IMG/VR virus record: IMGVR_UViG_3300000101_000012
Coordinates: 1 to 62,465 of that record
DNA: 62,465 nt
Strand: one strand, 5' to 3'
Origin: a virus
How positions within the stretch are numbered: the first letter of the stretch is position 1; every line of letters begins with the position of its first letter. The position numbers and the translations under genes are program-made. Positions 1-62,465 of the stretch are shown here, piece by piece. A model generated the notes under the pieces. It had not been told where the DNA came from, did not search any database, and was given only the letters and a program-made list of their open reading frames with translations.

Positions 1-1048
1 CTGCTATGTAGTCTGTTCTCGTAAAAGCAGCACTACTGCCAGCACCACTTCCGCCGGTATTACTTGCTGTTACTGTAATACTATGAGGACTGTCTGTAAA
101 GTTTGTATAGGTATGAGTTGGGCTAGTACTAGCCGTTGTATCGTTACTTGTGCCATCGCCCCAGTTAATTACAAACTGGTTTGCTGTACCAACAGCAGTA
201 ATACTCAGCGTAGCTGTAAATCCGCTACCTCCTGCTGTTACATCACTAGCAAACGTAACACTCTTAACAAATTTACTATTACGAATATTTTCTGTTACTT
301 CATTTAGCTCATCAATAGCATCTGTAACTTTTGTGCTTGTAACAAATCCTTGGTAAGCACCATCTGTAGTTAAACTTGAATCTGTTGGTGTGCCCATTGT
401 AATTTGCATACCAGTACTAATTCCACCACCTGAAACTTGGGCATCAACATATGCTTTAATACTTTGTTGAGTAGCTAATGCACTTGCATCATTACTACCA
501 AATCCGTCTTCGTCTAATATTTTATTACTTGCAACACCACTTGCAAACTCTAATGTTCCTTGAAGTTTTGTATTTGGTCTGACATCGAGTATTCCAGTTC
601 CATTTGCATCTAACGTAAGATTAGCGTTAGTAACATTACTTTCAACTTTGTTTCCAGTAATTGATATTTGTGATAAACTAGTATTTCCAGAAACAGTTAA
701 TCCAGTTAATGTTCCTAGTGATGTGATATTTGTTTGAGCCGCACCAGTAACAGTTGCCGCCGTACCTGAAGCATTGCCAGTTAAATTGCCGGTTAAGTTA
801 AATGCTGCATTTTGTACAGTAGCACCATTAAGATTTAATGTCCCTGTAACAGTAGCATTGTTAAGGGTCGATGTTCCAGTGATATTACTGTCACCAGAAA
901 CACTTAAACTTGTTGTGGGTGATGCTGTACCTATACCAATACGGTTGTTAGTATAATCTACAACTAAGGTAGTGGTGTCAAACGCAAGATTGGAGTCCCG
1001 TTCTAAATTCGCCTTAAGGGCTCTGCCTCCAATACGACTAATAGCCAT
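1..1048 (-). CDS. Fibre-like structural protein with PKD domain (3' end outside window)
   Basis: The minus-strand frame is open from an ATG at 1048 to the window edge, so the C-terminus is missing. The start has an AAAGGAA ribosome site about 9 bases upstream. The N-terminal part is built of Thr/Ser/Asn/Gly-rich beta repeats of the kind seen in marine phage fibres, with the motif NGTG and the motif IKAYVDAQVSGG, both shared with the fibre genes at 42585 and 46073. Near the visible end is a PKD-type segment (INWGDGT followed by THTYT), an immunoglobulin-like fold common in surface and adhesion proteins. A perfect late-promoter octamer lies 71 bases upstream of the start. Role inferred: tail-fibre or capsid-fibre protein. 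Receptor specificity cannot be told. Confidence 0.75.
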   Translation of the reverse strand, partial: MAISRIGGRALKANLERDSNLAFDTTTLVVDYTNNRIGIGTASPTTSLSVSGDSNITGTSTLNNATVTGTLNLNGATVQNAAFNLTGNLTGNASGTAATVTGAAQTNITSLGTLTGLTVSGNTSLSQISITGNKVESNVTNANLTLDANGTGILDVRPNTKLQGTLEFASGVASNKILDEDGFGSNDASALATQQSIKAYVDAQVSGGGISTGMQITMGTPTDSSLTTDGAYQGFVTSTKVTDAIDELNEVTENIRNSKFVKSVTFASDVTAGGSGFTATLSITAVGTANQFVINWGDGTSNDTTASTSPTHTYTNFTDSPHSITVTASNTGGSGAGSSAAFTRTDYIA

Positions 1049-1118
1049 ATCATGTGGTTCCTTTCGCTATCTTGCGTACACCATTTACAATCCAAGGTGC
1101 CAGGGTTTGTATTATAGT

Positions 1119-1126
1119 TATTTATA
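1119..1126 (-). promoter_or_regulatory. T4-type late promoter TATAAATA
   Basis: The minus strand reads TATAAATA, a perfect match to the T4 late promoter octamer recognised by gp55-type sigma factors. It lies 71 bases before the start codon of the PKD fibre gene, in an intergenic gap. Confidence 0.6.
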
Positions 1127-1144
1127 CGTTGGGGAAAATGTGTA

Positions 1145-1594
1145 TTAAGGTACGCTAGTTGTTGCAGAGTTACTGTCTAAACCATGGATAACAACAATAG
1201 GCTCACTGTCTCCTGGAGGACTAGTAAACGTAATAGTTGTACCAGATACTGTGTATGCACTAGCTGGATTTTGGAAAACATTACCAACAGCCACAACTAC
1301 ACGTTGCTCTTGGTTACTTGTAACAGTAGTACTCATTGTAAATGCTACTGTTGAGCCATCGCCAGTAAATGAATCTTGTGTAATAGCTGAAGTTCCCTGA
1401 AATGGAATAGTTTTAAATGCTGATCCGTCATAAAATTCCATTTTGCTTAAATCTGTGTTGAAGCGAAATTCTCCAGCAACTGGTGCTGCTGTTCTATTTG
1501 CTGTACCGCCTGTTGGAATGGTAATAGCTTGCTCTGATTGCTTTAATGTAGTACCACCGTCACTAGTACTCTTTGTTTTTACATATCCGGCCAT
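1145..1594 (-). CDS. Small fibre/virion structural protein with TGDG module
   Basis: 149 residues. The N-terminal half contains GEFRFNTDLSKMEFYDGS, a phrase typical of phage fibre proteins. The C-terminal half (about residues 85-140) is a beta module starting FTGDGSTVAFT and ending ITFTSPPGDSEPIVVIHG. The same module pattern recurs at least three times inside the giant structural protein at 28969-42531. The start codon overlaps the stop of the upstream gene at 1594, so the two are probably translationally coupled. Function beyond virion structure is not visible. Confidence 0.7.
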   Translation of the reverse strand: MAGYVKTKSTSDGGTTLKQSEQAITIPTGGTANRTAAPVAGEFRFNTDLSKMEFYDGSAFKTIPFQGTSAITQDSFTGDGSTVAFTMSTTVTSNQEQRVVVAVGNVFQNPASAYTVSGTTITFTSPPGDSEPIVVIHGLDSNSATTSVP

Positions 1595-1902
1595 TAGATA
1601 CTCACATGACTAACTGTGGCATAGATACTAGATCCAGCACTGGCACTTGCTTGTATAGTATCACCATTTCCTAGTACTAGTTTCTCAGTGTTAATAACGT
1701 ATGTGTCACCACCGTCAATGTTAACTGCTTTAATAATTTTGTTAGTAGTACCTGCAGTTCCGCCACTTTGAACAACATGAACATTAAGTGTTCTAGCTGA
1801 TACGTTATCATTCATAAAAAACATAGCAGTGGTTGCATTACTTCCACTTGAAGTAAATATTGTGGTTGCACCAGTTCCTAATGTTGCTTGCGATATTGCC
1901 AT
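1594..1902 (-). CDS. Small hypothetical virion protein
   Basis: 102 residues, rich in Thr, Ser, Ala and Gly, with no cysteine and no membrane segment. The ATG at 1902 is preceded by AAAGGAA at a good distance. It sits between two fibre-like genes on the same strand and overlaps the next gene by one base. The composition and the all-beta look (TYVINTEKLVLGNGDTI) suggest a small structural or decoration protein. I do not recognise a named family. Confidence 0.6.
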   Translation of the reverse strand: MAISQATLGTGATTIFTSSGSNATTAMFFMNDNVSARTLNVHVVQSGGTAGTTNKIIKAVNIDGGDTYVINTEKLVLGNGDTIQASASAGSSIYATVSHVSI

Positions 1903-1914
1903 ATTTTTATTCCT

Positions 1915-2556
1915 TTAAAAAATTAATCCGTAAACGATAGCTTTGCTTTTACTTACAAGCTCATCTACTGTGCCGCTATCGTTAAAATAAATACCAGTTC
2001 CGCCGCCGCCCTGTGTTCCAGCATACATTAATGTTGCGCCAACAGCTGAACTTGGCGCTACTGATTGATCATTAAGTTTTACTGGAGCTTCTACTGATAC
2101 TCTGCCAGTGCCGTTAGGTATTAAGTTAATATCTGCGTTACTAGTAGCTGTAACAATGTTATTACCTTGAACATCTAAGTCTCCACCAAGTTGTGGTGAT
2201 GTATCGTCTACAACTTCTGTTAAACCAGATGTACTAGTGACCATAAGATTATTATAACTTGATCCGCCGTCAGTACTTATTTTCCATTTGTCATCATTTT
2301 CATCAAACACAAATAAGCTATTAGCAGTACTGCCTCGTTCAACTTCTAAACCAGCATATCTTCCTGTAACTCCAGTACCTGTCTCACCATCATTTAAAAC
2401 AATTTGTCTATCTTTAATAGCAGTGTTAGTAGTGGTAATAGTAGCTGTTGCACCAGTGACAGTTAAGTCGCCAGTAATACTTACATCACTCAATACAACT
2501 AAATCACCAGTGGGATCAAGAGTTAAGTTTCCAGTTACACGTTCAATTCTAGCCAT
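1915..2556 (-). CDS. Fibre-like structural protein
   Basis: 213 residues. It opens with short beta repeats (LTLDPTGDLVVLSDVSITGDLTVTG, split here only in description) and carries a NGTG motif near residue 150. A middle segment (IVLNDGETGTG) parallels residues 640-700 of the 920-residue fibre at 42585 (LNITLADGAADSA), so the two are probably paralogous. A GATAAATA late-type octamer lies 27 bases upstream of the ATG, and a GGTG ribosome site is close to it. It is likely a tail-fibre or head-fibre component; the exact location on the virion is not known. Confidence 0.65.
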   Translation of the reverse strand: MARIERVTGNLTLDPTGDLVVLSDVSITGDLTVTGATATITTTNTAIKDRQIVLNDGETGTGVTGRYAGLEVERGSTANSLFVFDENDDKWKISTDGGSSYNNLMVTSTSGLTEVVDDTSPQLGGDLDVQGNNIVTATSNADINLIPNGTGRVSVEAPVKLNDQSVAPSSAVGATLMYAGTQGGGGTGIYFNDSGTVDELVSKSKAIVYGLIF

Positions 2557-2577
2557 TCTTACACCTAAATACGTATT

Positions 2578-3159
2578 TTAATTATTTATCATTGCCCTGA
2601 ACCGGTCTACTGTCATTGTTTCACAGTTTGATAAGTCTAACCATGTTGCTGGAGTATACTGTAATAGCGGGTTTACATGTATAACTCGTGTGTTAGGATA
2701 ATACTGTAGTATTTCTAACACTTGCTTTTCCCAGTTCAATGAAAATGTAGGTTTGTCAGTACTAACTTTATAATTTCTAGTATCAGCATACAAGTTGTTA
2801 ACATAGCTTGTATCAGATATTAAGTCCATGCCTATTAAAAAACAGTAGGGAAATCCATCTTGACATGCTTGAGCTAGTGCATTAGGCCCTGAGCTAAATC
2901 CAGACCATAATGGATTTAGTACTTTGCTTGTCCCGCCAAAAGCTATTTCTTTCTCTCTTGTGTAGTGTATCTTGTTATCAGGATATCCAGTAGAAATAAT
3001 CTCCTGTGTCATTCCTGGGTCAGTACTTACAAGAACATCCACATTGTGTTCTTGGTATATACGATTACATCCGTATACAGATCCGTGTTTACTTAGGTCT
3101 TCTGGCGTAAACACAAGTCTGCTTTTGCCATTTCCTAATATAAATGCAAATTCTTTCAT
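2578..3159 (-). CDS. Hypothetical protein resembling MptE/DUF115-type sugar or pterin transferases
   Basis: 193 residues from the ATG at 3159 (a GTG three codons upstream is less likely, because GTGGA before the ATG can serve as ribosome site). Residues 6-12 read ILGNGKS, the glycine-rich loop seen at the N-terminus of DUF115/MptE-like and sialyltransferase-like proteins. Later GPNALAQAC and FLIGMDL match a second typical block of that fold. It is a soluble protein and stands out as the only enzyme-like gene among capsid and fibre genes. A role in modifying a surface glycan or nucleotide-linked substrate is inference from two short motifs only. Confidence 0.5.
   Translation of the reverse strand: MKEFAFILGNGKSRLVFTPEDLSKHGSVYGCNRIYQEHNVDVLVSTDPGMTQEIISTGYPDNKIHYTREKEIAFGGTSKVLNPLWSGFSSGPNALAQACQDGFPYCFLIGMDLISDTSYVNNLYADTRNYKVSTDKPTFSLNWEKQVLEILQYYPNTRVIHVNPLLQYTPATWLDLSNCETMTVDRFRAMINN
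2583..2590 (-). promoter_or_regulatory. Late-promoter-like octamer GATAAATA
   Basis: Seven of eight bases match the T4 late octamer on the minus strand, 27 bases before the ATG of the fibre-like gene. It overlaps the end of the upstream gene, so chance cannot be excluded in this AT-rich sequence. Confidence 0.45.
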
Positions 3160-3168
3160 TTTTTCCAC

Positions 3169-3201
3169 AAAAAAAGGTTACTGTTTATTATAACAATAAC
3201 C
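3169..3201 (-). terminator. Intrinsic terminator after the 142-residue gene
   Basis: On the minus strand, GGTTATTGTT pairs with AACAGTAACC (one mismatch in ten, loop of six) and is followed directly by seven T. It lies between the gene at 3226-3654 and the next gene on the same strand, which suggests the small capsid-adjacent gene is transcribed separately. Confidence 0.7.
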
Positions 3202-3225
3202 CTTTAATGATGTCAACAGTAAAAG

Positions 3226-3654
3226 TTATGCTGATACTAATGTAACGGAAACGCCATCAACGGCAGTTCCTGTACCATCTAACCATTTAGCACTTGCACC
3301 TGTTTCAAATTCATGTGTGCCTGCACCAAACTGTGTTAGTGTAGCTTTATTTGCTGTAAGTTTAGTAACATAATAAGTTTTACTTGAACTATCTGTTGCA
3401 GTTAAGGTTGCTTCTCCTACTGCAATTGCACCACTTGCTTTTGCAACTAAACTAACAACACTTGTTCCATCTGAAGTTGTAACATTAAAACGATTTGTGC
3501 CTTTTTGTTCAATTACACTGGTGTTATTAGCAGTGCCACCTGTTGTGCGAGCAATAAAACGCAACTGTTGCCCTGTTCTTGCTTCTGCACCGATGACGCC
3601 AGTTTTATCTGTGCTGCCTACACCAGTTTTTGCAGTTCTCATTGGTCTTCCCAT
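3226..3654 (-). CDS. Putative head decoration/virion protein
   Basis: 142 residues, small, beta-rich and without cysteine. The start has a strong AAGGAG ribosome site 8 bases upstream. It is the first gene after the major capsid gene and is framed by terminators on both sides, which gives it its own transcript; a highly expressed capsid accessory protein would fit. The N-terminus is basic (MGRPMRTAKTG), and the rest is rich in Thr, Ala and Gly. Position and composition suggest a decoration or head-stabilising protein, but I do not recognise the family. Confidence 0.6.
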   Translation of the reverse strand: MGRPMRTAKTGVGSTDKTGVIGAEARTGQQLRFIARTTGGTANNTSVIEQKGTNRFNVTTSDGTSVVSLVAKASGAIAVGEATLTATDSSSKTYYVTKLTANKATLTQFGAGTHEFETGASAKWLDGTGTAVDGVSVTLVSA

Positions 3655-3744
3655 TTTTTTTCTCCTTCTCGAGTTTAAGACGTTCTAGGTCTACGGGGTT
3701 GTGTCCCCATAAATCAGGCTTCGCTGATATTGTATTTAGCTCAT

Positions 3745-3769
3745 AAAAAGGGGAGACCTAAGTCTCCCC
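3745..3769 (-). terminator. Intrinsic terminator of the major capsid gene
   Basis: A perfect 8-bp stem (GGGGAGAC with GTCTCCCC, four-base loop) is followed on the minus strand by TTTTT. It lies about 40 bases after the stop codon of gp23, as expected for the end of the head operon. Confidence 0.85.
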
Positions 3770-3809
3770 AATCTATTTGGTTCTAAAATCCAAATATAAT
3801 ATTCAGCTA

Positions 3810-4994
3810 TTAGCTAAATGTTACGTTTGACATTGCAACCTCACCAAGATAATCACCGGCGTTACCGAGCGATGATGCGGTGTTAGATAGCTCTACATAA
3901 CCATAACGTGTCATGAAGCTAACTACTGGCTCAAATGTATCTGGATCTAGTACTGTACCACTGCTCATTAGTGGGATGTACGGGCAATAAAAAGCTGCTG
4001 CATCGGTTTCACTTCCACCTTTGTAGCCAACTAGAACTGCTTGACTGTCATTTGCATAACCGTCTACGTAGATACGCATAGCGCCGTTTAGTGTACCAAC
4101 GAACTTAGTGTTTGTTGGTGCTTCGAAAGTACCTTCTGTTGTACGAGCAAAAGCACTTGTGCTTGCACTCTGTAGAACTGTTAGTCCTTCTTGGGAAACA
4201 ACGGCCCAGTTACCGGAACCACGACGTGTGCGTTGAGCAATCTTGTTTGCTGTACGATTAATTAGTACTGCAAGAGCTGCATGCTCATCACCAACGTAAG
4301 TAGCTGTACCACTAACTGCTGCTTGGTTGAAGGTCTCTTCAGTTGCTGCTAGTGAGCGAAGTGAACCTAGAACCTCTTGATCGATTTCAGCAGTAATTTC
4401 CTGGGCAAGTGCTGCCATGATTTCGGCTTCTACGTCGATACCATGCATGCTCTGTGCGTCCTGGGCTGCTTCAAAAGTCCAACGAGCTTGTAGCTTACGT
4501 GTTTTTGCTTCAACAGGCTGCTTTAGGATCTGGATGGAAATTTTGTTTCCGCCGGCACCTTCTTTAGCTGCTGTGTTATCAGCTTTACCAGTTGTTGTAG
4601 AACCGGAATATGCTGTAGCAATTTTGAATGGGCTAAGTGCCTCATCACCAGCTGTTGTGTCTGTGTCAAAAGGTGAACTCGCTGTTGAGTTTACGCTGTC
4701 TGCATAACGAACACGTAGTGTGTGAATTTGACCTACTGGGCCCTGCATTGGTTGAACACCAACGATTTCGTTGGCAATAACTGTTGGCATTACACGTCGG
4801 ATAACAGGTAAAATAACTCTGTTTAGTGTAGCCATGTTGCCTGAAGCAGTTGCACCGCTTGATGCAGCTTCAGAGAGATAACGTCGTGTGTTCTCAAGAA
4901 CAGTTGACATTGCGCCGCGACGATTTCCGTCCAGACCCTCAAGTAGAGCGTCTTTAGTTTCGTCCCAACGGCTTTCTAATAGTACGTCTGACAT
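3810..4994 (-). CDS. 23: Major capsid protein (T4 gp23 family)
   Basis: 394 residues. The N-terminal part reads NMATLNRVILPVIRRVMP, followed by VGVQPMQGPVGQI, both hallmark blocks of gp23 proteins. This subunit forms the hexamers of the icosahedral head. It is shorter than T4 gp23 (about 520 residues), similar to the compact versions in marine T4-like phages. A prohead-protease site of the form LxE is seen at residues 40-42 (LSE before AASSG), so a propeptide of about 42 residues is likely to be removed by gp21. An AGGAG ribosome site precedes the ATG. It follows the scaffold gene with a 21-base gap, and a terminator follows it. Confidence 0.97.
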   Translation of the reverse strand: MSDVLLESRWDETKDALLEGLDGNRRGAMSTVLENTRRYLSEAASSGATASGNMATLNRVILPVIRRVMPTVIANEIVGVQPMQGPVGQIHTLRVRYADSVNSTASSPFDTDTTAGDEALSPFKIATAYSGSTTTGKADNTAAKEGAGGNKISIQILKQPVEAKTRKLQARWTFEAAQDAQSMHGIDVEAEIMAALAQEITAEIDQEVLGSLRSLAATEETFNQAAVSGTATYVGDEHAALAVLINRTANKIAQRTRRGSGNWAVVSQEGLTVLQSASTSAFARTTEGTFEAPTNTKFVGTLNGAMRIYVDGYANDSQAVLVGYKGGSETDAAAFYCPYIPLMSSGTVLDPDTFEPVVSFMTRYGYVELSNTASSLGNAGDYLGEVAMSNVTFS

Positions 4995-5015
4995 TTTATA
5001 GTCTCCTCTAGTACT

Positions 5016-6119
5016 TTATTTCAAGCCAGCTAACTTGCGGAGTTCGACAATATTACTAGTGTCTGCTTCAGCAGGTATTGCTTGTTTTTCTTCTTTGTCA
5101 CCAGTAACAGCTACACGACTTTCTGCAACCATTTGCTTTTCAGCTTTTGGAGCAGACTTTCCGTCTAGTACTACTGGAAGATAACGATCATAAGCAGACT
5201 TTAGTTTGCTTGTTTGAACGCTCTCTAGAAGGTCGCGCATTACTGCGCCTTTTTCTTTATTGAGTGGCTTTAAAAGATCTGCCATTGCCTCTTTGCGCTC
5301 TGCGCTTTCGTTAATGGCGGCAATCTCTGTTTCTTTGCTCTCAATAATGTGTGATTTTTCAGCAGCTTCTGCTTGTGCTTTAATCATTGCATCATCTTTC
5401 TCAGCAACCGCCTGTTGGAGGTCTTTGATTTCTTGATTCTCATTAAGATGACTTGCACTAAATTCACTAGCATATGCTTCGAAAATCTTACGACCAAAGC
5501 TATTAGCTTTAGCTGATTCGATGTCTTCACGTAGTTGAGTGATTTCGGCGTTTAGATGGTTAGAAACTGATTCTTTAACTAGTGTAGCTGAACTTTCAAC
5601 GAACTTTTTCTTAAGATCATTAAATTGAGAACGTGCTTCTTTAACAAGGCGTACTTTTGTTTCAACAACATCATTACGATCTTCTTGGAACTCAGTAATT
5701 TCTTTTGCAAGAGCTTCACCAATAAAGGCTTCAACTTTGCTCATATATTCGCTTTGTACTTGACGGTCAGCTTTGAATTCATTGATTTCTTCAGCTAACT
5801 GTCCAACTAGAAACTTGTCGAATGTACCACTAGTTTCTTGCATACGAGCAACAAACTTGGCACGATCTTCTGAAAGTGCTTTTTTCTCTTGTGCAATTTC
5901 AGTTATCTCTGTTGTTAAGTTATCAGTTACCATACGATCTAAGGCTTCAACCATTACACTCTTATCATGCTCATAGCGTTGAGCGAATTCCTCGCGGAGC
6001 TCTGCTCTGACCTGCTCTTTAGTTTCTGTTAACTTAGACTCCCATGCCTCTTCAATTTGAGTACGGGTTTCTTCGTTGATCAGGTCGCTATCCAATAAAG
6101 GTTTGATAGCATCTAGCAT
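5016..6119 (-). CDS. 22: Prohead core scaffold protein (gp22-like)
   Basis: 367 residues, highly charged and almost entirely predicted helical: long runs of Glu/Lys/Gln with heptad-like spacing from residue 20 to 300 imply extended coiled coil. Gene order protease - scaffold - capsid (21-22-23) is the T4 order. The protein would form the inner core on which gp23 assembles and then be degraded by gp21. The C-terminal part (IVELRKLAGL) is a short hydrophobic helix that could contact the shell. Sequence identity to T4 gp22 is expected to be low; the assignment rests on position, length and composition. Confidence 0.85.
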   Translation of the reverse strand: MLDAIKPLLDSDLINEETRTQIEEAWESKLTETKEQVRAELREEFAQRYEHDKSVMVEALDRMVTDNLTTEITEIAQEKKALSEDRAKFVARMQETSGTFDKFLVGQLAEEINEFKADRQVQSEYMSKVEAFIGEALAKEITEFQEDRNDVVETKVRLVKEARSQFNDLKKKFVESSATLVKESVSNHLNAEITQLREDIESAKANSFGRKIFEAYASEFSASHLNENQEIKDLQQAVAEKDDAMIKAQAEAAEKSHIIESKETEIAAINESAERKEAMADLLKPLNKEKGAVMRDLLESVQTSKLKSAYDRYLPVVLDGKSAPKAEKQMVAESRVAVTGDKEEKQAIPAEADTSNIVELRKLAGLK

Positions 6120-6128
6120 TATAATCTC

Positions 6129-6752
6129 CTAGATCTTTAGGTCCTTAATAAGACGAACAACTTCGTCCTTAAGGTATTTTTGTACTTTACGATTGCCACT
6201 TGCTTCTTTGGCCATCTCAAATACAGTGTGCCCATTACGCATATTAAGTAATCCTTCATAGATTGCTTTAGGATATGCATTTGGAGCACTGGGTTGTGCC
6301 ACAACGTCGACTGTGACAATCTCGAAACCTGTAACGTGACTAGTGGATTCGTTGACTTCGCCACTTCCTCTACTACTTACGCCCAGTTTAACTCCACTTT
6401 CCAACATAGTTTTAACTAGTTGGCCCATTGGTGTGGGTAATATTTTTAACTTTCCAAAGCCGTTAGGCCCATCCATCCACATGCTTTCTATCATATGGCT
6501 GACCCGATCTAAATTAATTTTTAAATCATCTGGATGATCAACTTCTCCTAGCACACTATTGCCAGTTGAAACTTGATCATTGAGTTGCTTGACGGCATTG
6601 GAAATCTCAGTAACAGGGTATATACGCTTATTTGCGTTTTCTACCCCGCCCTGAATACAAATGCCTTTCATATAGAGATCCTTGCCTTCGTTGGCAGACT
6701 CTGTTACGATTCCCGCTTGATCGAATGTAAGGGTTTCTCTAAGTAAGTTCAT
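6129..6752 (-). CDS. 21: Prohead core protein protease (gp21 family)
   Basis: 207 residues, matching the usual size. The serine protease of the T4 prohead (peptidase family S77/U9) cleaves capsid and core proteins after Glu. Visible family blocks are ANKRIYP (residues 40-46), LGEVDHP (68-74) with the likely catalytic His73, and GVSSRGSGEV (124-133) with the likely catalytic Ser. The C-terminal FEIVTVDVVAQPSAPNA is also typical. It lies nine bases upstream of the scaffold gene in the same operon, as in T4. Confidence 0.93.
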   Translation of the reverse strand: MNLLRETLTFDQAGIVTESANEGKDLYMKGICIQGGVENANKRIYPVTEISNAVKQLNDQVSTGNSVLGEVDHPDDLKINLDRVSHMIESMWMDGPNGFGKLKILPTPMGQLVKTMLESGVKLGVSSRGSGEVNESTSHVTGFEIVTVDVVAQPSAPNAYPKAIYEGLLNMRNGHTVFEMAKEASGNRKVQKYLKDEVVRLIKDLKI

Positions 6753-6762
6753 AAGCCCGACC

Positions 6763-7500
6763 TTAAACTTTCTTCATGTCTGGCTTAGTTGTGCTACCCA
6801 TGTCTTGTGCTTTTGGTGCTGGTGCGCCTTTTTCTTCCTTGGAATGAGACATAGCTGCCTTTCCTTTGGATTCAATTTTTTTAGCTTTTGAAACTGGACC
6901 TTCTGATCCATCACCTTCTTCACTATTTGATGGTGCTGAGACTTTTTCAGTATACTCACGTACTATTTTACCGTCAGCATCTTCTTCAACTTCCTCAACT
7001 GATTCCATTTCTTCTTCGTCAGCGTCATCGGCGTCCATGTCCATGTCCATTTCTGGCTCATCGCCCATGTCCATGTCCATTTCTGGCTCATCGTCGTCAC
7101 CAGCCATAATCTTTTCAAATTCGGCTTTAAGTTCGTCTAATGCGTCTTCAAGATCGACAACACGGTCTTCCATGTCTTCGTCGTCTTCGTCAGCTTCAAC
7201 TGCAAGACCAGCTTCATCAGATTCAATGTCGTCGATCATATCGTCGACTTGATCGCCACCTAGCTCTTCTTCGAAGTCACTTTCTTCAACTTCGTCTTCA
7301 GAAACTTCTTCATCAGCATCTTCTTCTAAATCTTCGTCTACTGCTTCTTCCACAGCGTCGTCGTCTTCGACTTGATCTTCATCAAGTGTTTCATATATTT
7401 CACGGCTCTTTTCAACGACGATTTCGTGGAAAAGTTCCTTAGCTTTATCTTCATCTTCAGAGATGATAAGCTCAATTAGGTCATTAAATTTATCGCTCAT
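6763..7500 (-). CDS. Very acidic prohead core protein (gp67/gp68 position)
   Basis: 245 residues. Residues 35-180 are dominated by Asp and Glu, with a Met-Asp repeat (EPEMDMDMGD twice in tandem). The last 60 residues switch to Lys/Ser/Pro-rich sequence. In T4 the small prohead core proteins gp67 (very acidic) and gp68 lie between portal and protease genes; this gene sits in exactly that place. It probably fills the prohead core and is cut to peptides by gp21. A CATAAATA late-type octamer 50 bases upstream and AAAGGAG before the ATG support independent late expression. Homology to gp67 cannot be claimed from composition alone. Confidence 0.7.
   Translation of the reverse strand: MSDKFNDLIELIISEDEDKAKELFHEIVVEKSREIYETLDEDQVEDDDAVEEAVDEDLEEDADEEVSEDEVEESDFEEELGGDQVDDMIDDIESDEAGLAVEADEDDEDMEDRVVDLEDALDELKAEFEKIMAGDDDEPEMDMDMGDEPEMDMDMDADDADEEEMESVEEVEEDADGKIVREYTEKVSAPSNSEEGDGSEGPVSKAKKIESKGKAAMSHSKEEKGAPAPKAQDMGSTTKPDMKKV
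7027..7095 (-). repeat. Tandem repeat in the acidic core gene
   Basis: Two close copies of a 30-base unit encode EPEMDMDMGD followed by a third, diverged copy. Such repeats can expand or contract without breaking the frame, as the unit length is a multiple of three. Confidence 0.7.
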
Positions 7501-7549
7501 AACAATAGGGCTCCTTTGTAAGGCATTTAAGTTATTTAACTATGCACTT

Positions 7550-7557
7550 TATTTATG
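7550..7557 (-). promoter_or_regulatory. Late-promoter-like octamer CATAAATA
   Basis: Minus-strand match of seven of eight to the T4 late octamer, 50 bases before the acidic core gene, in an intergenic region of 127 bases. Confidence 0.5.
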
Positions 7558-7572
7558 AGTGATTAAGGGGGG

Positions 7573-7624
7573 TTTTTGGCTCAAAAAGGTGTTTTTGTAA
7601 AATATATTACAAATTAGCCAAAAA
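7573..7624. repeat. Nested inverted repeats between two prohead genes
   Basis: TTTTTGGCT at 7573-7581 pairs with AGCCAAAAA at 7616-7624, and inside this TTGTAA (7595-7600) pairs with TTACAA (7607-7612). It could end the upstream transcript as a branched hairpin, but no T-tract follows on the minus strand. Confidence 0.5.
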
Positions 7625-7627
7625 TTA

Positions 7628-7843
7628 CTAGGCAGCTTCAGCAGGAGCAGAGAATTGCTGCTTTATTTTTACAATATTTTCTTGATACTCAGCGATCTTT
7701 TTATCATTGAGCATACGCAACTTATTAATCTGTTCTAGTGTAAGACGTGTCTTTCTAGTGTCAGTCTTTTCAGCTTTACTGTTATCAGACTCATTGTCAT
7801 GTAAATCTTTAGCATCTTCTGTTATTAAATCATTAAGTTGCAT
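7628..7843 (-). CDS. Small helical protein, prohead gene cluster
   Basis: 71 residues from the ATG at 7843, chosen because GGAG lies 6 bases upstream; an in-frame GTG at 7858 is the alternative. The product is rich in Lys, Glu, Asn and Asp and looks fully helical (RLTLEQINKLRMLNDKKIAEY). It sits between portal and acidic core genes, so it may be a second small prohead core protein comparable in position to T4 gp68. No family was recognised. Confidence 0.6.
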   Translation of the reverse strand: MQLNDLITEDAKDLHDNESDNSKAEKTDTRKTRLTLEQINKLRMLNDKKIAEYQENIVKIKQQFSAPAEAA

Positions 7844-7861
7844 CTTTTGCTCCAACACTAT

Positions 7862-9598
7862 TTATGCTGTTGGCGTCTCTGCTGGAGTTCCAGGTATTGG
7901 ACTAGTTGTTCCAGTTGCGTCAGCTTGGCCAGCGCCTGGTTCGTCACCAGTAGATTCAGCATCAGCTGAATCGCCTGCAGGATCTAGATCTGGAGGAGTA
8001 AATGTATCTAGATCTGTTTCAATGCCGCCAGGAGTAATACCAACACTACGCATATTAGGCATATCTGATTTTTGATCGTCTACATTTTCTTCACGCCACA
8101 TATTAGTATTTTCCAGCATTTCTTCTTCACTGAGTCCTAAGAACCGTTGCATTAAGAAACGCTTACTCATATATGGATAACCTTCAAGACTTGTAAACGT
8201 GTTAATACGTGTTCCGTCCATCTCAACTTCACGATACTTGCTGAAGTTTTGCGGCTCATTAAATCGTAATTCAAAGCTGCTATTGTCTAATTCAAATCCA
8301 CGCCATTTAAGAAACATTTTAAATTCTCTATCAAACGTTTCAGCAATAAGTCTTTGCAGTCTTTTACAATACTCATTAAAGCGATGCTCTTGTATTAATG
8401 CAGTTCCAACACGACCATCGTTATAGCTTCCAATTCCTTCATCAGGACCTGTGGGTAAGTAGCTACTTGGTATGCGTAATCCACGATATAATTTATTTGT
8501 AAAGTACTTTAAGTCGTCAATTTCACCTAGGTTTGTGCCACCTGGCAATGTTTCAACTTTTGATCCTCGGCCTTCTGCTGTTTGTGGAAAGAAGTAATCT
8601 TCGTTAGTACTTAATGGATTGTATGTAGTATCCATTATGTTTGACCCGCCACCAGTGTTACTTGGAATTCGTCTTTGATGTATCTCATTTTTAACACGCT
8701 CTACAAAGCTCATGGCCATGTGTGCTGGCATGTTACCAACATCTACATAAAATACACGGCGCTCTGGCGCACGTTGTATACGGTAGATAATAATAGCGTC
8801 TTCTAATAATTCTTTTTGTTTGTAAACTTTAAAAATATTTTCAAGTATGCTGTTACCGAAAGGCCAGTTAGCATCTAATCCTTCAGTTAAACTACAATGT
8901 ACAATGTGTTCTGCATCAACAGCAATCTCATTTATACTTCTGTCAAAACGTCCACTTCCTGAACTTTCGCTTGAATAAATGCTACTAGGCTGTATATATC
9001 CAGACTGTTTGTGATCGCCTGCATTGCCGTTATAATCGTCACTGTAGTTAAGTTGTGTAGCTGTTAAATTCTGTAAGTTTGGATTAATATCTTTTACAAC
9101 ATACTGTTCAGGCTTTTTACCTTCACTTTCATTAACAATAACTTTGATAACTTTTGTCATTTCTACCCAGGACCATTGAAATGTCTCTGGATCTCTAACA
9201 AAAACTTGATCGCCATACTTTAGTGTATTGCGAAAGATTTTAAAAGCACGTTTATTAAACTCGTTAATATTGTTCCAGTTTGTAAGTTGCTTTTTAATAA
9301 CTTCTACTTCACTCTCACTTGGATTGTCATGAAAGTGTACATCAAAAACTGTTCCGTTTTCTCTATTAGTCTGTGTGCAAAATTCTGCTAGGATATCTAC
9401 AGCGGCATTAACTTCGCTGTCTACATCCATGTTTTCATACTGAGTGTATCGTGTAATTCTGTTAGCATGACCAGTGTAAACTTCAGGCAAACTACTTGCA
9501 TAGTTGCTGTATTTTAAGTCAGACTGACTTTGGCCTGAGTTCACATTAGTAAGTGGACTCGTATTGTTAACAGTTTTAAAGTATTTTTTCCAACTCAT
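7862..9598 (-). CDS. 20: Portal vertex protein (gp20 family)
   Basis: 578 residues, close to T4 gp20 (524). The portal dodecamer forms the DNA entry channel, starts head assembly and binds the tail. Family blocks include VNAAVDILAEFC (residues 62-73), VHFHDNPSE, and the core segment RRVFYVDVGNMP. The C-terminal 60 residues are an Asp/Pro/Thr/Ala-rich tail that is probably disordered. It is followed 18 bases later by the small helical gene. A TATAAT hexamer ends 5 bases before the ATG, with TTGCAT 17 bases upstream, which may be a promoter but could be chance. Confidence 0.96.
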   Translation of the reverse strand: MSWKKYFKTVNNTSPLTNVNSGQSQSDLKYSNYASSLPEVYTGHANRITRYTQYENMDVDSEVNAAVDILAEFCTQTNRENGTVFDVHFHDNPSESEVEVIKKQLTNWNNINEFNKRAFKIFRNTLKYGDQVFVRDPETFQWSWVEMTKVIKVIVNESEGKKPEQYVVKDINPNLQNLTATQLNYSDDYNGNAGDHKQSGYIQPSSIYSSESSGSGRFDRSINEIAVDAEHIVHCSLTEGLDANWPFGNSILENIFKVYKQKELLEDAIIIYRIQRAPERRVFYVDVGNMPAHMAMSFVERVKNEIHQRRIPSNTGGGSNIMDTTYNPLSTNEDYFFPQTAEGRGSKVETLPGGTNLGEIDDLKYFTNKLYRGLRIPSSYLPTGPDEGIGSYNDGRVGTALIQEHRFNEYCKRLQRLIAETFDREFKMFLKWRGFELDNSSFELRFNEPQNFSKYREVEMDGTRINTFTSLEGYPYMSKRFLMQRFLGLSEEEMLENTNMWREENVDDQKSDMPNMRSVGITPGGIETDLDTFTPPDLDPAGDSADAESTGDEPGAGQADATGTTSPIPGTPAETPTA

Positions 9599-9624
9599 AT
9601 CTTATTATAACACCTTTAAAGTAC

Positions 9625-11649
9625 TTATGCAATATTTTTAGCGACGTTATTTAAACCGTCTGCCATTTCTTCACCAGAACGTTTAACTGCATCTATATTA
9701 GCAGACATAATGCTAGGCAACGCCATAATAGCATCTTTTGTTTCTTTGTCAAGTACACTTGCTGTTGGGCTCTTCATAATTTCACCCATGCCAGCAGAGT
9801 CGCCGTCTCCAAGGGACCGCATTGATTTTTCTAAATCCATTTGCTGAAGTTGTGCTATCTGTTGATCTATACCGCCCATAATCTGGTTAAATCCTGAAGC
9901 TGGGGATATATTTCCGTTTTGCTGTGGCGTAAAGAATTCTTGCCCTTGCTCATTTACACGGTATGTATTCCCGCCTATCACTGGGCCCCCAAGTGCCCTG
10001 TCATCTAGTGGTGAAACCCTGTCAATTAAGTCACGTAAGTGACTGTCTCCTCCACCTCCTCCACTGTCCGCACTTATACTGCTTGTAAACTTCCCAAGTG
10101 CCTGTGTAAAAGTGCTTCCCGTGTTTATAGCGTTTGTAAATGCATCTAGTGAATTAGTTAATCTGTCAGTGCCACTAGCTATAGCTTCACTAACTGCACT
10201 GCCGCCCTCGCCGCCTAGTATTTTAAAAGTTGCAGCATCAACAGCTTTAGCTGATTTCTGCGCTAATTGAGTCAGCTTAACCATGGTTGCGTCTAGACCT
10301 TCTGCAGCCTTACTAACAGCATTTGCATCTGTTATAACTTTGCTATACGTTGCATTAGTTAACTTAGCTAATTCTTCAGTAGCCGGGATAAACAGTGATT
10401 TACCCATATCAGTAAAGGAATTAGCCATCCCAGTTCCAACAGTCAGTTTTAATACATCTTGTATTTCATCTAGTTGTCTGCCTGCTGCTGTTTGGTCAAC
10501 ACTTCCAAATCCAGCAGCAAGATCGTTTATCCCGGCAGCCCCATTTTTTATACCTTTTGCTAAATCTCCCATAGGCCCAGCTACAGCTGGCATACTGGAT
10601 GCAAACTGACCAGCACCTACACTTACGGTTTGGCCATGGACTAACATTTCTTTTGCATACTGAGCTCCAGCGGTACCATAACTTTTTCCCATTTGCTCAA
10701 TAAACTTTAAGGCTGTTTGAGCCTGCTCTGCTTCCATCCCCCGTACTGCGACCCTGGAATCGATGTCTTGCGCTTGAGCTTTTGCTTTCTGTCGTTCTTG
10801 ATCCAGTGTAGTTCCATTAATTGTAGCAAACATTTTTTGTTGCCGTGTTAAATTTGCCATGCCTGCAACAACTTGTTTAGTGGGAAGAGTTCCAAGATCA
10901 GCACCGAACCTAGCTAAATTTCCAGTATACTCAGCCATGGCTATACCTTGTTGCTCGATACTCATTCCCATTCTAATGAAATCTGCCTGCAGTGGACTAT
11001 CTTGTAATCCTTTGTTAAATCTAGCAAACTGTCTAGCACCCTGATTAGTAGTTCCACCAAAAAATTGTAATGCTTCAGCTGATTGAGCTGATATTCGTTG
11101 TAATTGTCCCATGGTTAAACCAGATTGATTTGCTATATCAGCAAAATTCATCATACTGTTTCCAAAACTACCGCCAGATTGTTGAACTTTTTCATACGAT
11201 TCAGTAACACCAGCAATTTTTCCCACTATAATACCAGCAGCTACTCCACTAACAGATCCTAGAATACTTGGCAACCCTTCAAGCATCTTTTGTGCGCCTT
11301 CGCCCATCATTAATAAACGTGAAGAAAGAGTTGCACCAGAAGTTGTTACGGCTCTGCCAAACGACATTGTAGCCATGGAAATATTTTGTTTTGCCTCGCT
11401 ACTCCATTTTTGTACAGACGCTGATGCATTGTTAAATGCTTTAGTAGCAAATCCTGATGAGTTAGCCACACTGTTTAACCCACCAGCGGCTTTACCAGCG
11501 GCTACATTAGCTGAATTAATATTATTTGAATTGATGTTTGCGGCTTTAGTAGTTTGGCCAAGCAGGCTTTTAATGTCCTGAAGTGTGTTTTCTTCAGCAG
11601 CATTGTTTAAAGTTACGGGTTGTCCACCTAGATCACCTGTTACAGCCAT
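9625..11649 (-). CDS. Tape-measure-like tail protein
   Basis: 674 residues, rich in Ala, Gly, Ser and Gln, mainly helical, with a hydrophobic Gly-rich stretch at about residues 127-147 (SILGSVSGVAAGIIVGKIAG) that resembles the membrane-active segment of tail tape-measure proteins. The length exceeds T4 gp29 (590). The ruler protein sets tail length and leaves through the tube on infection. Its neighbour on the opposite strand is the gp26/gp51 pair, which looks like a tape-measure chaperone with a frameshift; this strengthens the call. The C-terminal 130 residues (PVIGGNTYRVNEQGQEFFTP) match the Gly-rich phrase often found near the end of such proteins. It lacks the size of long siphovirus rulers. 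Confidence 0.7.
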   Translation of the reverse strand: MAVTGDLGGQPVTLNNAAEENTLQDIKSLLGQTTKAANINSNNINSANVAAGKAAGGLNSVANSSGFATKAFNNASASVQKWSSEAKQNISMATMSFGRAVTTSGATLSSRLLMMGEGAQKMLEGLPSILGSVSGVAAGIIVGKIAGVTESYEKVQQSGGSFGNSMMNFADIANQSGLTMGQLQRISAQSAEALQFFGGTTNQGARQFARFNKGLQDSPLQADFIRMGMSIEQQGIAMAEYTGNLARFGADLGTLPTKQVVAGMANLTRQQKMFATINGTTLDQERQKAKAQAQDIDSRVAVRGMEAEQAQTALKFIEQMGKSYGTAGAQYAKEMLVHGQTVSVGAGQFASSMPAVAGPMGDLAKGIKNGAAGINDLAAGFGSVDQTAAGRQLDEIQDVLKLTVGTGMANSFTDMGKSLFIPATEELAKLTNATYSKVITDANAVSKAAEGLDATMVKLTQLAQKSAKAVDAATFKILGGEGGSAVSEAIASGTDRLTNSLDAFTNAINTGSTFTQALGKFTSSISADSGGGGGDSHLRDLIDRVSPLDDRALGGPVIGGNTYRVNEQGQEFFTPQQNGNISPASGFNQIMGGIDQQIAQLQQMDLEKSMRSLGDGDSAGMGEIMKSPTASVLDKETKDAIMALPSIMSANIDAVKRSGEEMADGLNNVAKNIA

Positions 11650-11678
11650 ATTATTCTATCTACCACATAAAGTACGCA

Positions 11679-11686
11679 TATAAATA
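11679..11686 (+). promoter_or_regulatory. T4-type late promoter TATAAATA
   Basis: Perfect octamer on the plus strand, 43 bases before the gp26 ATG, in the divergent gap between tape measure and gp26 genes. Confidence 0.65.
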
Positions 11687-11707
11687 CAATACACGAACTA
11701 TTTTATA

Positions 11708-11715
11708 TATTTATT
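11708..11715 (-). promoter_or_regulatory. Late-promoter-like octamer AATAAATA
   Basis: Minus-strand match of seven of eight, 59 bases before the tape-measure ATG; with the plus-strand octamer at 11679 it makes a divergent late promoter pair. Confidence 0.45.
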
Positions 11716-11728
11716 AGGAGAAATCACA

Positions 11729-12601
11729 GTGAATGAGACTGTAGAGAAGAATACGGCATCAGCTGATAATCCGTTGTCTAAATACATGCGAAATCCACAA
11801 ATTTACATTAATTTACCCAGTGGCGGCAAGTATTGGACACCAGAATCTTTGGAGATGCCAATTAATCAAGAACTTCCAGTATTAAGCATGAGCAGTTACG
11901 ATGAGCTTCTGCTTAAAACTCCTGATGCACTAATGAACGGCCAGTCTGTTGTTGATATTATACAGAGTTGTATTAAGCCAATTAAAGATGCTTGGCATAT
12001 GCCTGTTACAGATCTAGACTATTGTTTAATAGCCATTCGTATTGCAACTTATGGGGAAATGATGGGATACAGTAGTACTTGTCCTAAGTGTAGTGAGTTT
12101 AACGAATACGAAATCGACTTAAAAGAGTTTTTAAATTTACCAGTAAACATGGAAGTTTTTGACCAGATTGTCAATTACGATGACCAACTTACAGTTAAAA
12201 TTAAACCCAGAACTTATCGCGATGCAAACAAACAGAACATGGAAGTGTTTGAGCAACAGCGTATTGTTAACCTAGTTAACGACGAGTCGATAGATGCAGA
12301 AGTTAAACAAGAAAAGTTTAATGAAATATTTGCTAAAATTACACGGTTAAGTTTAGCAACTGTGGTAGGAAGTATTGAGTATATTCAAGTAGGAGAAACC
12401 AAATATACCCAACCTGCTTTTATTGAGGACTTTGTAGCTAATACTGATGTAAAGGTTTTTAGAAAAGTTAAAGATCATCATGAAATTACTAACAAAGCAA
12501 TACCTGATAAAACTATTAAAACATCATGCCCAGACTGCGGCCATCCATACGAAATGCCATTTAGCTTCGACCACGCAAATTTTTTCGCATTAGCCTCTTG
12601 A
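11729..12601 (+). CDS. 26: Baseplate hub / tail assembly protein (gp26-like, T4_baseplate family)
   Basis: 290 residues. Blocks typical of the gp26 family are IYINLPSGGKYW (residues 26-36) and the segment DELLLKTPDALMNG (58-71). Two CxxC pairs, C118/C121 and C267/C270, form a probable zinc-binding unit found in many marine relatives. An AGGAG ribosome site precedes the GTG/ATG region. Near the 3' end the sequence AAATTTTTTC (12577-12586) carries two overlapping slippery heptamers, and the next gene is open in the -1 frame. A shift there would give a fusion of about 362 residues. In other tailed phages such pairs are tape-measure chaperones; the T4 product is called a baseplate hub subunit. 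Confidence 0.88.
   Translation: MNETVEKNTASADNPLSKYMRNPQIYINLPSGGKYWTPESLEMPINQELPVLSMSSYDELLLKTPDALMNGQSVVDIIQSCIKPIKDAWHMPVTDLDYCLIAIRIATYGEMMGYSSTCPKCSEFNEYEIDLKEFLNLPVNMEVFDQIVNYDDQLTVKIKPRTYRDANKQNMEVFEQQRIVNLVNDESIDAEVKQEKFNEIFAKITRLSLATVVGSIEYIQVGETKYTQPAFIEDFVANTDVKVFRKVKDHHEITNKAIPDKTIKTSCPDCGHPYEMPFSFDHANFFALAS
12577..12586 (+). promoter_or_regulatory. Candidate -1 ribosomal frameshift site
   Basis: In the gp26 frame (GCA AAT TTT TTC) both A-AAT-TTT and T-TTT-TTC fit the X-XXY-YYZ rule for -1 slippage. The -1 frame is open from just after a TAG at 12562-12564 to the TAA at 12814-12816, running straight into the gp51-like sequence. The zero-frame stop is only five codons beyond. Confidence 0.6.
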
Positions 12602-12816
12602 GCCAGAGCAGACCTGAAATTATCAAGACGCTCGAACGTTTGGAGCAGGAGGCGAAAGATTTTAAAAAGCGGTTACTAGAGTTATGTTGGCACATGCGTG
12701 GTGGGCTAGCATTTAACGAAGTCATGCAGATGTCGGTCAATGACCTTGCGATTATAAATGACATTGTTAAAGGTAATCTGGAAATTGCTAAAAAGACAGG
12801 TCTGCCGTACTTTTAA
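12598..12816 (+). CDS. gp51-like small protein, possibly made as a gp26 fusion by -1 frameshift
   Basis: 72 residues if translation begins at the TTG at 12598, which is a weak start with no clear ribosome site. The frame is also open upstream to 12565 and can be entered from gp26 by -1 slippage at 12577-12586. The product is helical (ETL-type coiled start, then HMRGGLAFNEVMQMSVND and a conserved-looking end LEIAKKTGLPYF). The gene position right after gp26 corresponds to the gene 51 hub-assembly role in T4 or to the G-T part of lambda-type tail chaperones. The lack of a good independent start favours the frameshift model. Confidence 0.65.
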   Translation: MSQSRPEIIKTLERLEQEAKDFKKRLLELCWHMRGGLAFNEVMQMSVNDLAIINDIVKGNLEIAKKTGLPYF

Positions 12817-12995
12817 TCTCTTTCTGCGAAATCAACAGGGTCTAAAGAAACCCTGCCTTGCAAGCAATGGTCAGTTTCACTGCGATGTTGGAGCTCTATT
12901 TTGCTTCCAAAGTTAAATTTGTATCCTAAACGATCGGCTACATTGCAGAACTCAAGAAAAGCACTCTCAAGTTCGACTACATCTCTTTTCATCAT
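12813..12995 (-). CDS. Small hypothetical protein (60 residues)
   Basis: The ATG at 12995 is preceded by AAGGGA at about 10 bases, better than the in-frame GTG at 13013. The product begins MMKRDVVELESAFLEFCNVAD and has two cysteines. It overlaps the end of the gp51-like gene tail to tail by four bases. A strong host-type promoter (TTGACG, 17 bases, TATAAT) lies 63 bases upstream on the same strand, so the gene is probably expressed early in infection. Function unknown; small early phage proteins often act on host processes, but nothing in the sequence shows this. Confidence 0.55.
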   Translation of the reverse strand: MMKRDVVELESAFLEFCNVADRLGYKFNFGSKIELQHRSETDHCLQGRVSLDPVDFAERD

Positions 12996-13057
12996 TTTTC
13001 CGTTTCCCTTCACTATATTACTTAAGGTAGCAGTATTTAATACCAGAGAATACAGTG

Positions 13058-13086
13058 ATTATATTATACTTTTACAAATCCGTCAA
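13058..13086 (-). promoter_or_regulatory. Host-type sigma70 promoter for the 60-residue gene
   Basis: On the minus strand, TTGACG (13086-13081) and TATAAT (13063-13058) are separated by exactly 17 bases. The predicted transcription start near 13051 leaves a leader of about 55 bases before the ATG at 12995. Confidence 0.75.
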
Positions 13087-13354
13087 TCAGATACGGATGA
13101 ACTTGCGTTCATCCAAACACTCACTAACGTTCGTGTTTAACTTTACTTGACATAAACTATGTTACATTAACCTGGAGTTTTCAGTCAGACGGAACCAACT
13201 TCATGGTTCCATCTTTTGAATTACATTAACCTTCCGTTAACAGCCTTCATGGAAATAGGTATTTTACACTACTCATTGGGCTCTAACCTTTCCCAACCTA
13301 CATCGACATCAAATGTACTATAAACTGTGCATTAACCTGGTTAATGTCAGCTCT

Positions 13355-13384
13355 GTGTTACGTTGTTAGCGATTAACGTAACAC
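13355..13384. repeat. Perfect 10-bp hairpin
   Basis: GTGTTACGTT and AACGTAACAC flank a 10-base loop. This is the longest perfect stem in the noncoding region; no T-tract follows on either strand, so it is more likely an RNA structure or a protein-binding site than a terminator. Confidence 0.65.
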
Positions 13385-13433
13385 GATGATTACATTCTAT
13401 CCCCCGCTTCGTTCCTGTTGCTAAGGGGTTTTT

Positions 13434-13553
13434 ATGAGTAATATGTGTTGTTCGAATGTCAGCAAATCATTCTACGCCGAACCCAGGGTTCACAGAAACA
13501 GCGTGTACGTGTGCAGGGATCGCCTGCGTTTTCCACAATCCGATAATAATTGA
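13434..13553 (+). CDS. Possible 39-residue protein
   Basis: ATG at 13434 with AAGGGG and a five-T spacer directly before it, which is a good ribosome site. The frame reads MSNMCCSNVSKSFYAEPRVH and continues to a TGA at 13551. It has three cysteines and is basic. It lies alone on the plus strand in the hairpin-rich gap, with no clear promoter of its own. The AAGGGG-TTTTT could instead be part of a weak terminator with CCCC at 13402. Low confidence that it is translated. Confidence 0.3.
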   Translation: MSNMCCSNVSKSFYAEPRVHRNSVYVCRDRLRFPQSDNN

Positions 13554-13599
13554 CGGATCAATCTTTATTGCTAATTATGAGGGTTCTGTGTGAGCCTGT

Positions 13600-14055
13600 T
13601 TAGTCTTGATTTGATTCATTGATGACGTGTTGACTTTGATGGACTCTAACTCTTATTTGTCCATTATAATATTCGTCTGATTCTAATACTTTGTGCCTAA
13701 ACTGTTCTCTTGCTTCAACGTAGCTACACTCTGCCTTGCTATAACAATAGAAGAGTATTTCACGTTTAAAGCAGCTTTTGCCGAGTGCTTCGATGTCTGC
13801 CGTTAGTTCGTTTGATGAGCCGTAATATGTTTGCCAGTCTGAGTCTATTTTTTCTCTTATTTTTTTACGTTTCTTTTTACCGTTTTTTAACTTAACTATA
13901 CGATACTTGGTTTTTGCAAATTTTGCAAGTTTTTTTCCAATATATTTTCGATTGTTAGTTGTATTTGTAATAATGTATACAAAACCTATACAATCAGCAG
14001 GTAGTTCTGTAACTTCGTTTAATGAAACGCCATCAGACTTTATCCAGTTCGTCAT
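13600..14055 (-). CDS. GIY-YIG family putative endonuclease
   Basis: 151 residues. The GIY-YIG core is visible at residues 24-41 as FVYIITNTTNNRKYIGKK, followed by a Lys/Arg-rich insert (KLKNGKKKRKKIREK), then DSDWQTYYGSS, FKREILFYCYSKAECSYVEAREQ with the likely metal-binding Glu, and YYNGQIRVRVH at the end. This layout recurs in many marine T4-like phages. Such proteins are either homing endonucleases (Seg type) or host-DNA nucleases; the substrate is not known. It is the last gene of the gp55-gp47-gp46 operon, 45 bases after gp46. Confidence 0.82.
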   Translation of the reverse strand: MTNWIKSDGVSLNEVTELPADCIGFVYIITNTTNNRKYIGKKLAKFAKTKYRIVKLKNGKKKRKKIREKIDSDWQTYYGSSNELTADIEALGKSCFKREILFYCYSKAECSYVEAREQFRHKVLESDEYYNGQIRVRVHQSQHVINESNQD

Positions 14056-14100
14056 GTCAATTATATATTAACCTTGTTTGCCAAAACTGATAAATCTGAA

Positions 14101-15855
14101 TCATACAACTTCCACGTCAGTATCGTAACTGGTATATCCGTTTTCCTTAACAACTTTTAGTATATTGTTAACCCTGCCGGCTAGTTCGTCCTTGTGACTA
14201 ACTAACCACACACTCTTGTTACGATCTCTGCTCATTTTCTTTAAACTTGCAAGGGCTGCATCAACACCACTAGCATCCATACCGCTGTCTACAACTTCGT
14301 CAATGAACAATAAGTTAATAGGATGATATAAACTTTCCCAGACATCTCTAAAAGCCCAGCTTAGTGAAAGTATAAGCCTGTTGCGCTCGCCTCTGCTTAA
14401 ATTATCAAAGTCCAAGTCTCTGCCAAGTTCCTGTATCTCAACGCCAAGATCGTTCATAAACTGTACTGTATGTGGCAATCCCATTTTACCCAAGTAAAAT
14501 GTTAACCTAGCATTAAGGAAGCTCAAGTTTTGTTCAATAATACGTTTACGTATAAAACTATCTTTGTTAGTTAACAGTTTAAACAAGAACTCCTGATGAT
14601 CTTTTACGCTGTTAAGTTTATTAATAGTATCCCAGTCTACTTCTTTGACGGCGGCGTTTTGCATGTCGTCAATTTGCTCGGCATAAGGGTCATCTTCACT
14701 TCGTTTACTTTGTAGCTGTGATTCCAGCGTTGCAAGGGAAGATTTGTGTCCGTGAGCTTCATTGACATCGTCATAGAAAGTTTTAGGTGGAGCGGGTAAG
14801 GTTTCCTGTTGACTAACAAGTTCCTCTTTTGCTGTCTGTAATTCTCTAAAGAAATTATTTGCGTCATTGTAATCTTTCTCCGCATCAGCTATATGCTGTT
14901 TATGACTATCTAAATGTGTAATACTTTGATTACAACTATGACATACACCGTCTTGCCACCCTTCCAGGGCTTTTGTAGCTTTTTTAACATCACGCTCGGC
15001 TCTACTAAATTGTGCATCTAGTTGAGCAATGTCTTTTTGCAGTTGGTCCTGTACAGATTTTTTAGTGTTCCATGAACTTAGCTCTGCATGCAACTCTATC
15101 TCAGCTTCAATGTTAACATGACTCAAATCATCTATAGCTTGTTCAAGTTTAACTACTTCTTCGCCTAACTTGGCAGTCCACAACCGTTGCCGTCTTTGCA
15201 TGGCTTCGATCTGTTCTTGTATTTTTTCATTAGCCTCTTGTACTGCTTTAATACGAAACTCTTCTTCAGTAATTAAGTCTCTGGTTTGTTTAGTTTGTTC
15301 TTTGAGGTTCTCAGCTTTTTCACTAAGCATAGTAATGCCCAGCATTTGTTCGATGATGTCCCGCTGATCATTAGCACTTAAACTTAAAAATGGTTGCGTA
15401 TACGTGTTAAGAGCTACCAGATGCTTGAACATTTCATGACTCATGCCCAGCATTTTTTCAATAGCATGTTGTGTTTCTCTGCTATCTCCCTGTTGCTCTT
15501 CTGTCTCGCCTTCTCCAACTACTAGTTTAAGTACGTTGGGTCTACGCCCACGCTCTATGTGATATTTAATACCGTGTAGTTCAAAATCAACAGTAGTAAC
15601 CATATTTTTACCATTGGTTTTGTTTATTAAGTTGTCACGCTTAATACTAGTTAACGCTTGACCGTAAAGAGCATAACTAAGTGCATTGATGATTGTGGTT
15701 TTACCCGTGCCATTTCTGGCTCCTGAGTCGTCACCTCCTTGATCTAAATTTTCACCAAGTACAAGAGTTAAGTCTTTACGGTCAAAGTCGATAGCCTGAG
15801 TTTGATTGCCCACGCTCATAAAGTTTTTTACTGTTAGTGTGTTTAGTTTAAACAA
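14101..15855 (-). CDS. 46: Recombination endonuclease subunit gp46 (SbcC/Rad50 family)
   Basis: 584 residues, close to T4 gp46 (560). It has a Walker A motif GARNGTGKTT (residues 45-54), a long coiled coil broken by a zinc hook CHSC near residue 303, the ABC signature LSRGERNR near residue 485, and Walker B LLFIDEVVDSG near 518. With gp47 it resects DNA ends for recombination-dependent replication and host DNA breakdown. It is unusual that gp47 is not directly adjacent: an SGNH-like gene lies between, and gp46 overlaps it by 13 bases. Confidence 0.96.
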   Translation of the reverse strand: MFKLNTLTVKNFMSVGNQTQAIDFDRKDLTLVLGENLDQGGDDSGARNGTGKTTIINALSYALYGQALTSIKRDNLINKTNGKNMVTTVDFELHGIKYHIERGRRPNVLKLVVGEGETEEQQGDSRETQHAIEKMLGMSHEMFKHLVALNTYTQPFLSLSANDQRDIIEQMLGITMLSEKAENLKEQTKQTRDLITEEEFRIKAVQEANEKIQEQIEAMQRRQRLWTAKLGEEVVKLEQAIDDLSHVNIEAEIELHAELSSWNTKKSVQDQLQKDIAQLDAQFSRAERDVKKATKALEGWQDGVCHSCNQSITHLDSHKQHIADAEKDYNDANNFFRELQTAKEELVSQQETLPAPPKTFYDDVNEAHGHKSSLATLESQLQSKRSEDDPYAEQIDDMQNAAVKEVDWDTINKLNSVKDHQEFLFKLLTNKDSFIRKRIIEQNLSFLNARLTFYLGKMGLPHTVQFMNDLGVEIQELGRDLDFDNLSRGERNRLILSLSWAFRDVWESLYHPINLLFIDEVVDSGMDASGVDAALASLKKMSRDRNKSVWLVSHKDELAGRVNNILKVVKENGYTSYDTDVEVV

Positions 15856-16547
15856 TCGTACAGCCTATTTGCCAGATGTTGATGCCCCTCATCAAGTAAA
15901 TGTCCAGTTTTACCAACAGGATATACATTGTGAAGATCAGTTATATGAAAATTATTAATACTATAGTAGCATTTCATATTAATTTCATCGATATATTTTT
16001 GTATCTCTATATGTTCTTGGTATAGTTGCTCGTCATTCATAGCATCAAAGCATACTAGGTCTTTAATATTATTGTTAAACTCTAACCAGGATGATGAAAA
16101 TGCATTATAGTTATTTTGTGCAGCATTTAACATTAAGTATCTTTGTGACTTAGATTCAAAGTACTTCTGTAGTACTATTATTTGTTGTAGCCAAATTTTA
16201 AATTCATACAAAGTATTAGACCAATGTGCATAGTGTAATTTTCCGTATTGATTAAAATAATACAGGTCACTATACTCAGTATGAGCTAAACTAGGGTTAA
16301 AATTTATTTGAAAGTTGTTTAAATTGTCGTATCTAGTAAATCTTTCTTTGTATGTCCAAGCAACTACTGCAAGTTCGCATGTATTAAATTTAACTGATTC
16401 GTATAGTACTCTTTCATTACTGCCTCCTGATACTGCATTATTATTGCAACTCATTCCAAGTTTTTTTGCCAACAAATATGGCCAAGCAGACGATTTGTCT
16501 TGTAGGTCATCACCGTATGTGTGACTGCAACCAGTAGCCCAAAGCAT
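15843..16547 (-). CDS. SGNH/GDSL-hydrolase-like protein
   Basis: 234 residues. Block I is ATGCSHTYGDDL with the candidate nucleophile Ser8 (Cys-Ser-His replaces the usual Gly-Asp-Ser). Block II is SGGSNERV with Gly and Asn, and the C-terminal LLDEGHQHLA supplies Asp219 and His222. The family cleaves esters, often acetyl groups on glycans. Similar proteins occur in many phages under DUF6071. It is placed between the two subunits of the recombination nuclease, overlapping gp46 and one base away from gp47, so it must be expressed with them. No signal peptide is seen, so it would act in the cytoplasm unless exported otherwise. Confidence 0.7.
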   Translation of the reverse strand: MLWATGCSHTYGDDLQDKSSAWPYLLAKKLGMSCNNNAVSGGSNERVLYESVKFNTCELAVVAWTYKERFTRYDNLNNFQINFNPSLAHTEYSDLYYFNQYGKLHYAHWSNTLYEFKIWLQQIIVLQKYFESKSQRYLMLNAAQNNYNAFSSSWLEFNNNIKDLVCFDAMNDEQLYQEHIEIQKYIDEINMKCYYSINNFHITDLHNVYPVGKTGHLLDEGHQHLANRLYDCLN

Positions 16548-16548
16548 T

Positions 16549-17559
16549 TTATAGATTCCTGTAGATATCCAACATTAAGTTTTTGTCATACTGAGGACTA
16601 TCTAACTGTGTTAAGTGTGATGTAACAATACTATCCACACTTTCAAAGTTAACTTCGCCCTCAAAACTCTGAGCATGATCTTCGACTCCTACTCTTGGAA
16701 TAAGACTAAGCTCTCGCAATCCAAATTCTGGTACCAGTGTTTCCTTGATAAAGTTTGCTTCTTCGTAACTGATATCAACGTCAAGTTCCACACGACAATA
16801 CATATTAGGTTTTAGTAAGTTATCAGTGTCTTCCAAAATATTACTAAGCAAATATCTCCTGTACTTGGGAGCATCAGGCCATGCAATGTACTCAATTTCG
16901 CCTCCCCATTCAAGTATCATACATCCGCGATCATCGTCACCAGCGTCTGCATAATTGTGTGGGAAAGCATTTCCTATGTATGTAATATTGCGGCTTGTTT
17001 GGCGTTTATGGAAGTGTCCAGTAAAAACATTTTCGCATTTTAAATCTTCACGTTTAAGTTCTCCAACGTCAGGCATACGCACCATTGCGTTCATGTAAAA
17101 GTTTGGTAGTTCTAAATGACCAAACATGTACTTGGCTTCAATCTTGGGAACTTTAGCAAATTCAGATCCTACTAGCCAGGGCATAATACAAACATCGCTG
17201 TCCAAAGTAATGTCATCATAAAGTCGAACATTATCATACTTCTTGGCCCACACAATACTGTTAAACTCTCGAGTATCACGATAGTGTTCATCATGGTTAC
17301 CAGGCAAAAATACTACACTGGCAAAGTTTTCACTGAGTTTGTCAAATGCTTGTACACTATAGTTAAGTGTACCAATATTTAGACTTGCACGATTGTGATG
17401 CCAATCTCCTAAAAATACACAGGTTTCGCAGTCGTTAGCCTTTGCTGTTTCAATAACAAAGTCTATAAATTTTAAACAATCTTGGTTGTGTATTTTGCTG
17501 TTTGATTTTAGGCCAAAGTGTATGTCGGTAAAGAATATTGCTTTCTTAAACAGATTCAC
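16549..17559 (-). CDS. 47: Recombination endonuclease subunit gp47 (SbcD/Mre11 family)
   Basis: 336 residues, the same size as T4 gp47 (339). The calcineurin-like metallophosphatase motifs are complete: DIH at residues 12-14, GDWHH at 51-55, GNHDEH at 87-92, and GHFHKRQ further on. The enzyme is the Mn-dependent nuclease partner of gp46. The start overlaps the stop of the sigma factor gene by four bases (ATGA-like junction), so gp55 and gp47 are translationally coupled. Confidence 0.96.
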   Translation of the reverse strand: MNLFKKAIFFTDIHFGLKSNSKIHNQDCLKFIDFVIETAKANDCETCVFLGDWHHNRASLNIGTLNYSVQAFDKLSENFASVVFLPGNHDEHYRDTREFNSIVWAKKYDNVRLYDDITLDSDVCIMPWLVGSEFAKVPKIEAKYMFGHLELPNFYMNAMVRMPDVGELKREDLKCENVFTGHFHKRQTSRNITYIGNAFPHNYADAGDDDRGCMILEWGGEIEYIAWPDAPKYRRYLLSNILEDTDNLLKPNMYCRVELDVDISYEEANFIKETLVPEFGLRELSLIPRVGVEDHAQSFEGEVNFESVDSIVTSHLTQLDSPQYDKNLMLDIYRNL

Positions 17560-18383
17560 GTTTTAACTGCCTCCGCTTTTGCTTCTTTAGTTTTAGATTC
17601 CTCGTTTTCATACTGTCTAGTATAACTAGGATTAAGTCCATTAGCTTCCAAAATATCATCTCTGATCTTTTGACCTTTTTTCTCTGTGTTTAGTACACGA
17701 GTAAAGCTATTTGTAATAACTGCGGTGTAGTATGCAAATGGGTTCTGTGACTTACTCTCGTCAAACTTTAAACACATCTGACTCATATTAAGCAGTGCAG
17801 TTCCCTGCATTTCGTCATTGTACGTATAGTAGCGCCAGTTGCTACGCTGAGCATAACGTTGAATAAGTTTCATAAATTGACGTACAAGTTTATTTGTAAG
17901 TGTGCCGTGTTCTTTGTTAAACCAGCCGTTTTCTAAACCACCTTCCCAGTGGCTTTTACCCACGCATATTAACTCGCCTTGGTCATCGTAACGCCAGTGC
18001 TGGAATGGAGGAAAGTTTAACTGAACATGAGAATCAGCTACAGTTTTAATTGTTTTCTTTCTGCCAGGTTGCAAAGGAACATGATCATATGTCATGATTC
18101 TAAAAACAACCTCAGTTTTATCAATTTTTTTCCAGTCAACAGCAAATTCTGCTTGTTTAACCTTATCTCCACGCTCATACGCTTCTTTGTATGCCGCTTT
18201 AGCTATACGATCAGCACGATTACGTTTTGCTTGTGCTACCGATCTAATGTTAATTTTATCAATATTTGGCAAGATCGAGTCAAACTGATGATCTTCATCA
18301 CCGAGCCAACTGCAAAATGATCCTTTGCTTTTGTGTATTTCTTCTAATAGATCGTGGTTACTTAGGTAATTACGTTTACGCAT
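17556..18383 (-). CDS. 55: Late-transcription sigma factor (gp55 family)
   Basis: 275 residues from the ATG at 18383, chosen because AAGGTG lies 6-7 bases upstream; the longer GTG form adds three residues. The N-terminal RKRNYLSNHDLLEEIHKSKGS and the central NPFAYYTAVITNSFTRVLNTEKKGQKIRDD are characteristic of gp55 proteins of marine T4-like phages; the second block corresponds to sigma region 2, which reads the late octamer. It is longer than T4 gp55 (185 residues). The operon has its own host-type promoter, so it can be made before late genes are switched on. NATAAATA octamers before the virion genes in this window are the expected targets. Confidence 0.9.
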   Translation of the reverse strand: MRKRNYLSNHDLLEEIHKSKGSFCSWLGDEDHQFDSILPNIDKINIRSVAQAKRNRADRIAKAAYKEAYERGDKVKQAEFAVDWKKIDKTEVVFRIMTYDHVPLQPGRKKTIKTVADSHVQLNFPPFQHWRYDDQGELICVGKSHWEGGLENGWFNKEHGTLTNKLVRQFMKLIQRYAQRSNWRYYTYNDEMQGTALLNMSQMCLKFDESKSQNPFAYYTAVITNSFTRVLNTEKKGQKIRDDILEANGLNPSYTRQYENEESKTKEAKAEAVKT

Positions 18384-18413
18384 ATGTTTCACCTTTATTT
18401 AATATATGCTACT

Positions 18414-18442
18414 ATTATACGGCAAATAAATACAAATAGCAA
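18414..18442 (-). promoter_or_regulatory. Host-type promoter of the gp55-gp47-gp46 operon
   Basis: On the minus strand TTGCTA (18442-18437), a 17-base spacer and TATAAT (18419-18414) precede the gp55 ATG by about 30 bases. It overlaps the plus-strand late octamer at 18425, so early leftward and late rightward transcription may interfere here. Confidence 0.65.
18425..18432 (+). promoter_or_regulatory. Late-promoter-like octamer AATAAATA
   Basis: Seven of eight match to the T4 late octamer on the plus strand, 32 bases before the baseplate operon start at 18465. Confidence 0.55.
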
Positions 18443-18464
18443 TATATTGTGAGTAGTGATATTT

Positions 18465-19322
18465 ATGGCATTTAATTTTAGTAACATAACTGGGCAAGTA
18501 GCAAAAGCTACAGAGAACCTAGTAGACAAAGGGCTAAACAAAGCTATTCCTGGCGATGGAATTGGCAGTAAAATTGCTCGTGGGTTTTTAGGATCTCAAG
18601 CTAACAGATTAATTAACAGTAATTTATTTCCTGGCGGTGCAAATAGCCAAGCACCTCAAGACATTGCCAACGTTAGTTTTGCTAATGCTAAAGACATAAG
18701 AGCTAAACTTTCACTTAGTCCAGGAGTTGGACCTCACTTTTACAAAGATCCTGGTAACTCCCTGCTAGCACCACTAAGTCAAACAGACGGTGTTGTTTGG
18801 CCATACACTCCTAATATTAACGTTAGTTATTCCGCAGCCTATACTGCTAATGCACTCACACATGCAAACTATCAAACACAAAGCTATGGAATGAGCAGTG
18901 TTGATCAGATTACATGCACTGGCACATTTACAGCAAACACTGAAACAGAAGCCTTGTATGTTTTAGCTACTTTAAATTTCTTGCGTAGTGCAACGAAAAG
19001 TTTTTTTGGCGAAGATACTAATCGCGGAACACCGCCCCCTGTGTTAAGATTTAGCGCACATGGGCCATATATGTTTAATAGTGTTCCTGTAGTGTTAACT
19101 ACTGTTAACCAAGACTTTGAGCAAGGTGTTGATTACATAGACGCTAGAGCTGGCGGCTCTGGTTCTAGTATTGGCAATGTAACTCGAGTGCCAACTAGCA
19201 TGCTAGTTACTGTTACGTTAGTACCGGCAATCAGCAGAAAAACACAAACAGAATTCAGTTTAAAGAAATACTCACGTGGAGAAATGATTGGCTCACGAAC
19301 TGGCAGAGGAACTACACCATAA
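18465..19322 (+). CDS. Baseplate tail-tube junction protein (gp48/gp54-like)
   Basis: 285 residues from the ATG at 18465 (a GTG three codons upstream is in frame but unlikely). The middle is a beta domain (YTPNINVSYSAAYTANALTH) comparable with tail-tube-like proteins that cap the baseplate. The C-terminus reads FSLKKYSRGEMIG. It is the first gene of the baseplate operon and touches gp53 by one base. In T4, gp48 and gp54 form the platform for tube polymerisation. The choice between gp48 and gp54 is not settled, and distant relation is inferred mainly from position and fold-like pattern. Confidence 0.55.
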   Translation: MAFNFSNITGQVAKATENLVDKGLNKAIPGDGIGSKIARGFLGSQANRLINSNLFPGGANSQAPQDIANVSFANAKDIRAKLSLSPGVGPHFYKDPGNSLLAPLSQTDGVVWPYTPNINVSYSAAYTANALTHANYQTQSYGMSSVDQITCTGTFTANTETEALYVLATLNFLRSATKSFFGEDTNRGTPPPVLRFSAHGPYMFNSVPVVLTTVNQDFEQGVDYIDARAGGSGSSIGNVTRVPTSMLVTVTLVPAISRKTQTEFSLKKYSRGEMIGSRTGRGTTP

Positions 19323-19627
19323 TGGCTAACGTAGAATATAGATCAGATAGTCCATATGCTATTACACAATTTCATGGAACTTCGCTGGATGTATATCAGC
19401 CTCGATCAATACCTCAGCATAAAGACGATGTTTTATTTAAAATAAATCTAACGTATCAGTATAGACCAGATTTGCTTGCCTATGATTTATATAATAACAG
19501 CAATTTGTGGTGGGTGTTTTCTGTCAGAAATCCTAATACTATTGAAGATCCTATCTGGGACTTTGTAGTTGGACAGCAAATATACATACCAAAACAGGAA
19601 ACGTTGCAAGCCGTGTTAGGAATTTAA
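19322..19627 (+). CDS. 53: Baseplate wedge protein gp53-like
   Basis: 101 residues, shorter than T4 gp53 (196) but containing the family core: YRPDLLAYDLYNNSNLWWVFSVRNPN, DPIWDFVVGQQIYIP. This Trp-rich, LysM-like segment clamps the wedge to the hub. The start overlaps the previous stop by one base, and the hub gene follows after a single base. Confidence 0.88.
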   Translation: MANVEYRSDSPYAITQFHGTSLDVYQPRSIPQHKDDVLFKINLTYQYRPDLLAYDLYNNSNLWWVFSVRNPNTIEDPIWDFVVGQQIYIPKQETLQAVLGI

Positions 19628-19628
19628 C

Positions 19629-22445
19629 ATGGCTAAATTAACAGTTACTCATTCTTTAGATTTAGGATTTGTTAAAAAGTTTAGGTTAAGTGACGGCAGA
19701 GAAGTTGTAGAAAGTGAACTAGCTGCTCTTGGATTATCTCCACCACCGCCAGCACCTGCAGATCCACCACCAGTACAAACAGTTACGCCAGACCCAGCAC
19801 CTGCGCCATTTGCGCCATTGCCGCCTACAAAGACGCCAGTAGTTCCAATCCCGCGGCCTGATACATTTAGACCTCAAGATAATATAGTCCCTAATACAGT
19901 AACCAGTATTGAAAATGAACCATTAGTAGATAATGAAACTGATACGTTTAGGAGGGGAGCAATAGAAAGGACTAGATCTTCTGCAGAAGTTTCCCAGGGG
20001 GTGTTATTTGGCAGTGACGGTGTATTATCAGATGATGAAACTGATAATTTTAGAAAGATAAAGAATAACAGCTTTGTTGATGATTTTGGTGATTTCGACG
20101 AAGACACTGATGGCTTTAGGAGACCCGGGCAATCTGCATCTGCAGCTCCAAACGTACAAAAAGCGCAGGGTAAAGCCAATAGTGCTAATGCAATAAATCC
20201 TAACAGCGGACTAACAGCCAATATAGCAGAAGTTGTAATTGACCCTAGAGTCAATGATTTAAGTGACTTTGCAAGCTATACATATAATCTAGAGCTTTTT
20301 ATGACTAGTCCTAAAAGGTATATAGAGTTGCTGAAAGCTCCACAGAGTGTAAATCAAATATTAAGTAATCCAAGATTTTCTACTCCAATTATTAGAAGTG
20401 GCGGTATTGCATCAGACGGTGGAGAACACTTTGATGTAGATTTTGGTATTGACAATTTAGTAATGACAAATGTTGCTATGTCTCCTAATACTAAATCAAC
20501 AAATACAAACGCTGTTGAAATTAAGTTTGAAATTAATGAGCCTAATGGCGTAACATTACTTGAACGTTTAAAAAATGCAAGTAAAGATGCATTAGAAGAG
20601 TCACAAAATTATATAGAAACTCCTTATATTTTAAGGTTAACATTTAAGGGATATGACGACAACGGCAGGGAAATAAACGGAAAGATCGCTCCTAAGCATA
20701 TTCCTATTAAAATTATACAAATCTCTTTTAACGTTACTGAGTCTGGTGCTAGGTATAAAGTTCAAGCCATACCATATAATCATCATGTCTTTAGTAGTAT
20801 TACTAGTACTATACCAATTAACGTACAAGTTAGTGCTGGAACTGTGCAAGAAGTATTTCAAGGGTCTGCGAGTATACAAGACAAAGTTATAACAGAGTCT
20901 AAACGAGTAGACGACACGTCTGATGAAGAAGAAGAACAACAATTTAAAACTGTTACAACAACAAAAAATGTTTTTGGTGAAGCACATACTACACTTCAAG
21001 ATGCTATGAATAATTTCTACAACGAAAAAACTAAACCTAAAACAGATAAAGAAGGTAAAAGGTCTCCCAGTGACGCTATGATTGCTGACAAGATAAGTTT
21101 TAAGTTTGCTCCAGAAATTGCAAATGCAAAAGTACAAACAGAAAAATTTGATGCATTAAATACGCCACAAGCTACACAAAAAGCCTATAAATCAATCAGC
21201 AATGCAGTTAAAGGAAACTTAACTGTAGATAAAGAAAATAATTTATTTAAAGTTAATGCTGGAACTAATATTACATCCTTGTTAAACTATGTAATTGTTG
21301 CTAGTGACTATTTAGGTTATAATATTAACGACGATGCAGGATTACAGGAAGCTCAGTCTTCTGAAGGCGGATTACGGTGGTTTAAGATTGTACCTCAAAT
21401 TGTAGAGTCTCTAGGGTGGGATGAAAAAGAAGGTAGATATAAGTTTCATACTGAATACACTGTCACAGTAAATACAGTTCACTATCAGGATTTTCCTTGG
21501 TCCACGCCAGTTGCTCCTAAGGGCAAAGGAATCCATAAAATATATGACTACATATTTTCAGGTAATAATACTGAGGTACAGAATTATAGATTAAACTTTG
21601 ATTTGGCTTATCACAATGCTAGAACTATTGGTACTGGTTCACCTACTGCTGATAAAGACATTAATAATGTTCATGCTAAGGCTAAAGATGTTCCAGGACA
21701 ATCTGAAGCAATTGTTAATGATGATTCTACATCTAGTAAAAGAAAGAAAGACTTTTTTGAGTCAATTATGACTGATGGATTTGATTTAATAAATTTAGAT
21801 CTAGATATACTAGGAGATCCAGCATATTTTCCAAGTGGAGATGCAATGTTTCAGCCGCAAGGAAATGGCAATGCAGTATATAATGAAGCATTTTTGCCTG
21901 ATGGTACTATTAATTACGATCTTTCTCCGCCATATGTACAAGTTAATTTAAAAACACCAACAGATTATGACCCACTTACTGGTCTTATGGATCCGACAGC
22001 TTCTAGTAGCTTATACACAAACAGTCAGTTTAACGGAGTTTATCAAGTTATATCTGTCAAAAGTACATTTCAAGCTGGAACTTTTACTCAGGTGTTATCC
22101 GGATTTAGAGCAAAAATGCAACCCATTGAAGGTAAAGTTGGAAGAAGCAAAGAAAGTATTGCTAATACAGAACGCAAAGAAGCACAAAAAGAATTATTTT
22201 CAACAGTTTTTGGATTACTGCAATTACAAAAATCTCTAGGTCAATCTGTTAATAGTCTAAGTGGACTATTATCCAATACTGCGGGAGCCGTTTCCAACCT
22301 ATTTACAGATGCTGATAATGAAACTGATGAGTTTAGAAAACTATCATTCAATGGTGATGTTAGTGACGATTTCGAAGAACAACCTGCTGAGGAAGATGCT
22401 TTAACTGCATCACAACGTCGTGCAGTAGATGATATATTAAATTAA
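19629..22445 (+). CDS. Large baseplate hub protein (gp27-position)
   Basis: 938 residues. Residues 38-75 are a Pro/Ala-rich linker. Residues 78-165 carry four copies of a short motif around TDxFR (for example DNETDTFRR at 101-109, EDTDGFRR at 158-165), and a fifth is at about 897-905. From residue 200 the protein is a structured beta/alpha region (SYTYNLELFMTSPKRYIELL, PYILRLTFKGYDDNG, IPIKIIQISFNVTESGARYKV). Near the end, GVYQVISVKSTFQAGTFTQVL is typical of the hub domain that carries the spike. Standing directly before the gp5-like spike, it is most likely the gp27-type hub with a large N-terminal addition. Sequence homology to T4 gp27 is not directly visible. Confidence 0.65.
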   Translation: MAKLTVTHSLDLGFVKKFRLSDGREVVESELAALGLSPPPPAPADPPPVQTVTPDPAPAPFAPLPPTKTPVVPIPRPDTFRPQDNIVPNTVTSIENEPLVDNETDTFRRGAIERTRSSAEVSQGVLFGSDGVLSDDETDNFRKIKNNSFVDDFGDFDEDTDGFRRPGQSASAAPNVQKAQGKANSANAINPNSGLTANIAEVVIDPRVNDLSDFASYTYNLELFMTSPKRYIELLKAPQSVNQILSNPRFSTPIIRSGGIASDGGEHFDVDFGIDNLVMTNVAMSPNTKSTNTNAVEIKFEINEPNGVTLLERLKNASKDALEESQNYIETPYILRLTFKGYDDNGREINGKIAPKHIPIKIIQISFNVTESGARYKVQAIPYNHHVFSSITSTIPINVQVSAGTVQEVFQGSASIQDKVITESKRVDDTSDEEEEQQFKTVTTTKNVFGEAHTTLQDAMNNFYNEKTKPKTDKEGKRSPSDAMIADKISFKFAPEIANAKVQTEKFDALNTPQATQKAYKSISNAVKGNLTVDKENNLFKVNAGTNITSLLNYVIVASDYLGYNINDDAGLQEAQSSEGGLRWFKIVPQIVESLGWDEKEGRYKFHTEYTVTVNTVHYQDFPWSTPVAPKGKGIHKIYDYIFSGNNTEVQNYRLNFDLAYHNARTIGTGSPTADKDINNVHAKAKDVPGQSEAIVNDDSTSSKRKKDFFESIMTDGFDLINLDLDILGDPAYFPSGDAMFQPQGNGNAVYNEAFLPDGTINYDLSPPYVQVNLKTPTDYDPLTGLMDPTASSSLYTNSQFNGVYQVISVKSTFQAGTFTQVLSGFRAKMQPIEGKVGRSKESIANTERKEAQKELFSTVFGLLQLQKSLGQSVNSLSGLLSNTAGAVSNLFTDADNETDEFRKLSFNGDVSDDFEEQPAEEDALTASQRRAVDDILN

Positions 22446-22460
22446 TATAAGAGGAATAAC

Positions 22461-24158
22461 ATGGGTATAGCAACACAAACTACCGGAGCTAAAGGCGGAG
22501 ACAAATCCTTTAAATCAGAAAATACACCTGGAGTTAGGGAAGAACGAGGTGTAGTAATTGGCAAAGTTAAAGTTAACTCTCATCCGAGTGCCATGGGAGT
22601 TCTGCAAGTATTTGTGCAAAATGTTGGAGACGATTCTAACAGGAGAGAAGAAGAAACTAGTCAGTGGAGGACAGTTAGATATGCCACGCCTTTTTATAGT
22701 AGAACAGATGCGCTAGCGCCAGGTGGCAGTGAAACTGCTGTAAAAAATACCAGCGGTATAGTTTATCCTTGCCCTGACGTAGGATCCAAAGTATTATGTG
22801 TTTTTCCATCAGGAAAAAACCAAGAAGGCGTTTGGTTTGCTTGTGCGCCAGATCCATATATGATGCAAGCTCTTCCAGAAGCTAGTATGACTAGTAACTT
22901 TGACAAAACTGGATTAGAATCTTTAGTTAGACACGATAAAGCACCAGGGCTAGAGTTTAATGACATAGAAAATGATGTTAGAAAACTAACTAACTTTAGC
23001 AAACCACAACGAGGTGTTAACATTACTCGCAGTGTGCAATTAAAAACACAGGGCATTGACCAAGACGAAGTTCGCGGGTTGAGTAGCAGTAATGTAATGC
23101 GTGAGACACCAAGCGAAGTGTTTGGTATTACAACAAAAGGTAGACGCACTGATATACGTGGTCAGGATCTTGCTAATCGAAAAGACATATTAGATAAGCT
23201 AGAGAGTGGCACAGATCTTAGTACCTCTGATGCTAGAGCAGTTGAAGGGAAGATAGGAAGAAAACAAGGACATACCCTTGTTATGGATGACGGTGATATT
23301 GAAGGCGGCAATAACTTAATGAGATTTCGCACTGCCGGCGGACATCAGATATTGTTACACGATACTGAAGATATAATTTATATTGGAAATAGTAAAGGAA
23401 CATCCTGGGTTCAAATGGATGCTAATGGACAGTTAGACATTTTTAGCAGATCAAATATAAATTTCCGTAGCCGTAGCATGAACTTCCACGCAGACAGTAC
23501 TATGAAGTTTCACGCTGGTAAACAAATACAAATGGTAAGTGGTGGTAGTTTACATTTAGAAGGAAAAGCCATGGCTAACTTATACAGTGATGGTCAAACT
23601 TTTTTATTCGGCGGCAAGGGAACAAATATTAAATCAGGTGCTAGTCTTAACATGCAAGGCGGTAGCACTGTAGGAATTAAAGCAAGTGGTAACATGGACT
23701 TATCAGCTAGCTGTATTGCCCTTAATGGCGCCGCCCGCCCTGCAATGAAACAAAACAGTATACCTGTAATAGGCAAGAACGATGTTAAGCAAGACAGTAG
23801 AGGTTTTTGGGTACAAAACAGCGGCGCCTTGCGTACTACAGTTGACAGAGTACCAACACATGAGCCATTTAATGAACACCGGGCTGTAACACAAGAATCA
23901 ACGTTTACTACAGTTTCCGTTGCAGATGTTCCTGATTCTGGAGAATTAAAAGTTAAACAACCTAAATTGCCCATACCAGTATTAAACCAAGGTCTTGATT
24001 TTGCAAAAGATCTGCAGAGTACTGGTCAACATTTAGTAACAGGTGCTGGTCAAGCTGCCCAACAGTTAGTATCAAATACAGTGTCAAATACAGTGTCAAG
24101 TTTAAAATCAAGTGCTACATCACAATTTAACGAACTATTTAAATCTATAGTAACATAA
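22461..24158 (+). CDS. 5: Central spike protein (gp5/VgrG-like, no lysozyme domain)
   Basis: 565 residues. Residues 28-130 form an OB-fold-like start (GVVIGKVKVNSHPSAMGVLQV, then VYPCPDVGSKVLCVFPSG). From about residue 270 a regular beta-prism repeat follows (INFRSRSMNFHADSTMKFHAGKQIQM, then MNLQ-type turns), the triple-stranded needle seen in gp5 and VgrG. T4 gp5 has a lysozyme domain between these parts; here there is no such insertion. The spike punctures the outer membrane on contraction. SD AGAGG lies before the ATG. It is followed after 10 bases by a protein that might supply a peptidoglycan-active domain. Confidence 0.88.
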   Translation: MGIATQTTGAKGGDKSFKSENTPGVREERGVVIGKVKVNSHPSAMGVLQVFVQNVGDDSNRREEETSQWRTVRYATPFYSRTDALAPGGSETAVKNTSGIVYPCPDVGSKVLCVFPSGKNQEGVWFACAPDPYMMQALPEASMTSNFDKTGLESLVRHDKAPGLEFNDIENDVRKLTNFSKPQRGVNITRSVQLKTQGIDQDEVRGLSSSNVMRETPSEVFGITTKGRRTDIRGQDLANRKDILDKLESGTDLSTSDARAVEGKIGRKQGHTLVMDDGDIEGGNNLMRFRTAGGHQILLHDTEDIIYIGNSKGTSWVQMDANGQLDIFSRSNINFRSRSMNFHADSTMKFHAGKQIQMVSGGSLHLEGKAMANLYSDGQTFLFGGKGTNIKSGASLNMQGGSTVGIKASGNMDLSASCIALNGAARPAMKQNSIPVIGKNDVKQDSRGFWVQNSGALRTTVDRVPTHEPFNEHRAVTQESTFTTVSVADVPDSGELKVKQPKLPIPVLNQGLDFAKDLQSTGQHLVTGAGQAAQQLVSNTVSNTVSSLKSSATSQFNELFKSIVT

Positions 24159-24168
24159 GGAAAAGAAT

Positions 24169-24996
24169 ATGTCAGGCGTATCAATCGAAAAGTTAGAATC
24201 AGAAACGATCCGTGTATTAAAATCAGGAATAGTAGAAATTATAAAATCACAAGGAGCAACTGATTTTGTAGACTCTGTTACTAATGCTATTGGCAAATAT
24301 GGTACTAATATTGATACCTTTAAAAAACGTGGATTTGTTAAGCCATATGCAATGTTTAATGGCGAGTTAATAAACCCAAGAGTATGGACAGGAAAACTTG
24401 GACTAAGCAGCCGCAACGACTTCTTTAATAACCTGGAAATACAGGAGAACATTTGTACAGTTGAGCTCAGAGACTTATATGAAGAGATAACATTAAATGG
24501 TGCTATACAGCCTGACGACTCGCAAAGTGATATAGCTGGTATGTTAATGGTTGCTAAAGCTGCCGGAAGTGCAGCGGCACTAGCGTTTAGAGAAGGTCGT
24601 GAAATATCTCCTAGGCCAATGCTTGGTGTTTATCAAATAGACAATCAATCCAGTATTACCAGCCAAGTATTACCATGGTTCAACAAAGGATATTACGCTC
24701 CAACCCAGGCTGGAAGTATTAACCAATTTGGAAAATCACCTAACTGGTTTAGTAACTATATTTCTAACAAACAACAATCTGAATTTAATAATACTTCCTT
24801 TAAAAGCAAGCAATACAAAGTTGACATGAGTTTGCCTGCTGTTCAAAGAGTAGAACAAGCTCGTGCTTTCTTAGATCAAGAGAGAACTAACAGAGCTAAA
24901 GCTATAAAGAAATTTAAAGCGACCACTGATCTTATTGGAAGTGACATGGTGCAAGAGTTCTATAAACAAGTTATATCAGGAAGTATTAAATACTAA
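24169..24996 (+). CDS. Baseplate-cluster protein, possible lysozyme-fold
   Basis: 275 residues. The N-terminal 30 residues are helical. A central stretch DIAGMLMVAKAAGSAAALAFREG (about residues 122-144) resembles a helix pair found near the active site of some phage tail lysozymes, but the catalytic Glu cannot be assigned with confidence. The C-terminal third is Lys-rich and helical. The gene lies between the spike and gp25, with an AAGGA ribosome site. It may be a separate cell-wall-active protein replacing the missing lysozyme domain of the spike, or simply a wedge component. Low certainty. Confidence 0.45.
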   Translation: MSGVSIEKLESETIRVLKSGIVEIIKSQGATDFVDSVTNAIGKYGTNIDTFKKRGFVKPYAMFNGELINPRVWTGKLGLSSRNDFFNNLEIQENICTVELRDLYEEITLNGAIQPDDSQSDIAGMLMVAKAAGSAAALAFREGREISPRPMLGVYQIDNQSSITSQVLPWFNKGYYAPTQAGSINQFGKSPNWFSNYISNKQQSEFNNTSFKSKQYKVDMSLPAVQRVEQARAFLDQERTNRAKAIKKFKATTDLIGSDMVQEFYKQVISGSIKY

Positions 24997-25008
24997 AGGG
25001 AGAGAAAT

Positions 25009-25389
25009 ATGAGTCAAGGATTATATCGTGGATTTAGTACACTAGACGGTGACTTCAAAAGTCCTCGCTTAGTAGATGATCAGTTAATAAAACGTGATAT
25101 TCTAAATAGTTTTGCTATTAGGAAAGGCGAGAAAGTTGGCGTGCCAGATTATGGTAGCAGTGTTCTTGATTTAATTATGGAACCATTAACAGAAGAAGTA
25201 AAAAATTTGTTAATTGAAGAAATTACTAACACTATAAACCAAGATCCTCGGGTATCACTCAAACAATTAGTAATAGATGAGTTTGAAAATGGCATCCAGT
25301 GCCAGATAGAGCTGTTATATGTTACTACTAATCAGGTAGAAAATCTAAGAATTAATTTTAATAGAGATGATGGTACTGTTACCGGTTAA
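25009..25389 (+). CDS. 25: Baseplate wedge protein gp25
   Basis: 126 residues, normal size for gp25 (132 in T4). The family block DYGSSVLDLIMEPLTEEVKNLL (residues about 44-66) contains the conserved EP of the EPR-like motif that contacts the sheath end. gp25 is shared by contractile tails and type VI secretion. AAGGGAG precedes the ATG, and gp6 follows as in T4-like phages. Confidence 0.95.
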   Translation: MSQGLYRGFSTLDGDFKSPRLVDDQLIKRDILNSFAIRKGEKVGVPDYGSSVLDLIMEPLTEEVKNLLIEEITNTINQDPRVSLKQLVIDEFENGIQCQIELLYVTTNQVENLRINFNRDDGTVTG

Positions 25390-25409
25390 TATACGCCTAT
25401 TATTCAAAT

Positions 25410-25417
25410 AATAAATA
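25410..25417 (+). promoter_or_regulatory. Late-promoter-like octamer AATAAATA
   Basis: Plus-strand match of seven of eight, 16 bases before the gp6 ATG in a 43-base gap. Distance is short but leaves room for the TGAGG ribosome site. Confidence 0.45.
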
Positions 25418-25432
25418 CACTGAGGTAAAAAT

Positions 25433-28400
25433 ATGGCAAGCACTGCACGATCTACAAATTTATTTGCGTCTGAAGATTGGACAAAAGTCTATGAATCTTT
25501 TAAAGAAATAGACTTTCAAAGCTACGATTTTCAAACAATTCGTAAAGCAATGGTGGACTACTTACAGGAATTTTATCCTGAAGATTTCAACGATTACATT
25601 GAGAGCAGTGAGTACGTTGCACTAATTGACATGATTGCTTATATTGCTCAAAGTTTGAGCTTTCGCAGTGACCTCAATGCTAGAGAGAATTTTTTAGAAA
25701 CTGCTGAACGTAGAGATAGTATACTCCGTTTAGCTAAGATGCTTAACTACTTTCCAAAACGTAGTCAGGTATCACGTGGCTTACTTAAAGTAGACAGCTT
25801 GCAGACAACAGAAAATATATTTGACAGTAATGGTAATAATTTAGCAAGCACTGAGATCTTTTGGGGCGATGAAACAAATCCTGATTTCCTAGAGCAATTT
25901 ACCAGTATTATGAATGCCGCTACTGTAAGAACACAGAGGTTTGGAGCCAGTGCGTTAAAGAGTACAATTGCTGGCATTGCTGTTGAAGAATATAACTTGA
26001 GTACAGTGCCAAATACTGTGCCAGTTTTTAATTTTAATAACACTGTTTCTGGAAGCCAACTTAGTTTTGAAATAGTTAACGGAACTTATAGTGGCACTGA
26101 CTTCTTGTATGAAGTTCCTCCTGAGCCAGGTACCACTATTAACACAATTTATAGAAACGATAGCAGAGGATTTAACAGTGTTAACACTGGATACTTCTTT
26201 TACTTTAAACAAGGCGATTTAAAGACTGTTGATTTTAATATTGATGAAGCATTACCAAATCGTGTTGTAGATATTGACATTAATAGTATTGACAATAACG
26301 ATGTATGGTTATATCAACTGGACAGTAACGGAGCAGAAGAAACACTGTGGACAAAAGTTCCAGCTATCAGTGGCAACAGTGTTATTTTTAATAGCCTAAG
26401 TAAAAACAATAAAACATTGTACAACGTGCAAAGTAGATCAGGAGATCAAATTAGCCTAATATTTGGCGATGGCGTTTTTTCTAATATTCCACAAGGAAAC
26501 TTTAGACTATATTGCAGAGTAAGTAATGGACAAACTTATAAAATTTCACCATCTGATATGTCAGATGTTGTAATAACATTGCCATATGTTAGTCATACTA
26601 ATCAAGTTGAGACATTAACTCTTAACATGAGTCTTAAACAAACAGTATCTAATGCTAGTTCTAGAGAGAACTTATTGGATATTAAGGCACGTGCTCAACA
26701 ACAGTACTATACACAAGACCGTATGATCACTGGTGAAGATTATCAGATCTTTCCATTTACTAGCTTTAATAATATTATAAAAAGCAAGGCTGTCAATCGA
26801 ACTAGTTCAGGAATCAGTCGTTATTTAGACGTCAGAGATACAACTGGAAAATACTCAAGCACTAATATATTCTGTGAGGATGGCATCTTTTATCGTGAAA
26901 GCACATTACCAACCTTTAACTTTACGTTTGTAACTGACAGTGATATTGACAGTATTATTACTACGCAGATTGAAAAAATCATGCAGGCTAATAGCATGTA
27001 CCACTATTTCTTAGATAACGAACCACGTTTTGATGTTACTGGTTTAGGTATTACCTGGCAACAAAGTACTATCGGAACTGGTGTTTGTACTGGTTACTTT
27101 CAAAATAGTGCAGGAAATCCTCAGCAAGTGGCTGGCTTTACTAGCAATAACCTGAAGTACTTTAAAGAAGGTAGCTTGGTTAAATTTACTGCTCCAGCTG
27201 GATATGTATTTGATGTTAATAATAATTTAATAATTGGAACATCAGGAACATTAAACACAAAAACTGATATTTGGGCTAGTTGTGGCAATTTAGTAGATGA
27301 CGGAACAAACCAAGGCGCAGGAAATCTTGATAGCGGCTCTGGTCCAGTTACATTAACTGAAATTATTCCTGATTTAGCCATACTAGAAACTGTAATTCTT
27401 CCCTGGAATACTAGCTTAACAAGCACCGTTAGACAGAGTTTAATTAATGATATAAGCGAGCATAAGACGCTGGGTATTAGGTACGATCGTGATACACAAG
27501 CATGGGCTATTATTAGTTCCAGTAACTTAAACCAAACTACAACGTTTAGCACAACAAATAGCGGAAGCACCGCTGGCACTAATTTAGATGCCAGTTGGTT
27601 ATTCTTACTAACAAATGATGGCGAAACTTATACAGTAAAGTATAGGCAATTAGATTATATTTTTGAAAGCCAATTAGAAACACGTTTTTACTTTGATAAA
27701 GACCTAAAAATATTTGACCCAAGAACAAGCAAAACAATACGTGATAAAATTGTTATGCTTAAGGTAAACAGTTTGCCAGATAGTAACACAAATTTTGCAC
27801 AGGATTATGTAATGAACGTTGATGATACTATCGTGGAAGATGACGGATTTATCCGTACAGAAAGAATAAAAGTAACATTTCCTAATACCGACGGTGATAG
27901 TGTAATCGATAATCCTGATGTATTTGATGTAATTGTTTCTCCAAACACAAATGTTGCTAGCAAGGTAGTATTTTACAAGTCATACCTAGACGGAAATGGA
28001 TATACTAAACTAGAGCCAGTGCCTGCAACAGATGTCGAAAGCCTTTACACAACACTTACCGCGGTAACAGCTATTAAAGACACCTATAGTTCAGGACAGA
28101 TTTTTTATACTAGCAGTACTGGTAAATTTTACATACTGTCAGTAAACAGTGTTAATGAAAAGATAGTAACAGAAACTACAGATTATATTACAAAAACTGG
28201 CCGTAGTAAGTTACTGTTTCAGTACACACATAATGCGCCTAATAATAGACGTATTGATCCCAGTCCAAGCAATATTATTGACTTATACTTGTTAACTAAA
28301 CAGTATGATGCTGATTTTAGAAACTGGGTAACAGATATTACAGGTAGTGTAATAAAGCCAGTCAAACCAAATACAAATGAGTTAAGAGACGCATATGGTA

Positions 28401-28969
28401 GTTTAGAAACTTATAAAAGTGTTAGTGATGCTATTATCTTTAACAGTGTTAATTATAGAACACTGTTTGGTGATAAGGCAGATGCGGAGTTGCAAGCTAC
28501 ATTTAAGGTTGTAAAAAACAAGGCTATGTTAGTTAGTGACAACGAGATTAAAGCTAGAGTAGTACAGGAAGTTAATAATTACTTTAGTGTTGAAAATTGG
28601 GACTTTGGCGATACTTTTTACTTTAGTGAACTAGCAGCCTACTTACATAATGCATTAACACCAGACGTACTAAGTGTTATTATTGTTCCTAAAAATAGCA
28701 CCAGTGGATTTGGAAGTTTATACCAAATTACTAGTAGCAAAGATGAAATTTTTATTAGCTCAGCATCAGTCAATGACATAGAAGTTATTGATGTTATTAC
28801 TGCTTCACAGTTACAGGCTAGTGGTGACGTAGTTAATAGCACTACAGACATTAACACAATAGAAAGTGTAAGTTCAGGAAGTGCTAGCTCTGCAATAGAA
28901 ACTACTACTAATACTTCACTAGGCACTACTACTACCAGAACAACTGACGCAGGGGGTTATAGTTACTAA
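25433..28969 (+). CDS. 6: Baseplate wedge protein gp6
   Basis: 1,178 residues, about twice T4 gp6 (660). The N-terminal 110 residues (WTKVYESFKEIDFQSYDFQTIRK, DMIAYIAQSLSFRSDLNARENF, RDSILRLAKMLNYFPKRS) are the conserved gp6/gpJ wedge core. Residues 130-450 contain the baseplate J-like domain; the C-terminal part is a long set of beta segments ending in a Ser/Thr-rich tail. gp6 dimers form the iris ring that opens on attachment. The stop overlaps the next ATG by one base, tying its expression to the giant protein. Confidence 0.93.
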   Translation: MASTARSTNLFASEDWTKVYESFKEIDFQSYDFQTIRKAMVDYLQEFYPEDFNDYIESSEYVALIDMIAYIAQSLSFRSDLNARENFLETAERRDSILRLAKMLNYFPKRSQVSRGLLKVDSLQTTENIFDSNGNNLASTEIFWGDETNPDFLEQFTSIMNAATVRTQRFGASALKSTIAGIAVEEYNLSTVPNTVPVFNFNNTVSGSQLSFEIVNGTYSGTDFLYEVPPEPGTTINTIYRNDSRGFNSVNTGYFFYFKQGDLKTVDFNIDEALPNRVVDIDINSIDNNDVWLYQLDSNGAEETLWTKVPAISGNSVIFNSLSKNNKTLYNVQSRSGDQISLIFGDGVFSNIPQGNFRLYCRVSNGQTYKISPSDMSDVVITLPYVSHTNQVETLTLNMSLKQTVSNASSRENLLDIKARAQQQYYTQDRMITGEDYQIFPFTSFNNIIKSKAVNRTSSGISRYLDVRDTTGKYSSTNIFCEDGIFYRESTLPTFNFTFVTDSDIDSIITTQIEKIMQANSMYHYFLDNEPRFDVTGLGITWQQSTIGTGVCTGYFQNSAGNPQQVAGFTSNNLKYFKEGSLVKFTAPAGYVFDVNNNLIIGTSGTLNTKTDIWASCGNLVDDGTNQGAGNLDSGSGPVTLTEIIPDLAILETVILPWNTSLTSTVRQSLINDISEHKTLGIRYDRDTQAWAIISSSNLNQTTTFSTTNSGSTAGTNLDASWLFLLTNDGETYTVKYRQLDYIFESQLETRFYFDKDLKIFDPRTSKTIRDKIVMLKVNSLPDSNTNFAQDYVMNVDDTIVEDDGFIRTERIKVTFPNTDGDSVIDNPDVFDVIVSPNTNVASKVVFYKSYLDGNGYTKLEPVPATDVESLYTTLTAVTAIKDTYSSGQIFYTSSTGKFYILSVNSVNEKIVTETTDYITKTGRSKLLFQYTHNAPNNRRIDPSPSNIIDLYLLTKQYDADFRNWVTDITGSVIKPVKPNTNELRDAYGSLETYKSVSDAIIFNSVNYRTLFGDKADAELQATFKVVKNKAMLVSDNEIKARVVQEVNNYFSVENWDFGDTFYFSELAAYLHNALTPDVLSVIIVPKNSTSGFGSLYQITSSKDEIFISSASVNDIEVIDVITASQLQASGDVVNSTTDINTIESVSSGSASSAIETTTNTSLGTTTTRTTDAGGYSY

Positions 28970-31900
28970 TGGCTCTTAAAAAAACTAGTCAGTTACTACC
29001 TGAAGTTTTCCAAACCAATAAGAATAATAAATTCTTAAACGCAACTCTTGATCAGATTATAAGTGATGATAACAAGAAAAAGTTTAGTGGTTTTATTGGT
29101 AGAAAGAATTCTGAAAACTTCCAAGCGACTGACAATTATATTACAGAACCCAGCAATATTAGACAGGACTACCAATTAGAACCTGGAGTAATATATCAAG
29201 ATAGTGCTGGAGATATTAAAAGTGTTAGCAGTATTATTGATAGCCTCAATACTATTAAGTATAACAATGGACAAGTAGACAATCAAGACTTATTGTACAG
29301 ACAACAGCATTATAACTGGAGCAGTTTTGTTGATTTTGACAAGCTGATCAATTATGGTGAATACTTTTGGTTGCCCGGCGGTCCTGACAGTGTGCAGGTG
29401 TTTGCTGGAACAGTTGACACAACTCATGACTATACAGTATATCGTGAAGGCACCACTTATGAACAGATTGAATATGATACCACTGGATTTGATGAGAGCA
29501 TATTTGATGAACGTACTAATGCAGTAAATAGTGGCGCATTAACTTACAAATTTGACAGTGCTACAGCTAGTCCAAATCCAACTTTATATTTGGCACGTGG
29601 TGGAGAATATACTTTTAAAGTTGATCAGCCGGGAATTCCATTCTGGATCCAAACTGAAACTGGAACAGACGGCATTGATGACGAACAAGCAAATATAAGC
29701 ACACGTGAAGTAGATGGTGTTACTAACAACGGCGAAGATGACGGAACAATAACTTGGAGAGTGCCACACAGTGACGCACAAGCTGAGTTTACTGGAATGA
29801 CAACTGATGCAGTTGTAGACTTGGCAACGCCACTGGTATACAGAGAAATACACAACCAAACTTTAAGTGCTTTTCTGGCTACATATGAAACAGGCATTGA
29901 TGGACTAACAGAATTTAATGGTAAAACATTAATTTTTACTAACCACAGTGTAGATGAAACAGACTGGAACCAGGGAAGTTTGTTTGATGCTGATCCGTTT
30001 GATAGTGGCAGCGTTGAAGGAGCTCAAGGAACATTTGATCCTGTATCAGCATTAAGTGAAAGCGAACGCTATGGTATCTTTAGAATAGATGTTAACGATG
30101 TTGATGGTATTGATATTATACAGTTAAGCAGAGTTCAAGATATTACACAGGGAAATAAAGTTTATATTAAACAAGGTGTAGTAAGTGGAAGCAGAGAATA
30201 TTATAAAGATGCAAGTGGATTACTACAACTAATCCCAAATATTACAGCTAGTCAGGATACATTCTTTTATCAAGACAATACAGATGAAAATCGATTTGGT
30301 AAAATTATACTTGTGGATCAAGGTGCTACCAGCCAAATTAATATTACAGACGAACTTCTTGGCAAAGAAACTTATACCTCACCTAACGACGTAGTGTTTA
30401 CCAACGGACTTAAAGTAGAATTTGACAATAGTGTTACTCCTGAATCCTATCGCAACGAAACATATTATGTTGAAGGTGTTGGAAAGAAGATTAAACTAGT
30501 TAAGGTAACAGACCTAAGCACGCCTGAAACTTATACTAAAACAGAATCAGAGCCATACGACAGTGAAAACTTTGACGTTGGCGGTTATGAAAGTTCAAGG
30601 AGTAGTCCAACTGACCAGGACTATATTGTTATTCATAGGGCAAGTGAAGACAATAATGCATGGAGCCGTGGTAACAGGTGGTTCCATAGAAGTGTTATAA
30701 CAAAAACTGCTGAATACAACAACTTTACTACTGTTATAGATGATACTGCTAGAGCTAAACGTCCTATTATAGAGTTTGACGCTGGGTTACACCTATACAA
30801 TATGGGCTATAATAGCCAGCCTCCAGTGGACATTATTGACACAACACAAACTGACGCATTTAGTAATATTAATGGAAAACAAGGTTATTTTTCAGATGGT
30901 ATTGACTTAACTCCAGGGCGTACTATATGCTTTACAAAAGACCCTGAAATACAAGAATGCATTTATACTATAAGCCATATTGATCAAGATAGTGACTTAC
31001 AAACTGATCCAATTATTCAGTTAACTAAAACAGGCACAGTTAGCCTTAATGATTGTATGTTGAGTAGGTTAGGTGCTACCAACCAGGGAAAGATGTTCCA
31101 CTATACCACTGATACTTCTGGTAACAGTGTGTGGAAAGAAGCACAACAAAAAACAAAGATTAATCAGGAACCACTGTTTGATGTATTTGATGGAGATGAC
31201 GTTTCCTTTAGTGATACAACCAAGTATCCAAGCACTAATTTTGTTGGTAATAAACTGTTTAGTTACAAAAGAAGTACTACTGCTAGTGCTGACAAAGTAT
31301 TAGGATTTGCACTAACTTACAAAAATATTAACAATGTTGGCGACATACTATTTGATAACAATTACGTAAACGACAAATTTACATATACTAAGTCAGATAC
31401 TGGCGCTGTAGACATCATTATTAAAAGTGGACACATACACAAATATGATGCTGGTGTTAAAACACTGAGCAACGGATGGACAACATCCGTTAGTGAAAGT
31501 AAACAGTGGCAACAAGTTCAGCACATTGTTGATGTTGAGAAGTTTGTTTTTGAAATAGGATGTAAGCCAAAAGAAATAACTATAGAAACAACTCTCCAAG
31601 TATCTGTTAATGGTGTATTTCAAACTGCTGACAAATTTACACAACTTAACCAAAATGAAAAATACTATGTAAGTTTCTTTTCAGCACTAAAGACTAAAGA
31701 CACTGTTTTAATTAGAGTTTACAGTGACGATCAAAATAAAATAGGATTTTATGAAGTACCTAGTAACTTAGAAAACAATGCCAATAACGCAGACTTTGCT
31801 ACATTAACACTGGGACAATGCCGAAACCATCTTGTAAACATGACTAGAACAATAAGTCAATTTACTGGAAAGAGCTTGGGTACTAATAACCTTAGAGACT

Positions 31901-34900
31901 TAGATTATAAAAAATATCCAGGAAATATTTTACAACATAGTGCAGGTGCTACACTAGCGCATCACTTGTTGGGTAGTGAAAATAACTTGTTTGTCGAAAG
32001 CACAGAGTACTCATTAAATGAATACACTAGATTTAAGAACAGACTACTTGACAACATAGATAAACTTGATCTAGATCTTAGAGATCCAGTCGGGTCTCTT
32101 GATACTATAATGACATTTATGGTTGGAACTAAGAGCAGTAATTTTCCATTTTATTACACAGATATGATTCCCTGGGGTAGTGAAAAAACAACCACAACAT
32201 ATGTTTTAGATCAGATAACTGAGCGTACATTTACATTTAAAAGTCAATTTGACTTGTCACAAGTTAGTTCACGTGGGTTGCTAGTATACTTAACAAACAC
32301 TACTACCAGTAACGCTGTACAACTTGCATATGAACACGATTATACTCTTGATACAATAGAAGCAGCACTTACATTGAGTAATGATATTACTTTGTCGATT
32401 GGAGATACTATTAAAATTGTTGAGTATTCAAACACCAATGGCAGTTTTATTCCACCAACGCCAAGTAAACTAGGACTTTATCCAAAATATCAACCAGTTA
32501 TTACATTGGACGACACTTATCAAACTGAGGTTTTAACAGGAACTGGTCCTTTTAAAATTTACGGAACTGCACAGGATCGTTATACACAAAACGGTGAAAG
32601 AGAAACTGGATGGTTTTATCCACTGTATACAACAAGCGCGGCTGCTGGAGATGGAAGCCACACACATAAGTTTGAAGGAAGCGACAGAGTTTGGCATATG
32701 TCCTCATCTGGCGCTACGCATGCTGGTATTGACAACAGCGACTATGATGAGTACACTAACTACACACCAGTTTTACTAGGACATGACGGAAGTCGTTGGG
32801 TAGTATATAAAGATATACGTGATTTAATTCTACTAGAATACGAAAAACGTGTGTATAATAATATTAAAACAAACTACGATGCAAAGACTTTTGACCTAGC
32901 TGATGTACAAAGTGGATACCACAGAAACACCGAGCTAGAATTAGCACAGGAAAATGCTATACTAGGTAGGCTGTTTACCAGCTGGGCGCACAAGAACGCA
33001 CTTAGATATCTTGATAACGATGCATATGATGCTGAAAATAGTTTTACGTGGAACTATACTCTAGGCACTACTGCAGATAAAGGTTTTCGTATGCCAGGTT
33101 ATTGGCGTGGAATATATCGTTGGTTATATGATACAGAAACTCCACACTTAACTCCCTGGGAAATGTTGGGCTTGCACGTAAAACCAAATTGGTGGGATTT
33201 ACGTTATGGTAAAGCACCATATACCCGTGGTAACTATGTTCTCTGGGAAGATCTTGAAAAAGGTAAATTGTATGAAAGTGCAAGCAGAGATGCAGAGTTT
33301 ACAACTGAAACTTTACGAGTACGTCCAAATCTAACTGATTATATTCCAGTAGACGATCAAGGCCAACTTCTTTCACCAGCTGAGTTTTTATCCGTAGATG
33401 TGTTTTCTAGCAATGCTGATATATCCTGGGCTATTGGAGACTCTGGGCCAGTAGAGAGTGCATGGAGACGGAGTAGTGAATGGCCGTTTGCCCAACAAGT
33501 TTTATCAGCACTTAGAAAGCCAGCAAAGTACTTTGCTTTACTTTGGGATACTAACTTAATTAAGTATGATGCAACTTATGATCAAATTTTACAAAAGAAC
33601 AAGAGCTATAGACCTAAAATAAACGAATATAAAGTTAATGGTACTACTATTACCAATACTACTACAATTAACCGTGTAGAAGGTTATAACCAGTTTATTG
33701 AGAATTATTATAAGTTTAAAAATTTAGACATAGCTAACTTGCAAACAGAGATACAAAATTTATCTTTGCGTCTAGTATATCCAACGGCTGGATTTACAGA
33801 CCTATCACAAAGTAAAATTATAATTGAAAGTACTACACCAACAAGCACGGGAAACAATATTTTTATACCTGACGAGAATGTTTCAGTTATTGTTAATAAG
33901 AGTACTCCACTGGAAAGGATTACTTATACAGGTATTAATATTATTAAACGAAAAACTGGTTATGAAATTACTGGCTTTGACGTTAATAATCCGTTCTTTA
34001 AGATTGTGCCAAGTGTAAAAACTACAAACAACAGAAAAATAACAGTTGGAGAAAGAACTGCAATCCTGTATGATGACGGTGAACGACATATTATTAATGT
34101 AGCATATGGCACCATTATTCCAACAATACAACAAACAGCAGACTTTTTAATAGCCTATCAAAGATATTTAAAAACAAAAGGTTTAAAGTTTGAAACTTTA
34201 AATAGTATCAGTGAGCCAAAAGATTATACCTTAGCTGTTAAAGAATACTTACTATGGACTCAGCAAGGATGGGCTGATAATTCAGTGCTAGGTATTAGTC
34301 CAGCAGGAAACGAACTCAGAGTTAATAGGTTAAACACTACAACTGATAATTTAAACAAGTTTGGCAATATTAAAAATCCAAGCGGTGTTGCAATACGACC
34401 AACAGATTATGATGTTAGCAGAATAGATAATGAAACTGTCATTACTACTGATCCAGTTAAAAATAGCATTTACGCAGCACAAATAGATCCTATTCAATAT
34501 GAGCATTACTTGGTATTAGATAATACTACAATTTTTAACGATGTCATTTATCAACCAGAGCTTGGAAACAGACAAGCTCGTGTTAAGTTTGTTGGATTTA
34601 AAAGTAGTCCATGGAATGGTACATTACATGCTCCAGGGTTCTTAATTAGTAAAAATGAATATAATTTATGGATACAAAACACAGATTATAAGAAAGGCGA
34701 CATAGTAAGTCATAATAAAAAACTTTATGTAGCCAAAGATAATCATGATGGAGAATCTAAATTTCACTACAATAACTGGTTGCCAATTGACAATATGAAG
34801 TCTGGCTTATTGCCAAACATAAGTCAAAAGGCGCAGAGATTTACTGAGTTCTACGATTTAAATACTAGTAACCTTGAAAGTACTACTGATTTAGCTGCAA

Positions 34901-37900
34901 AAGGACAAATTGGTTTTAGGCAAAGAGAATACTTGGATCAACTAGGATTAGATGACGTAAGTCAGGTTAAGTTCTATCAAGGGATGATCAGAAATAAAGG
35001 CACTAAAAATGTTATTGATAAGCTAGTGCATGCTGACCTTACTAACTTGGATCAAGAGATTAATGTATACGAAGAATGGGGTGTGCGTGTAGGTGCTTTT
35101 GGTAGCATAGACAGTAACCAGGTTATTGAACTAGTAGTTAATGAAGCAGAGGCGCAGAACAATCAGGTAGTAGTTGAGTTACTGGACAGTAACGATACTG
35201 CTGATGTTGATAGACTAAGTTATTACGAAAAAGATCTTTACAAAGTTCCAAATAATTTTAGTAAAAACATATTCCTTCCTAGAAGCTCAGACAATAAAAA
35301 AACTGATATTGTTGGTGCTGGATATCCAAGATTAGATGATGCAGACTTTACTGTTTTTAACTTAGAAGACAACTTAGAAATTCTAACTGATAGTGTTGAT
35401 AAAATTGGTCGTGGAACAACAATCTGGACTGTTAAATCAAATTTTGACTGGGACATATATCGTGTAACAGAAGTAGTTGCTGAAATAATTAGTATTGAGC
35501 AAACTGGCACTGAAGCAATCACCTACACAACAAATACTGCACATGGAATTGTTAAAAATGATATTGTGGTTGTTAAATCAAGTAACGACGTTGCAGGCGG
35601 GTTACACAAAGTTATAAGCACTGGCGGTAGTACAACATTTACGGTTGGTATTGAAGACGGTATTGAAATAGATGCATCTGGCAACTTAGTTATACCGCTG
35701 TTTAAATTAGTAAGTGTTCGCTTTCCTGCTAAATCTAATATTGCAAACTTTACGCCAGCATACGGCTGGGAAAAGAATGAAATTACATGGGTAGATGCTA
35801 CAGAAGATAGCCAGTGGGCGGCATATAGAAAAGACAATCCCTGGGACTTTAACAGCGTCAATTACAACATCGAATCATCAGGTAATGCTGCAAACGGCAC
35901 TAGTCTAGCAATTAGCAACGATGCATTGGCTGTTTTTTCCGGAGCACCAGAACAGTCAACAGGTGCAGTGTATCCTTATCTCAGAGATGACTCAGGTGTG
36001 TTTAATCCAGATTCTACCCTGGCACCCAGTGATATTGGTTCTAGCATTGATGCTTTTGGATTTAGCGTTGCCGCCGGAAACGAATATATAGCAGTGGGTG
36101 CGCCAAGTACCGATAGCAGTAACGGCGCAGTGTTTGTTTATAAACGTAGTTCTAATGGATCGCATCTACTTCAACATACCATAAGACTTGCATCGCCAGG
36201 GTCTAGTGCTAAGTTTGGTTACAGTTTAACAATGAGTAAAAACGACAGGTACATGTATGCAAGTGCTACTGGTGAAAACAAAGTGCATGTGTACACTCTA
36301 GTAGAAGTTGCTACTGTCGACGAAGTAAGTCAAACTTTTACAGGAGACGGCAGTGATCAAACTTTTACTCTTACTACTACTCCAGCAAGCATTGATGCAC
36401 TTTACATACAAGACGGAAATGGTAAAGAATACCTTCCTTATAAAGACTATACACTAGGTGGAAGTGTAATAACATTTACTACCGCGCCAGCTAACACTCT
36501 TAGTGTTGTTGTTAGACAGCGTAGTTATTATAAACACACAGCCAGCTTTACTGGTAGTGATTCAACGGCTGGAGATCAGTTTGGTTATAACATTGACACT
36601 GATACAGCAGGTGAAACAGTTATTGTTGGTGCACCGTTTAGTACTGTTGGAGCATTTCCTGAAGCTGGTGAAGTATACCTATTCCATCACATAGTAGAAC
36701 GATTTACTGGTGACGGAGTTACTACTGCATTTACTACATCTAATACATTACCCAGTAACTTTTATATTGAAGTTGACGGCGTAAAGCAGGTTGCAGCCAC
36801 TGGTAGCTTTAGTTCATTCGACAGTGATAGTAGTGAGAACCGTTATACAGTTTCTGGAAATACTATTACTTTTAGATATAGGCCAACTGATGGACAAGTT
36901 ATCCGTGTATACACTGGTAATTTTGCAGAAATTCAGAGACTAGATCAAAGTCAAATAACTGGCCAAGCACTTGGAGATAACGAGCAGTTTGGAACATCAG
37001 TTGGACTAGATGCATACGGCACGATAGCTGTAGTTGGATCACCAGGAGAAGATGAAACTAATCCTAACACTGGTAGTGCATTTGTGTTTATTGATGAAGG
37101 ATTACGTTTTGGCTCAGTTACGACTGCTAGCAGTAATGCAGCAACATTCCAGCAACAACTGGATAGTATATTTGTTGATGACTTTGAAGTTGTAATGAAT
37201 TTTAACACTAGTGCAAGTCCAAGTGACTTTGCATCTTCGGTTAACAATAGCAGTAATTTAACATTGCATGATGCAAATCTAACTAGTACTGGTCAAGTAA
37301 CAATTACTAGTATAAATCAAGTACCAAACCAAAAGCTAAAAGTGCGGCCTGGCACTGGAGATACATTCCGTGTACGAGCAGAAGTAGAACCTTTTAAGTT
37401 TAGTCAAAAAATTAACCATCCGTTGTTAGTTGAGAACGAAAATTTTGGTAGAGTAATAGCTTTTGATAAGCATATTCCTGTAAGCGGAGTAGCTAATCAA
37501 CGTTGTGTTATTAGTAGTGATCGTGCTAGCACAATGCTTGATGTTGCATTTGACAGAGACACAGTAACTACATCACTAACATATAACGACGCTTTGACAA
37601 CCTTTGATGCAGACAGTACTAAGTTTATTGATCGTGTTACACAAAGCGGAGCCGCATATGTTTACGACTTGCTAGACAGTACAGTAACCACAGGAACTGT
37701 ACAAAGTATTAGTAATCCACCACTTTATGCTTACGGGCAACAGTTAAGAAATACCAAGATAAATGAATTAGATAAATTTGGTTCTAGTTTAGCAATAAAT
37801 CGTGGTCGATTATTTGTTGGTAGTAGTGCAGACAATGAGTGGAAAACAAATGCTGGTAGCTTCTATTACTTTAATAATGCATTAAACAAAAGTTCTTGGG

Positions 37901-40900
37901 AAAAGTATAGAGAGCAAACAGCTAAAATTAACATTGATGTTATCAATCGTGTAGCTACATATGATAAGACCAATAGCGAGATTATTGACTTTGTTGACAC
38001 TATAGACATATTTAAAAATAAGTTGCCTGGCAGAGTACAATCAGAGCTAGACTATATTTTTCCAATTGATCCTTCTACGTACAGTGTTACCACTATACCT
38101 AACGAAGTTACACATTCAGAAAATAATAACTGGGATAATGAGTATGTTGGTAGACTTTGGTGGGATTTAAGTACATGCCGTGTTATTGAGTACGAGCAAG
38201 GTGAATTAGACTACAGAGTTCAAAATTGGAACCGATTCTTTCCTGGAAGTTCAGTAGACATTTATGAATGGGTGCAGAGTCCTGTATTGCCAAGCGAACA
38301 TGTACAGTTTGGTTTAGTAGGTACGCCTAAATATGAAAATGACGAGGCTTATTGTGTATCCTTACAATATAATCCTGCAACTAATAGTACTGTAACACGT
38401 TACTACTATTGGGTAACTGGACTTAACGTATACCCTGAAGATGATCGTAGACATCTTAGTACTGAAAGTGTTAGACAACTTATTGAAGATCCAGCAAGTG
38501 CAGGACTAAAATATCTTAGTGTTGTAGATAAGAATGCTTTTATAATGAATAATCTTAGTAGTACCTGGGCAGACAGAAATGTTGTTCTTAGTATTAACTA
38601 TGATGTTGTTAAAAATGAAGGTATACTACACAGTGAATTTGAACTAGTTAGCGAAGGAGATCCTGACCAGGACATTCCAAGAGACATAAAGACTAAGTTA
38701 ATAGACAGTCTTGCTGGAGCTGATAAAACCGGAGCTGTTGTGCCAGACGCATCATTAAGTCAAGGAGAACGCTACGGAATTGCTATTAGACCAAGACAAA
38801 CATTATTTGTTAACAGACAGCAAGCATTAAAGAATTTTATTACTTACTGTAACAAGGTGTTCCTTACTACGCCTATTAGCAGACAATTTAGTCTTACTAA
38901 TTTGTTCCTAACTGATCCAGAGCCAACTAAATCAAGCGGAGCCTGGGATCAAAAGGTTGCTGATATTACTACTAGAGATTTTCTTAATACATTAACATTT
39001 AGTGCTGGATATAAAGTACTTGTTGAGAGTGATAGTACTCTAGGCGGTGATTGGGCTATTTACTCACTGGTAGTAGAAACTGATAATACTCGTACTTGGT
39101 TTTTAGACAGAGTACAAGCATTTAATACTGCTAGGTTCTGGGAGTATACTACTTGGTATGCCGACGATTATGACAGCACCACAATTCCGCAATTTACTGT
39201 TGATACAGAGCCAGATTTAATTGCACTTACTACTGCGGTTACTGGTGATATTTCTAAAGTATTAAGCAACGATGATGGTAACTATAGTTTCTTTAAGTTG
39301 ACAACCAGTGGCTGGGATGAGATTATTATTGAGAACGGAACTATTAAGATACTGGACACAATATATGACTTTGCTAATGTATCCAGTGGCAGTTACATTG
39401 GATTTGACAGTGGTGTGTTTGACTTTGAAAAATATGATCGTGTGCCGCAACAGGAAGTTAGAAATATTGCAAACGCAGTTTTTGATGAAATTTTTGTAGG
39501 CATACTTGCTAGCAATAAAAACGAACTGTTCTTTAGAATGATCGAGTATGCGTTGCAAGAGTTACATCTTAGTAATACAGACTGGGTATTTAAGACCAGC
39601 TTTATTAAAGTATTACACAAGATAAGAAACCTAGACCAGTATCCAACATACCAGTTAGATAATAGTACGTTTATTGAAGAGTTTATTAATGAAGTTAAGC
39701 CTTATCACACTAATATTAGAGAGTATGTAGCAAGTTACGACGGCGATGACCAGTTCCAAGGCGATATAACAGATTTTGATCAGCATAGCTTTTTTGATAC
39801 AACAACAAATTATTTTAGAAAACCCAGCGGCGATTTTGGTGGTGACGAAATTACTCGCACACAGGGCCTTAACAAGTCGTGGAGTGAGAACTACACTTAC
39901 TATCTAGACAGTATTGTTATTGTAACTGCTGGAACAGGATTTTTAGATAATCCAATAATCACAATTAGTGCGCCTGACTCAACTAGTGGAGTACAAGCAA
40001 CTGCAACGGCTGTTACAAACGGAGACAGTATTGTAAAAGTTACGGTAACTACTAAGGGAAGCGGCTATACTAAAAATCCAACAATTACTGTAACAGGACA
40101 AGGTTCTGGCCTAGTACTAAATCCAAGAATTGCAAACGATACTAATCGTGAGTTTGATACTACAATTAAATTTGATAGAATTGCTTACAGTAGTACTGTT
40201 AAAGACTGGACTGCTAGTACAAGTTACGACTACCAAGATTTAATTGCACACTATAATGAAGTTACTGGTAAACAGGAAGTTTATGAAGTTACTGCAACTG
40301 GTGGATTTACAAGTGGAACTACATTTGGAGTAGAAAATAATACTGGCACTGAAATACTTGTTGCATACGCAGATGAAAATTTAACTAGTGCCGCAGATAG
40401 AATTGCAAGTTACTACGTGCCTGGAGTTGGCATGGTTGGAGACGACTTAAACTTACTACAGCCTGGAACAGATTATAATGGAAACAAAGTAAGTGGACTA
40501 GGTTTTGATAGGGAACCTGGATATGATAGCGCAGTATGGGACATTGTTGGTTTTGATAACTTTGAAGTAGATGCAGACGGACTTGCAGTTACTAGCGGTA
40601 TAGACACTGTAATGAGCAGCACGTTTACTGACTTAGCACTTGGTACAGCACCAGAAGATATCAATATAGACGGTGGACTATTTGTAGATACACATTCGAG
40701 TCATGCACCAGAAGAAGTAGTTCCAGGAGTTGTTTTTGACAATCTAGACATGGAAGTGTATACTGATCCTAGTGATGACTTTTTAGGAGACGGGAATGGA
40801 TTTAAATCTGTTACCAGAGTTTATACAGCAGACGGCACTAATAATAAGTTTAGTTATGCCAATTCGCAGCGTAAAGAGCTCGTTGACTACCTGGTAGTTT

Positions 40901-42531
40901 ACCAAGGCGCTACAAGAATACACGACTTTACTACTGACTACGAATTTCGTACAATTAGCTTTACTACGCAGCCAAGTGCTGGAACGCAAATTTACATTTA
41001 TGGATTTGGTACAACTGGTGAAAAACTAGTACATGAAGAAGTACTAATAGGTGATGCAAGTACTGCCCAGTACACACTTGGTGTTGATTATACACGTTAC
41101 GTACAGAGCTTGGTATTACGTGATGGTGTTTCAGTAGACCACAGTGTTAGCAACCAAAATAATCGTGTTACAATAACTATTAATGATACTAATCCAGACG
41201 GAAGTGTAATACATGCATTTATTAGTAATCGGGCAGCAACAAAACCAGCGTTTACATACGGACAAACACAGACCATAACACTGGTTGGTGGTACATACAT
41301 ATATGACTTAGACCAAGCGTTTGATGATGACTTTGCTAATCCAATTTCAGGAAATATTATTGTTGAAAAAGGATCAGAAAGACTACGCCCAGCTAATAGT
41401 GAATATTATACATTAGACGGTAGTACTGTTGCTTACAATACTCCAAATACTGCTGGAGAAAATTCAGCAAATGTTGCTGTTGGTGATATCCAAGTTGTTA
41501 GGCTTGACAAGACAAACAACGTTAGTATAAACCTAAACTACATTCAAGACTTTACATTATCAACAGTATTGGATGAAACAAGCACATTAATTTGGCAAGT
41601 AACTATACTAGATGCTGGCAATGCTGGTGATACACTTATTGTTAGTACACGCAACTCTAACGAATACTTTATAGATGCTGGTAAGTTAAGACTTAACAGC
41701 GGATTTGCATTTAGCGGCGGTGATAAGTTACATGTTACATCCTTTAACAACCATGACACCTTAAGAACGCAAACAAAAGTTTACATTGGGCAGGGTAGTA
41801 ACAAAAAGTACACTTTAGACAGAACACCTACAAATACTAACAATTTATGGATAACACTGGACGGTGTAAGACTACATGCTGGGCAAGGCTATACTATTAA
41901 TATTACTGGAAAGATAGATTTAAGCACTCAAACTATTACAGCTAGCAGTGAAATTATTATAACACACTTTACTGAAAATATTACAGAACCTACTATTGGT
42001 TATAGAATGGTTAACGACATGCTTGGTACTTACGAGTACTTTAGATTGTGTAATGACGGCCAAACACAAATTTCAGCAGATGTTTTACCTACAGATACAA
42101 AGATTTATGTAGAAGATGCAACTAAGTTGCCACTGGTAAGCCCAACAGCAGACAAGCCTGGTGTACTTTATATTGGCAATGAACGTATTACATACTGGGA
42201 GATTAGTTTTGAAGGACATTATGTCACTAATTTACGCAGAGGAACTAATGGAACTAGATTTGCTCCTAGACTTCTTAAAGGCACACAGGTATATGATACA
42301 ACTGAAAAGCAGAGGTTGCCAGCTACCGATACACATACTAAGACATGGTATACAGCAGGCACAAGCACATCAGCAGACGGCTTTGGGTTACAGAGCTCTT
42401 TAAGTACTAACGCTAAGTTCCTTAAAGAATGCGAAGCATCTTTGCCTAATTACATTGCAGAATTCCAGTCATCCAAGTACGTTGAAGACGAATATGCAGA
42501 TGAAGGATACTTTGGAGAGCTGGATATTTAA
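28969..42531 (+). CDS. Giant baseplate/tail structural protein with FG-GAP propeller
   Basis: 4,520 residues in one unbroken frame, one of the largest phage proteins. It follows gp6 where T4 has gp7 and gp8. The N-terminal 200 residues (SNIRQDYQLEPGVIY, WSSFVDFDKLINYGEYFWLPGG) are soluble and aromatic-rich. Around 1905-1930 is a carbohydrate-binding-like phrase (YKKGDIVSHNKKLYVAKDN). From about 2300 to 2970 lie six clear and one weak FG-GAP repeats (FGFSVAAGNEYIAVGAPS and others), the signature of an integrin-type seven-bladed propeller, with TGDG beta modules inserted. Another TGDG module is at 3947-4014. The last 170 residues (PGVLYIGNERITYW, LRRGTNGTR) match a common phage fibre/baseplate end domain. 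Role inferred: peripheral baseplate and host contact. Confidence 0.8.
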   Translation: MALKKTSQLLPEVFQTNKNNKFLNATLDQIISDDNKKKFSGFIGRKNSENFQATDNYITEPSNIRQDYQLEPGVIYQDSAGDIKSVSSIIDSLNTIKYNNGQVDNQDLLYRQQHYNWSSFVDFDKLINYGEYFWLPGGPDSVQVFAGTVDTTHDYTVYREGTTYEQIEYDTTGFDESIFDERTNAVNSGALTYKFDSATASPNPTLYLARGGEYTFKVDQPGIPFWIQTETGTDGIDDEQANISTREVDGVTNNGEDDGTITWRVPHSDAQAEFTGMTTDAVVDLATPLVYREIHNQTLSAFLATYETGIDGLTEFNGKTLIFTNHSVDETDWNQGSLFDADPFDSGSVEGAQGTFDPVSALSESERYGIFRIDVNDVDGIDIIQLSRVQDITQGNKVYIKQGVVSGSREYYKDASGLLQLIPNITASQDTFFYQDNTDENRFGKIILVDQGATSQINITDELLGKETYTSPNDVVFTNGLKVEFDNSVTPESYRNETYYVEGVGKKIKLVKVTDLSTPETYTKTESEPYDSENFDVGGYESSRSSPTDQDYIVIHRASEDNNAWSRGNRWFHRSVITKTAEYNNFTTVIDDTARAKRPIIEFDAGLHLYNMGYNSQPPVDIIDTTQTDAFSNINGKQGYFSDGIDLTPGRTICFTKDPEIQECIYTISHIDQDSDLQTDPIIQLTKTGTVSLNDCMLSRLGATNQGKMFHYTTDTSGNSVWKEAQQKTKINQEPLFDVFDGDDVSFSDTTKYPSTNFVGNKLFSYKRSTTASADKVLGFALTYKNINNVGDILFDNNYVNDKFTYTKSDTGAVDIIIKSGHIHKYDAGVKTLSNGWTTSVSESKQWQQVQHIVDVEKFVFEIGCKPKEITIETTLQVSVNGVFQTADKFTQLNQNEKYYVSFFSALKTKDTVLIRVYSDDQNKIGFYEVPSNLENNANNADFATLTLGQCRNHLVNMTRTISQFTGKSLGTNNLRDLDYKKYPGNILQHSAGATLAHHLLGSENNLFVESTEYSLNEYTRFKNRLLDNIDKLDLDLRDPVGSLDTIMTFMVGTKSSNFPFYYTDMIPWGSEKTTTTYVLDQITERTFTFKSQFDLSQVSSRGLLVYLTNTTTSNAVQLAYEHDYTLDTIEAALTLSNDITLSIGDTIKIVEYSNTNGSFIPPTPSKLGLYPKYQPVITLDDTYQTEVLTGTGPFKIYGTAQDRYTQNGERETGWFYPLYTTSAAAGDGSHTHKFEGSDRVWHMSSSGATHAGIDNSDYDEYTNYTPVLLGHDGSRWVVYKDIRDLILLEYEKRVYNNIKTNYDAKTFDLADVQSGYHRNTELELAQENAILGRLFTSWAHKNALRYLDNDAYDAENSFTWNYTLGTTADKGFRMPGYWRGIYRWLYDTETPHLTPWEMLGLHVKPNWWDLRYGKAPYTRGNYVLWEDLEKGKLYESASRDAEFTTETLRVRPNLTDYIPVDDQGQLLSPAEFLSVDVFSSNADISWAIGDSGPVESAWRRSSEWPFAQQVLSALRKPAKYFALLWDTNLIKYDATYDQILQKNKSYRPKINEYKVNGTTITNTTTINRVEGYNQFIENYYKFKNLDIANLQTEIQNLSLRLVYPTAGFTDLSQSKIIIESTTPTSTGNNIFIPDENVSVIVNKSTPLERITYTGINIIKRKTGYEITGFDVNNPFFKIVPSVKTTNNRKITVGERTAILYDDGERHIINVAYGTIIPTIQQTADFLIAYQRYLKTKGLKFETLNSISEPKDYTLAVKEYLLWTQQGWADNSVLGISPAGNELRVNRLNTTTDNLNKFGNIKNPSGVAIRPTDYDVSRIDNETVITTDPVKNSIYAAQIDPIQYEHYLVLDNTTIFNDVIYQPELGNRQARVKFVGFKSSPWNGTLHAPGFLISKNEYNLWIQNTDYKKGDIVSHNKKLYVAKDNHDGESKFHYNNWLPIDNMKSGLLPNISQKAQRFTEFYDLNTSNLESTTDLAAKGQIGFRQREYLDQLGLDDVSQVKFYQGMIRNKGTKNVIDKLVHADLTNLDQEINVYEEWGVRVGAFGSIDSNQVIELVVNEAEAQNNQVVVELLDSNDTADVDRLSYYEKDLYKVPNNFSKNIFLPRSSDNKKTDIVGAGYPRLDDADFTVFNLEDNLEILTDSVDKIGRGTTIWTVKSNFDWDIYRVTEVVAEIISIEQTGTEAITYTTNTAHGIVKNDIVVVKSSNDVAGGLHKVISTGGSTTFTVGIEDGIEIDASGNLVIPLFKLVSVRFPAKSNIANFTPAYGWEKNEITWVDATEDSQWAAYRKDNPWDFNSVNYNIESSGNAANGTSLAISNDALAVFSGAPEQSTGAVYPYLRDDSGVFNPDSTLAPSDIGSSIDAFGFSVAAGNEYIAVGAPSTDSSNGAVFVYKRSSNGSHLLQHTIRLASPGSSAKFGYSLTMSKNDRYMYASATGENKVHVYTLVEVATVDEVSQTFTGDGSDQTFTLTTTPASIDALYIQDGNGKEYLPYKDYTLGGSVITFTTAPANTLSVVVRQRSYYKHTASFTGSDSTAGDQFGYNIDTDTAGETVIVGAPFSTVGAFPEAGEVYLFHHIVERFTGDGVTTAFTTSNTLPSNFYIEVDGVKQVAATGSFSSFDSDSSENRYTVSGNTITFRYRPTDGQVIRVYTGNFAEIQRLDQSQITGQALGDNEQFGTSVGLDAYGTIAVVGSPGEDETNPNTGSAFVFIDEGLRFGSVTTASSNAATFQQQLDSIFVDDFEVVMNFNTSASPSDFASSVNNSSNLTLHDANLTSTGQVTITSINQVPNQKLKVRPGTGDTFRVRAEVEPFKFSQKINHPLLVENENFGRVIAFDKHIPVSGVANQRCVISSDRASTMLDVAFDRDTVTTSLTYNDALTTFDADSTKFIDRVTQSGAAYVYDLLDSTVTTGTVQSISNPPLYAYGQQLRNTKINELDKFGSSLAINRGRLFVGSSADNEWKTNAGSFYYFNNALNKSSWEKYREQTAKINIDVINRVATYDKTNSEIIDFVDTIDIFKNKLPGRVQSELDYIFPIDPSTYSVTTIPNEVTHSENNNWDNEYVGRLWWDLSTCRVIEYEQGELDYRVQNWNRFFPGSSVDIYEWVQSPVLPSEHVQFGLVGTPKYENDEAYCVSLQYNPATNSTVTRYYYWVTGLNVYPEDDRRHLSTESVRQLIEDPASAGLKYLSVVDKNAFIMNNLSSTWADRNVVLSINYDVVKNEGILHSEFELVSEGDPDQDIPRDIKTKLIDSLAGADKTGAVVPDASLSQGERYGIAIRPRQTLFVNRQQALKNFITYCNKVFLTTPISRQFSLTNLFLTDPEPTKSSGAWDQKVADITTRDFLNTLTFSAGYKVLVESDSTLGGDWAIYSLVVETDNTRTWFLDRVQAFNTARFWEYTTWYADDYDSTTIPQFTVDTEPDLIALTTAVTGDISKVLSNDDGNYSFFKLTTSGWDEIIIENGTIKILDTIYDFANVSSGSYIGFDSGVFDFEKYDRVPQQEVRNIANAVFDEIFVGILASNKNELFFRMIEYALQELHLSNTDWVFKTSFIKVLHKIRNLDQYPTYQLDNSTFIEEFINEVKPYHTNIREYVASYDGDDQFQGDITDFDQHSFFDTTTNYFRKPSGDFGGDEITRTQGLNKSWSENYTYYLDSIVIVTAGTGFLDNPIITISAPDSTSGVQATATAVTNGDSIVKVTVTTKGSGYTKNPTITVTGQGSGLVLNPRIANDTNREFDTTIKFDRIAYSSTVKDWTASTSYDYQDLIAHYNEVTGKQEVYEVTATGGFTSGTTFGVENNTGTEILVAYADENLTSAADRIASYYVPGVGMVGDDLNLLQPGTDYNGNKVSGLGFDREPGYDSAVWDIVGFDNFEVDADGLAVTSGIDTVMSSTFTDLALGTAPEDINIDGGLFVDTHSSHAPEEVVPGVVFDNLDMEVYTDPSDDFLGDGNGFKSVTRVYTADGTNNKFSYANSQRKELVDYLVVYQGATRIHDFTTDYEFRTISFTTQPSAGTQIYIYGFGTTGEKLVHEEVLIGDASTAQYTLGVDYTRYVQSLVLRDGVSVDHSVSNQNNRVTITINDTNPDGSVIHAFISNRAATKPAFTYGQTQTITLVGGTYIYDLDQAFDDDFANPISGNIIVEKGSERLRPANSEYYTLDGSTVAYNTPNTAGENSANVAVGDIQVVRLDKTNNVSINLNYIQDFTLSTVLDETSTLIWQVTILDAGNAGDTLIVSTRNSNEYFIDAGKLRLNSGFAFSGGDKLHVTSFNNHDTLRTQTKVYIGQGSNKKYTLDRTPTNTNNLWITLDGVRLHAGQGYTINITGKIDLSTQTITASSEIIITHFTENITEPTIGYRMVNDMLGTYEYFRLCNDGQTQISADVLPTDTKIYVEDATKLPLVSPTADKPGVLYIGNERITYWEISFEGHYVTNLRRGTNGTRFAPRLLKGTQVYDTTEKQRLPATDTHTKTWYTAGTSTSADGFGLQSSLSTNAKFLKECEASLPNYIAEFQSSKYVEDEYADEGYFGELDI

Positions 42532-42551
42532 AACCCCAGTTAATTATAGCA

Positions 42552-42559
42552 AATAAATA
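42552..42559 (+). promoter_or_regulatory. Late-promoter-like octamer AATAAATA
   Basis: Plus-strand match of seven of eight, 26 bases before the ATG of the 920-residue fibre, in the 53-base gap after the giant gene. Confidence 0.5.
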
Positions 42560-42584
42560 TAGGTAAATACGTAGTGAGAATAAA

Positions 42585-45347
42585 ATGGCAATAACATTAA
42601 GAAGCAGTAAAAGCGTACCTTTAACCCATACCGAAGTGGATGGTAACTTTACTGATCTGAACACTAGAACTAATACACTAGAGGAAAACTACGTTAGAAC
42701 CATTAACGGAGTAGCAGCTACTAGCAATGCTACCACGCTTACTACAGCTAACATTACAGAAAATACAAATTTATATTACACTGATGCTAGATCAAGAGCA
42801 GCAATTAGTGTTACTGACAGCGGTGGCGATGGCGCACTAAGTTATAATAGTAGCACTGGCGTACTAACATTTACTGGTCCAAGTTCTGCAGAAGTTAGAG
42901 CGCAAGTCAGTGTAACTGATGCCGGTGGAGATGGTAGCCTAGCGTATAACAATTCAACTGGTGTGTTTACATATACTGGCCCTAGTGCCGCTGAAGTTAG
43001 AGCGCATATTACAGCCGGAGAAGGTATTGATATTGCTAGCGGTGTTGTTAGTGGTGAAGACGCTACTGCAAGTAATAAAGGTATTGCTAGTTTTAGCACT
43101 GATCACTTTACAGTAAGCAGTGGCGCAGTAACTATTAAAACAGACGGTATTGACGATACACATATTGATTTTGGCACAGGTGCCAATCAAGTTAGTACAG
43201 CAGACGTTCCAGAACAAACAAATTTATATTATACAGATGCCCGTGTTTTAACTAAAATTCAAGCAACCAGCGTAGGACAGTTAAGCGACATAGACATATC
43301 AAGCACTACTAACGGATTTGGACTTGTATATAATAGCACAACCAGCAAAATTGAACTAGCTGAACTGCCAGGTGCGGCTGGCGGCGAAGCAAACAGATCT
43401 GTCAACGTAGGTGGCTTTAATGAAATATTTAAAGACAAGAGTGGTGTTGAATTTAGATTTAGATCAATTGATCACGGCGACAACCTAACTATTACACAGA
43501 ACGCAAACGATTTAAAGATAGACTTGGTTAGTGCGCCAGAGTTTGGTAACTTAAAAATTAACAGTGCCGCAAATACCATAGAAAATATTGTTACAAATGC
43601 TAACATTGAATTAAAACCAAACGGTACTGGTATTGTAAACATCAGCGGTGCATTAACATCTAGTGGTGTAGTAACAGGAAGTAGCCTGGCAGGCACAATT
43701 ACAACCGCCGCACAAACAAATATCACAAGCATTGGCACAATGGCCGCAGACTTAACTATTGGTTCAGGCAATGACATAGTTATGAACACCAGCGGAAGTG
43801 CTCACACAATTACAACTGCTACAGGAACTGGTGCAAGAACACATACATTCCCAGACGTATCTGGAACGATTATTAATACTGGTAACTTGAGTAGTATTAC
43901 AGAAGTTGGTACTATTTCAGGAACATTAAATGTTGGTGGACTTGCTAGCTTAGACGGTGGCATTGATGTAGATGGTGCCTTCACAGTAGCAAATACAAGT
44001 GGTAATATTGCAACTAGTGGAACAGTAGTAGTTACTAATTCAGGAACATTTAATAGTTTAATAGTTGATAGTATTACTATTAACGATAATAATATTACAA
44101 CAAATACAACCAATGCTAACCTAGTACTGTTGCCAAACGGCACTGGTGTTGTAGAACTTGACAGCAACATGGATATGAATAGTAACAAAATTGTTAATGT
44201 TACTGATCCAGGTAGCGCACAAGATGCCGCAACCAAAGCCTACGTTGATTCACAAACAAGTGGACTTAGCAGTTCGCTTACAATTGCTGCTGACTCAGGT
44301 TCCAACGACACTGTCACAGTTGGCACAGATACATTAACATTTGAAGGTACAGCAAACGAAATTACTACTACAGTAAGCAATAATAAAATAAACATTGCAC
44401 TGCCAGACAACGTTACAGTAGGCGGAGCGTTAGTTGTTACAGGAAACTTAACAGTTAGCGGTACTACAACTACTCTTAACACCGCTGAGATGAAAGTTGA
44501 AGATCTAAACATTACACTAGCAGATGGTGCGGCTGATAGTGCAGCCGCAAATGGTGCTGGAATAACAATCGACGGTGCAGACGCTACTCTAACATATTCA
44601 CACACAGGCACAAAGTTTGTAATGAATAAGTCACTTGACACTGACTTAATTGGCAACGTAACTGGTAATACAAGTGGGTCAAGTGGATCATGTACTGGTA
44701 ACTCTGCAACCGCAACAGCATTAGCAGGTGCCCAAAACATTGGTATATCAGGAGACGTTACGGCAGCAAATGTTAGTTTTGACGGAACTGGTGCAGTAGC
44801 ACTAAGTGCAGGTAGTGTAGATGCTACAACTGTAAAACTTACAGCAACTAATACTACAGCCGCAGATCATTTTATTACATTTGTTGATACAGCAACAGGT
44901 AGTGAAGCAATAAGAACAGATACAGATTTAAAGTATAATCCAGGTACAAATACTTTAACAGCAACTAATGTTGCAGGAACAAGTACTTCAGCAAAATATG
45001 CTGACTTAGCAGAGAAATATTATCCAGATTCAAACTATCCAGTAGGCACAATTTTATGTGTTGGCGGAGCAATGGAAGTAACTTTTTGCAACTCTGATGA
45101 TATACCGGCAGGAGTAGTTAGTGCTGATCCAGCATTTTTAATGAACAGTGAAATTAATGGCGTAAATGTTGCGCTAGTGGGGCGGGTACCAGTCCGTGTG
45201 TTAGGACCAGTTCAGAAGGGTCAACTTGTACGTGCCGATAACAACGGCGTGGCTAGTGTAACCGCTCCTGGTGAACGAGTAGGTGTAGCTTTAGAACCCA
45301 ACGCAGAAACAGGTGAAAAACTTGTTGAATGTATGTTAAAGGTATAG
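42585..45347 (+). CDS. Long tail fibre protein
   Basis: 920 residues. It starts ITLRSSKSVPLTHTEVDGNF, a phrase typical of marine phage fibres. Residues 74-141 are two tandem 34-residue repeats (SVTDxGGDG...YTGPSxAEVRA). The motif NLYYTDAR occurs twice, NGTG twice, and ATKAYVDSQ once. The C-terminal 130 residues (from AKYADLAEKYYP) form a separate domain with VGRVPVRVLGPVQKGQLV, which is also the end of the 478-residue fibre at 46073. This end domain may be a chaperone/cap or a tip. A late octamer lies 26 bases upstream. Confidence 0.85.
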   Translation: MAITLRSSKSVPLTHTEVDGNFTDLNTRTNTLEENYVRTINGVAATSNATTLTTANITENTNLYYTDARSRAAISVTDSGGDGALSYNSSTGVLTFTGPSSAEVRAQVSVTDAGGDGSLAYNNSTGVFTYTGPSAAEVRAHITAGEGIDIASGVVSGEDATASNKGIASFSTDHFTVSSGAVTIKTDGIDDTHIDFGTGANQVSTADVPEQTNLYYTDARVLTKIQATSVGQLSDIDISSTTNGFGLVYNSTTSKIELAELPGAAGGEANRSVNVGGFNEIFKDKSGVEFRFRSIDHGDNLTITQNANDLKIDLVSAPEFGNLKINSAANTIENIVTNANIELKPNGTGIVNISGALTSSGVVTGSSLAGTITTAAQTNITSIGTMAADLTIGSGNDIVMNTSGSAHTITTATGTGARTHTFPDVSGTIINTGNLSSITEVGTISGTLNVGGLASLDGGIDVDGAFTVANTSGNIATSGTVVVTNSGTFNSLIVDSITINDNNITTNTTNANLVLLPNGTGVVELDSNMDMNSNKIVNVTDPGSAQDAATKAYVDSQTSGLSSSLTIAADSGSNDTVTVGTDTLTFEGTANEITTTVSNNKINIALPDNVTVGGALVVTGNLTVSGTTTTLNTAEMKVEDLNITLADGAADSAAANGAGITIDGADATLTYSHTGTKFVMNKSLDTDLIGNVTGNTSGSSGSCTGNSATATALAGAQNIGISGDVTAANVSFDGTGAVALSAGSVDATTVKLTATNTTAADHFITFVDTATGSEAIRTDTDLKYNPGTNTLTATNVAGTSTSAKYADLAEKYYPDSNYPVGTILCVGGAMEVTFCNSDDIPAGVVSADPAFLMNSEINGVNVALVGRVPVRVLGPVQKGQLVRADNNGVASVTAPGERVGVALEPNAETGEKLVECMLKV
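42804..43007 (+). repeat. Two tandem 102-base repeats in the fibre gene
   Basis: Positions 42804-42905 and 42906-43007 encode two copies of a 34-residue unit with about three quarters identity. The unit is in frame, so unequal recombination could change fibre length. Confidence 0.85.
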
Positions 45348-45351
45348 TATA

Positions 45352-46017
45352 ATGCAAGATAGTGAAACAAAAAATATGGAAAATTTAGAAAATCCACAAC
45401 CCACTACTCCCCTTAAAGAACAAGGCGGTGTAATGATGGAAGGTCACATTCGTATCTTTGATCCGGAAACTGGAGAAGATATTGTAAACAAACGAAATGC
45501 TATTCACTATGAAAATATGAGTGAAGCACTAGCGTTAAGTGTGAGTAATAAAACAACTGGTTTTATTCATGAAATGGCTTTTGGCAATGGAGGCACAAGC
45601 GTTGATCCAACGGGTGTAATTACATATTTGCCAGCTAATAGCAGTGGGCAGAATGCCAGTTTATATAATCAAACCTACTACAAAGTAGTGGACGATAATT
45701 CCAGTTTAAATACAGATGCTGGAAGAAATAAATTAACAACAAGTCATGTAAGTGGAAACGTTTATACTGATATTGTTGTTAGTTGCTTGTTAGATTATGG
45801 CGAACCCAATGATCAGCAAGCGTTTGATAATACTAGTAATTTTAATGATATATACACATTTGATGAGCTAGGCCTAAAGAGTTGGATCGGAACAGTTAAT
45901 ACGGGCAAGTTATTAACTCATGTTATTTTCCATCCTGTTCAAAAGAGCTTGAACAGGCTAATACAAATTGATTACACAATTCGTATCCAAACTTTAACTA
46001 ATCTAACAAGTTTATAA
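45352..46017 (+). CDS. Structural protein of the fibre cluster, family not recognised
   Basis: 221 residues. The first 25 residues are polar and Pro/Thr-rich. Then GHIRIFDPETGEDIVNKRNAIHYENMSEALALS, a segment seen in proteins that accompany phage fibres. A second block (FDELGLKSWIGTVNTGKLLTHVIFHPVQKS) and the C-terminal LIQIDYTIRIQT suggest a compact beta domain. Four bases separate it from the fibre gene. It may be a fibre-baseplate connector comparable in place to T4 gp8-gp10, but no homology is claimed. Confidence 0.6.
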   Translation: MQDSETKNMENLENPQPTTPLKEQGGVMMEGHIRIFDPETGEDIVNKRNAIHYENMSEALALSVSNKTTGFIHEMAFGNGGTSVDPTGVITYLPANSSGQNASLYNQTYYKVVDDNSSLNTDAGRNKLTTSHVSGNVYTDIVVSCLLDYGEPNDQQAFDNTSNFNDIYTFDELGLKSWIGTVNTGKLLTHVIFHPVQKSLNRLIQIDYTIRIQTLTNLTSL

Positions 46018-46038
46018 TATTGTTAGTTTATATAACAT

Positions 46039-46046
46039 GATAAATA
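46039..46046 (+). promoter_or_regulatory. Late-promoter-like octamer GATAAATA
   Basis: Plus-strand match of seven of eight, 27 bases before the ATG at 46073 and in a 55-base gap. Confidence 0.5.
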
Positions 46047-46072
46047 ATTTAAAGCTCGTGGAGAAATAAAAG

Positions 46073-47509
46073 ATGGCATATACAGTCAATAAAACTAGCG
46101 GATCTGTGTTAGCTACCGTGTCAGACGGTACAATCGATACAACTACAGATCTAGTCCTAGTTGGTAAAAATTACGCAGGATACGGAGAATTTCTAAACGA
46201 AAACTACGTAAAACTGTTAGAAAATTTTGCGAATACCAGTGCGCCAGGGTCACCCTTGGCTGGGCAAATGTGGTGGGATACTACTAACAGTTTGCTCAAA
46301 GTTTACACCGGGTCAGCATTTAAAACAGTTAGCTCAAGTACAGCTAGCAGCAGTCAACCAGCCAGTAGTGTTACTGGTGATCTTTGGTGGGATACTACCA
46401 ACGGCCAGTTAAAAGTGTACAATGGTAGTGCATTTACAACTATTGGTCCTGCATTTACATCAGGCACTGGCACCTCTGGTGCTATTGTTGAAGTTGTAAC
46501 AGACAACTCAGCAGCAGACCATGTTGTTGTTAAACTTTATGTAAGCAGTACAGTTGTAGGAACAGTAAGTAAAGACTCCGAATTTACTCCACAGACAAGC
46601 ATCGGTGGCTTTACAACAATTAAACCTGGTTTACAACTAAGCTCTACAGTCTCTGGTGCTAAGTTACAAGGTACAAGTACAGACTCTGATGCACTTGGTG
46701 GAATTGCCGCCGCTAACTTCTTGCGTAGCAATGCTAGCGATAGTACAAGTGGTGTCCTAAGTGTTCTTAACGACACTGGCATGGTTGTTGGCGTAGATAG
46801 TGATTTAACAATTGGTATCAACGGTAGCAGCAATCCAGTGTTTACTAATAGTAATACTAACGGAAGTATTATACTAACACCAAACGGTACCGGTACTGTT
46901 GATATTAGCAGTAAGAAAATTTCAAGTCTAGCAGATCCAACCGCAGCTCAAGATGGTGCTACAAAAGCATACGTTGATGCTCAGGTTAGTGGTGCTGGAG
47001 CTTTAGCCACAACAGGTGGCACAATGTCAGGTAACTTACTTGTTAGTGGAACAGTTAACTTTGGTTCTAATAGCTCAAGAATTAATGAAGTTTTTGCTAC
47101 AACATTTAACGGTACAGCAAGTGCTGCACAATACGCTGACGTTGCAGAAAACTTTACAAGTGATGCAAAATACGCACCAGGCACAGTAGTTGCACTGGGT
47201 GGTGTTGAAGAAATTACTCGTGTTAATGATGAATTAGCAAATAACGTCTTTGGCGTTATTAGTACACGCCCAGCTTACTTAATGAATGCGGCCTTGGATA
47301 CTGGAACAGCGGTTGCTGTTGCGGGTCGAGTCCCTGTAAAAGTAGTTGGAAAGGTAAATAAAGGAGATAGACTTGTTAGTGCTGGTAACGGCCTTGCAAG
47401 AGCAGCGGACGAGAATGAAGCGACTTCATTCAATGTTATTGGCCGTGCAATCTCAACCAAATCAACAGAATCAGAAGGTACAGTAGAAGCCTTTGTAACT
47501 ATAAATTAA
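46073..47509 (+). CDS. Tail fibre protein
   Basis: 478 residues. Residues 45-125 contain two copies of a Trp-rich unit (GQMWWDTTNSLLKVYTGSAFKT and GDLWWDTTNGQLKVYNGSAFTT). The middle has NGTG and ATKAYVDAQVSG, as in the other fibres here. The last 130 residues (AQYADVAENFTSDAKYAPG, then AGRVPVKVVGKVNKGDRLV) are homologous to the end of the 920-residue fibre. GGAG precedes the ATG. It is likely a receptor-binding or connector fibre. Confidence 0.82.
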   Translation: MAYTVNKTSGSVLATVSDGTIDTTTDLVLVGKNYAGYGEFLNENYVKLLENFANTSAPGSPLAGQMWWDTTNSLLKVYTGSAFKTVSSSTASSSQPASSVTGDLWWDTTNGQLKVYNGSAFTTIGPAFTSGTGTSGAIVEVVTDNSAADHVVVKLYVSSTVVGTVSKDSEFTPQTSIGGFTTIKPGLQLSSTVSGAKLQGTSTDSDALGGIAAANFLRSNASDSTSGVLSVLNDTGMVVGVDSDLTIGINGSSNPVFTNSNTNGSIILTPNGTGTVDISSKKISSLADPTAAQDGATKAYVDAQVSGAGALATTGGTMSGNLLVSGTVNFGSNSSRINEVFATTFNGTASAAQYADVAENFTSDAKYAPGTVVALGGVEEITRVNDELANNVFGVISTRPAYLMNAALDTGTAVAVAGRVPVKVVGKVNKGDRLVSAGNGLARAADENEATSFNVIGRAISTKSTESEGTVEAFVTIN

Positions 47510-47527
47510 TAAATGAGGAAAAACTAA

Positions 47528-48487
47528 ATGGCATATACAACAGGTGATACAATTCTTGATGGACACTATAACGGTTTCGTTACCAGTGTTAATGCTTTAT
47601 GGGGGCAAGGTACCGGAATTAGAGGTTGGGGACAGACATCAACAATTTCCAGTGTTTCAGACGGAAACTCCATTACTGCATCTCAGTGGGCAACACTACT
47701 AACAAGAATTAAATCAGTCAGTGATCATACTGTACAAGATGGAAACATTACTGTAGACTCAGTAACTAATCCAAGTGCAACTGATCTAATTACAGCTATC
47801 GGTGCGTTAGCAACAGATATTGGTACTTTAGATACAGCAGTTGCTGGCGGCAGTGTTGCAGCTAGTATTACTAGTGCAAAAGACACAGAAACGCTAACAT
47901 CAACTGGTACTTTTACAAATACTATTGTTCATGAAGTTACTTGTACATTTGCTGGCGGTGACGAAGCACGTTACTTCTTTAATGCTGGTGGGTATATTGA
48001 AGTTGCTCCAGGACTAGCAGGCGGCACAGCAGACGCAAAATACAACGAGTGGCTCGACTTAATTGATACACTTATTGGTACTGTTAGACTACGTGCAACC
48101 ACACTGGAAAAAGCTGGTGGTTCAGGCACTCCAGCTACTAACCTAGCAAGTAACGGATACTACGATTTAACAACAAGTTATGTTGTTCATTATAAGCAAG
48201 TTGCAGACACTGCACCTTATACAGCAAACTTTTGGCAGTTAGAAGTTAAAGCAGGATCAGCACATGGCGATGGCCGCGGCAACATTTCAGATATTGTTCA
48301 CTTAAAGTGTACCTGGAAAGACGATGCTGCTGATAGTACTAGTTTTAACAAGAACATTTATAATATTCTTGATCAGGTTGATGGTAACAAAACTGACGTA
48401 TTTACAGCAATACCACCAGCAACCACACACATTACTGATACTGTTGGAACAGTAACGATCGCTACAGTAACAAATACAGAATCCTAA
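47528..48487 (+). CDS. Fibre-like virion protein
   Basis: 319 residues. The N-terminus (YNGFVTSVNALWGQGTG, RGWGQ, ITASQWATLLTRI) is a block often found in marine phage structural proteins. The rest is beta-rich with one Cys in VHEVTCTF, and the end is Thr-rich. AGGA lies before the ATG. It is the last virion gene before the accessory operon; a short palindrome AATCCT-AAT-AGGATT spans its stop codon. Confidence 0.65.
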   Translation: MAYTTGDTILDGHYNGFVTSVNALWGQGTGIRGWGQTSTISSVSDGNSITASQWATLLTRIKSVSDHTVQDGNITVDSVTNPSATDLITAIGALATDIGTLDTAVAGGSVAASITSAKDTETLTSTGTFTNTIVHEVTCTFAGGDEARYFFNAGGYIEVAPGLAGGTADAKYNEWLDLIDTLIGTVRLRATTLEKAGGSGTPATNLASNGYYDLTTSYVVHYKQVADTAPYTANFWQLEVKAGSAHGDGRGNISDIVHLKCTWKDDAADSTSFNKNIYNILDQVDGNKTDVFTAIPPATTHITDTVGTVTIATVTNTES

Positions 48488-48510
48488 TAGGATTTAAAGT
48501 TTAGAATAAG

Positions 48511-48540
48511 TTGACAGGGCCCTAGTGGCCCTGTTATACT
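48511..48540 (+). promoter_or_regulatory. Host-type promoter of the accessory operon, hairpin in the spacer
   Basis: TTGACA (48511-48516) and TATACT (48535-48540) are 18 bases apart (17 if TTATAC is used). The spacer is a perfect 8-bp inverted repeat, ACAGGGCC/GGCCCTGT at 48514-48534. The expected start of transcription falls at or next to the ATG at 48547, so the first mRNA would be leaderless or nearly so. The hairpin could also stop readthrough from the fibre genes, though no T-tract follows. Confidence 0.65.
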
Positions 48541-48546
48541 GAGTAC

Positions 48547-48879
48547 ATGGATATAGAAAACTTTGAAGACTTTGCACGCCAGCGATTGGATCACAATCGT
48601 CAGCGTCTCACATTAAAAGAACAGCAAGAACAACGTCTAACTATCACTTATGGCGGTGGACAATTCCGAGTAACCATGGAGCTCATGAGCTTTTTAAAAA
48701 CCTGGGAAGATCATACGAGCCTGTACCTAATAGATGACTATGATACCCCAGTATACATTGATAGTGCAGAAGCGATGTATGAACGATGTACTGCTCGTTG
48801 GTATGAGGTAATGAACGATTGGAATACCCAACACCAAGAGTTAAAAAAGGTACGTAGAGTAGGACAACTAAGTGACTAA
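48547..48879 (+). CDS. Conserved-looking hypothetical protein
   Basis: 110 residues, helical with a central beta part (RLTITYGGGQFRVTMELMSFLKTW, LIDDYDTPVYIDSAEAMYERCTARW). The second half is Lys/Arg and Trp-rich. It is the first gene of the accessory operon and overlaps the next gene by eight bases. The start lies only six bases after a -10 element, so translation would begin on a leaderless mRNA. No function can be given. Confidence 0.65.
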   Translation: MDIENFEDFARQRLDHNRQRLTLKEQQEQRLTITYGGGQFRVTMELMSFLKTWEDHTSLYLIDDYDTPVYIDSAEAMYERCTARWYEVMNDWNTQHQELKKVRRVGQLSD

Positions 48880-49651
48880 AGGCGCACTACTACTTGCTAC
48901 GCCACATGAAACAATAGATTATATAGGCTTTGCAGAACTTGCTGCAAGACTCGTACAAAAACATCTAGGTATTGACACACATATACACATAGGCGATGCA
49001 GTACCTGGTAATGTTAGAGCGTTTCGCTGGCACAATAGTACTGTAACAGTTCCCTGGTACAATGCTGATAGAACACTAGCATACGACCTAAGTCCATTTG
49101 ATCAAACCTTGTTGATAGACGTAGACTATTTGTCGTTTAACAGCAATCTAGCACAATACTTTGATACAAATCATGAGTTCTTGTGTTACGATAAAGTTTG
49201 GGATGTTACACAAACAAATAGTTTTAAAAATGATGCTACTATGACTAGATCAGGATTGCCCATGCTTTGGGCTACCGTAGTTTACTTTCGCAAGTGCCAG
49301 TTAGCTCATAATATATTTGAAAATATGAAAAATGTACAGCGTAACTGGCGGTACTATGCAAAGTACTATGGATTTAAGGCTGGCAAGTATCGCAATGACT
49401 TTAGTTTAACTATTGCAAACCAGTTAATGAATGGCTACAGTAGTGGAACCTATTTTAATCATCCGCTTGCTAGTTTAAGTACAGAAGATACTATATACAA
49501 AGTTAAAGATACTGAACTATACATACGTTACAGGCACGGCGATTCATTTAATGCTGTAAGGTTAAAGGATACAAACTTACATTGTATGAATAAACAGTGT
49601 TTACAGGATCCTGAAATTAGGGGATTACTGGAAGAGTATTCTAAACGTTAG
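48872..49651 (+). CDS. Glycosyltransferase-like protein (GT-A-type)
   Basis: 259 residues starting at a GTG inside the end of the previous gene. The N-terminal strand ALLLATPHETIDYIGFAEL is followed by a second strand and LLIDVDYLSF (residues 80-89), a DxD-like motif typical of metal-dependent GT-A enzymes. There is no signal peptide or membrane segment. Two further proteins in the operon (50122, 52111) have the same overall pattern. The sugar donor is unknown. Fold assignment rests on motif and context only. Confidence 0.5.
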   Translation: MTKGALLLATPHETIDYIGFAELAARLVQKHLGIDTHIHIGDAVPGNVRAFRWHNSTVTVPWYNADRTLAYDLSPFDQTLLIDVDYLSFNSNLAQYFDTNHEFLCYDKVWDVTQTNSFKNDATMTRSGLPMLWATVVYFRKCQLAHNIFENMKNVQRNWRYYAKYYGFKAGKYRNDFSLTIANQLMNGYSSGTYFNHPLASLSTEDTIYKVKDTELYIRYRHGDSFNAVRLKDTNLHCMNKQCLQDPEIRGLLEEYSKR

Positions 49652-50066
49652 TACTTTGGTAGTAGTTGCCCACCATTTTTTTAATTTCAATCACATTAAA
49701 GTTAGGATCAGCAACAAAAAAAGTAATTTGGCTAGTAACCATGGAGTTAAAACGATTAATTGGATTATCTAAAAACCCAGGTCCGTTTTGAATATCACGA
49801 ACAACCAGACTATAATCTGTGGGAGATAAATGAATTCCAAAATGCGGAACCCAAACTTGTTCTCTGTCCACAGGATGTCTATGTCCTTCTAATCCCATGC
49901 GTGGTTTACTTTCATGTAACGTAAGCTCGTTACCCCAAAAATCAATATCCTGCCAACAACCTTTCTCACAAGGACCTAGTTTACAACCTAAGATTTCGGT
50001 ATAGAACGGCAAAGTTGTTTCAAGAAATCCGCCCTCAATAGCGCAGTGAAATATATTGCTGTTCAT
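49641..50066 (-). CDS. VOC/glyoxalase-fold protein
   Basis: 141 residues from the ATG at 50066; upstream in-frame sequence to 50180 lies across the start of the next gene and looks noncoding. The pattern FHCAIEGG..TTLPFYTEILGCKLGP..CWQDIDFWGNELTLH is that of vicinal-oxygen-chelate dioxygenase-like proteins; His residues at the start of the first strand (H7 region), in ELTLH and in VPHFGIHL are candidate metal ligands, and a late Glu (IEIKKM) completes the set. It is the only minus-strand gene in the accessory region and overlaps the end of the glycosyltransferase gene by 11 bases. Reaction unknown. Confidence 0.75.
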   Translation of the reverse strand: MNSNIFHCAIEGGFLETTLPFYTEILGCKLGPCEKGCWQDIDFWGNELTLHESKPRMGLEGHRHPVDREQVWVPHFGIHLSPTDYSLVVRDIQNGPGFLDNPINRFNSMVTSQITFFVADPNFNVIEIKKMVGNYYQSTNV

Positions 50067-50076
50067 AAAATTATTT

Positions 50077-50084
50077 AGTATAAT
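50077..50084. promoter_or_regulatory. Possible divergent -10 element
   Basis: The overlapping octamer reads TATAAT on the plus strand (50079-50084) and TATACT on the minus strand (50082-50077). It lies between the divergent VOC gene and the glycosyltransferase-like gene at 50122. The -35 matches are weak on both strands. Confidence 0.35.
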
Positions 50085-50121
50085 AAGTAATATAGTACGT
50101 TTTAGAAAGCAATAACGATAA

Positions 50122-50949
50122 ATGTTCAATGAAAAAGTAGAGCCACAAGGTTGGCTTACGTTTGCACAAAATAGTGACACAGTTAATTATGTTAACCAAG
50201 CATATCTTCTTGCGTTGAGCATTAAGAGAACATGTGCCATAAATAAATTTGCAGTAGTAGTGGATACTGAGTCTGCTAAGACAATAACACCCAACCAGCG
50301 TAAAGTTTTTGACTATGTTATCGAAGTTCCACGGCAAGATAATCCTTTTGCTTTAGAATGTAGTGCTCTAGAACTTACACCATTTAAGGAAACGTTTAAA
50401 TTAGAATCTGATATGATAGTTCCACGTAGCCTGGATCATTGGTGGGATGGTTGCAGAATACAGGATGTGTGTTATACTACTAGAGTAAGAGATTACCAAG
50501 GCAAAGTTGCAAATACTAGATATTATAGGAAATTTTTTGATGTCAACAACCTTACTGATGCTTATAATGGCTTTACATACTTTAGGTACAGCCGGGCTAG
50601 TACTGAGTTTTTTAATACTATTAAAAGTGTCTGCCAAAACTGGGATACTTTGCGCGACAGGGTTCTTAGCCATTGTATCTACGATAAACCTGACACTGAT
50701 GTGTTATATAGCCTGGCTCAATCTTTTACTGGAAATTCCCATTTTAACAAACTAACCTACCCAACCTTTACACACATGAAGGGTGCAGTTAATGGGTGGA
50801 AACCTAACATAGATTGGCGTAATGCTGTTCCCTGGACATTAACTAAAGACTACTCTCTAATCGTAGGAGGATATGCACAACAATATCCATTTCATTACTT
50901 CCAAAAAGATTTTTGTACGCCGGAGTTAATACAACGATATGAACGATGA
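50122..50949 (+). CDS. Glycosyltransferase-like protein (GT8-like pattern)
   Basis: 275 residues. The N-terminal block (YVNQAYLLALSIKRTCAINKFAVVVD) is the usual opening of GT8-type enzymes, in which a list of moves along a chain begins; LESDMIVPRSLDHWW (residues 94-108) supplies the acidic metal site, and later NGFTYFRYS, LPTFTHMKG-like TFTHMKGAVNG and HYFQKDF follow. It overlaps the next gene by 11 bases. The acceptor is not known; context suggests a glycan carried by the phage or the infected cell. Confidence 0.6.
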   Translation: MFNEKVEPQGWLTFAQNSDTVNYVNQAYLLALSIKRTCAINKFAVVVDTESAKTITPNQRKVFDYVIEVPRQDNPFALECSALELTPFKETFKLESDMIVPRSLDHWWDGCRIQDVCYTTRVRDYQGKVANTRYYRKFFDVNNLTDAYNGFTYFRYSRASTEFFNTIKSVCQNWDTLRDRVLSHCIYDKPDTDVLYSLAQSFTGNSHFNKLTYPTFTHMKGAVNGWKPNIDWRNAVPWTLTKDYSLIVGGYAQQYPFHYFQKDFCTPELIQRYER

Positions 50950-51307
50950 ACCACTAGCACCCATGGGTTTTGAAGACGAGGAACAAGGATTCCAAGCCTT
51001 TGCACAGGCACTAGCCGGCCTTGACAAAAGCTCGATTGACACAGAGCGCAGATTGCCGTATAATAAAGACACTGGTGAGTTTAACATGGGAGATGCTAGT
51101 ACAGTAACTAGTGATACTGTATGGAATTTTCCCTATATTGTAATCGATAAATCATACAGTGTAAGTGATGTTAATCATCGTGTACACCATGGTGTAATTG
51201 TTCGTATAGAAACAGCAAACCATAATTACTGGACATCTACACCAGCAGAAACGCTGGAAGATAATCCATTTTTTTGCATAAAGGAGATTGATGACGATGG
51301 CGCTTAA
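50939..51307 (+). CDS. Hypothetical protein of the accessory operon
   Basis: 122 residues. The N-terminal 45 residues are acidic and probably flexible; the second half is a small beta domain (VTSDTVWNFPYIVIDKSYSVSDVNHRVHHGVIVRIETANHNYW). It overlaps both neighbours (11 and 17 bases), so it is co-translated with a glycosyltransferase-like and an oxygenase-like gene. No family was recognised. Confidence 0.6.
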   Translation: MNDEPLAPMGFEDEEQGFQAFAQALAGLDKSSIDTERRLPYNKDTGEFNMGDASTVTSDTVWNFPYIVIDKSYSVSDVNHRVHHGVIVRIETANHNYWTSTPAETLEDNPFFCIKEIDDDGA

Positions 51308-52121
51308 AGATGTACATGACAGAGTACAACTTGGAGAAATGCGAGACAAGTATGAAGTAATCCGGCCTTTTAGCTGTAATATTGTCCGTACTGTTATGGA
51401 ACCTGAACTAGTATCTGGGATGCAAGAAGTATTTAAACGACAAAGCAAAGATTTACATCTAGAAACTCCTGAAGAAATTGATAATAGTTATGGACTTGCT
51501 GGCAACAATGCAAGAGAGTTTACAATTAACGAAGAACTACTGGGCACAGAAACAACACCATTACTAACATCATGTTTAGCTGACCTTTGTAGTCAGTATT
51601 ATGTTAGTACTATTATAGTTGAGTGGCGATTTAAAAAAGGTGTGTTCACACCTAAGCACGTAGAAATAGTAGAACAGCATTTAAAAGAAATGGCTATCAG
51701 TGTTAATATTCAAAATGTTTGGGGAAACATTAGCGTTGCTGGAGACTTTAATCCACCACATACACACAGTGGACACGTTAGCGGAGTTGCTTATTTCCAA
51801 ATGCCAGACGATATTGAACGGGAATGGTTACTAGAAGATCATGACCCAAGTGCAGGTATGATTAACTTCTGGGATGGCAGGAGTCAAACTCTTAGTCTAG
51901 CTAGCTTTAAAGTTAAACCAGTTGTAGGTGACATATACTGTTTTCCAAACTGGCTTAACCACAGTGTATGGCCTTTCCGCAGTTCTGGACAGCGTTGGAG
52001 CATAAGTTATAACTGTGAAGTATTTAATAAAAATAATGATTTGCGTTTAGATGAGATGGAAAAAGCAGAACTAAAGAATGAAAAACGTAAATTATTAAAG
52101 GCGTTAGAAGATGCTGGTTGA
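51291..52121 (+). CDS. 2-oxoglutarate/Fe(II)-dependent oxygenase-like protein
   Basis: 276 residues. The start at 51291 (or the ATG at 51297) is set by AAGGAG at 51281-51286. From about residue 144 the pattern WGNISVAGDFNPPHTHSG, SGVAYFQMP, INFWDG, FPNWLNHSVWPF, RWSISYN is that of the phage 2OG-Fe(II) oxygenase family (PF13759). His159 and His224 are likely iron ligands and Arg235 the co-substrate ligand. Related enzymes hydroxylate proteins, nucleotides or small molecules; some marine phages carry several. Together with the radical SAM genes it would give two kinds of C-H chemistry in one operon. Confidence 0.82.
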   Translation: MTMALKDVHDRVQLGEMRDKYEVIRPFSCNIVRTVMEPELVSGMQEVFKRQSKDLHLETPEEIDNSYGLAGNNAREFTINEELLGTETTPLLTSCLADLCSQYYVSTIIVEWRFKKGVFTPKHVEIVEQHLKEMAISVNIQNVWGNISVAGDFNPPHTHSGHVSGVAYFQMPDDIEREWLLEDHDPSAGMINFWDGRSQTLSLASFKVKPVVGDIYCFPNWLNHSVWPFRSSGQRWSISYNCEVFNKNNDLRLDEMEKAELKNEKRKLLKALEDAG

Positions 52122-53025
52122 TGTTGCTGATTTAGACTGCATTTACCTTAGTTATGACGAGCCACAAAAAGAAGAGTTTTGGGTAAAGATACAAAATATC
52201 GTACCCTGGGCTAAAAGAGTAGACAGTGTTGAAGGCAGTGACGCCGCACACAAGGCCGCGGCTGCTGTTAGTGACACTGAACGTTTTATTCTAATAGACG
52301 GTGACAACATTCCAGACGAAAGGTTCTTTGACGTACAGTTAGATATCAAAGACGAATATGCTGATTGTGTATTTCGTTGGAAAGCTCGTAACTCAGTTAA
52401 CGGACTTATGTATGGCAATGGTGGACTAAGTTGTTGGACACGTGAGTTTATTAATACAATGCGTACACACGAAGCAACTGACGGCAGTGACGAAACTCTA
52501 GTAGAGTTTTGTTTTGATCAAAAGTATATAGCATTAAACAATGTATACAGTACAACGTATCCAAATGGAGACGAGAAGCATGCATGGCGGGCTGGCTTCA
52601 GAGAAGGTGTTAAGATGTGTTTGGACAAAGGACGCAAACCCAGTATTGATGAATTTAAACAGCAGGTACATGCTAAAAACTTTGACAAGTTGTGCATCTG
52701 GCAAAGTGTAGGAGCAGACGCTAAACACGGATTTCAAGCAATGCTGGGTGCTAGGTATGGAACGTACAGGCTAATGCTTACTGACTGGGAGTATCAGGGT
52801 GTTAGAGACTTTGAAGTTCTGGATAAACTCTGGGAAGAACATGACTATAATTTAGACTTGTTTGATAGCATTGGTGTTCAACTTAGACGTAAACTAGAAC
52901 TTCCTATTGTGGACTACAACAGTGATGAGTCCAGGTTCTTTAAACACTACTATAGCCAAACATATCATGAGCATGATCCTATGACTGCTGAAATAGATGT
53001 TATCAGGAAAACCGAAGGATGGTAA
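52111..53025 (+). CDS. Glycosyltransferase-like protein with DGD motif
   Basis: 304 residues. The first 90 residues make a GT-A-like nucleotide-binding half (DCIYLSYDEPQKEEFW, VPWAKRVDSVEGSDAAHKAA, FILIDGDNIPDERFF) with the metal motif DGD at residues 63-65. The rest is helical and charged (WRAGFREGVKMCLDKGR, WEYQGVRDFEVLDKLWEEHDYN). It overlaps the oxygenase gene by 11 bases and precedes the first radical SAM gene by six. The sugar and acceptor are not known. Confidence 0.6.
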   Translation: MLVDVADLDCIYLSYDEPQKEEFWVKIQNIVPWAKRVDSVEGSDAAHKAAAAVSDTERFILIDGDNIPDERFFDVQLDIKDEYADCVFRWKARNSVNGLMYGNGGLSCWTREFINTMRTHEATDGSDETLVEFCFDQKYIALNNVYSTTYPNGDEKHAWRAGFREGVKMCLDKGRKPSIDEFKQQVHAKNFDKLCIWQSVGADAKHGFQAMLGARYGTYRLMLTDWEYQGVRDFEVLDKLWEEHDYNLDLFDSIGVQLRRKLELPIVDYNSDESRFFKHYYSQTYHEHDPMTAEIDVIRKTEGW

Positions 53026-53031
53026 CTTGTC

Positions 53032-54405
53032 ATGAGTGATTATTTAGACGATGCACAACTAGCCAAAGGAAAACTAGCCGGAGTAAGCGGTAGTTTCTGT
53101 TTGGCTAAATGGAAGCAAACAAGCCTGCACTTAACTACAGGCCACACTAACAGTTGTTACCATCCGCCATTGCATAAGATTCCTGTAGAGTCTCTTGCAG
53201 ATAATCCAAGTGCCTTGCATAACACTGAGCATAAAAAGCAACGCAGGGCTGAAATGGTTGACCCGTTTACTAAAGTAAAGCATAGTGAATGTGACTACTG
53301 TTGGAATATAGAAAAACAAGGCAACATGAGCGACAGACATTATCGCAGTGGCGAACCCTGGGCCATGGAATCGTTTGATGAAATTGTTGCTAATCCACTG
53401 GTAGACGTTAATCCTAGTTACGTAGAAGTAAACTTTAATAATGCATGTAACCTGGCATGTAGTTATTGTTCACCACAGTTTAGTAGTACCTGGACAGCAG
53501 AAGCAAAAGAACACGGTGCTTGGCCTACTAGTACTCCACATAACGATCCAGCGCACTTTACAGGCGACCGCAGAGCTATTCCTAATAGGGAAGAAAATCC
53601 TTACCGTGAAGCATTTTGGAAGTGGTGGCCTGACTTATACAAAGACTTAAAACATTTTCGTATGACAGGCGGCGAGCCTATGATGGATCCTAATACGTAC
53701 AAAGTATTTGATTATGTGTTGGAAAACCCTAAGTCAGACTTGCACTTAAACGTTACCAGTAACTTTAGTACTGAACCTAAAATATGGGACAAGTACAAAG
53801 GATACGTGCAACGATTAACAGCAGAGCCTAATACAGTTGAACACTTTATGCAGTTTGTTAGTCTGGATACCTGGGGCAAACAAGCAGAGTATATACGTCA
53901 CGGACTGGACTTTGACTTGGCAATAAATAGATGTGAAGAGTTTATAACAGACGTCCCGGAACGTTCAAGTTTAACCTTTATTATTACAATGAATAATCTT
54001 AGCATTGTTAGTCTCAAACAATTATTGGAACACATATTATATCTACGCAAAACCCACACTACTACGTACCAACGTATATGGTTCGACACCCCGTTGTTAC
54101 GAACTCCAGAATGGCAGAGTATGCAGATACTTCCAAAGAGCTATCAGCAATGTTTGTGGGATTGCATTAACTTTATGAACGATAACTTGGATGAGATGCA
54201 TGGATTTAAAGACTATGAAGTATTAAAGATGCGTCGTGACTTGCAATGGATGCAACAAGGAACATCTGATATTGAGCGTAAACAAGCAGACTTTTATCGT
54301 TTCTTTAGCGAGCATGATCGTCGAAGAGATACTAATTTTTTAGAAACGTTTCCAGAGATGACTGAGTTTTGGAGTTTATGCGAATATAATGCTAACAGAT
54401 CTTGA
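53032..54405 (+). CDS. Radical SAM protein with N-terminal twitch domain, copy 1
   Basis: 457 residues. The radical SAM triad CNLACSYC is at C139/C143/C146, and the SAM-binding GGEP at residues 213-216. Before it, an auxiliary cluster domain with C23 (FCLAKW), C42 (SCYHPP) and C87/C90 (CDYCWNIE) matches the N-terminal twitch architecture known as N_Twi_rSAM. The C-terminal end carries DRRRDTNFLETFPEM, a motif repeated in its neighbours. The enzyme would cleave S-adenosylmethionine to start radical chemistry on an unknown substrate. It overlaps copy 2 by 17 bases. Confidence 0.9.
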   Translation: MSDYLDDAQLAKGKLAGVSGSFCLAKWKQTSLHLTTGHTNSCYHPPLHKIPVESLADNPSALHNTEHKKQRRAEMVDPFTKVKHSECDYCWNIEKQGNMSDRHYRSGEPWAMESFDEIVANPLVDVNPSYVEVNFNNACNLACSYCSPQFSSTWTAEAKEHGAWPTSTPHNDPAHFTGDRRAIPNREENPYREAFWKWWPDLYKDLKHFRMTGGEPMMDPNTYKVFDYVLENPKSDLHLNVTSNFSTEPKIWDKYKGYVQRLTAEPNTVEHFMQFVSLDTWGKQAEYIRHGLDFDLAINRCEEFITDVPERSSLTFIITMNNLSIVSLKQLLEHILYLRKTHTTTYQRIWFDTPLLRTPEWQSMQILPKSYQQCLWDCINFMNDNLDEMHGFKDYEVLKMRRDLQWMQQGTSDIERKQADFYRFFSEHDRRRDTNFLETFPEMTEFWSLCEYNANRS

Positions 54406-55708
54406 ATTTAAAAAACAACAATTAGACACAAAGAGTGCTAGTTTTTGTGGTGCTAAATGGGGAAATGCTACTATTTGGTTAGGCAGTGGAATGACTACTA
54501 GTTGCCACCATCCGTTGCCTCATAAAATTAACCTATTAGCAGTACAGACTAATCCTAAACTCTTGCATAATACTCCAGAGAAAAAAGAACAACGCAGGCA
54601 AATGCAATGTGGCGAACGTCCCAGCGGCTGTGAGTACTGCTGGAAGATTGAAGACATGGGTCCTGAATATGTAAGCGACCGTGTATACAAATCGAATATC
54701 TACAGCAAAGAAGAATTACAGGAGTTTTACGAAACACCCAGTGAAGATGATGTAAATCTCCGCACACTAGAGATTGCCTTTGACAGAACATGTAACTTTG
54801 CATGTAGTTACTGTAATCCAGCTTTCAGTACTACTTGGGTAAAAGACATTAAGAATAACGGCGGATATCAGGGACTTGTCAGTGATGGGCGTAATCATTT
54901 TACTCACACACATGAAGAAAACCAACTGTTTAAGTTAAATGAATATAATCCATATGTTGAAGCTTTCTTTAAGTGGTGGGACAGTGATTTGCACCGCACA
55001 TTAAAAGAACTCCGCATTACAGGCGGCGAGCCTATTATGAGTCCTGAACTGTGGAGGTTGTTTGAATGGTTTAAAAAAAATGTTGACAAGAGCAAAACTA
55101 AACTTGCAATTAACAGCAATCTAGGTGGCAAACCAGAGCTTATTGATAAATTAGTAGAAGCAAAACAACACGTACCTACACTGGATGTGTATACGAGTTG
55201 CGAATCGACCGGAGTTAAAGCAGAATATATTAGAGACGGATTAGACTTTAGTCACTGGTGGGGAAACTTGGTAAGACTACACCAAGCTGGTATTAATACA
55301 CATTGTATGATGACAGTTAATGCACTTTGTTTGGATACACTGCCAGACTTAATATTTAAAATATTGTATGCTAGACTAGAATTAGATAAAAATTTTGCAG
55401 TGTTTAGTTTAAATATACTAAGATTCCCTAGTTTCCAAAGTTGTTTGGTATTGCCACAGTATGTTAAAAACACATGTGCAGGTAGACTAAAGAGCATACT
55501 GTTATGGGATTTACATGACTTTGAAAGAGGTCAGGTTGAAAGACTTATAGAATACTTGCGTACTGTGGAAAAGCCACATAATGAATCGTTTGAAATGCCT
55601 AAATTACACAATGACTTTAAACAATTCTATCAACAATATGATGTAAGAAGAAATAAAAACTTTGAGACTACGTTCCCAGAGCTATCAGCATGGTATCAAA
55701 AATTATGA
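54389..55708 (+). CDS. Radical SAM protein with N-terminal twitch domain, copy 2
   Basis: 439 residues. Triad CNFACSYC at C135/C139/C142, GGEP at 212-215. N-terminal cluster cysteines C20 (FCGAKW), C39 (SCHHP), C81 and C84 (CEYCWKIE). C-terminal DVRRNKNFETTFPEL parallels copy 1. This is the closest relative of copy 1 in the operon: cysteine layout, WW-containing segment before GGEP (FFKWWD versus FWKWWP) and end motif all match, which points to duplication followed by divergence. Confidence 0.9.
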   Translation: MLTDLEFKKQQLDTKSASFCGAKWGNATIWLGSGMTTSCHHPLPHKINLLAVQTNPKLLHNTPEKKEQRRQMQCGERPSGCEYCWKIEDMGPEYVSDRVYKSNIYSKEELQEFYETPSEDDVNLRTLEIAFDRTCNFACSYCNPAFSTTWVKDIKNNGGYQGLVSDGRNHFTHTHEENQLFKLNEYNPYVEAFFKWWDSDLHRTLKELRITGGEPIMSPELWRLFEWFKKNVDKSKTKLAINSNLGGKPELIDKLVEAKQHVPTLDVYTSCESTGVKAEYIRDGLDFSHWWGNLVRLHQAGINTHCMMTVNALCLDTLPDLIFKILYARLELDKNFAVFSLNILRFPSFQSCLVLPQYVKNTCAGRLKSILLWDLHDFERGQVERLIEYLRTVEKPHNESFEMPKLHNDFKQFYQQYDVRRNKNFETTFPELSAWYQKL

Positions 55709-56961
55709 CGTCACAGGATTTAGATTACTATTTTCCAATAAAGACTAAGACTGCATGTCAGAGCAAATGGAGTTGGAGTACTATATGGCTTAATTCTGGT
55801 ACTAGCAGTAGTTGTCATAGGGTTGATGATTTTAAAATACCCGAAGACGATTTTGGCAGTTTTCACAACCTGCCTGAAAAAATTGTACATCGTGAAAAGA
55901 TGCTTAAAGGAAAATGGCCAGGACAAGGATGTGAGTACTGTAAAGTAATTGAAGACAACAATGGGTTTAGTGACAGGATGCACAATAACGATATTCCTGG
56001 ATATGCTCCTACCGAGCTTAAAAAAGATCCTACGTTAACTCATGTTAAACCTACAATTGTTGAAATATTTGCACATAATACCTGTAATTTTAAATGTACT
56101 TACTGTAGTCCGATTCTAAGTAGTAGAATTGAGCAGGAAAATAATATTTTTGACTCACATCCATTAATCCCCCCTAACATTGTTATTAATAAACAAACAG
56201 TTAATAAGCGATACGAAGACTTCTTTTTATGGTTAGAAGATAACATACAAGGTCTAATGCGATTGCACTTACTAGGTGGAGAAACTTTTATTCAGCATGA
56301 TTTGATAACTAGAGTTTTAAATTTACTAGAAAGAAAACCTTGTCCTAAATTGCAACTTAATATTTTTAGTAACTTTAATCCTCCTCAGAAGTACTTTAAA
56401 AAATATATTAACAGTATACATGAGTTGTGGAAAAAAGGATGTCTTTCTAGATTTGATCTAACAGCTAGCATTGATGCTTGGGGGCCACAGGCAGAGTATG
56501 TTAGGTTTGGATTAAACTGTACAGAGTTTGAAGAAAATTTTGCATATGCAGCTAGTTTTCCAGAAGAGTTTCTGTGGCTTTCAGCAAATCAAACAGTAAG
56601 TAGTTTAACAATGAAAACCATGCCTGATTTAATTCGTATGATAAACAAGTATAATACTGATAGACACATAGGACACTATGCAATGTTAGTAGACGGCTTT
56701 GAATTTATGCGCCCTGAAGTTTTTGCTTATGAAACCTGGGATCCTATTTGGAAAGAAATATTTAAAGAACTAAAAACAGATACCTTTGAGCAAAAGGAGA
56801 CAGTAAAAATATTTACTGGGCTTCAAAATGTTATGCAGAGTAAGCTAGAACATGACTATAATAGTATAGAAAAACTACACAGTTACCATGACGAAATTGA
56901 TAGAAGAAGAAATACTAGTTGGAGATCCTTGTGGCCAGAGTTAGAAATTAAAAAACCATGA
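55705..56961 (+). CDS. Radical SAM protein with N-terminal twitch domain, copy 3 (GGET variant)
   Basis: 418 residues from the ATG at 55705, chosen because it forms an ATGA overlap with the previous stop; an upstream in-frame ATG at 55690 is possible. Triad CNFKCTYC at C127/C131/C134. The usual GGEP is GGET (191-194), an uncommon but tolerated variant. N-terminal cysteines C18, C37, C76 and C79. The end has DRRRNTSWRSLWPEL. It joins the next gene through another ATGA overlap. Confidence 0.88.
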   Translation: MTSQDLDYYFPIKTKTACQSKWSWSTIWLNSGTSSSCHRVDDFKIPEDDFGSFHNLPEKIVHREKMLKGKWPGQGCEYCKVIEDNNGFSDRMHNNDIPGYAPTELKKDPTLTHVKPTIVEIFAHNTCNFKCTYCSPILSSRIEQENNIFDSHPLIPPNIVINKQTVNKRYEDFFLWLEDNIQGLMRLHLLGGETFIQHDLITRVLNLLERKPCPKLQLNIFSNFNPPQKYFKKYINSIHELWKKGCLSRFDLTASIDAWGPQAEYVRFGLNCTEFEENFAYAASFPEEFLWLSANQTVSSLTMKTMPDLIRMINKYNTDRHIGHYAMLVDGFEFMRPEVFAYETWDPIWKEIFKELKTDTFEQKETVKIFTGLQNVMQSKLEHDYNSIEKLHSYHDEIDRRRNTSWRSLWPELEIKKP

Positions 56962-58253
56962 CTGAAGATTTAGAAAACATATACAGTGACTTTGACTATG
57001 GACAGAGAAAACCTCTGCATATTAAAGAGTCAGAATTAACAGAACAAGAAACGGATCTTCTCATTAAGAGCGATACATTCTGCATGTTACCCTGGATACA
57101 TCTGCATGCTTACCCAGATGGTAAAGCATATCCATGTTGTCTAGCAAAATATGAACATCCAGTTGGATCTCTGAGAGATAAAACTATTGAAGAAGTATGG
57201 CGTGACAACCCCATGCAAACAATGCGTGATAACATGTTAGCAAATAAACCTTGTGTAGAATGCACAAAGTGTTATGAGCAAGAAAAGTCAGGATTCTTTA
57301 GTATGCGTAACTCAAGTAATCAAACGTTTGGACATCACATAAAAGAAACTCTAACAAGCGACGAACTAAAGATCCGTTATTATGACATCAGGTTTAGTAA
57401 CCTGTGTAACTTTAGTTGCCGTAGTTGTGGTGACATCTTTAGTAGTAACTGGACAAAAGAGTATAAAAAGTACGGCTGGCTGCCTAAAGATGCGCCTAAT
57501 GTAACTTATGCTGGCAGATACAAAACAGATATCTGGGAACAAACATTACCGCACGTGCCTTACTTCCAGGAAGTTTACTTTGCTGGTGGCGAGCCACTAA
57601 TGATGCAAGAACACTGGAATTTATTGGACGAACTTATTAAACAAGGACGCACAGACGTTAAACTAGTATACAATACTAATTTTAGTGAGACAGTATTTAA
57701 AGGCAGAGATGTTTTTGAGATCTGGAAAGAGTTTAATGAAGTAAGTGTAGGTGCTAGTTTAGATGCTAGTTACGCAAGAGGTGAACTTATGCGTACAGGT
57801 ACTAAGTGGAGTCAAACTGTAGCTAATCGCGAACGAATGCTTAAAGTTTGTCCTGATGTAGACTTCTATATTTCAAGCACACTAAGTATTATGAACAGTT
57901 ACCATATTCCTGAGTTTCATAGAGAATGGATTGAGTTAGGGCTATTAGAGCCCATGGATTGGAATATTAATATTTTACAAAGTCCTGAATACTTTAGAAT
58001 AGATGTACTGCCAGAGGTAATGAAACAAGAAGTATTAGCTCTTTATTCAGAGCATATTAATTGGTTAGAAGATAAAGATAGGTTTAAACGTGCTATTAAT
58101 GGATTTAAAAGCGCAATGAATTATATGACAGGAACAGACAACAGTAGTTTAATTCCTGATCTAATTAAAAATCTAGATAAACTGGATAATTTACGTAAAG
58201 AAAATTTCTTTGAAGTATTTCCAGAATTACAAAGGATTAAAGAGCATGGATAA
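56958..58253 (+). CDS. Radical SAM protein with N-terminal twitch domain, copy 4
   Basis: 431 residues. N-terminal domain of the classical twitch type: FCMLPW (C42), PCC (C60/C61) and CVECTKC (C99/C102/C105), with the phrase TIEEVWRDNPMQTMRDNM. Triad CNFSCRSC at C150/C154/C157, GGEP at 210-213. C-terminal NLRKENFFEVFPEL. It differs from copies 1-3 in having the PW and PCC motifs, so a second subclass starts here. ATGA overlap with copy 3. Confidence 0.9.
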   Translation: MTEDLENIYSDFDYGQRKPLHIKESELTEQETDLLIKSDTFCMLPWIHLHAYPDGKAYPCCLAKYEHPVGSLRDKTIEEVWRDNPMQTMRDNMLANKPCVECTKCYEQEKSGFFSMRNSSNQTFGHHIKETLTSDELKIRYYDIRFSNLCNFSCRSCGDIFSSNWTKEYKKYGWLPKDAPNVTYAGRYKTDIWEQTLPHVPYFQEVYFAGGEPLMMQEHWNLLDELIKQGRTDVKLVYNTNFSETVFKGRDVFEIWKEFNEVSVGASLDASYARGELMRTGTKWSQTVANRERMLKVCPDVDFYISSTLSIMNSYHIPEFHREWIELGLLEPMDWNINILQSPEYFRIDVLPEVMKQEVLALYSEHINWLEDKDRFKRAINGFKSAMNYMTGTDNSSLIPDLIKNLDKLDNLRKENFFEVFPELQRIKEHG

Positions 58254-59466
58254 TGACAAGTTTTTACCAGACTATACTGGAAAAGAAATACCAAATAGAT
58301 GTGTATTGCCCTGGATAAGTTTAGAAACAACTCCTTTAGGTGGATTTCGTCCTTGCTGTTTGTATGACAGGGAGTTACTGGATGTAAATGTTAAAACTCA
58401 CAGTCTAGAAGAGGTATTTCGCAGTGAACAAATGCAGGATCTAAGATATGCATTTAGTAAAAACAAACAACCCGGATCATGTCAGCGGTGTTTTAAAGAA
58501 GAAGACGCTGGTAAAAAGAGCAAACGTCAGTACATGCTGGAAAAGTTTAAAGATTATGATCAAAAAATAGACTATCAGAATTTAGATGGTGACAACATAG
58601 TCTTTTTAGACCTTAAACTGGGAAATATATGCAATTTAAAGTGTCGTATATGTGGAAGTTGGTCAAGCAGTAAGTGGGCACAGGAAGAGTCTAAGCAAAA
58701 AGGTGAGGATCATATCGCTAATGACTGGTTAAAACAAGGACGTTGGCCACGCAGCAGTAAAAAGTTCTGGGAACATCTAGATGAGTTACTGCCAAATATA
58801 AAGTACTTTGAATTTACTGGCGGAGAGCCCTTTTTAATTAAACAGCATTTTGATTTACTACAACGTGCAGTGGATCAGGGATATGCTGGTAACATCGATA
58901 TACATTATAATACAAATGGTACACAATTTCCCAAACAACGTGAAGTGTGGAAACACTTTAAGAATGTACAAATTGCATTTAGCATTGATAACGTAGGAGA
59001 TAAGTTTGAGTACGAACGTGATGGCGCAAAGTGGACAACAGTAAACTCTAATATTAACAAGATTGTAGAACTTAAAGACCAGGGGTATCCACTGGAGTTC
59101 CAGGTATGTACCACTTGGAATGTACAAAATACAATGTACATGAGTGAGCTACTTAGCTGGTTTAAACAAACTGGTATTCCTGATATACATTTTAATTTAA
59201 TGCACGATCCAGAAGAATTTAGTTTATTTAATTTGCCACTTAGTCTTAAGACTCCTACTATGATAAGTTTGGACAAATGTATAGTAATGCATCCTGACTT
59301 TGAAGAGAGAATTAGAAGTATTAAATTTATTGTAACTCAACGAAGCGATGAAAATGATGGTAATGCATTGCGTAGAAAGTTAAATGAGGTTGACACGATA
59401 AGAGACAAACATTTAAGTAACAGTCATGTTAAATTAGCTCAACTCTTAAACTATGAACAAGCCTGA
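58246..59466 (+). CDS. Radical SAM protein with N-terminal twitch domain, copy 5
   Basis: 406 residues from the ATG at 58246 (AAGGA lies about 10 bases upstream; the longer frame would start inside copy 4). N-terminal CVLPW (C19), PCC (C37/C38), CQRC (C79/C82). Triad CNLKCRIC at C129/C133/C136, GGEP at 192-195. The Lys-rich stretch at residues 86-106 is specific to this copy. The C-terminal FPEL motif of the others is not present, so this copy may have a changed end. It overlaps copy 6 by 14 bases. Confidence 0.9.
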   Translation: MDNDKFLPDYTGKEIPNRCVLPWISLETTPLGGFRPCCLYDRELLDVNVKTHSLEEVFRSEQMQDLRYAFSKNKQPGSCQRCFKEEDAGKKSKRQYMLEKFKDYDQKIDYQNLDGDNIVFLDLKLGNICNLKCRICGSWSSSKWAQEESKQKGEDHIANDWLKQGRWPRSSKKFWEHLDELLPNIKYFEFTGGEPFLIKQHFDLLQRAVDQGYAGNIDIHYNTNGTQFPKQREVWKHFKNVQIAFSIDNVGDKFEYERDGAKWTTVNSNINKIVELKDQGYPLEFQVCTTWNVQNTMYMSELLSWFKQTGIPDIHFNLMHDPEEFSLFNLPLSLKTPTMISLDKCIVMHPDFEERIRSIKFIVTQRSDENDGNALRRKLNEVDTIRDKHLSNSHVKLAQLLNYEQA

Positions 59467-60739
59467 TAACTTATGTATGGCACCCTGGACGCATACCTAT
59501 CTCAGCCCACAAACTGAGCGTAGATTATGTTGTGCGAGCAGAGAACCTGCACAGAGTTTTACACAATACATTGACACTGATGCTGGTGATAACGTATACA
59601 CTCCGCAAAGTTTAGACGAGTACTGGAACAGTGAACGTATTCGTAGAGTAAGACGTGATATGATGAACAATATCGTGCCAGCTGAGTGTGAAGTATGTGA
59701 TAAGAAACTACTTAACACTGACGTTTATCGTGATTACTTTGGACACTTGTTTGCACACAAGTATCCTGAAGTTGTTGCTAGCACTGACGAAACTGGTTAT
59801 ACAACAATGAAGCCTGTAAGCTGGGACTATCGTTTTAGTAATTTGTGTAACTTTAAATGTCGTATGTGCGGCCCTATGCTAAGTTCAAGCTGGGAAACAG
59901 AAGCACGTAAAGCTGGTAAAATAGAACCCTGGATGGAACCAGCAGTAAAAAAACAAATTAGCAACTATCAAGACACACAGATAGAAGCTGAGTTTAGTCA
60001 AGCAGTGGAAGAACATCGTATAGAAGAAATATACTGGGTTGGTGGCGAGCCTCTTATGTATGAACAACATTGGCGATACATGCAACGCATTATTGAACTA
60101 GGTGACGGCCCAGGACTATATGCACGTTATAATACAAACCTAAGCCGTGTTGACTATCAAGGCGTAAACTTGTACAATGATATACTGGATAAAATTAGAG
60201 ACTGGCAAATATGTGCTAGCCTAGATGGTGTTGGTGAAGTAGGAGAGTATATACGAACTGGGTTAAAATATGACGAGTGGTTAGAAAACTTTAAACAAGG
60301 TCTAGGACATGCTAGAAACAGACGCATGATGCGTATAGACTTTACATTAACTACTCCTGGATTATTTGAGGTACCTGAAATTATTAAATTAGCAGATGAG
60401 TTAGGTGTAGAAGTATTAGCAAAGACTACGTTTGCATTTACGCCAGATATTGCAATGAGTCCACTCTTTCTTCCGCGGCCCATTCTAGAACAGATAATTA
60501 ATAGTATAATGCCGGCAACTCCCGGCGCAATGCGTGACGTGTTAACAAACCTAATTAATCGACCAACGTTCGAAGAAGAATATCCGTCGGAAGTATATCT
60601 CGAGGCCAGATGTAGAGCCAAGCAAAGAATGGAAAGTCTGGATACAGGTAGAAAAGGGACAAGGTTTGTAGACACGTTACGTGATCCTGAACTTATTAAG
60701 TGGTGGAAGGAAATACCCAGTATTGGAACTACTAATTAA
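59453..60739 (+). CDS. Radical SAM protein with N-terminal twitch domain, copy 6
   Basis: 428 residues. N-terminal CMAPW (C8), CC (C26/C27), CEVC (C79/C82). Triad CNFKCRMC at C132/C136/C139, GGEP at 197-200. The start lies only 7 residues before the first cysteine, the shortest lead of the six. The C-terminus is Arg-rich. It overlaps the DUF3147-like gene by 17 bases. Confidence 0.9.
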   Translation: MNKPDNLCMAPWTHTYLSPQTERRLCCASREPAQSFTQYIDTDAGDNVYTPQSLDEYWNSERIRRVRRDMMNNIVPAECEVCDKKLLNTDVYRDYFGHLFAHKYPEVVASTDETGYTTMKPVSWDYRFSNLCNFKCRMCGPMLSSSWETEARKAGKIEPWMEPAVKKQISNYQDTQIEAEFSQAVEEHRIEEIYWVGGEPLMYEQHWRYMQRIIELGDGPGLYARYNTNLSRVDYQGVNLYNDILDKIRDWQICASLDGVGEVGEYIRTGLKYDEWLENFKQGLGHARNRRMMRIDFTLTTPGLFEVPEIIKLADELGVEVLAKTTFAFTPDIAMSPLFLPRPILEQIINSIMPATPGAMRDVLTNLINRPTFEEEYPSEVYLEARCRAKQRMESLDTGRKGTRFVDTLRDPELIKWWKEIPSIGTTN

Positions 60740-61049
60740 AGCTATTATAGGTGGAGCAGTAATTGCAACTGTAAGCACTGTGAGTCAAAAATATCCTACT
60801 ATAGGAGCATTTGTGCTGGGTATACCACTGGCTAGTTTTGTAGCATTTGTATTCATGTACTACAGTGGTGTAGACCAACAAACATTTAAAACAATTAGTA
60901 TACAAACCGTATACTTTGTGGGTGTAAGTTTACTGTTTTTTCCTATATTTGTGTATACAATGCCATATATAGGTTTTTGGAGTGCAATGGTAATAGGCAC
61001 AGTGATTACTGGATCACTGATGCTGGTATTATATCAGTATCTAGTTTAA
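60723..61049 (+). CDS. Small membrane protein, DUF3147-like
   Basis: 108 residues if started at the TTG at 60723, which gives LELLIKAIIGGAVIATVSTVSQKYP, the usual opening of DUF3147/GlpM-like proteins. AAGGA lies about 11 bases upstream. Three to four hydrophobic segments are visible (about 7-25, 28-48, 60-80, 86-106) with almost no charge between them. Such proteins are found in bacteria as inner-membrane proteins of unknown function. It is the only membrane protein in the operon, so it may anchor or transport the product of the other enzymes. Confidence 0.65.
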   Translation: MELLIKAIIGGAVIATVSTVSQKYPTIGAFVLGIPLASFVAFVFMYYSGVDQQTFKTISIQTVYFVGVSLLFFPIFVYTMPYIGFWSAMVIGTVITGSLMLVLYQYLV

Positions 61050-61069
61050 TTTAAAAAGGGGACTGCATA

Positions 61070-61171
61070 ATGCAGTGGATTAAAAATATAATTAATAGAA
61101 TTAAGATGGAAATACAGTATAGAAAACGTCTTAAAGAACTAAAAAAACGAGATCCGTTTATTTACAAATGA
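61070..61171 (+). CDS. 33-residue basic protein
   Basis: The start has a strong AAGGGG ribosome site 7 bases before the ATG. The product is strongly basic and helical (KMEIQYRKRLKELKKRDPFIYK at its end, given here in part). The last codon overlaps the carbamoyltransferase start through an ATGA junction, a standard sign of translational coupling. It is too short for automatic calls but should be real. Confidence 0.7.
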   Translation: MQWIKNIINRIKMEIQYRKRLKELKKRDPFIYK

Positions 61172-62465
61172 CAGGTGTAATGACTCCAAATATATTAGGT
61201 GTGTCAGCTGGCTTCCACGATGCTGGTGTTACTATTATTAGTTCATTTAGCGGCGATATTCTCTTTGCTGGCCACAGTGAGCGTTATAGTCGTGTAAAGA
61301 ATGACGCCACACTTAATCGAGAAATGATGCAGGAAGCTCGCAGTTATGGCCCTATTGGCAAAGTTGCATGGTATGAGCGTCCCTGGTTAAAAAAGACCAG
61401 ACAAATGTACAGCGGAGAATGGCGTAAAGTTTTTAAGGATGTTTCACCTAAACAACAGTTATTCAATGTAGGTGTAAATCAAACTATTAAGTATTATGGA
61501 CATCATTTAAGCCATGCCGCGGCAGGATTCCAGACAAGTCCTTATGATAAAGCGGTTGTTGTGGTTGTTGACGCTATTGGTGAATGGGATACTTACTCAG
61601 CGTACCTGGCCAGTTATGATAATCTAGGCAAAGCACAATATAAACGAGTATTAACAGTTAGATATCCAAACAGCATGGGATTATTTTACAGTGCAATGAC
61701 ACAGGCCGCTGGATTAAAACCCATGGAGGAAGAATATATATTAATGGGAATGGCGGCATACGGGCAGCCTACGTGGTATAGAGACATTTATAATAGCTGT
61801 GTTTCAGAAGATCATAACCAAACATGGAAACTTAACTTCCATGCTGGTATTCCTGATAACGTGTTGCCACCAATCGATAAAGAAAGCCTGGCCACCAGCG
61901 CACAATTAATAGTTGAACGTTGCCTTACTACATTAATGAGACAATTAGCACACAAGTACCCTGACTATGACGACTGTGTTTTTATGGGCGGTGTTGCGTT
62001 AAACTGTGTCGCTAACAGTAGAATACGTGAATGTTGGAATAGATTGTGGATTATGCCAAATCCAGGAGACTGTGGTAGTAGTTTAGGTGCCGCTGCACTA
62101 AGTTATGGCAGACGATTAAATTGGAAAGGGCCGTACTTGGGTACAAATATTCCTGGAATATATCCCAGTGACGAGATCGTTAGTGAACTAGTAGAGAATC
62201 AGATAGTAGGAGTAGCCGCAGGACGAGCAGAGTTTGGACCTAGAGCATTAGGTACTAGGAGTTTACTTGCAGATCCAAGAGGTGCTGATATTAAAGATCG
62301 TGTTAATGAAATTAAACGCAGGCAAAATTTTAGGCCATTTGCTCCAATTATACTAGAAGAACACGCTCATGAATACTTTGACATGCCAGCGTTTGACAAT
62401 AGTCCTTACATGCAATTTACATATTACTGTAAGAAGCCCAAGGAGTTTCCAGCTATTGTTCATCA
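61168..62465 (+). CDS. Carbamoyltransferase, NodU/TobZ family (3' end outside window)
   Basis: 432 codons are visible. Motifs include HHLSHAAAGF (after residue 110), VVVVVDAIGEWD, and the C-terminal-domain phrase GRAEFGPRALGTRS, which together mark the O-carbamoyltransferases that use carbamoyl phosphate and ATP to carbamoylate a sugar or antibiotic hydroxyl. In marine T4-like phages this family is common near glycosyltransferase genes. It closes the visible operon and suggests that a carbohydrate or polyketide-like hydroxyl is among the modified groups. The rest of the protein lies beyond 62465. Confidence 0.92.
   Translation, partial: MTGVMTPNILGVSAGFHDAGVTIISSFSGDILFAGHSERYSRVKNDATLNREMMQEARSYGPIGKVAWYERPWLKKTRQMYSGEWRKVFKDVSPKQQLFNVGVNQTIKYYGHHLSHAAAGFQTSPYDKAVVVVVDAIGEWDTYSAYLASYDNLGKAQYKRVLTVRYPNSMGLFYSAMTQAAGLKPMEEEYILMGMAAYGQPTWYRDIYNSCVSEDHNQTWKLNFHAGIPDNVLPPIDKESLATSAQLIVERCLTTLMRQLAHKYPDYDDCVFMGGVALNCVANSRIRECWNRLWIMPNPGDCGSSLGAAALSYGRRLNWKGPYLGTNIPGIYPSDEIVSELVENQIVGVAAGRAEFGPRALGTRSLLADPRGADIKDRVNEIKRRQNFRPFAPIILEEHAHEYFDMPAFDNSPYMQFTYYCKKPKEFPAIVH

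Follow-up and report, generated by a model that had tools for sequence, protein, structure and literature searches.

Is the gp26-like gene of this virus read into a second, overlapping frame, so that a single gene gives both a short and a long protein? An earlier note, made on the window (the whole stretch of 62,465 nt analyzed here, from IMG/VR record IMGVR_UViG_3300000101_000012), had proposed a programmed −1 frameshift that joins this gene to a gp51-like gene. Such a mechanism has been described for gpG/gpGT of lambda, and T4 has been called an exception (PMC5009743). Vladimirov, Gautam and Davidson 2022 (Virology 566:9–15) is cited in passages of PMC10274946 and PMC12846349 as the source on T4-like tail-assembly chaperones whose short and long forms each have their own gene, and PMC12846349 also credits that work with polyT −1 signals in T4-like phages. 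As cited in those passages, applying the lambda mechanism to a T4-like gp26/gp51 pair, as the earlier note had proposed, is not new in principle. The kind of frameshift is already known; the stimulatory stem with a shifting 3′ arm and the comparison over a wide range of lineages may be new.

Slippery site before the gp26 stop

The short form of the gp26-like gene (11729–12601, plus strand) starts with GTG, encodes 290 aa and ends with TGA at 12599–12601. It matched PF12322 (T4_baseplate) with an E-value of 5.8e-19 and phrog_150 (baseplate hub) with an E-value of 1.7e-21. The codons at its 3′ end are GCA AAT TTT TTC GCA TTA GCC TCT TGA. As had been noticed earlier, they contain a double slippery run in phase, with A AAT TTT (12577–12583) and T TTT TTC (12580–12586) overlapping on the plus strand and both lying in the gp26 frame. 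The −1 frame on the same strand is open from 12565 to 12813 and is closed by TAA at 12814–12816, and the codons that would be read after the slip (12586–12813) encode 76 aa. The predicted products are the short form of 290 aa and a long form of 362 aa, computed as 286 + 76 from a slip on T TTT TTC, in agreement with the fusion of roughly 362 residues estimated before. The sole possible start codon near the junction is TTG at 12598–12600 (plus strand), which overlaps the gp26 stop (TTGA) and has no SD; it may serve the −1 ORF as a weak coupled start, and its weakness had been described correctly.

In-frame TTTTTTC occurs only once in the 43 long ORFs of the window (19,313 codons), at the gp26 site, and none of the other Phe-Phe pairs in the window (n = 31 in all) has the T TTT TTC spelling. 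The occurrence of A AAT TTT in frame is unremarkable (8 times in the window ORFs). The heptamer of the lambda G/GT pair is G GGA AAG, whereas that of the window is T TTT TTC.

Conservation of the site among relatives

We collected the loci of relatives by gp26 protein similarity, independently of the slippery site. The window-type and jumbo-phage loci counted were the 99 with a readable 3′ end; loci L074 and L087 stop before or at the slippery site. T TTT TTC together with an open −1 frame (product FFR...) occurred in every window-type and jumbo-phage locus (99/99) and in every cyanophage-type locus (80/80), counts that are not independent because the relatives share ancestry. Two apparent exceptions, L061 and L091, were ruled out, as their gene starts had been misplaced and the site is present in both. 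The distance from the TTC codon to the gp26 stop was 1–11 codons in the 99 window-type and jumbo-phage loci and one codon in the 80 cyanophage-type loci. The double run is not a conserved unit: the T TTT TTC part of the proposed signal is kept in 179/179 loci, whereas A AAT TTT is merely common in near relatives and absent in others, and it may or may not contribute to slippage.

Among the other Phe-Phe pairs in the gp26 genes of the relatives, 2/119 were spelled TTTTTTC, compared with every pair at the site. The base on the 3′ side of the heptamer was G in 174/179 loci, and the 0-frame residue at this position varied (A, G, V, E, and others). This G encodes Arg in the −1 frame, which indicates that selection at that base acts on the −1 reading. 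The −1 product was conserved from the slip onward (FFR..LL), and F1, F2, and R3 were invariant in 58 sequences. T TTT TTC was also found in Kyanoviridae records and in Schizotequatrovirus phi-ST2 (Straboviridae), and T TTT TTT takes its place in phiN3 and pf16. Judging from this conservation, the programmed −1 frameshift proposed in the earlier note is very likely: the slippery run is kept in the relatives, the open −1 frame overlaps gp26 with no gap, and no separate start is conserved for the second gene.

Candidate stimulatory elements

A stimulatory stem, a feature absent from the earlier note, was predicted in the window, with the 5′ arm GCCTCTTG (12593–12600, plus strand) starting 6 nt after the heptamer and pairing with the 3′ arm CAGGAGGC (12646–12653, plus strand). 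The stem of near relatives consists of GCCTCTTGA paired with TCAAGAGGC. We searched for stems of at least 7 bp anchored 3–8 nt after the heptamer, and the expected numbers were obtained by synonymous resampling that kept the protein and the codon usage. An anchored stem was found in 66/81 window-type loci, compared with 19.4 expected. The mean folding z for 63 non-redundant loci was −3.22 at the site, compared with −0.67 to +0.07 at 12 other gene positions. In the window-type loci the position of the 5′ arm was fixed and the 3′ arm differed between subgroups, which suggests that this stem was rebuilt several times. The stem signal was weaker in cyanophages (39/80 loci vs 13.3 expected), and the same resampling test gave no significant stem in the jumbo phages (3/18 vs 4.1 expected).

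In regard to the cyanophage-type loci (L129–L208), a strong bias toward GAG was observed at codon −5 before the slip. The resulting GAGGG resembles an SD and precedes TTTTTTC by about 10 nt, an arrangement like that of dnaX. GAG was used for Glu at codon −5 in 54/69 cases, compared with 28% elsewhere (binomial p ~1e-17, for loci that are not independent). Upstream SD-like motifs were nearly absent in the combined window-type and jumbo-phage set (1/99), and no Rfam family was found at the site. These sequence comparisons point to a stimulatory element in the window group (the stem) and in the cyanophages (the SD-like codon bias), and to none in the jumbo phages.

Identity of the short and long forms

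PF12322 also matched T4 gp26 (8.8e-64) and T4 gp51 (3.9e-52). In profile comparisons, the window-type fusion aligned with the cyanophage fusion (1.4e-12) and the cyanophage fusion aligned with T4 gp51 (8.6e-15), in both cases through the junction. The PF12322 matches and the fusion alignments together indicate that the T4 counterpart of the short form is gp26 and that of the long form is gp51. The direct comparison with gp51 was weak (E-value of 1e-4, probability of 57%), and that of the extension with the C-terminus of gp51 was not significant; the homology link therefore runs through the cyanophages. The small −1 ORF taken alone belonged to no Pfam family, and its window copy gave only chance PHROG matches. 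The description of the locus as a gp26/gp51-like pair was right in that the small ORF is related to gp51. By these profile alignments, however, the ORF matches only the C-terminal extension of T4 gp51, as well as the whole of the cyanophage gp51, and the remaining part of T4 gp51 is homologous to gp26.

The two forms of T4 are separate genes on opposite strands with no slippery site, unlike those of the window. The cyanophage gp26/gp51 loci (S-PM2 and other Kyanoviridae) have the same T TTT TTC just before the gp26 stop and the same −1 extension as the window, either annotated as gp51 or unannotated. In cyanophages ACG-2014b (L209), ACG-2014h (L210), and S-CAM1 (L211), the extension is unannotated, so that about 180 nt between gp26 and the gene that follows it look empty in the annotation. 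The chaperone genes of Pakpunavirus and Andersonviridae, compared by description, likewise have a polyT −1 site where the short-form gene ends and a long extension that is often unannotated, although they belong to other phage families and use a GTTTTT motif (PMC12846349).

The AlphaFold models were confident, with pLDDT values of 91.4 for gp26 and 89.4 for the helical extension. The gp26 model matched only predicted T4-like hub and chaperone proteins. Its comparison with solved structures gave nothing convincing, including no match to a solved tail-chaperone structure, the model of the extension had no structural match, and the gp26 sequence profile had no relative in the PDB.

Alternative explanations

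The −1 ORF could be translated as a separate protein by termination-reinitiation at TTG 12598, and no fusion would then be made. The TTGA overlap in the window fits this explanation, as do the ATG, GTG, or TTG codons located no farther than 15 nt from the gp26 stop in 44/99 window-type and jumbo-phage loci and the ATG that is the first start, 3 codons after the slip, in 37/80 cyanophage-type loci. Several GenBank records also annotate a separate small gene, and none of the records inspected annotates a fusion. However, 49/99 window-type and jumbo-phage loci have no ATG, GTG, or TTG in the first 12 codons that follow the slip, though the −1 residues are conserved there. In these start-less loci the −1 codons after the slip are conserved as FFRIRIL..EIL and are most variable at codon position 3 (a modest codon-periodicity test on 8 and 7 non-redundant loci). 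Moreover, separate translation offers no reason for the invariant T TTT TTC in frame or for the anchored stem, and both parts form one protein in T4 gp51. To judge by the start codons, independent initiation cannot be the mechanism shared by all of the loci, and we consider the production of two separate proteins in place of a fusion to be improbable. Some start is found near the junction in about half of the loci, and some phages could therefore make an additional small protein by coupled re-initiation.

The fusion could also arise by transcriptional slippage, in which the T6 run gains a base from RNA polymerase, the altered mRNA then being translated normally. The conserved core is indeed a homopolymer run, but slippage of bacterial polymerase requires longer runs, and in 179/179 loci the run consists of exactly six T followed by C and is never longer. 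The fixed codon phase and an RNA stem at the spacing of ribosomal frameshifting also argue against this explanation, which we regard as very improbable. A chance run beside an unrelated ORF, a sequencing error, or a decayed gene might be suspected in an AT-rich window whose ORFs contain 96 in-frame XXXYYYZ heptamers, but these possibilities are already refuted by the conservation of the site in the 179 loci, down to about 20–30% protein identity to the window, and by the 33 nt around it that are identical in a relative with 62% protein identity.

Proposed mechanism

We have high confidence in the proposal, drawn from the sequences compared, that gene 26 would give both a short chaperone and, through a stem-aided −1 slip on T TTT TTC, a long form. 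The gp26-like gene would yield the short tail-assembly chaperone of 290 aa. The downstream mRNA stem-loop would pause the ribosomes, and a fraction of them would slip by −1 on T TTT TTC, both tRNA-Phe re-pairing with TTT TTT. Reading would then continue through CGC and 75 further codons to give the long form (362 aa), whose C-terminal extension is predicted to be helical. The pair is predicted to give a short and a long form, as gpG/gpGT of lambda does. By the same analogy, the tape-measure protein would be coated with the short form in many copies and the long form in few, the extension of the long form would recruit tail-tube subunits, and both forms would be absent from the finished virion. 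We infer the occurrence of slippage, its rate, and the chaperone role. The window differs from lambda in its proteins, which are of the gp26/PF12322 type, and in the strong downstream stem of its group.

An ancestral T4-like chaperone may have frameshifted on T TTT TTY, and the stimulator may then have turned over among the lineages: marine phages would have a stem-loop whose 3′ arm migrates, cyanophages an SD-like element, and jumbo phages neither. T4 would have swapped recoding for gene duplication, giving separate genes 26 (short) and in-frame 51 (long). We consider the chances for and against this history to be about even. With the frameshift, the T4 relatives would conform to the general rule for long-tailed phages, by which the short and the long tail chaperone are produced at a fixed ratio. 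For the cyanophage "gp51", and for many small ORFs left unannotated in jumbo phages, the best reading is that they are the C-terminal halves of frameshift fusions. The loci also provide a large number of naturally occurring slippery sites, with differing stimulators, that could be measured.

Gene neighborhood

The tape-measure-like gene reported next to the pair on the other strand corresponds to a divergent neighbor of 674 aa (9625–11649, minus strand). Its position was confirmed, but its identity is weak: it gave a weak match to the tape-measure family phrog_10574 (2e-5), and the hhalign comparisons with T4 gp29 and S-PM2p209 were negative. The assignment as a candidate tape measure therefore rests on the weak PHROG match, the position, and the variable length. 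A large divergent ORF, the length of which varies, was found at the same place in 93/99 loci. In the window and most jumbo phages the divergent candidate adjoins gp26, and the portal gene lies beyond it. The tape-measure gene of lambda is downstream of the chaperone genes on the same strand, an order that is usual and not strictly defining, whereas the candidate in the window is divergent. The cyanophages also differ from the window in having a tail-tube-like gene upstream and a tape-measure-like gene downstream on the same strand; the gp26/−1 pair of S-PM2 lies between these two genes, which is the lambda-type order.

Elsewhere in the window, a single ORF of 4520 aa, the first 1200 residues of which have no Pfam match, occupies 28969–42531 (plus strand). 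A 66-aa ORF with no family in Pfam or PHROG (12813–13013, minus strand) abuts the stop of the −1 ORF with its end. Just past the −1 ORF is a gene for a SegE-like GIY-YIG homing endonuclease (13600–14055, minus strand; PF19835, 1e-32), and beside it are an AAA/SMC-type (gp46-like) gene at 14101–15855 and a metallophosphoesterase (gp47-like) gene at 16549–17559.
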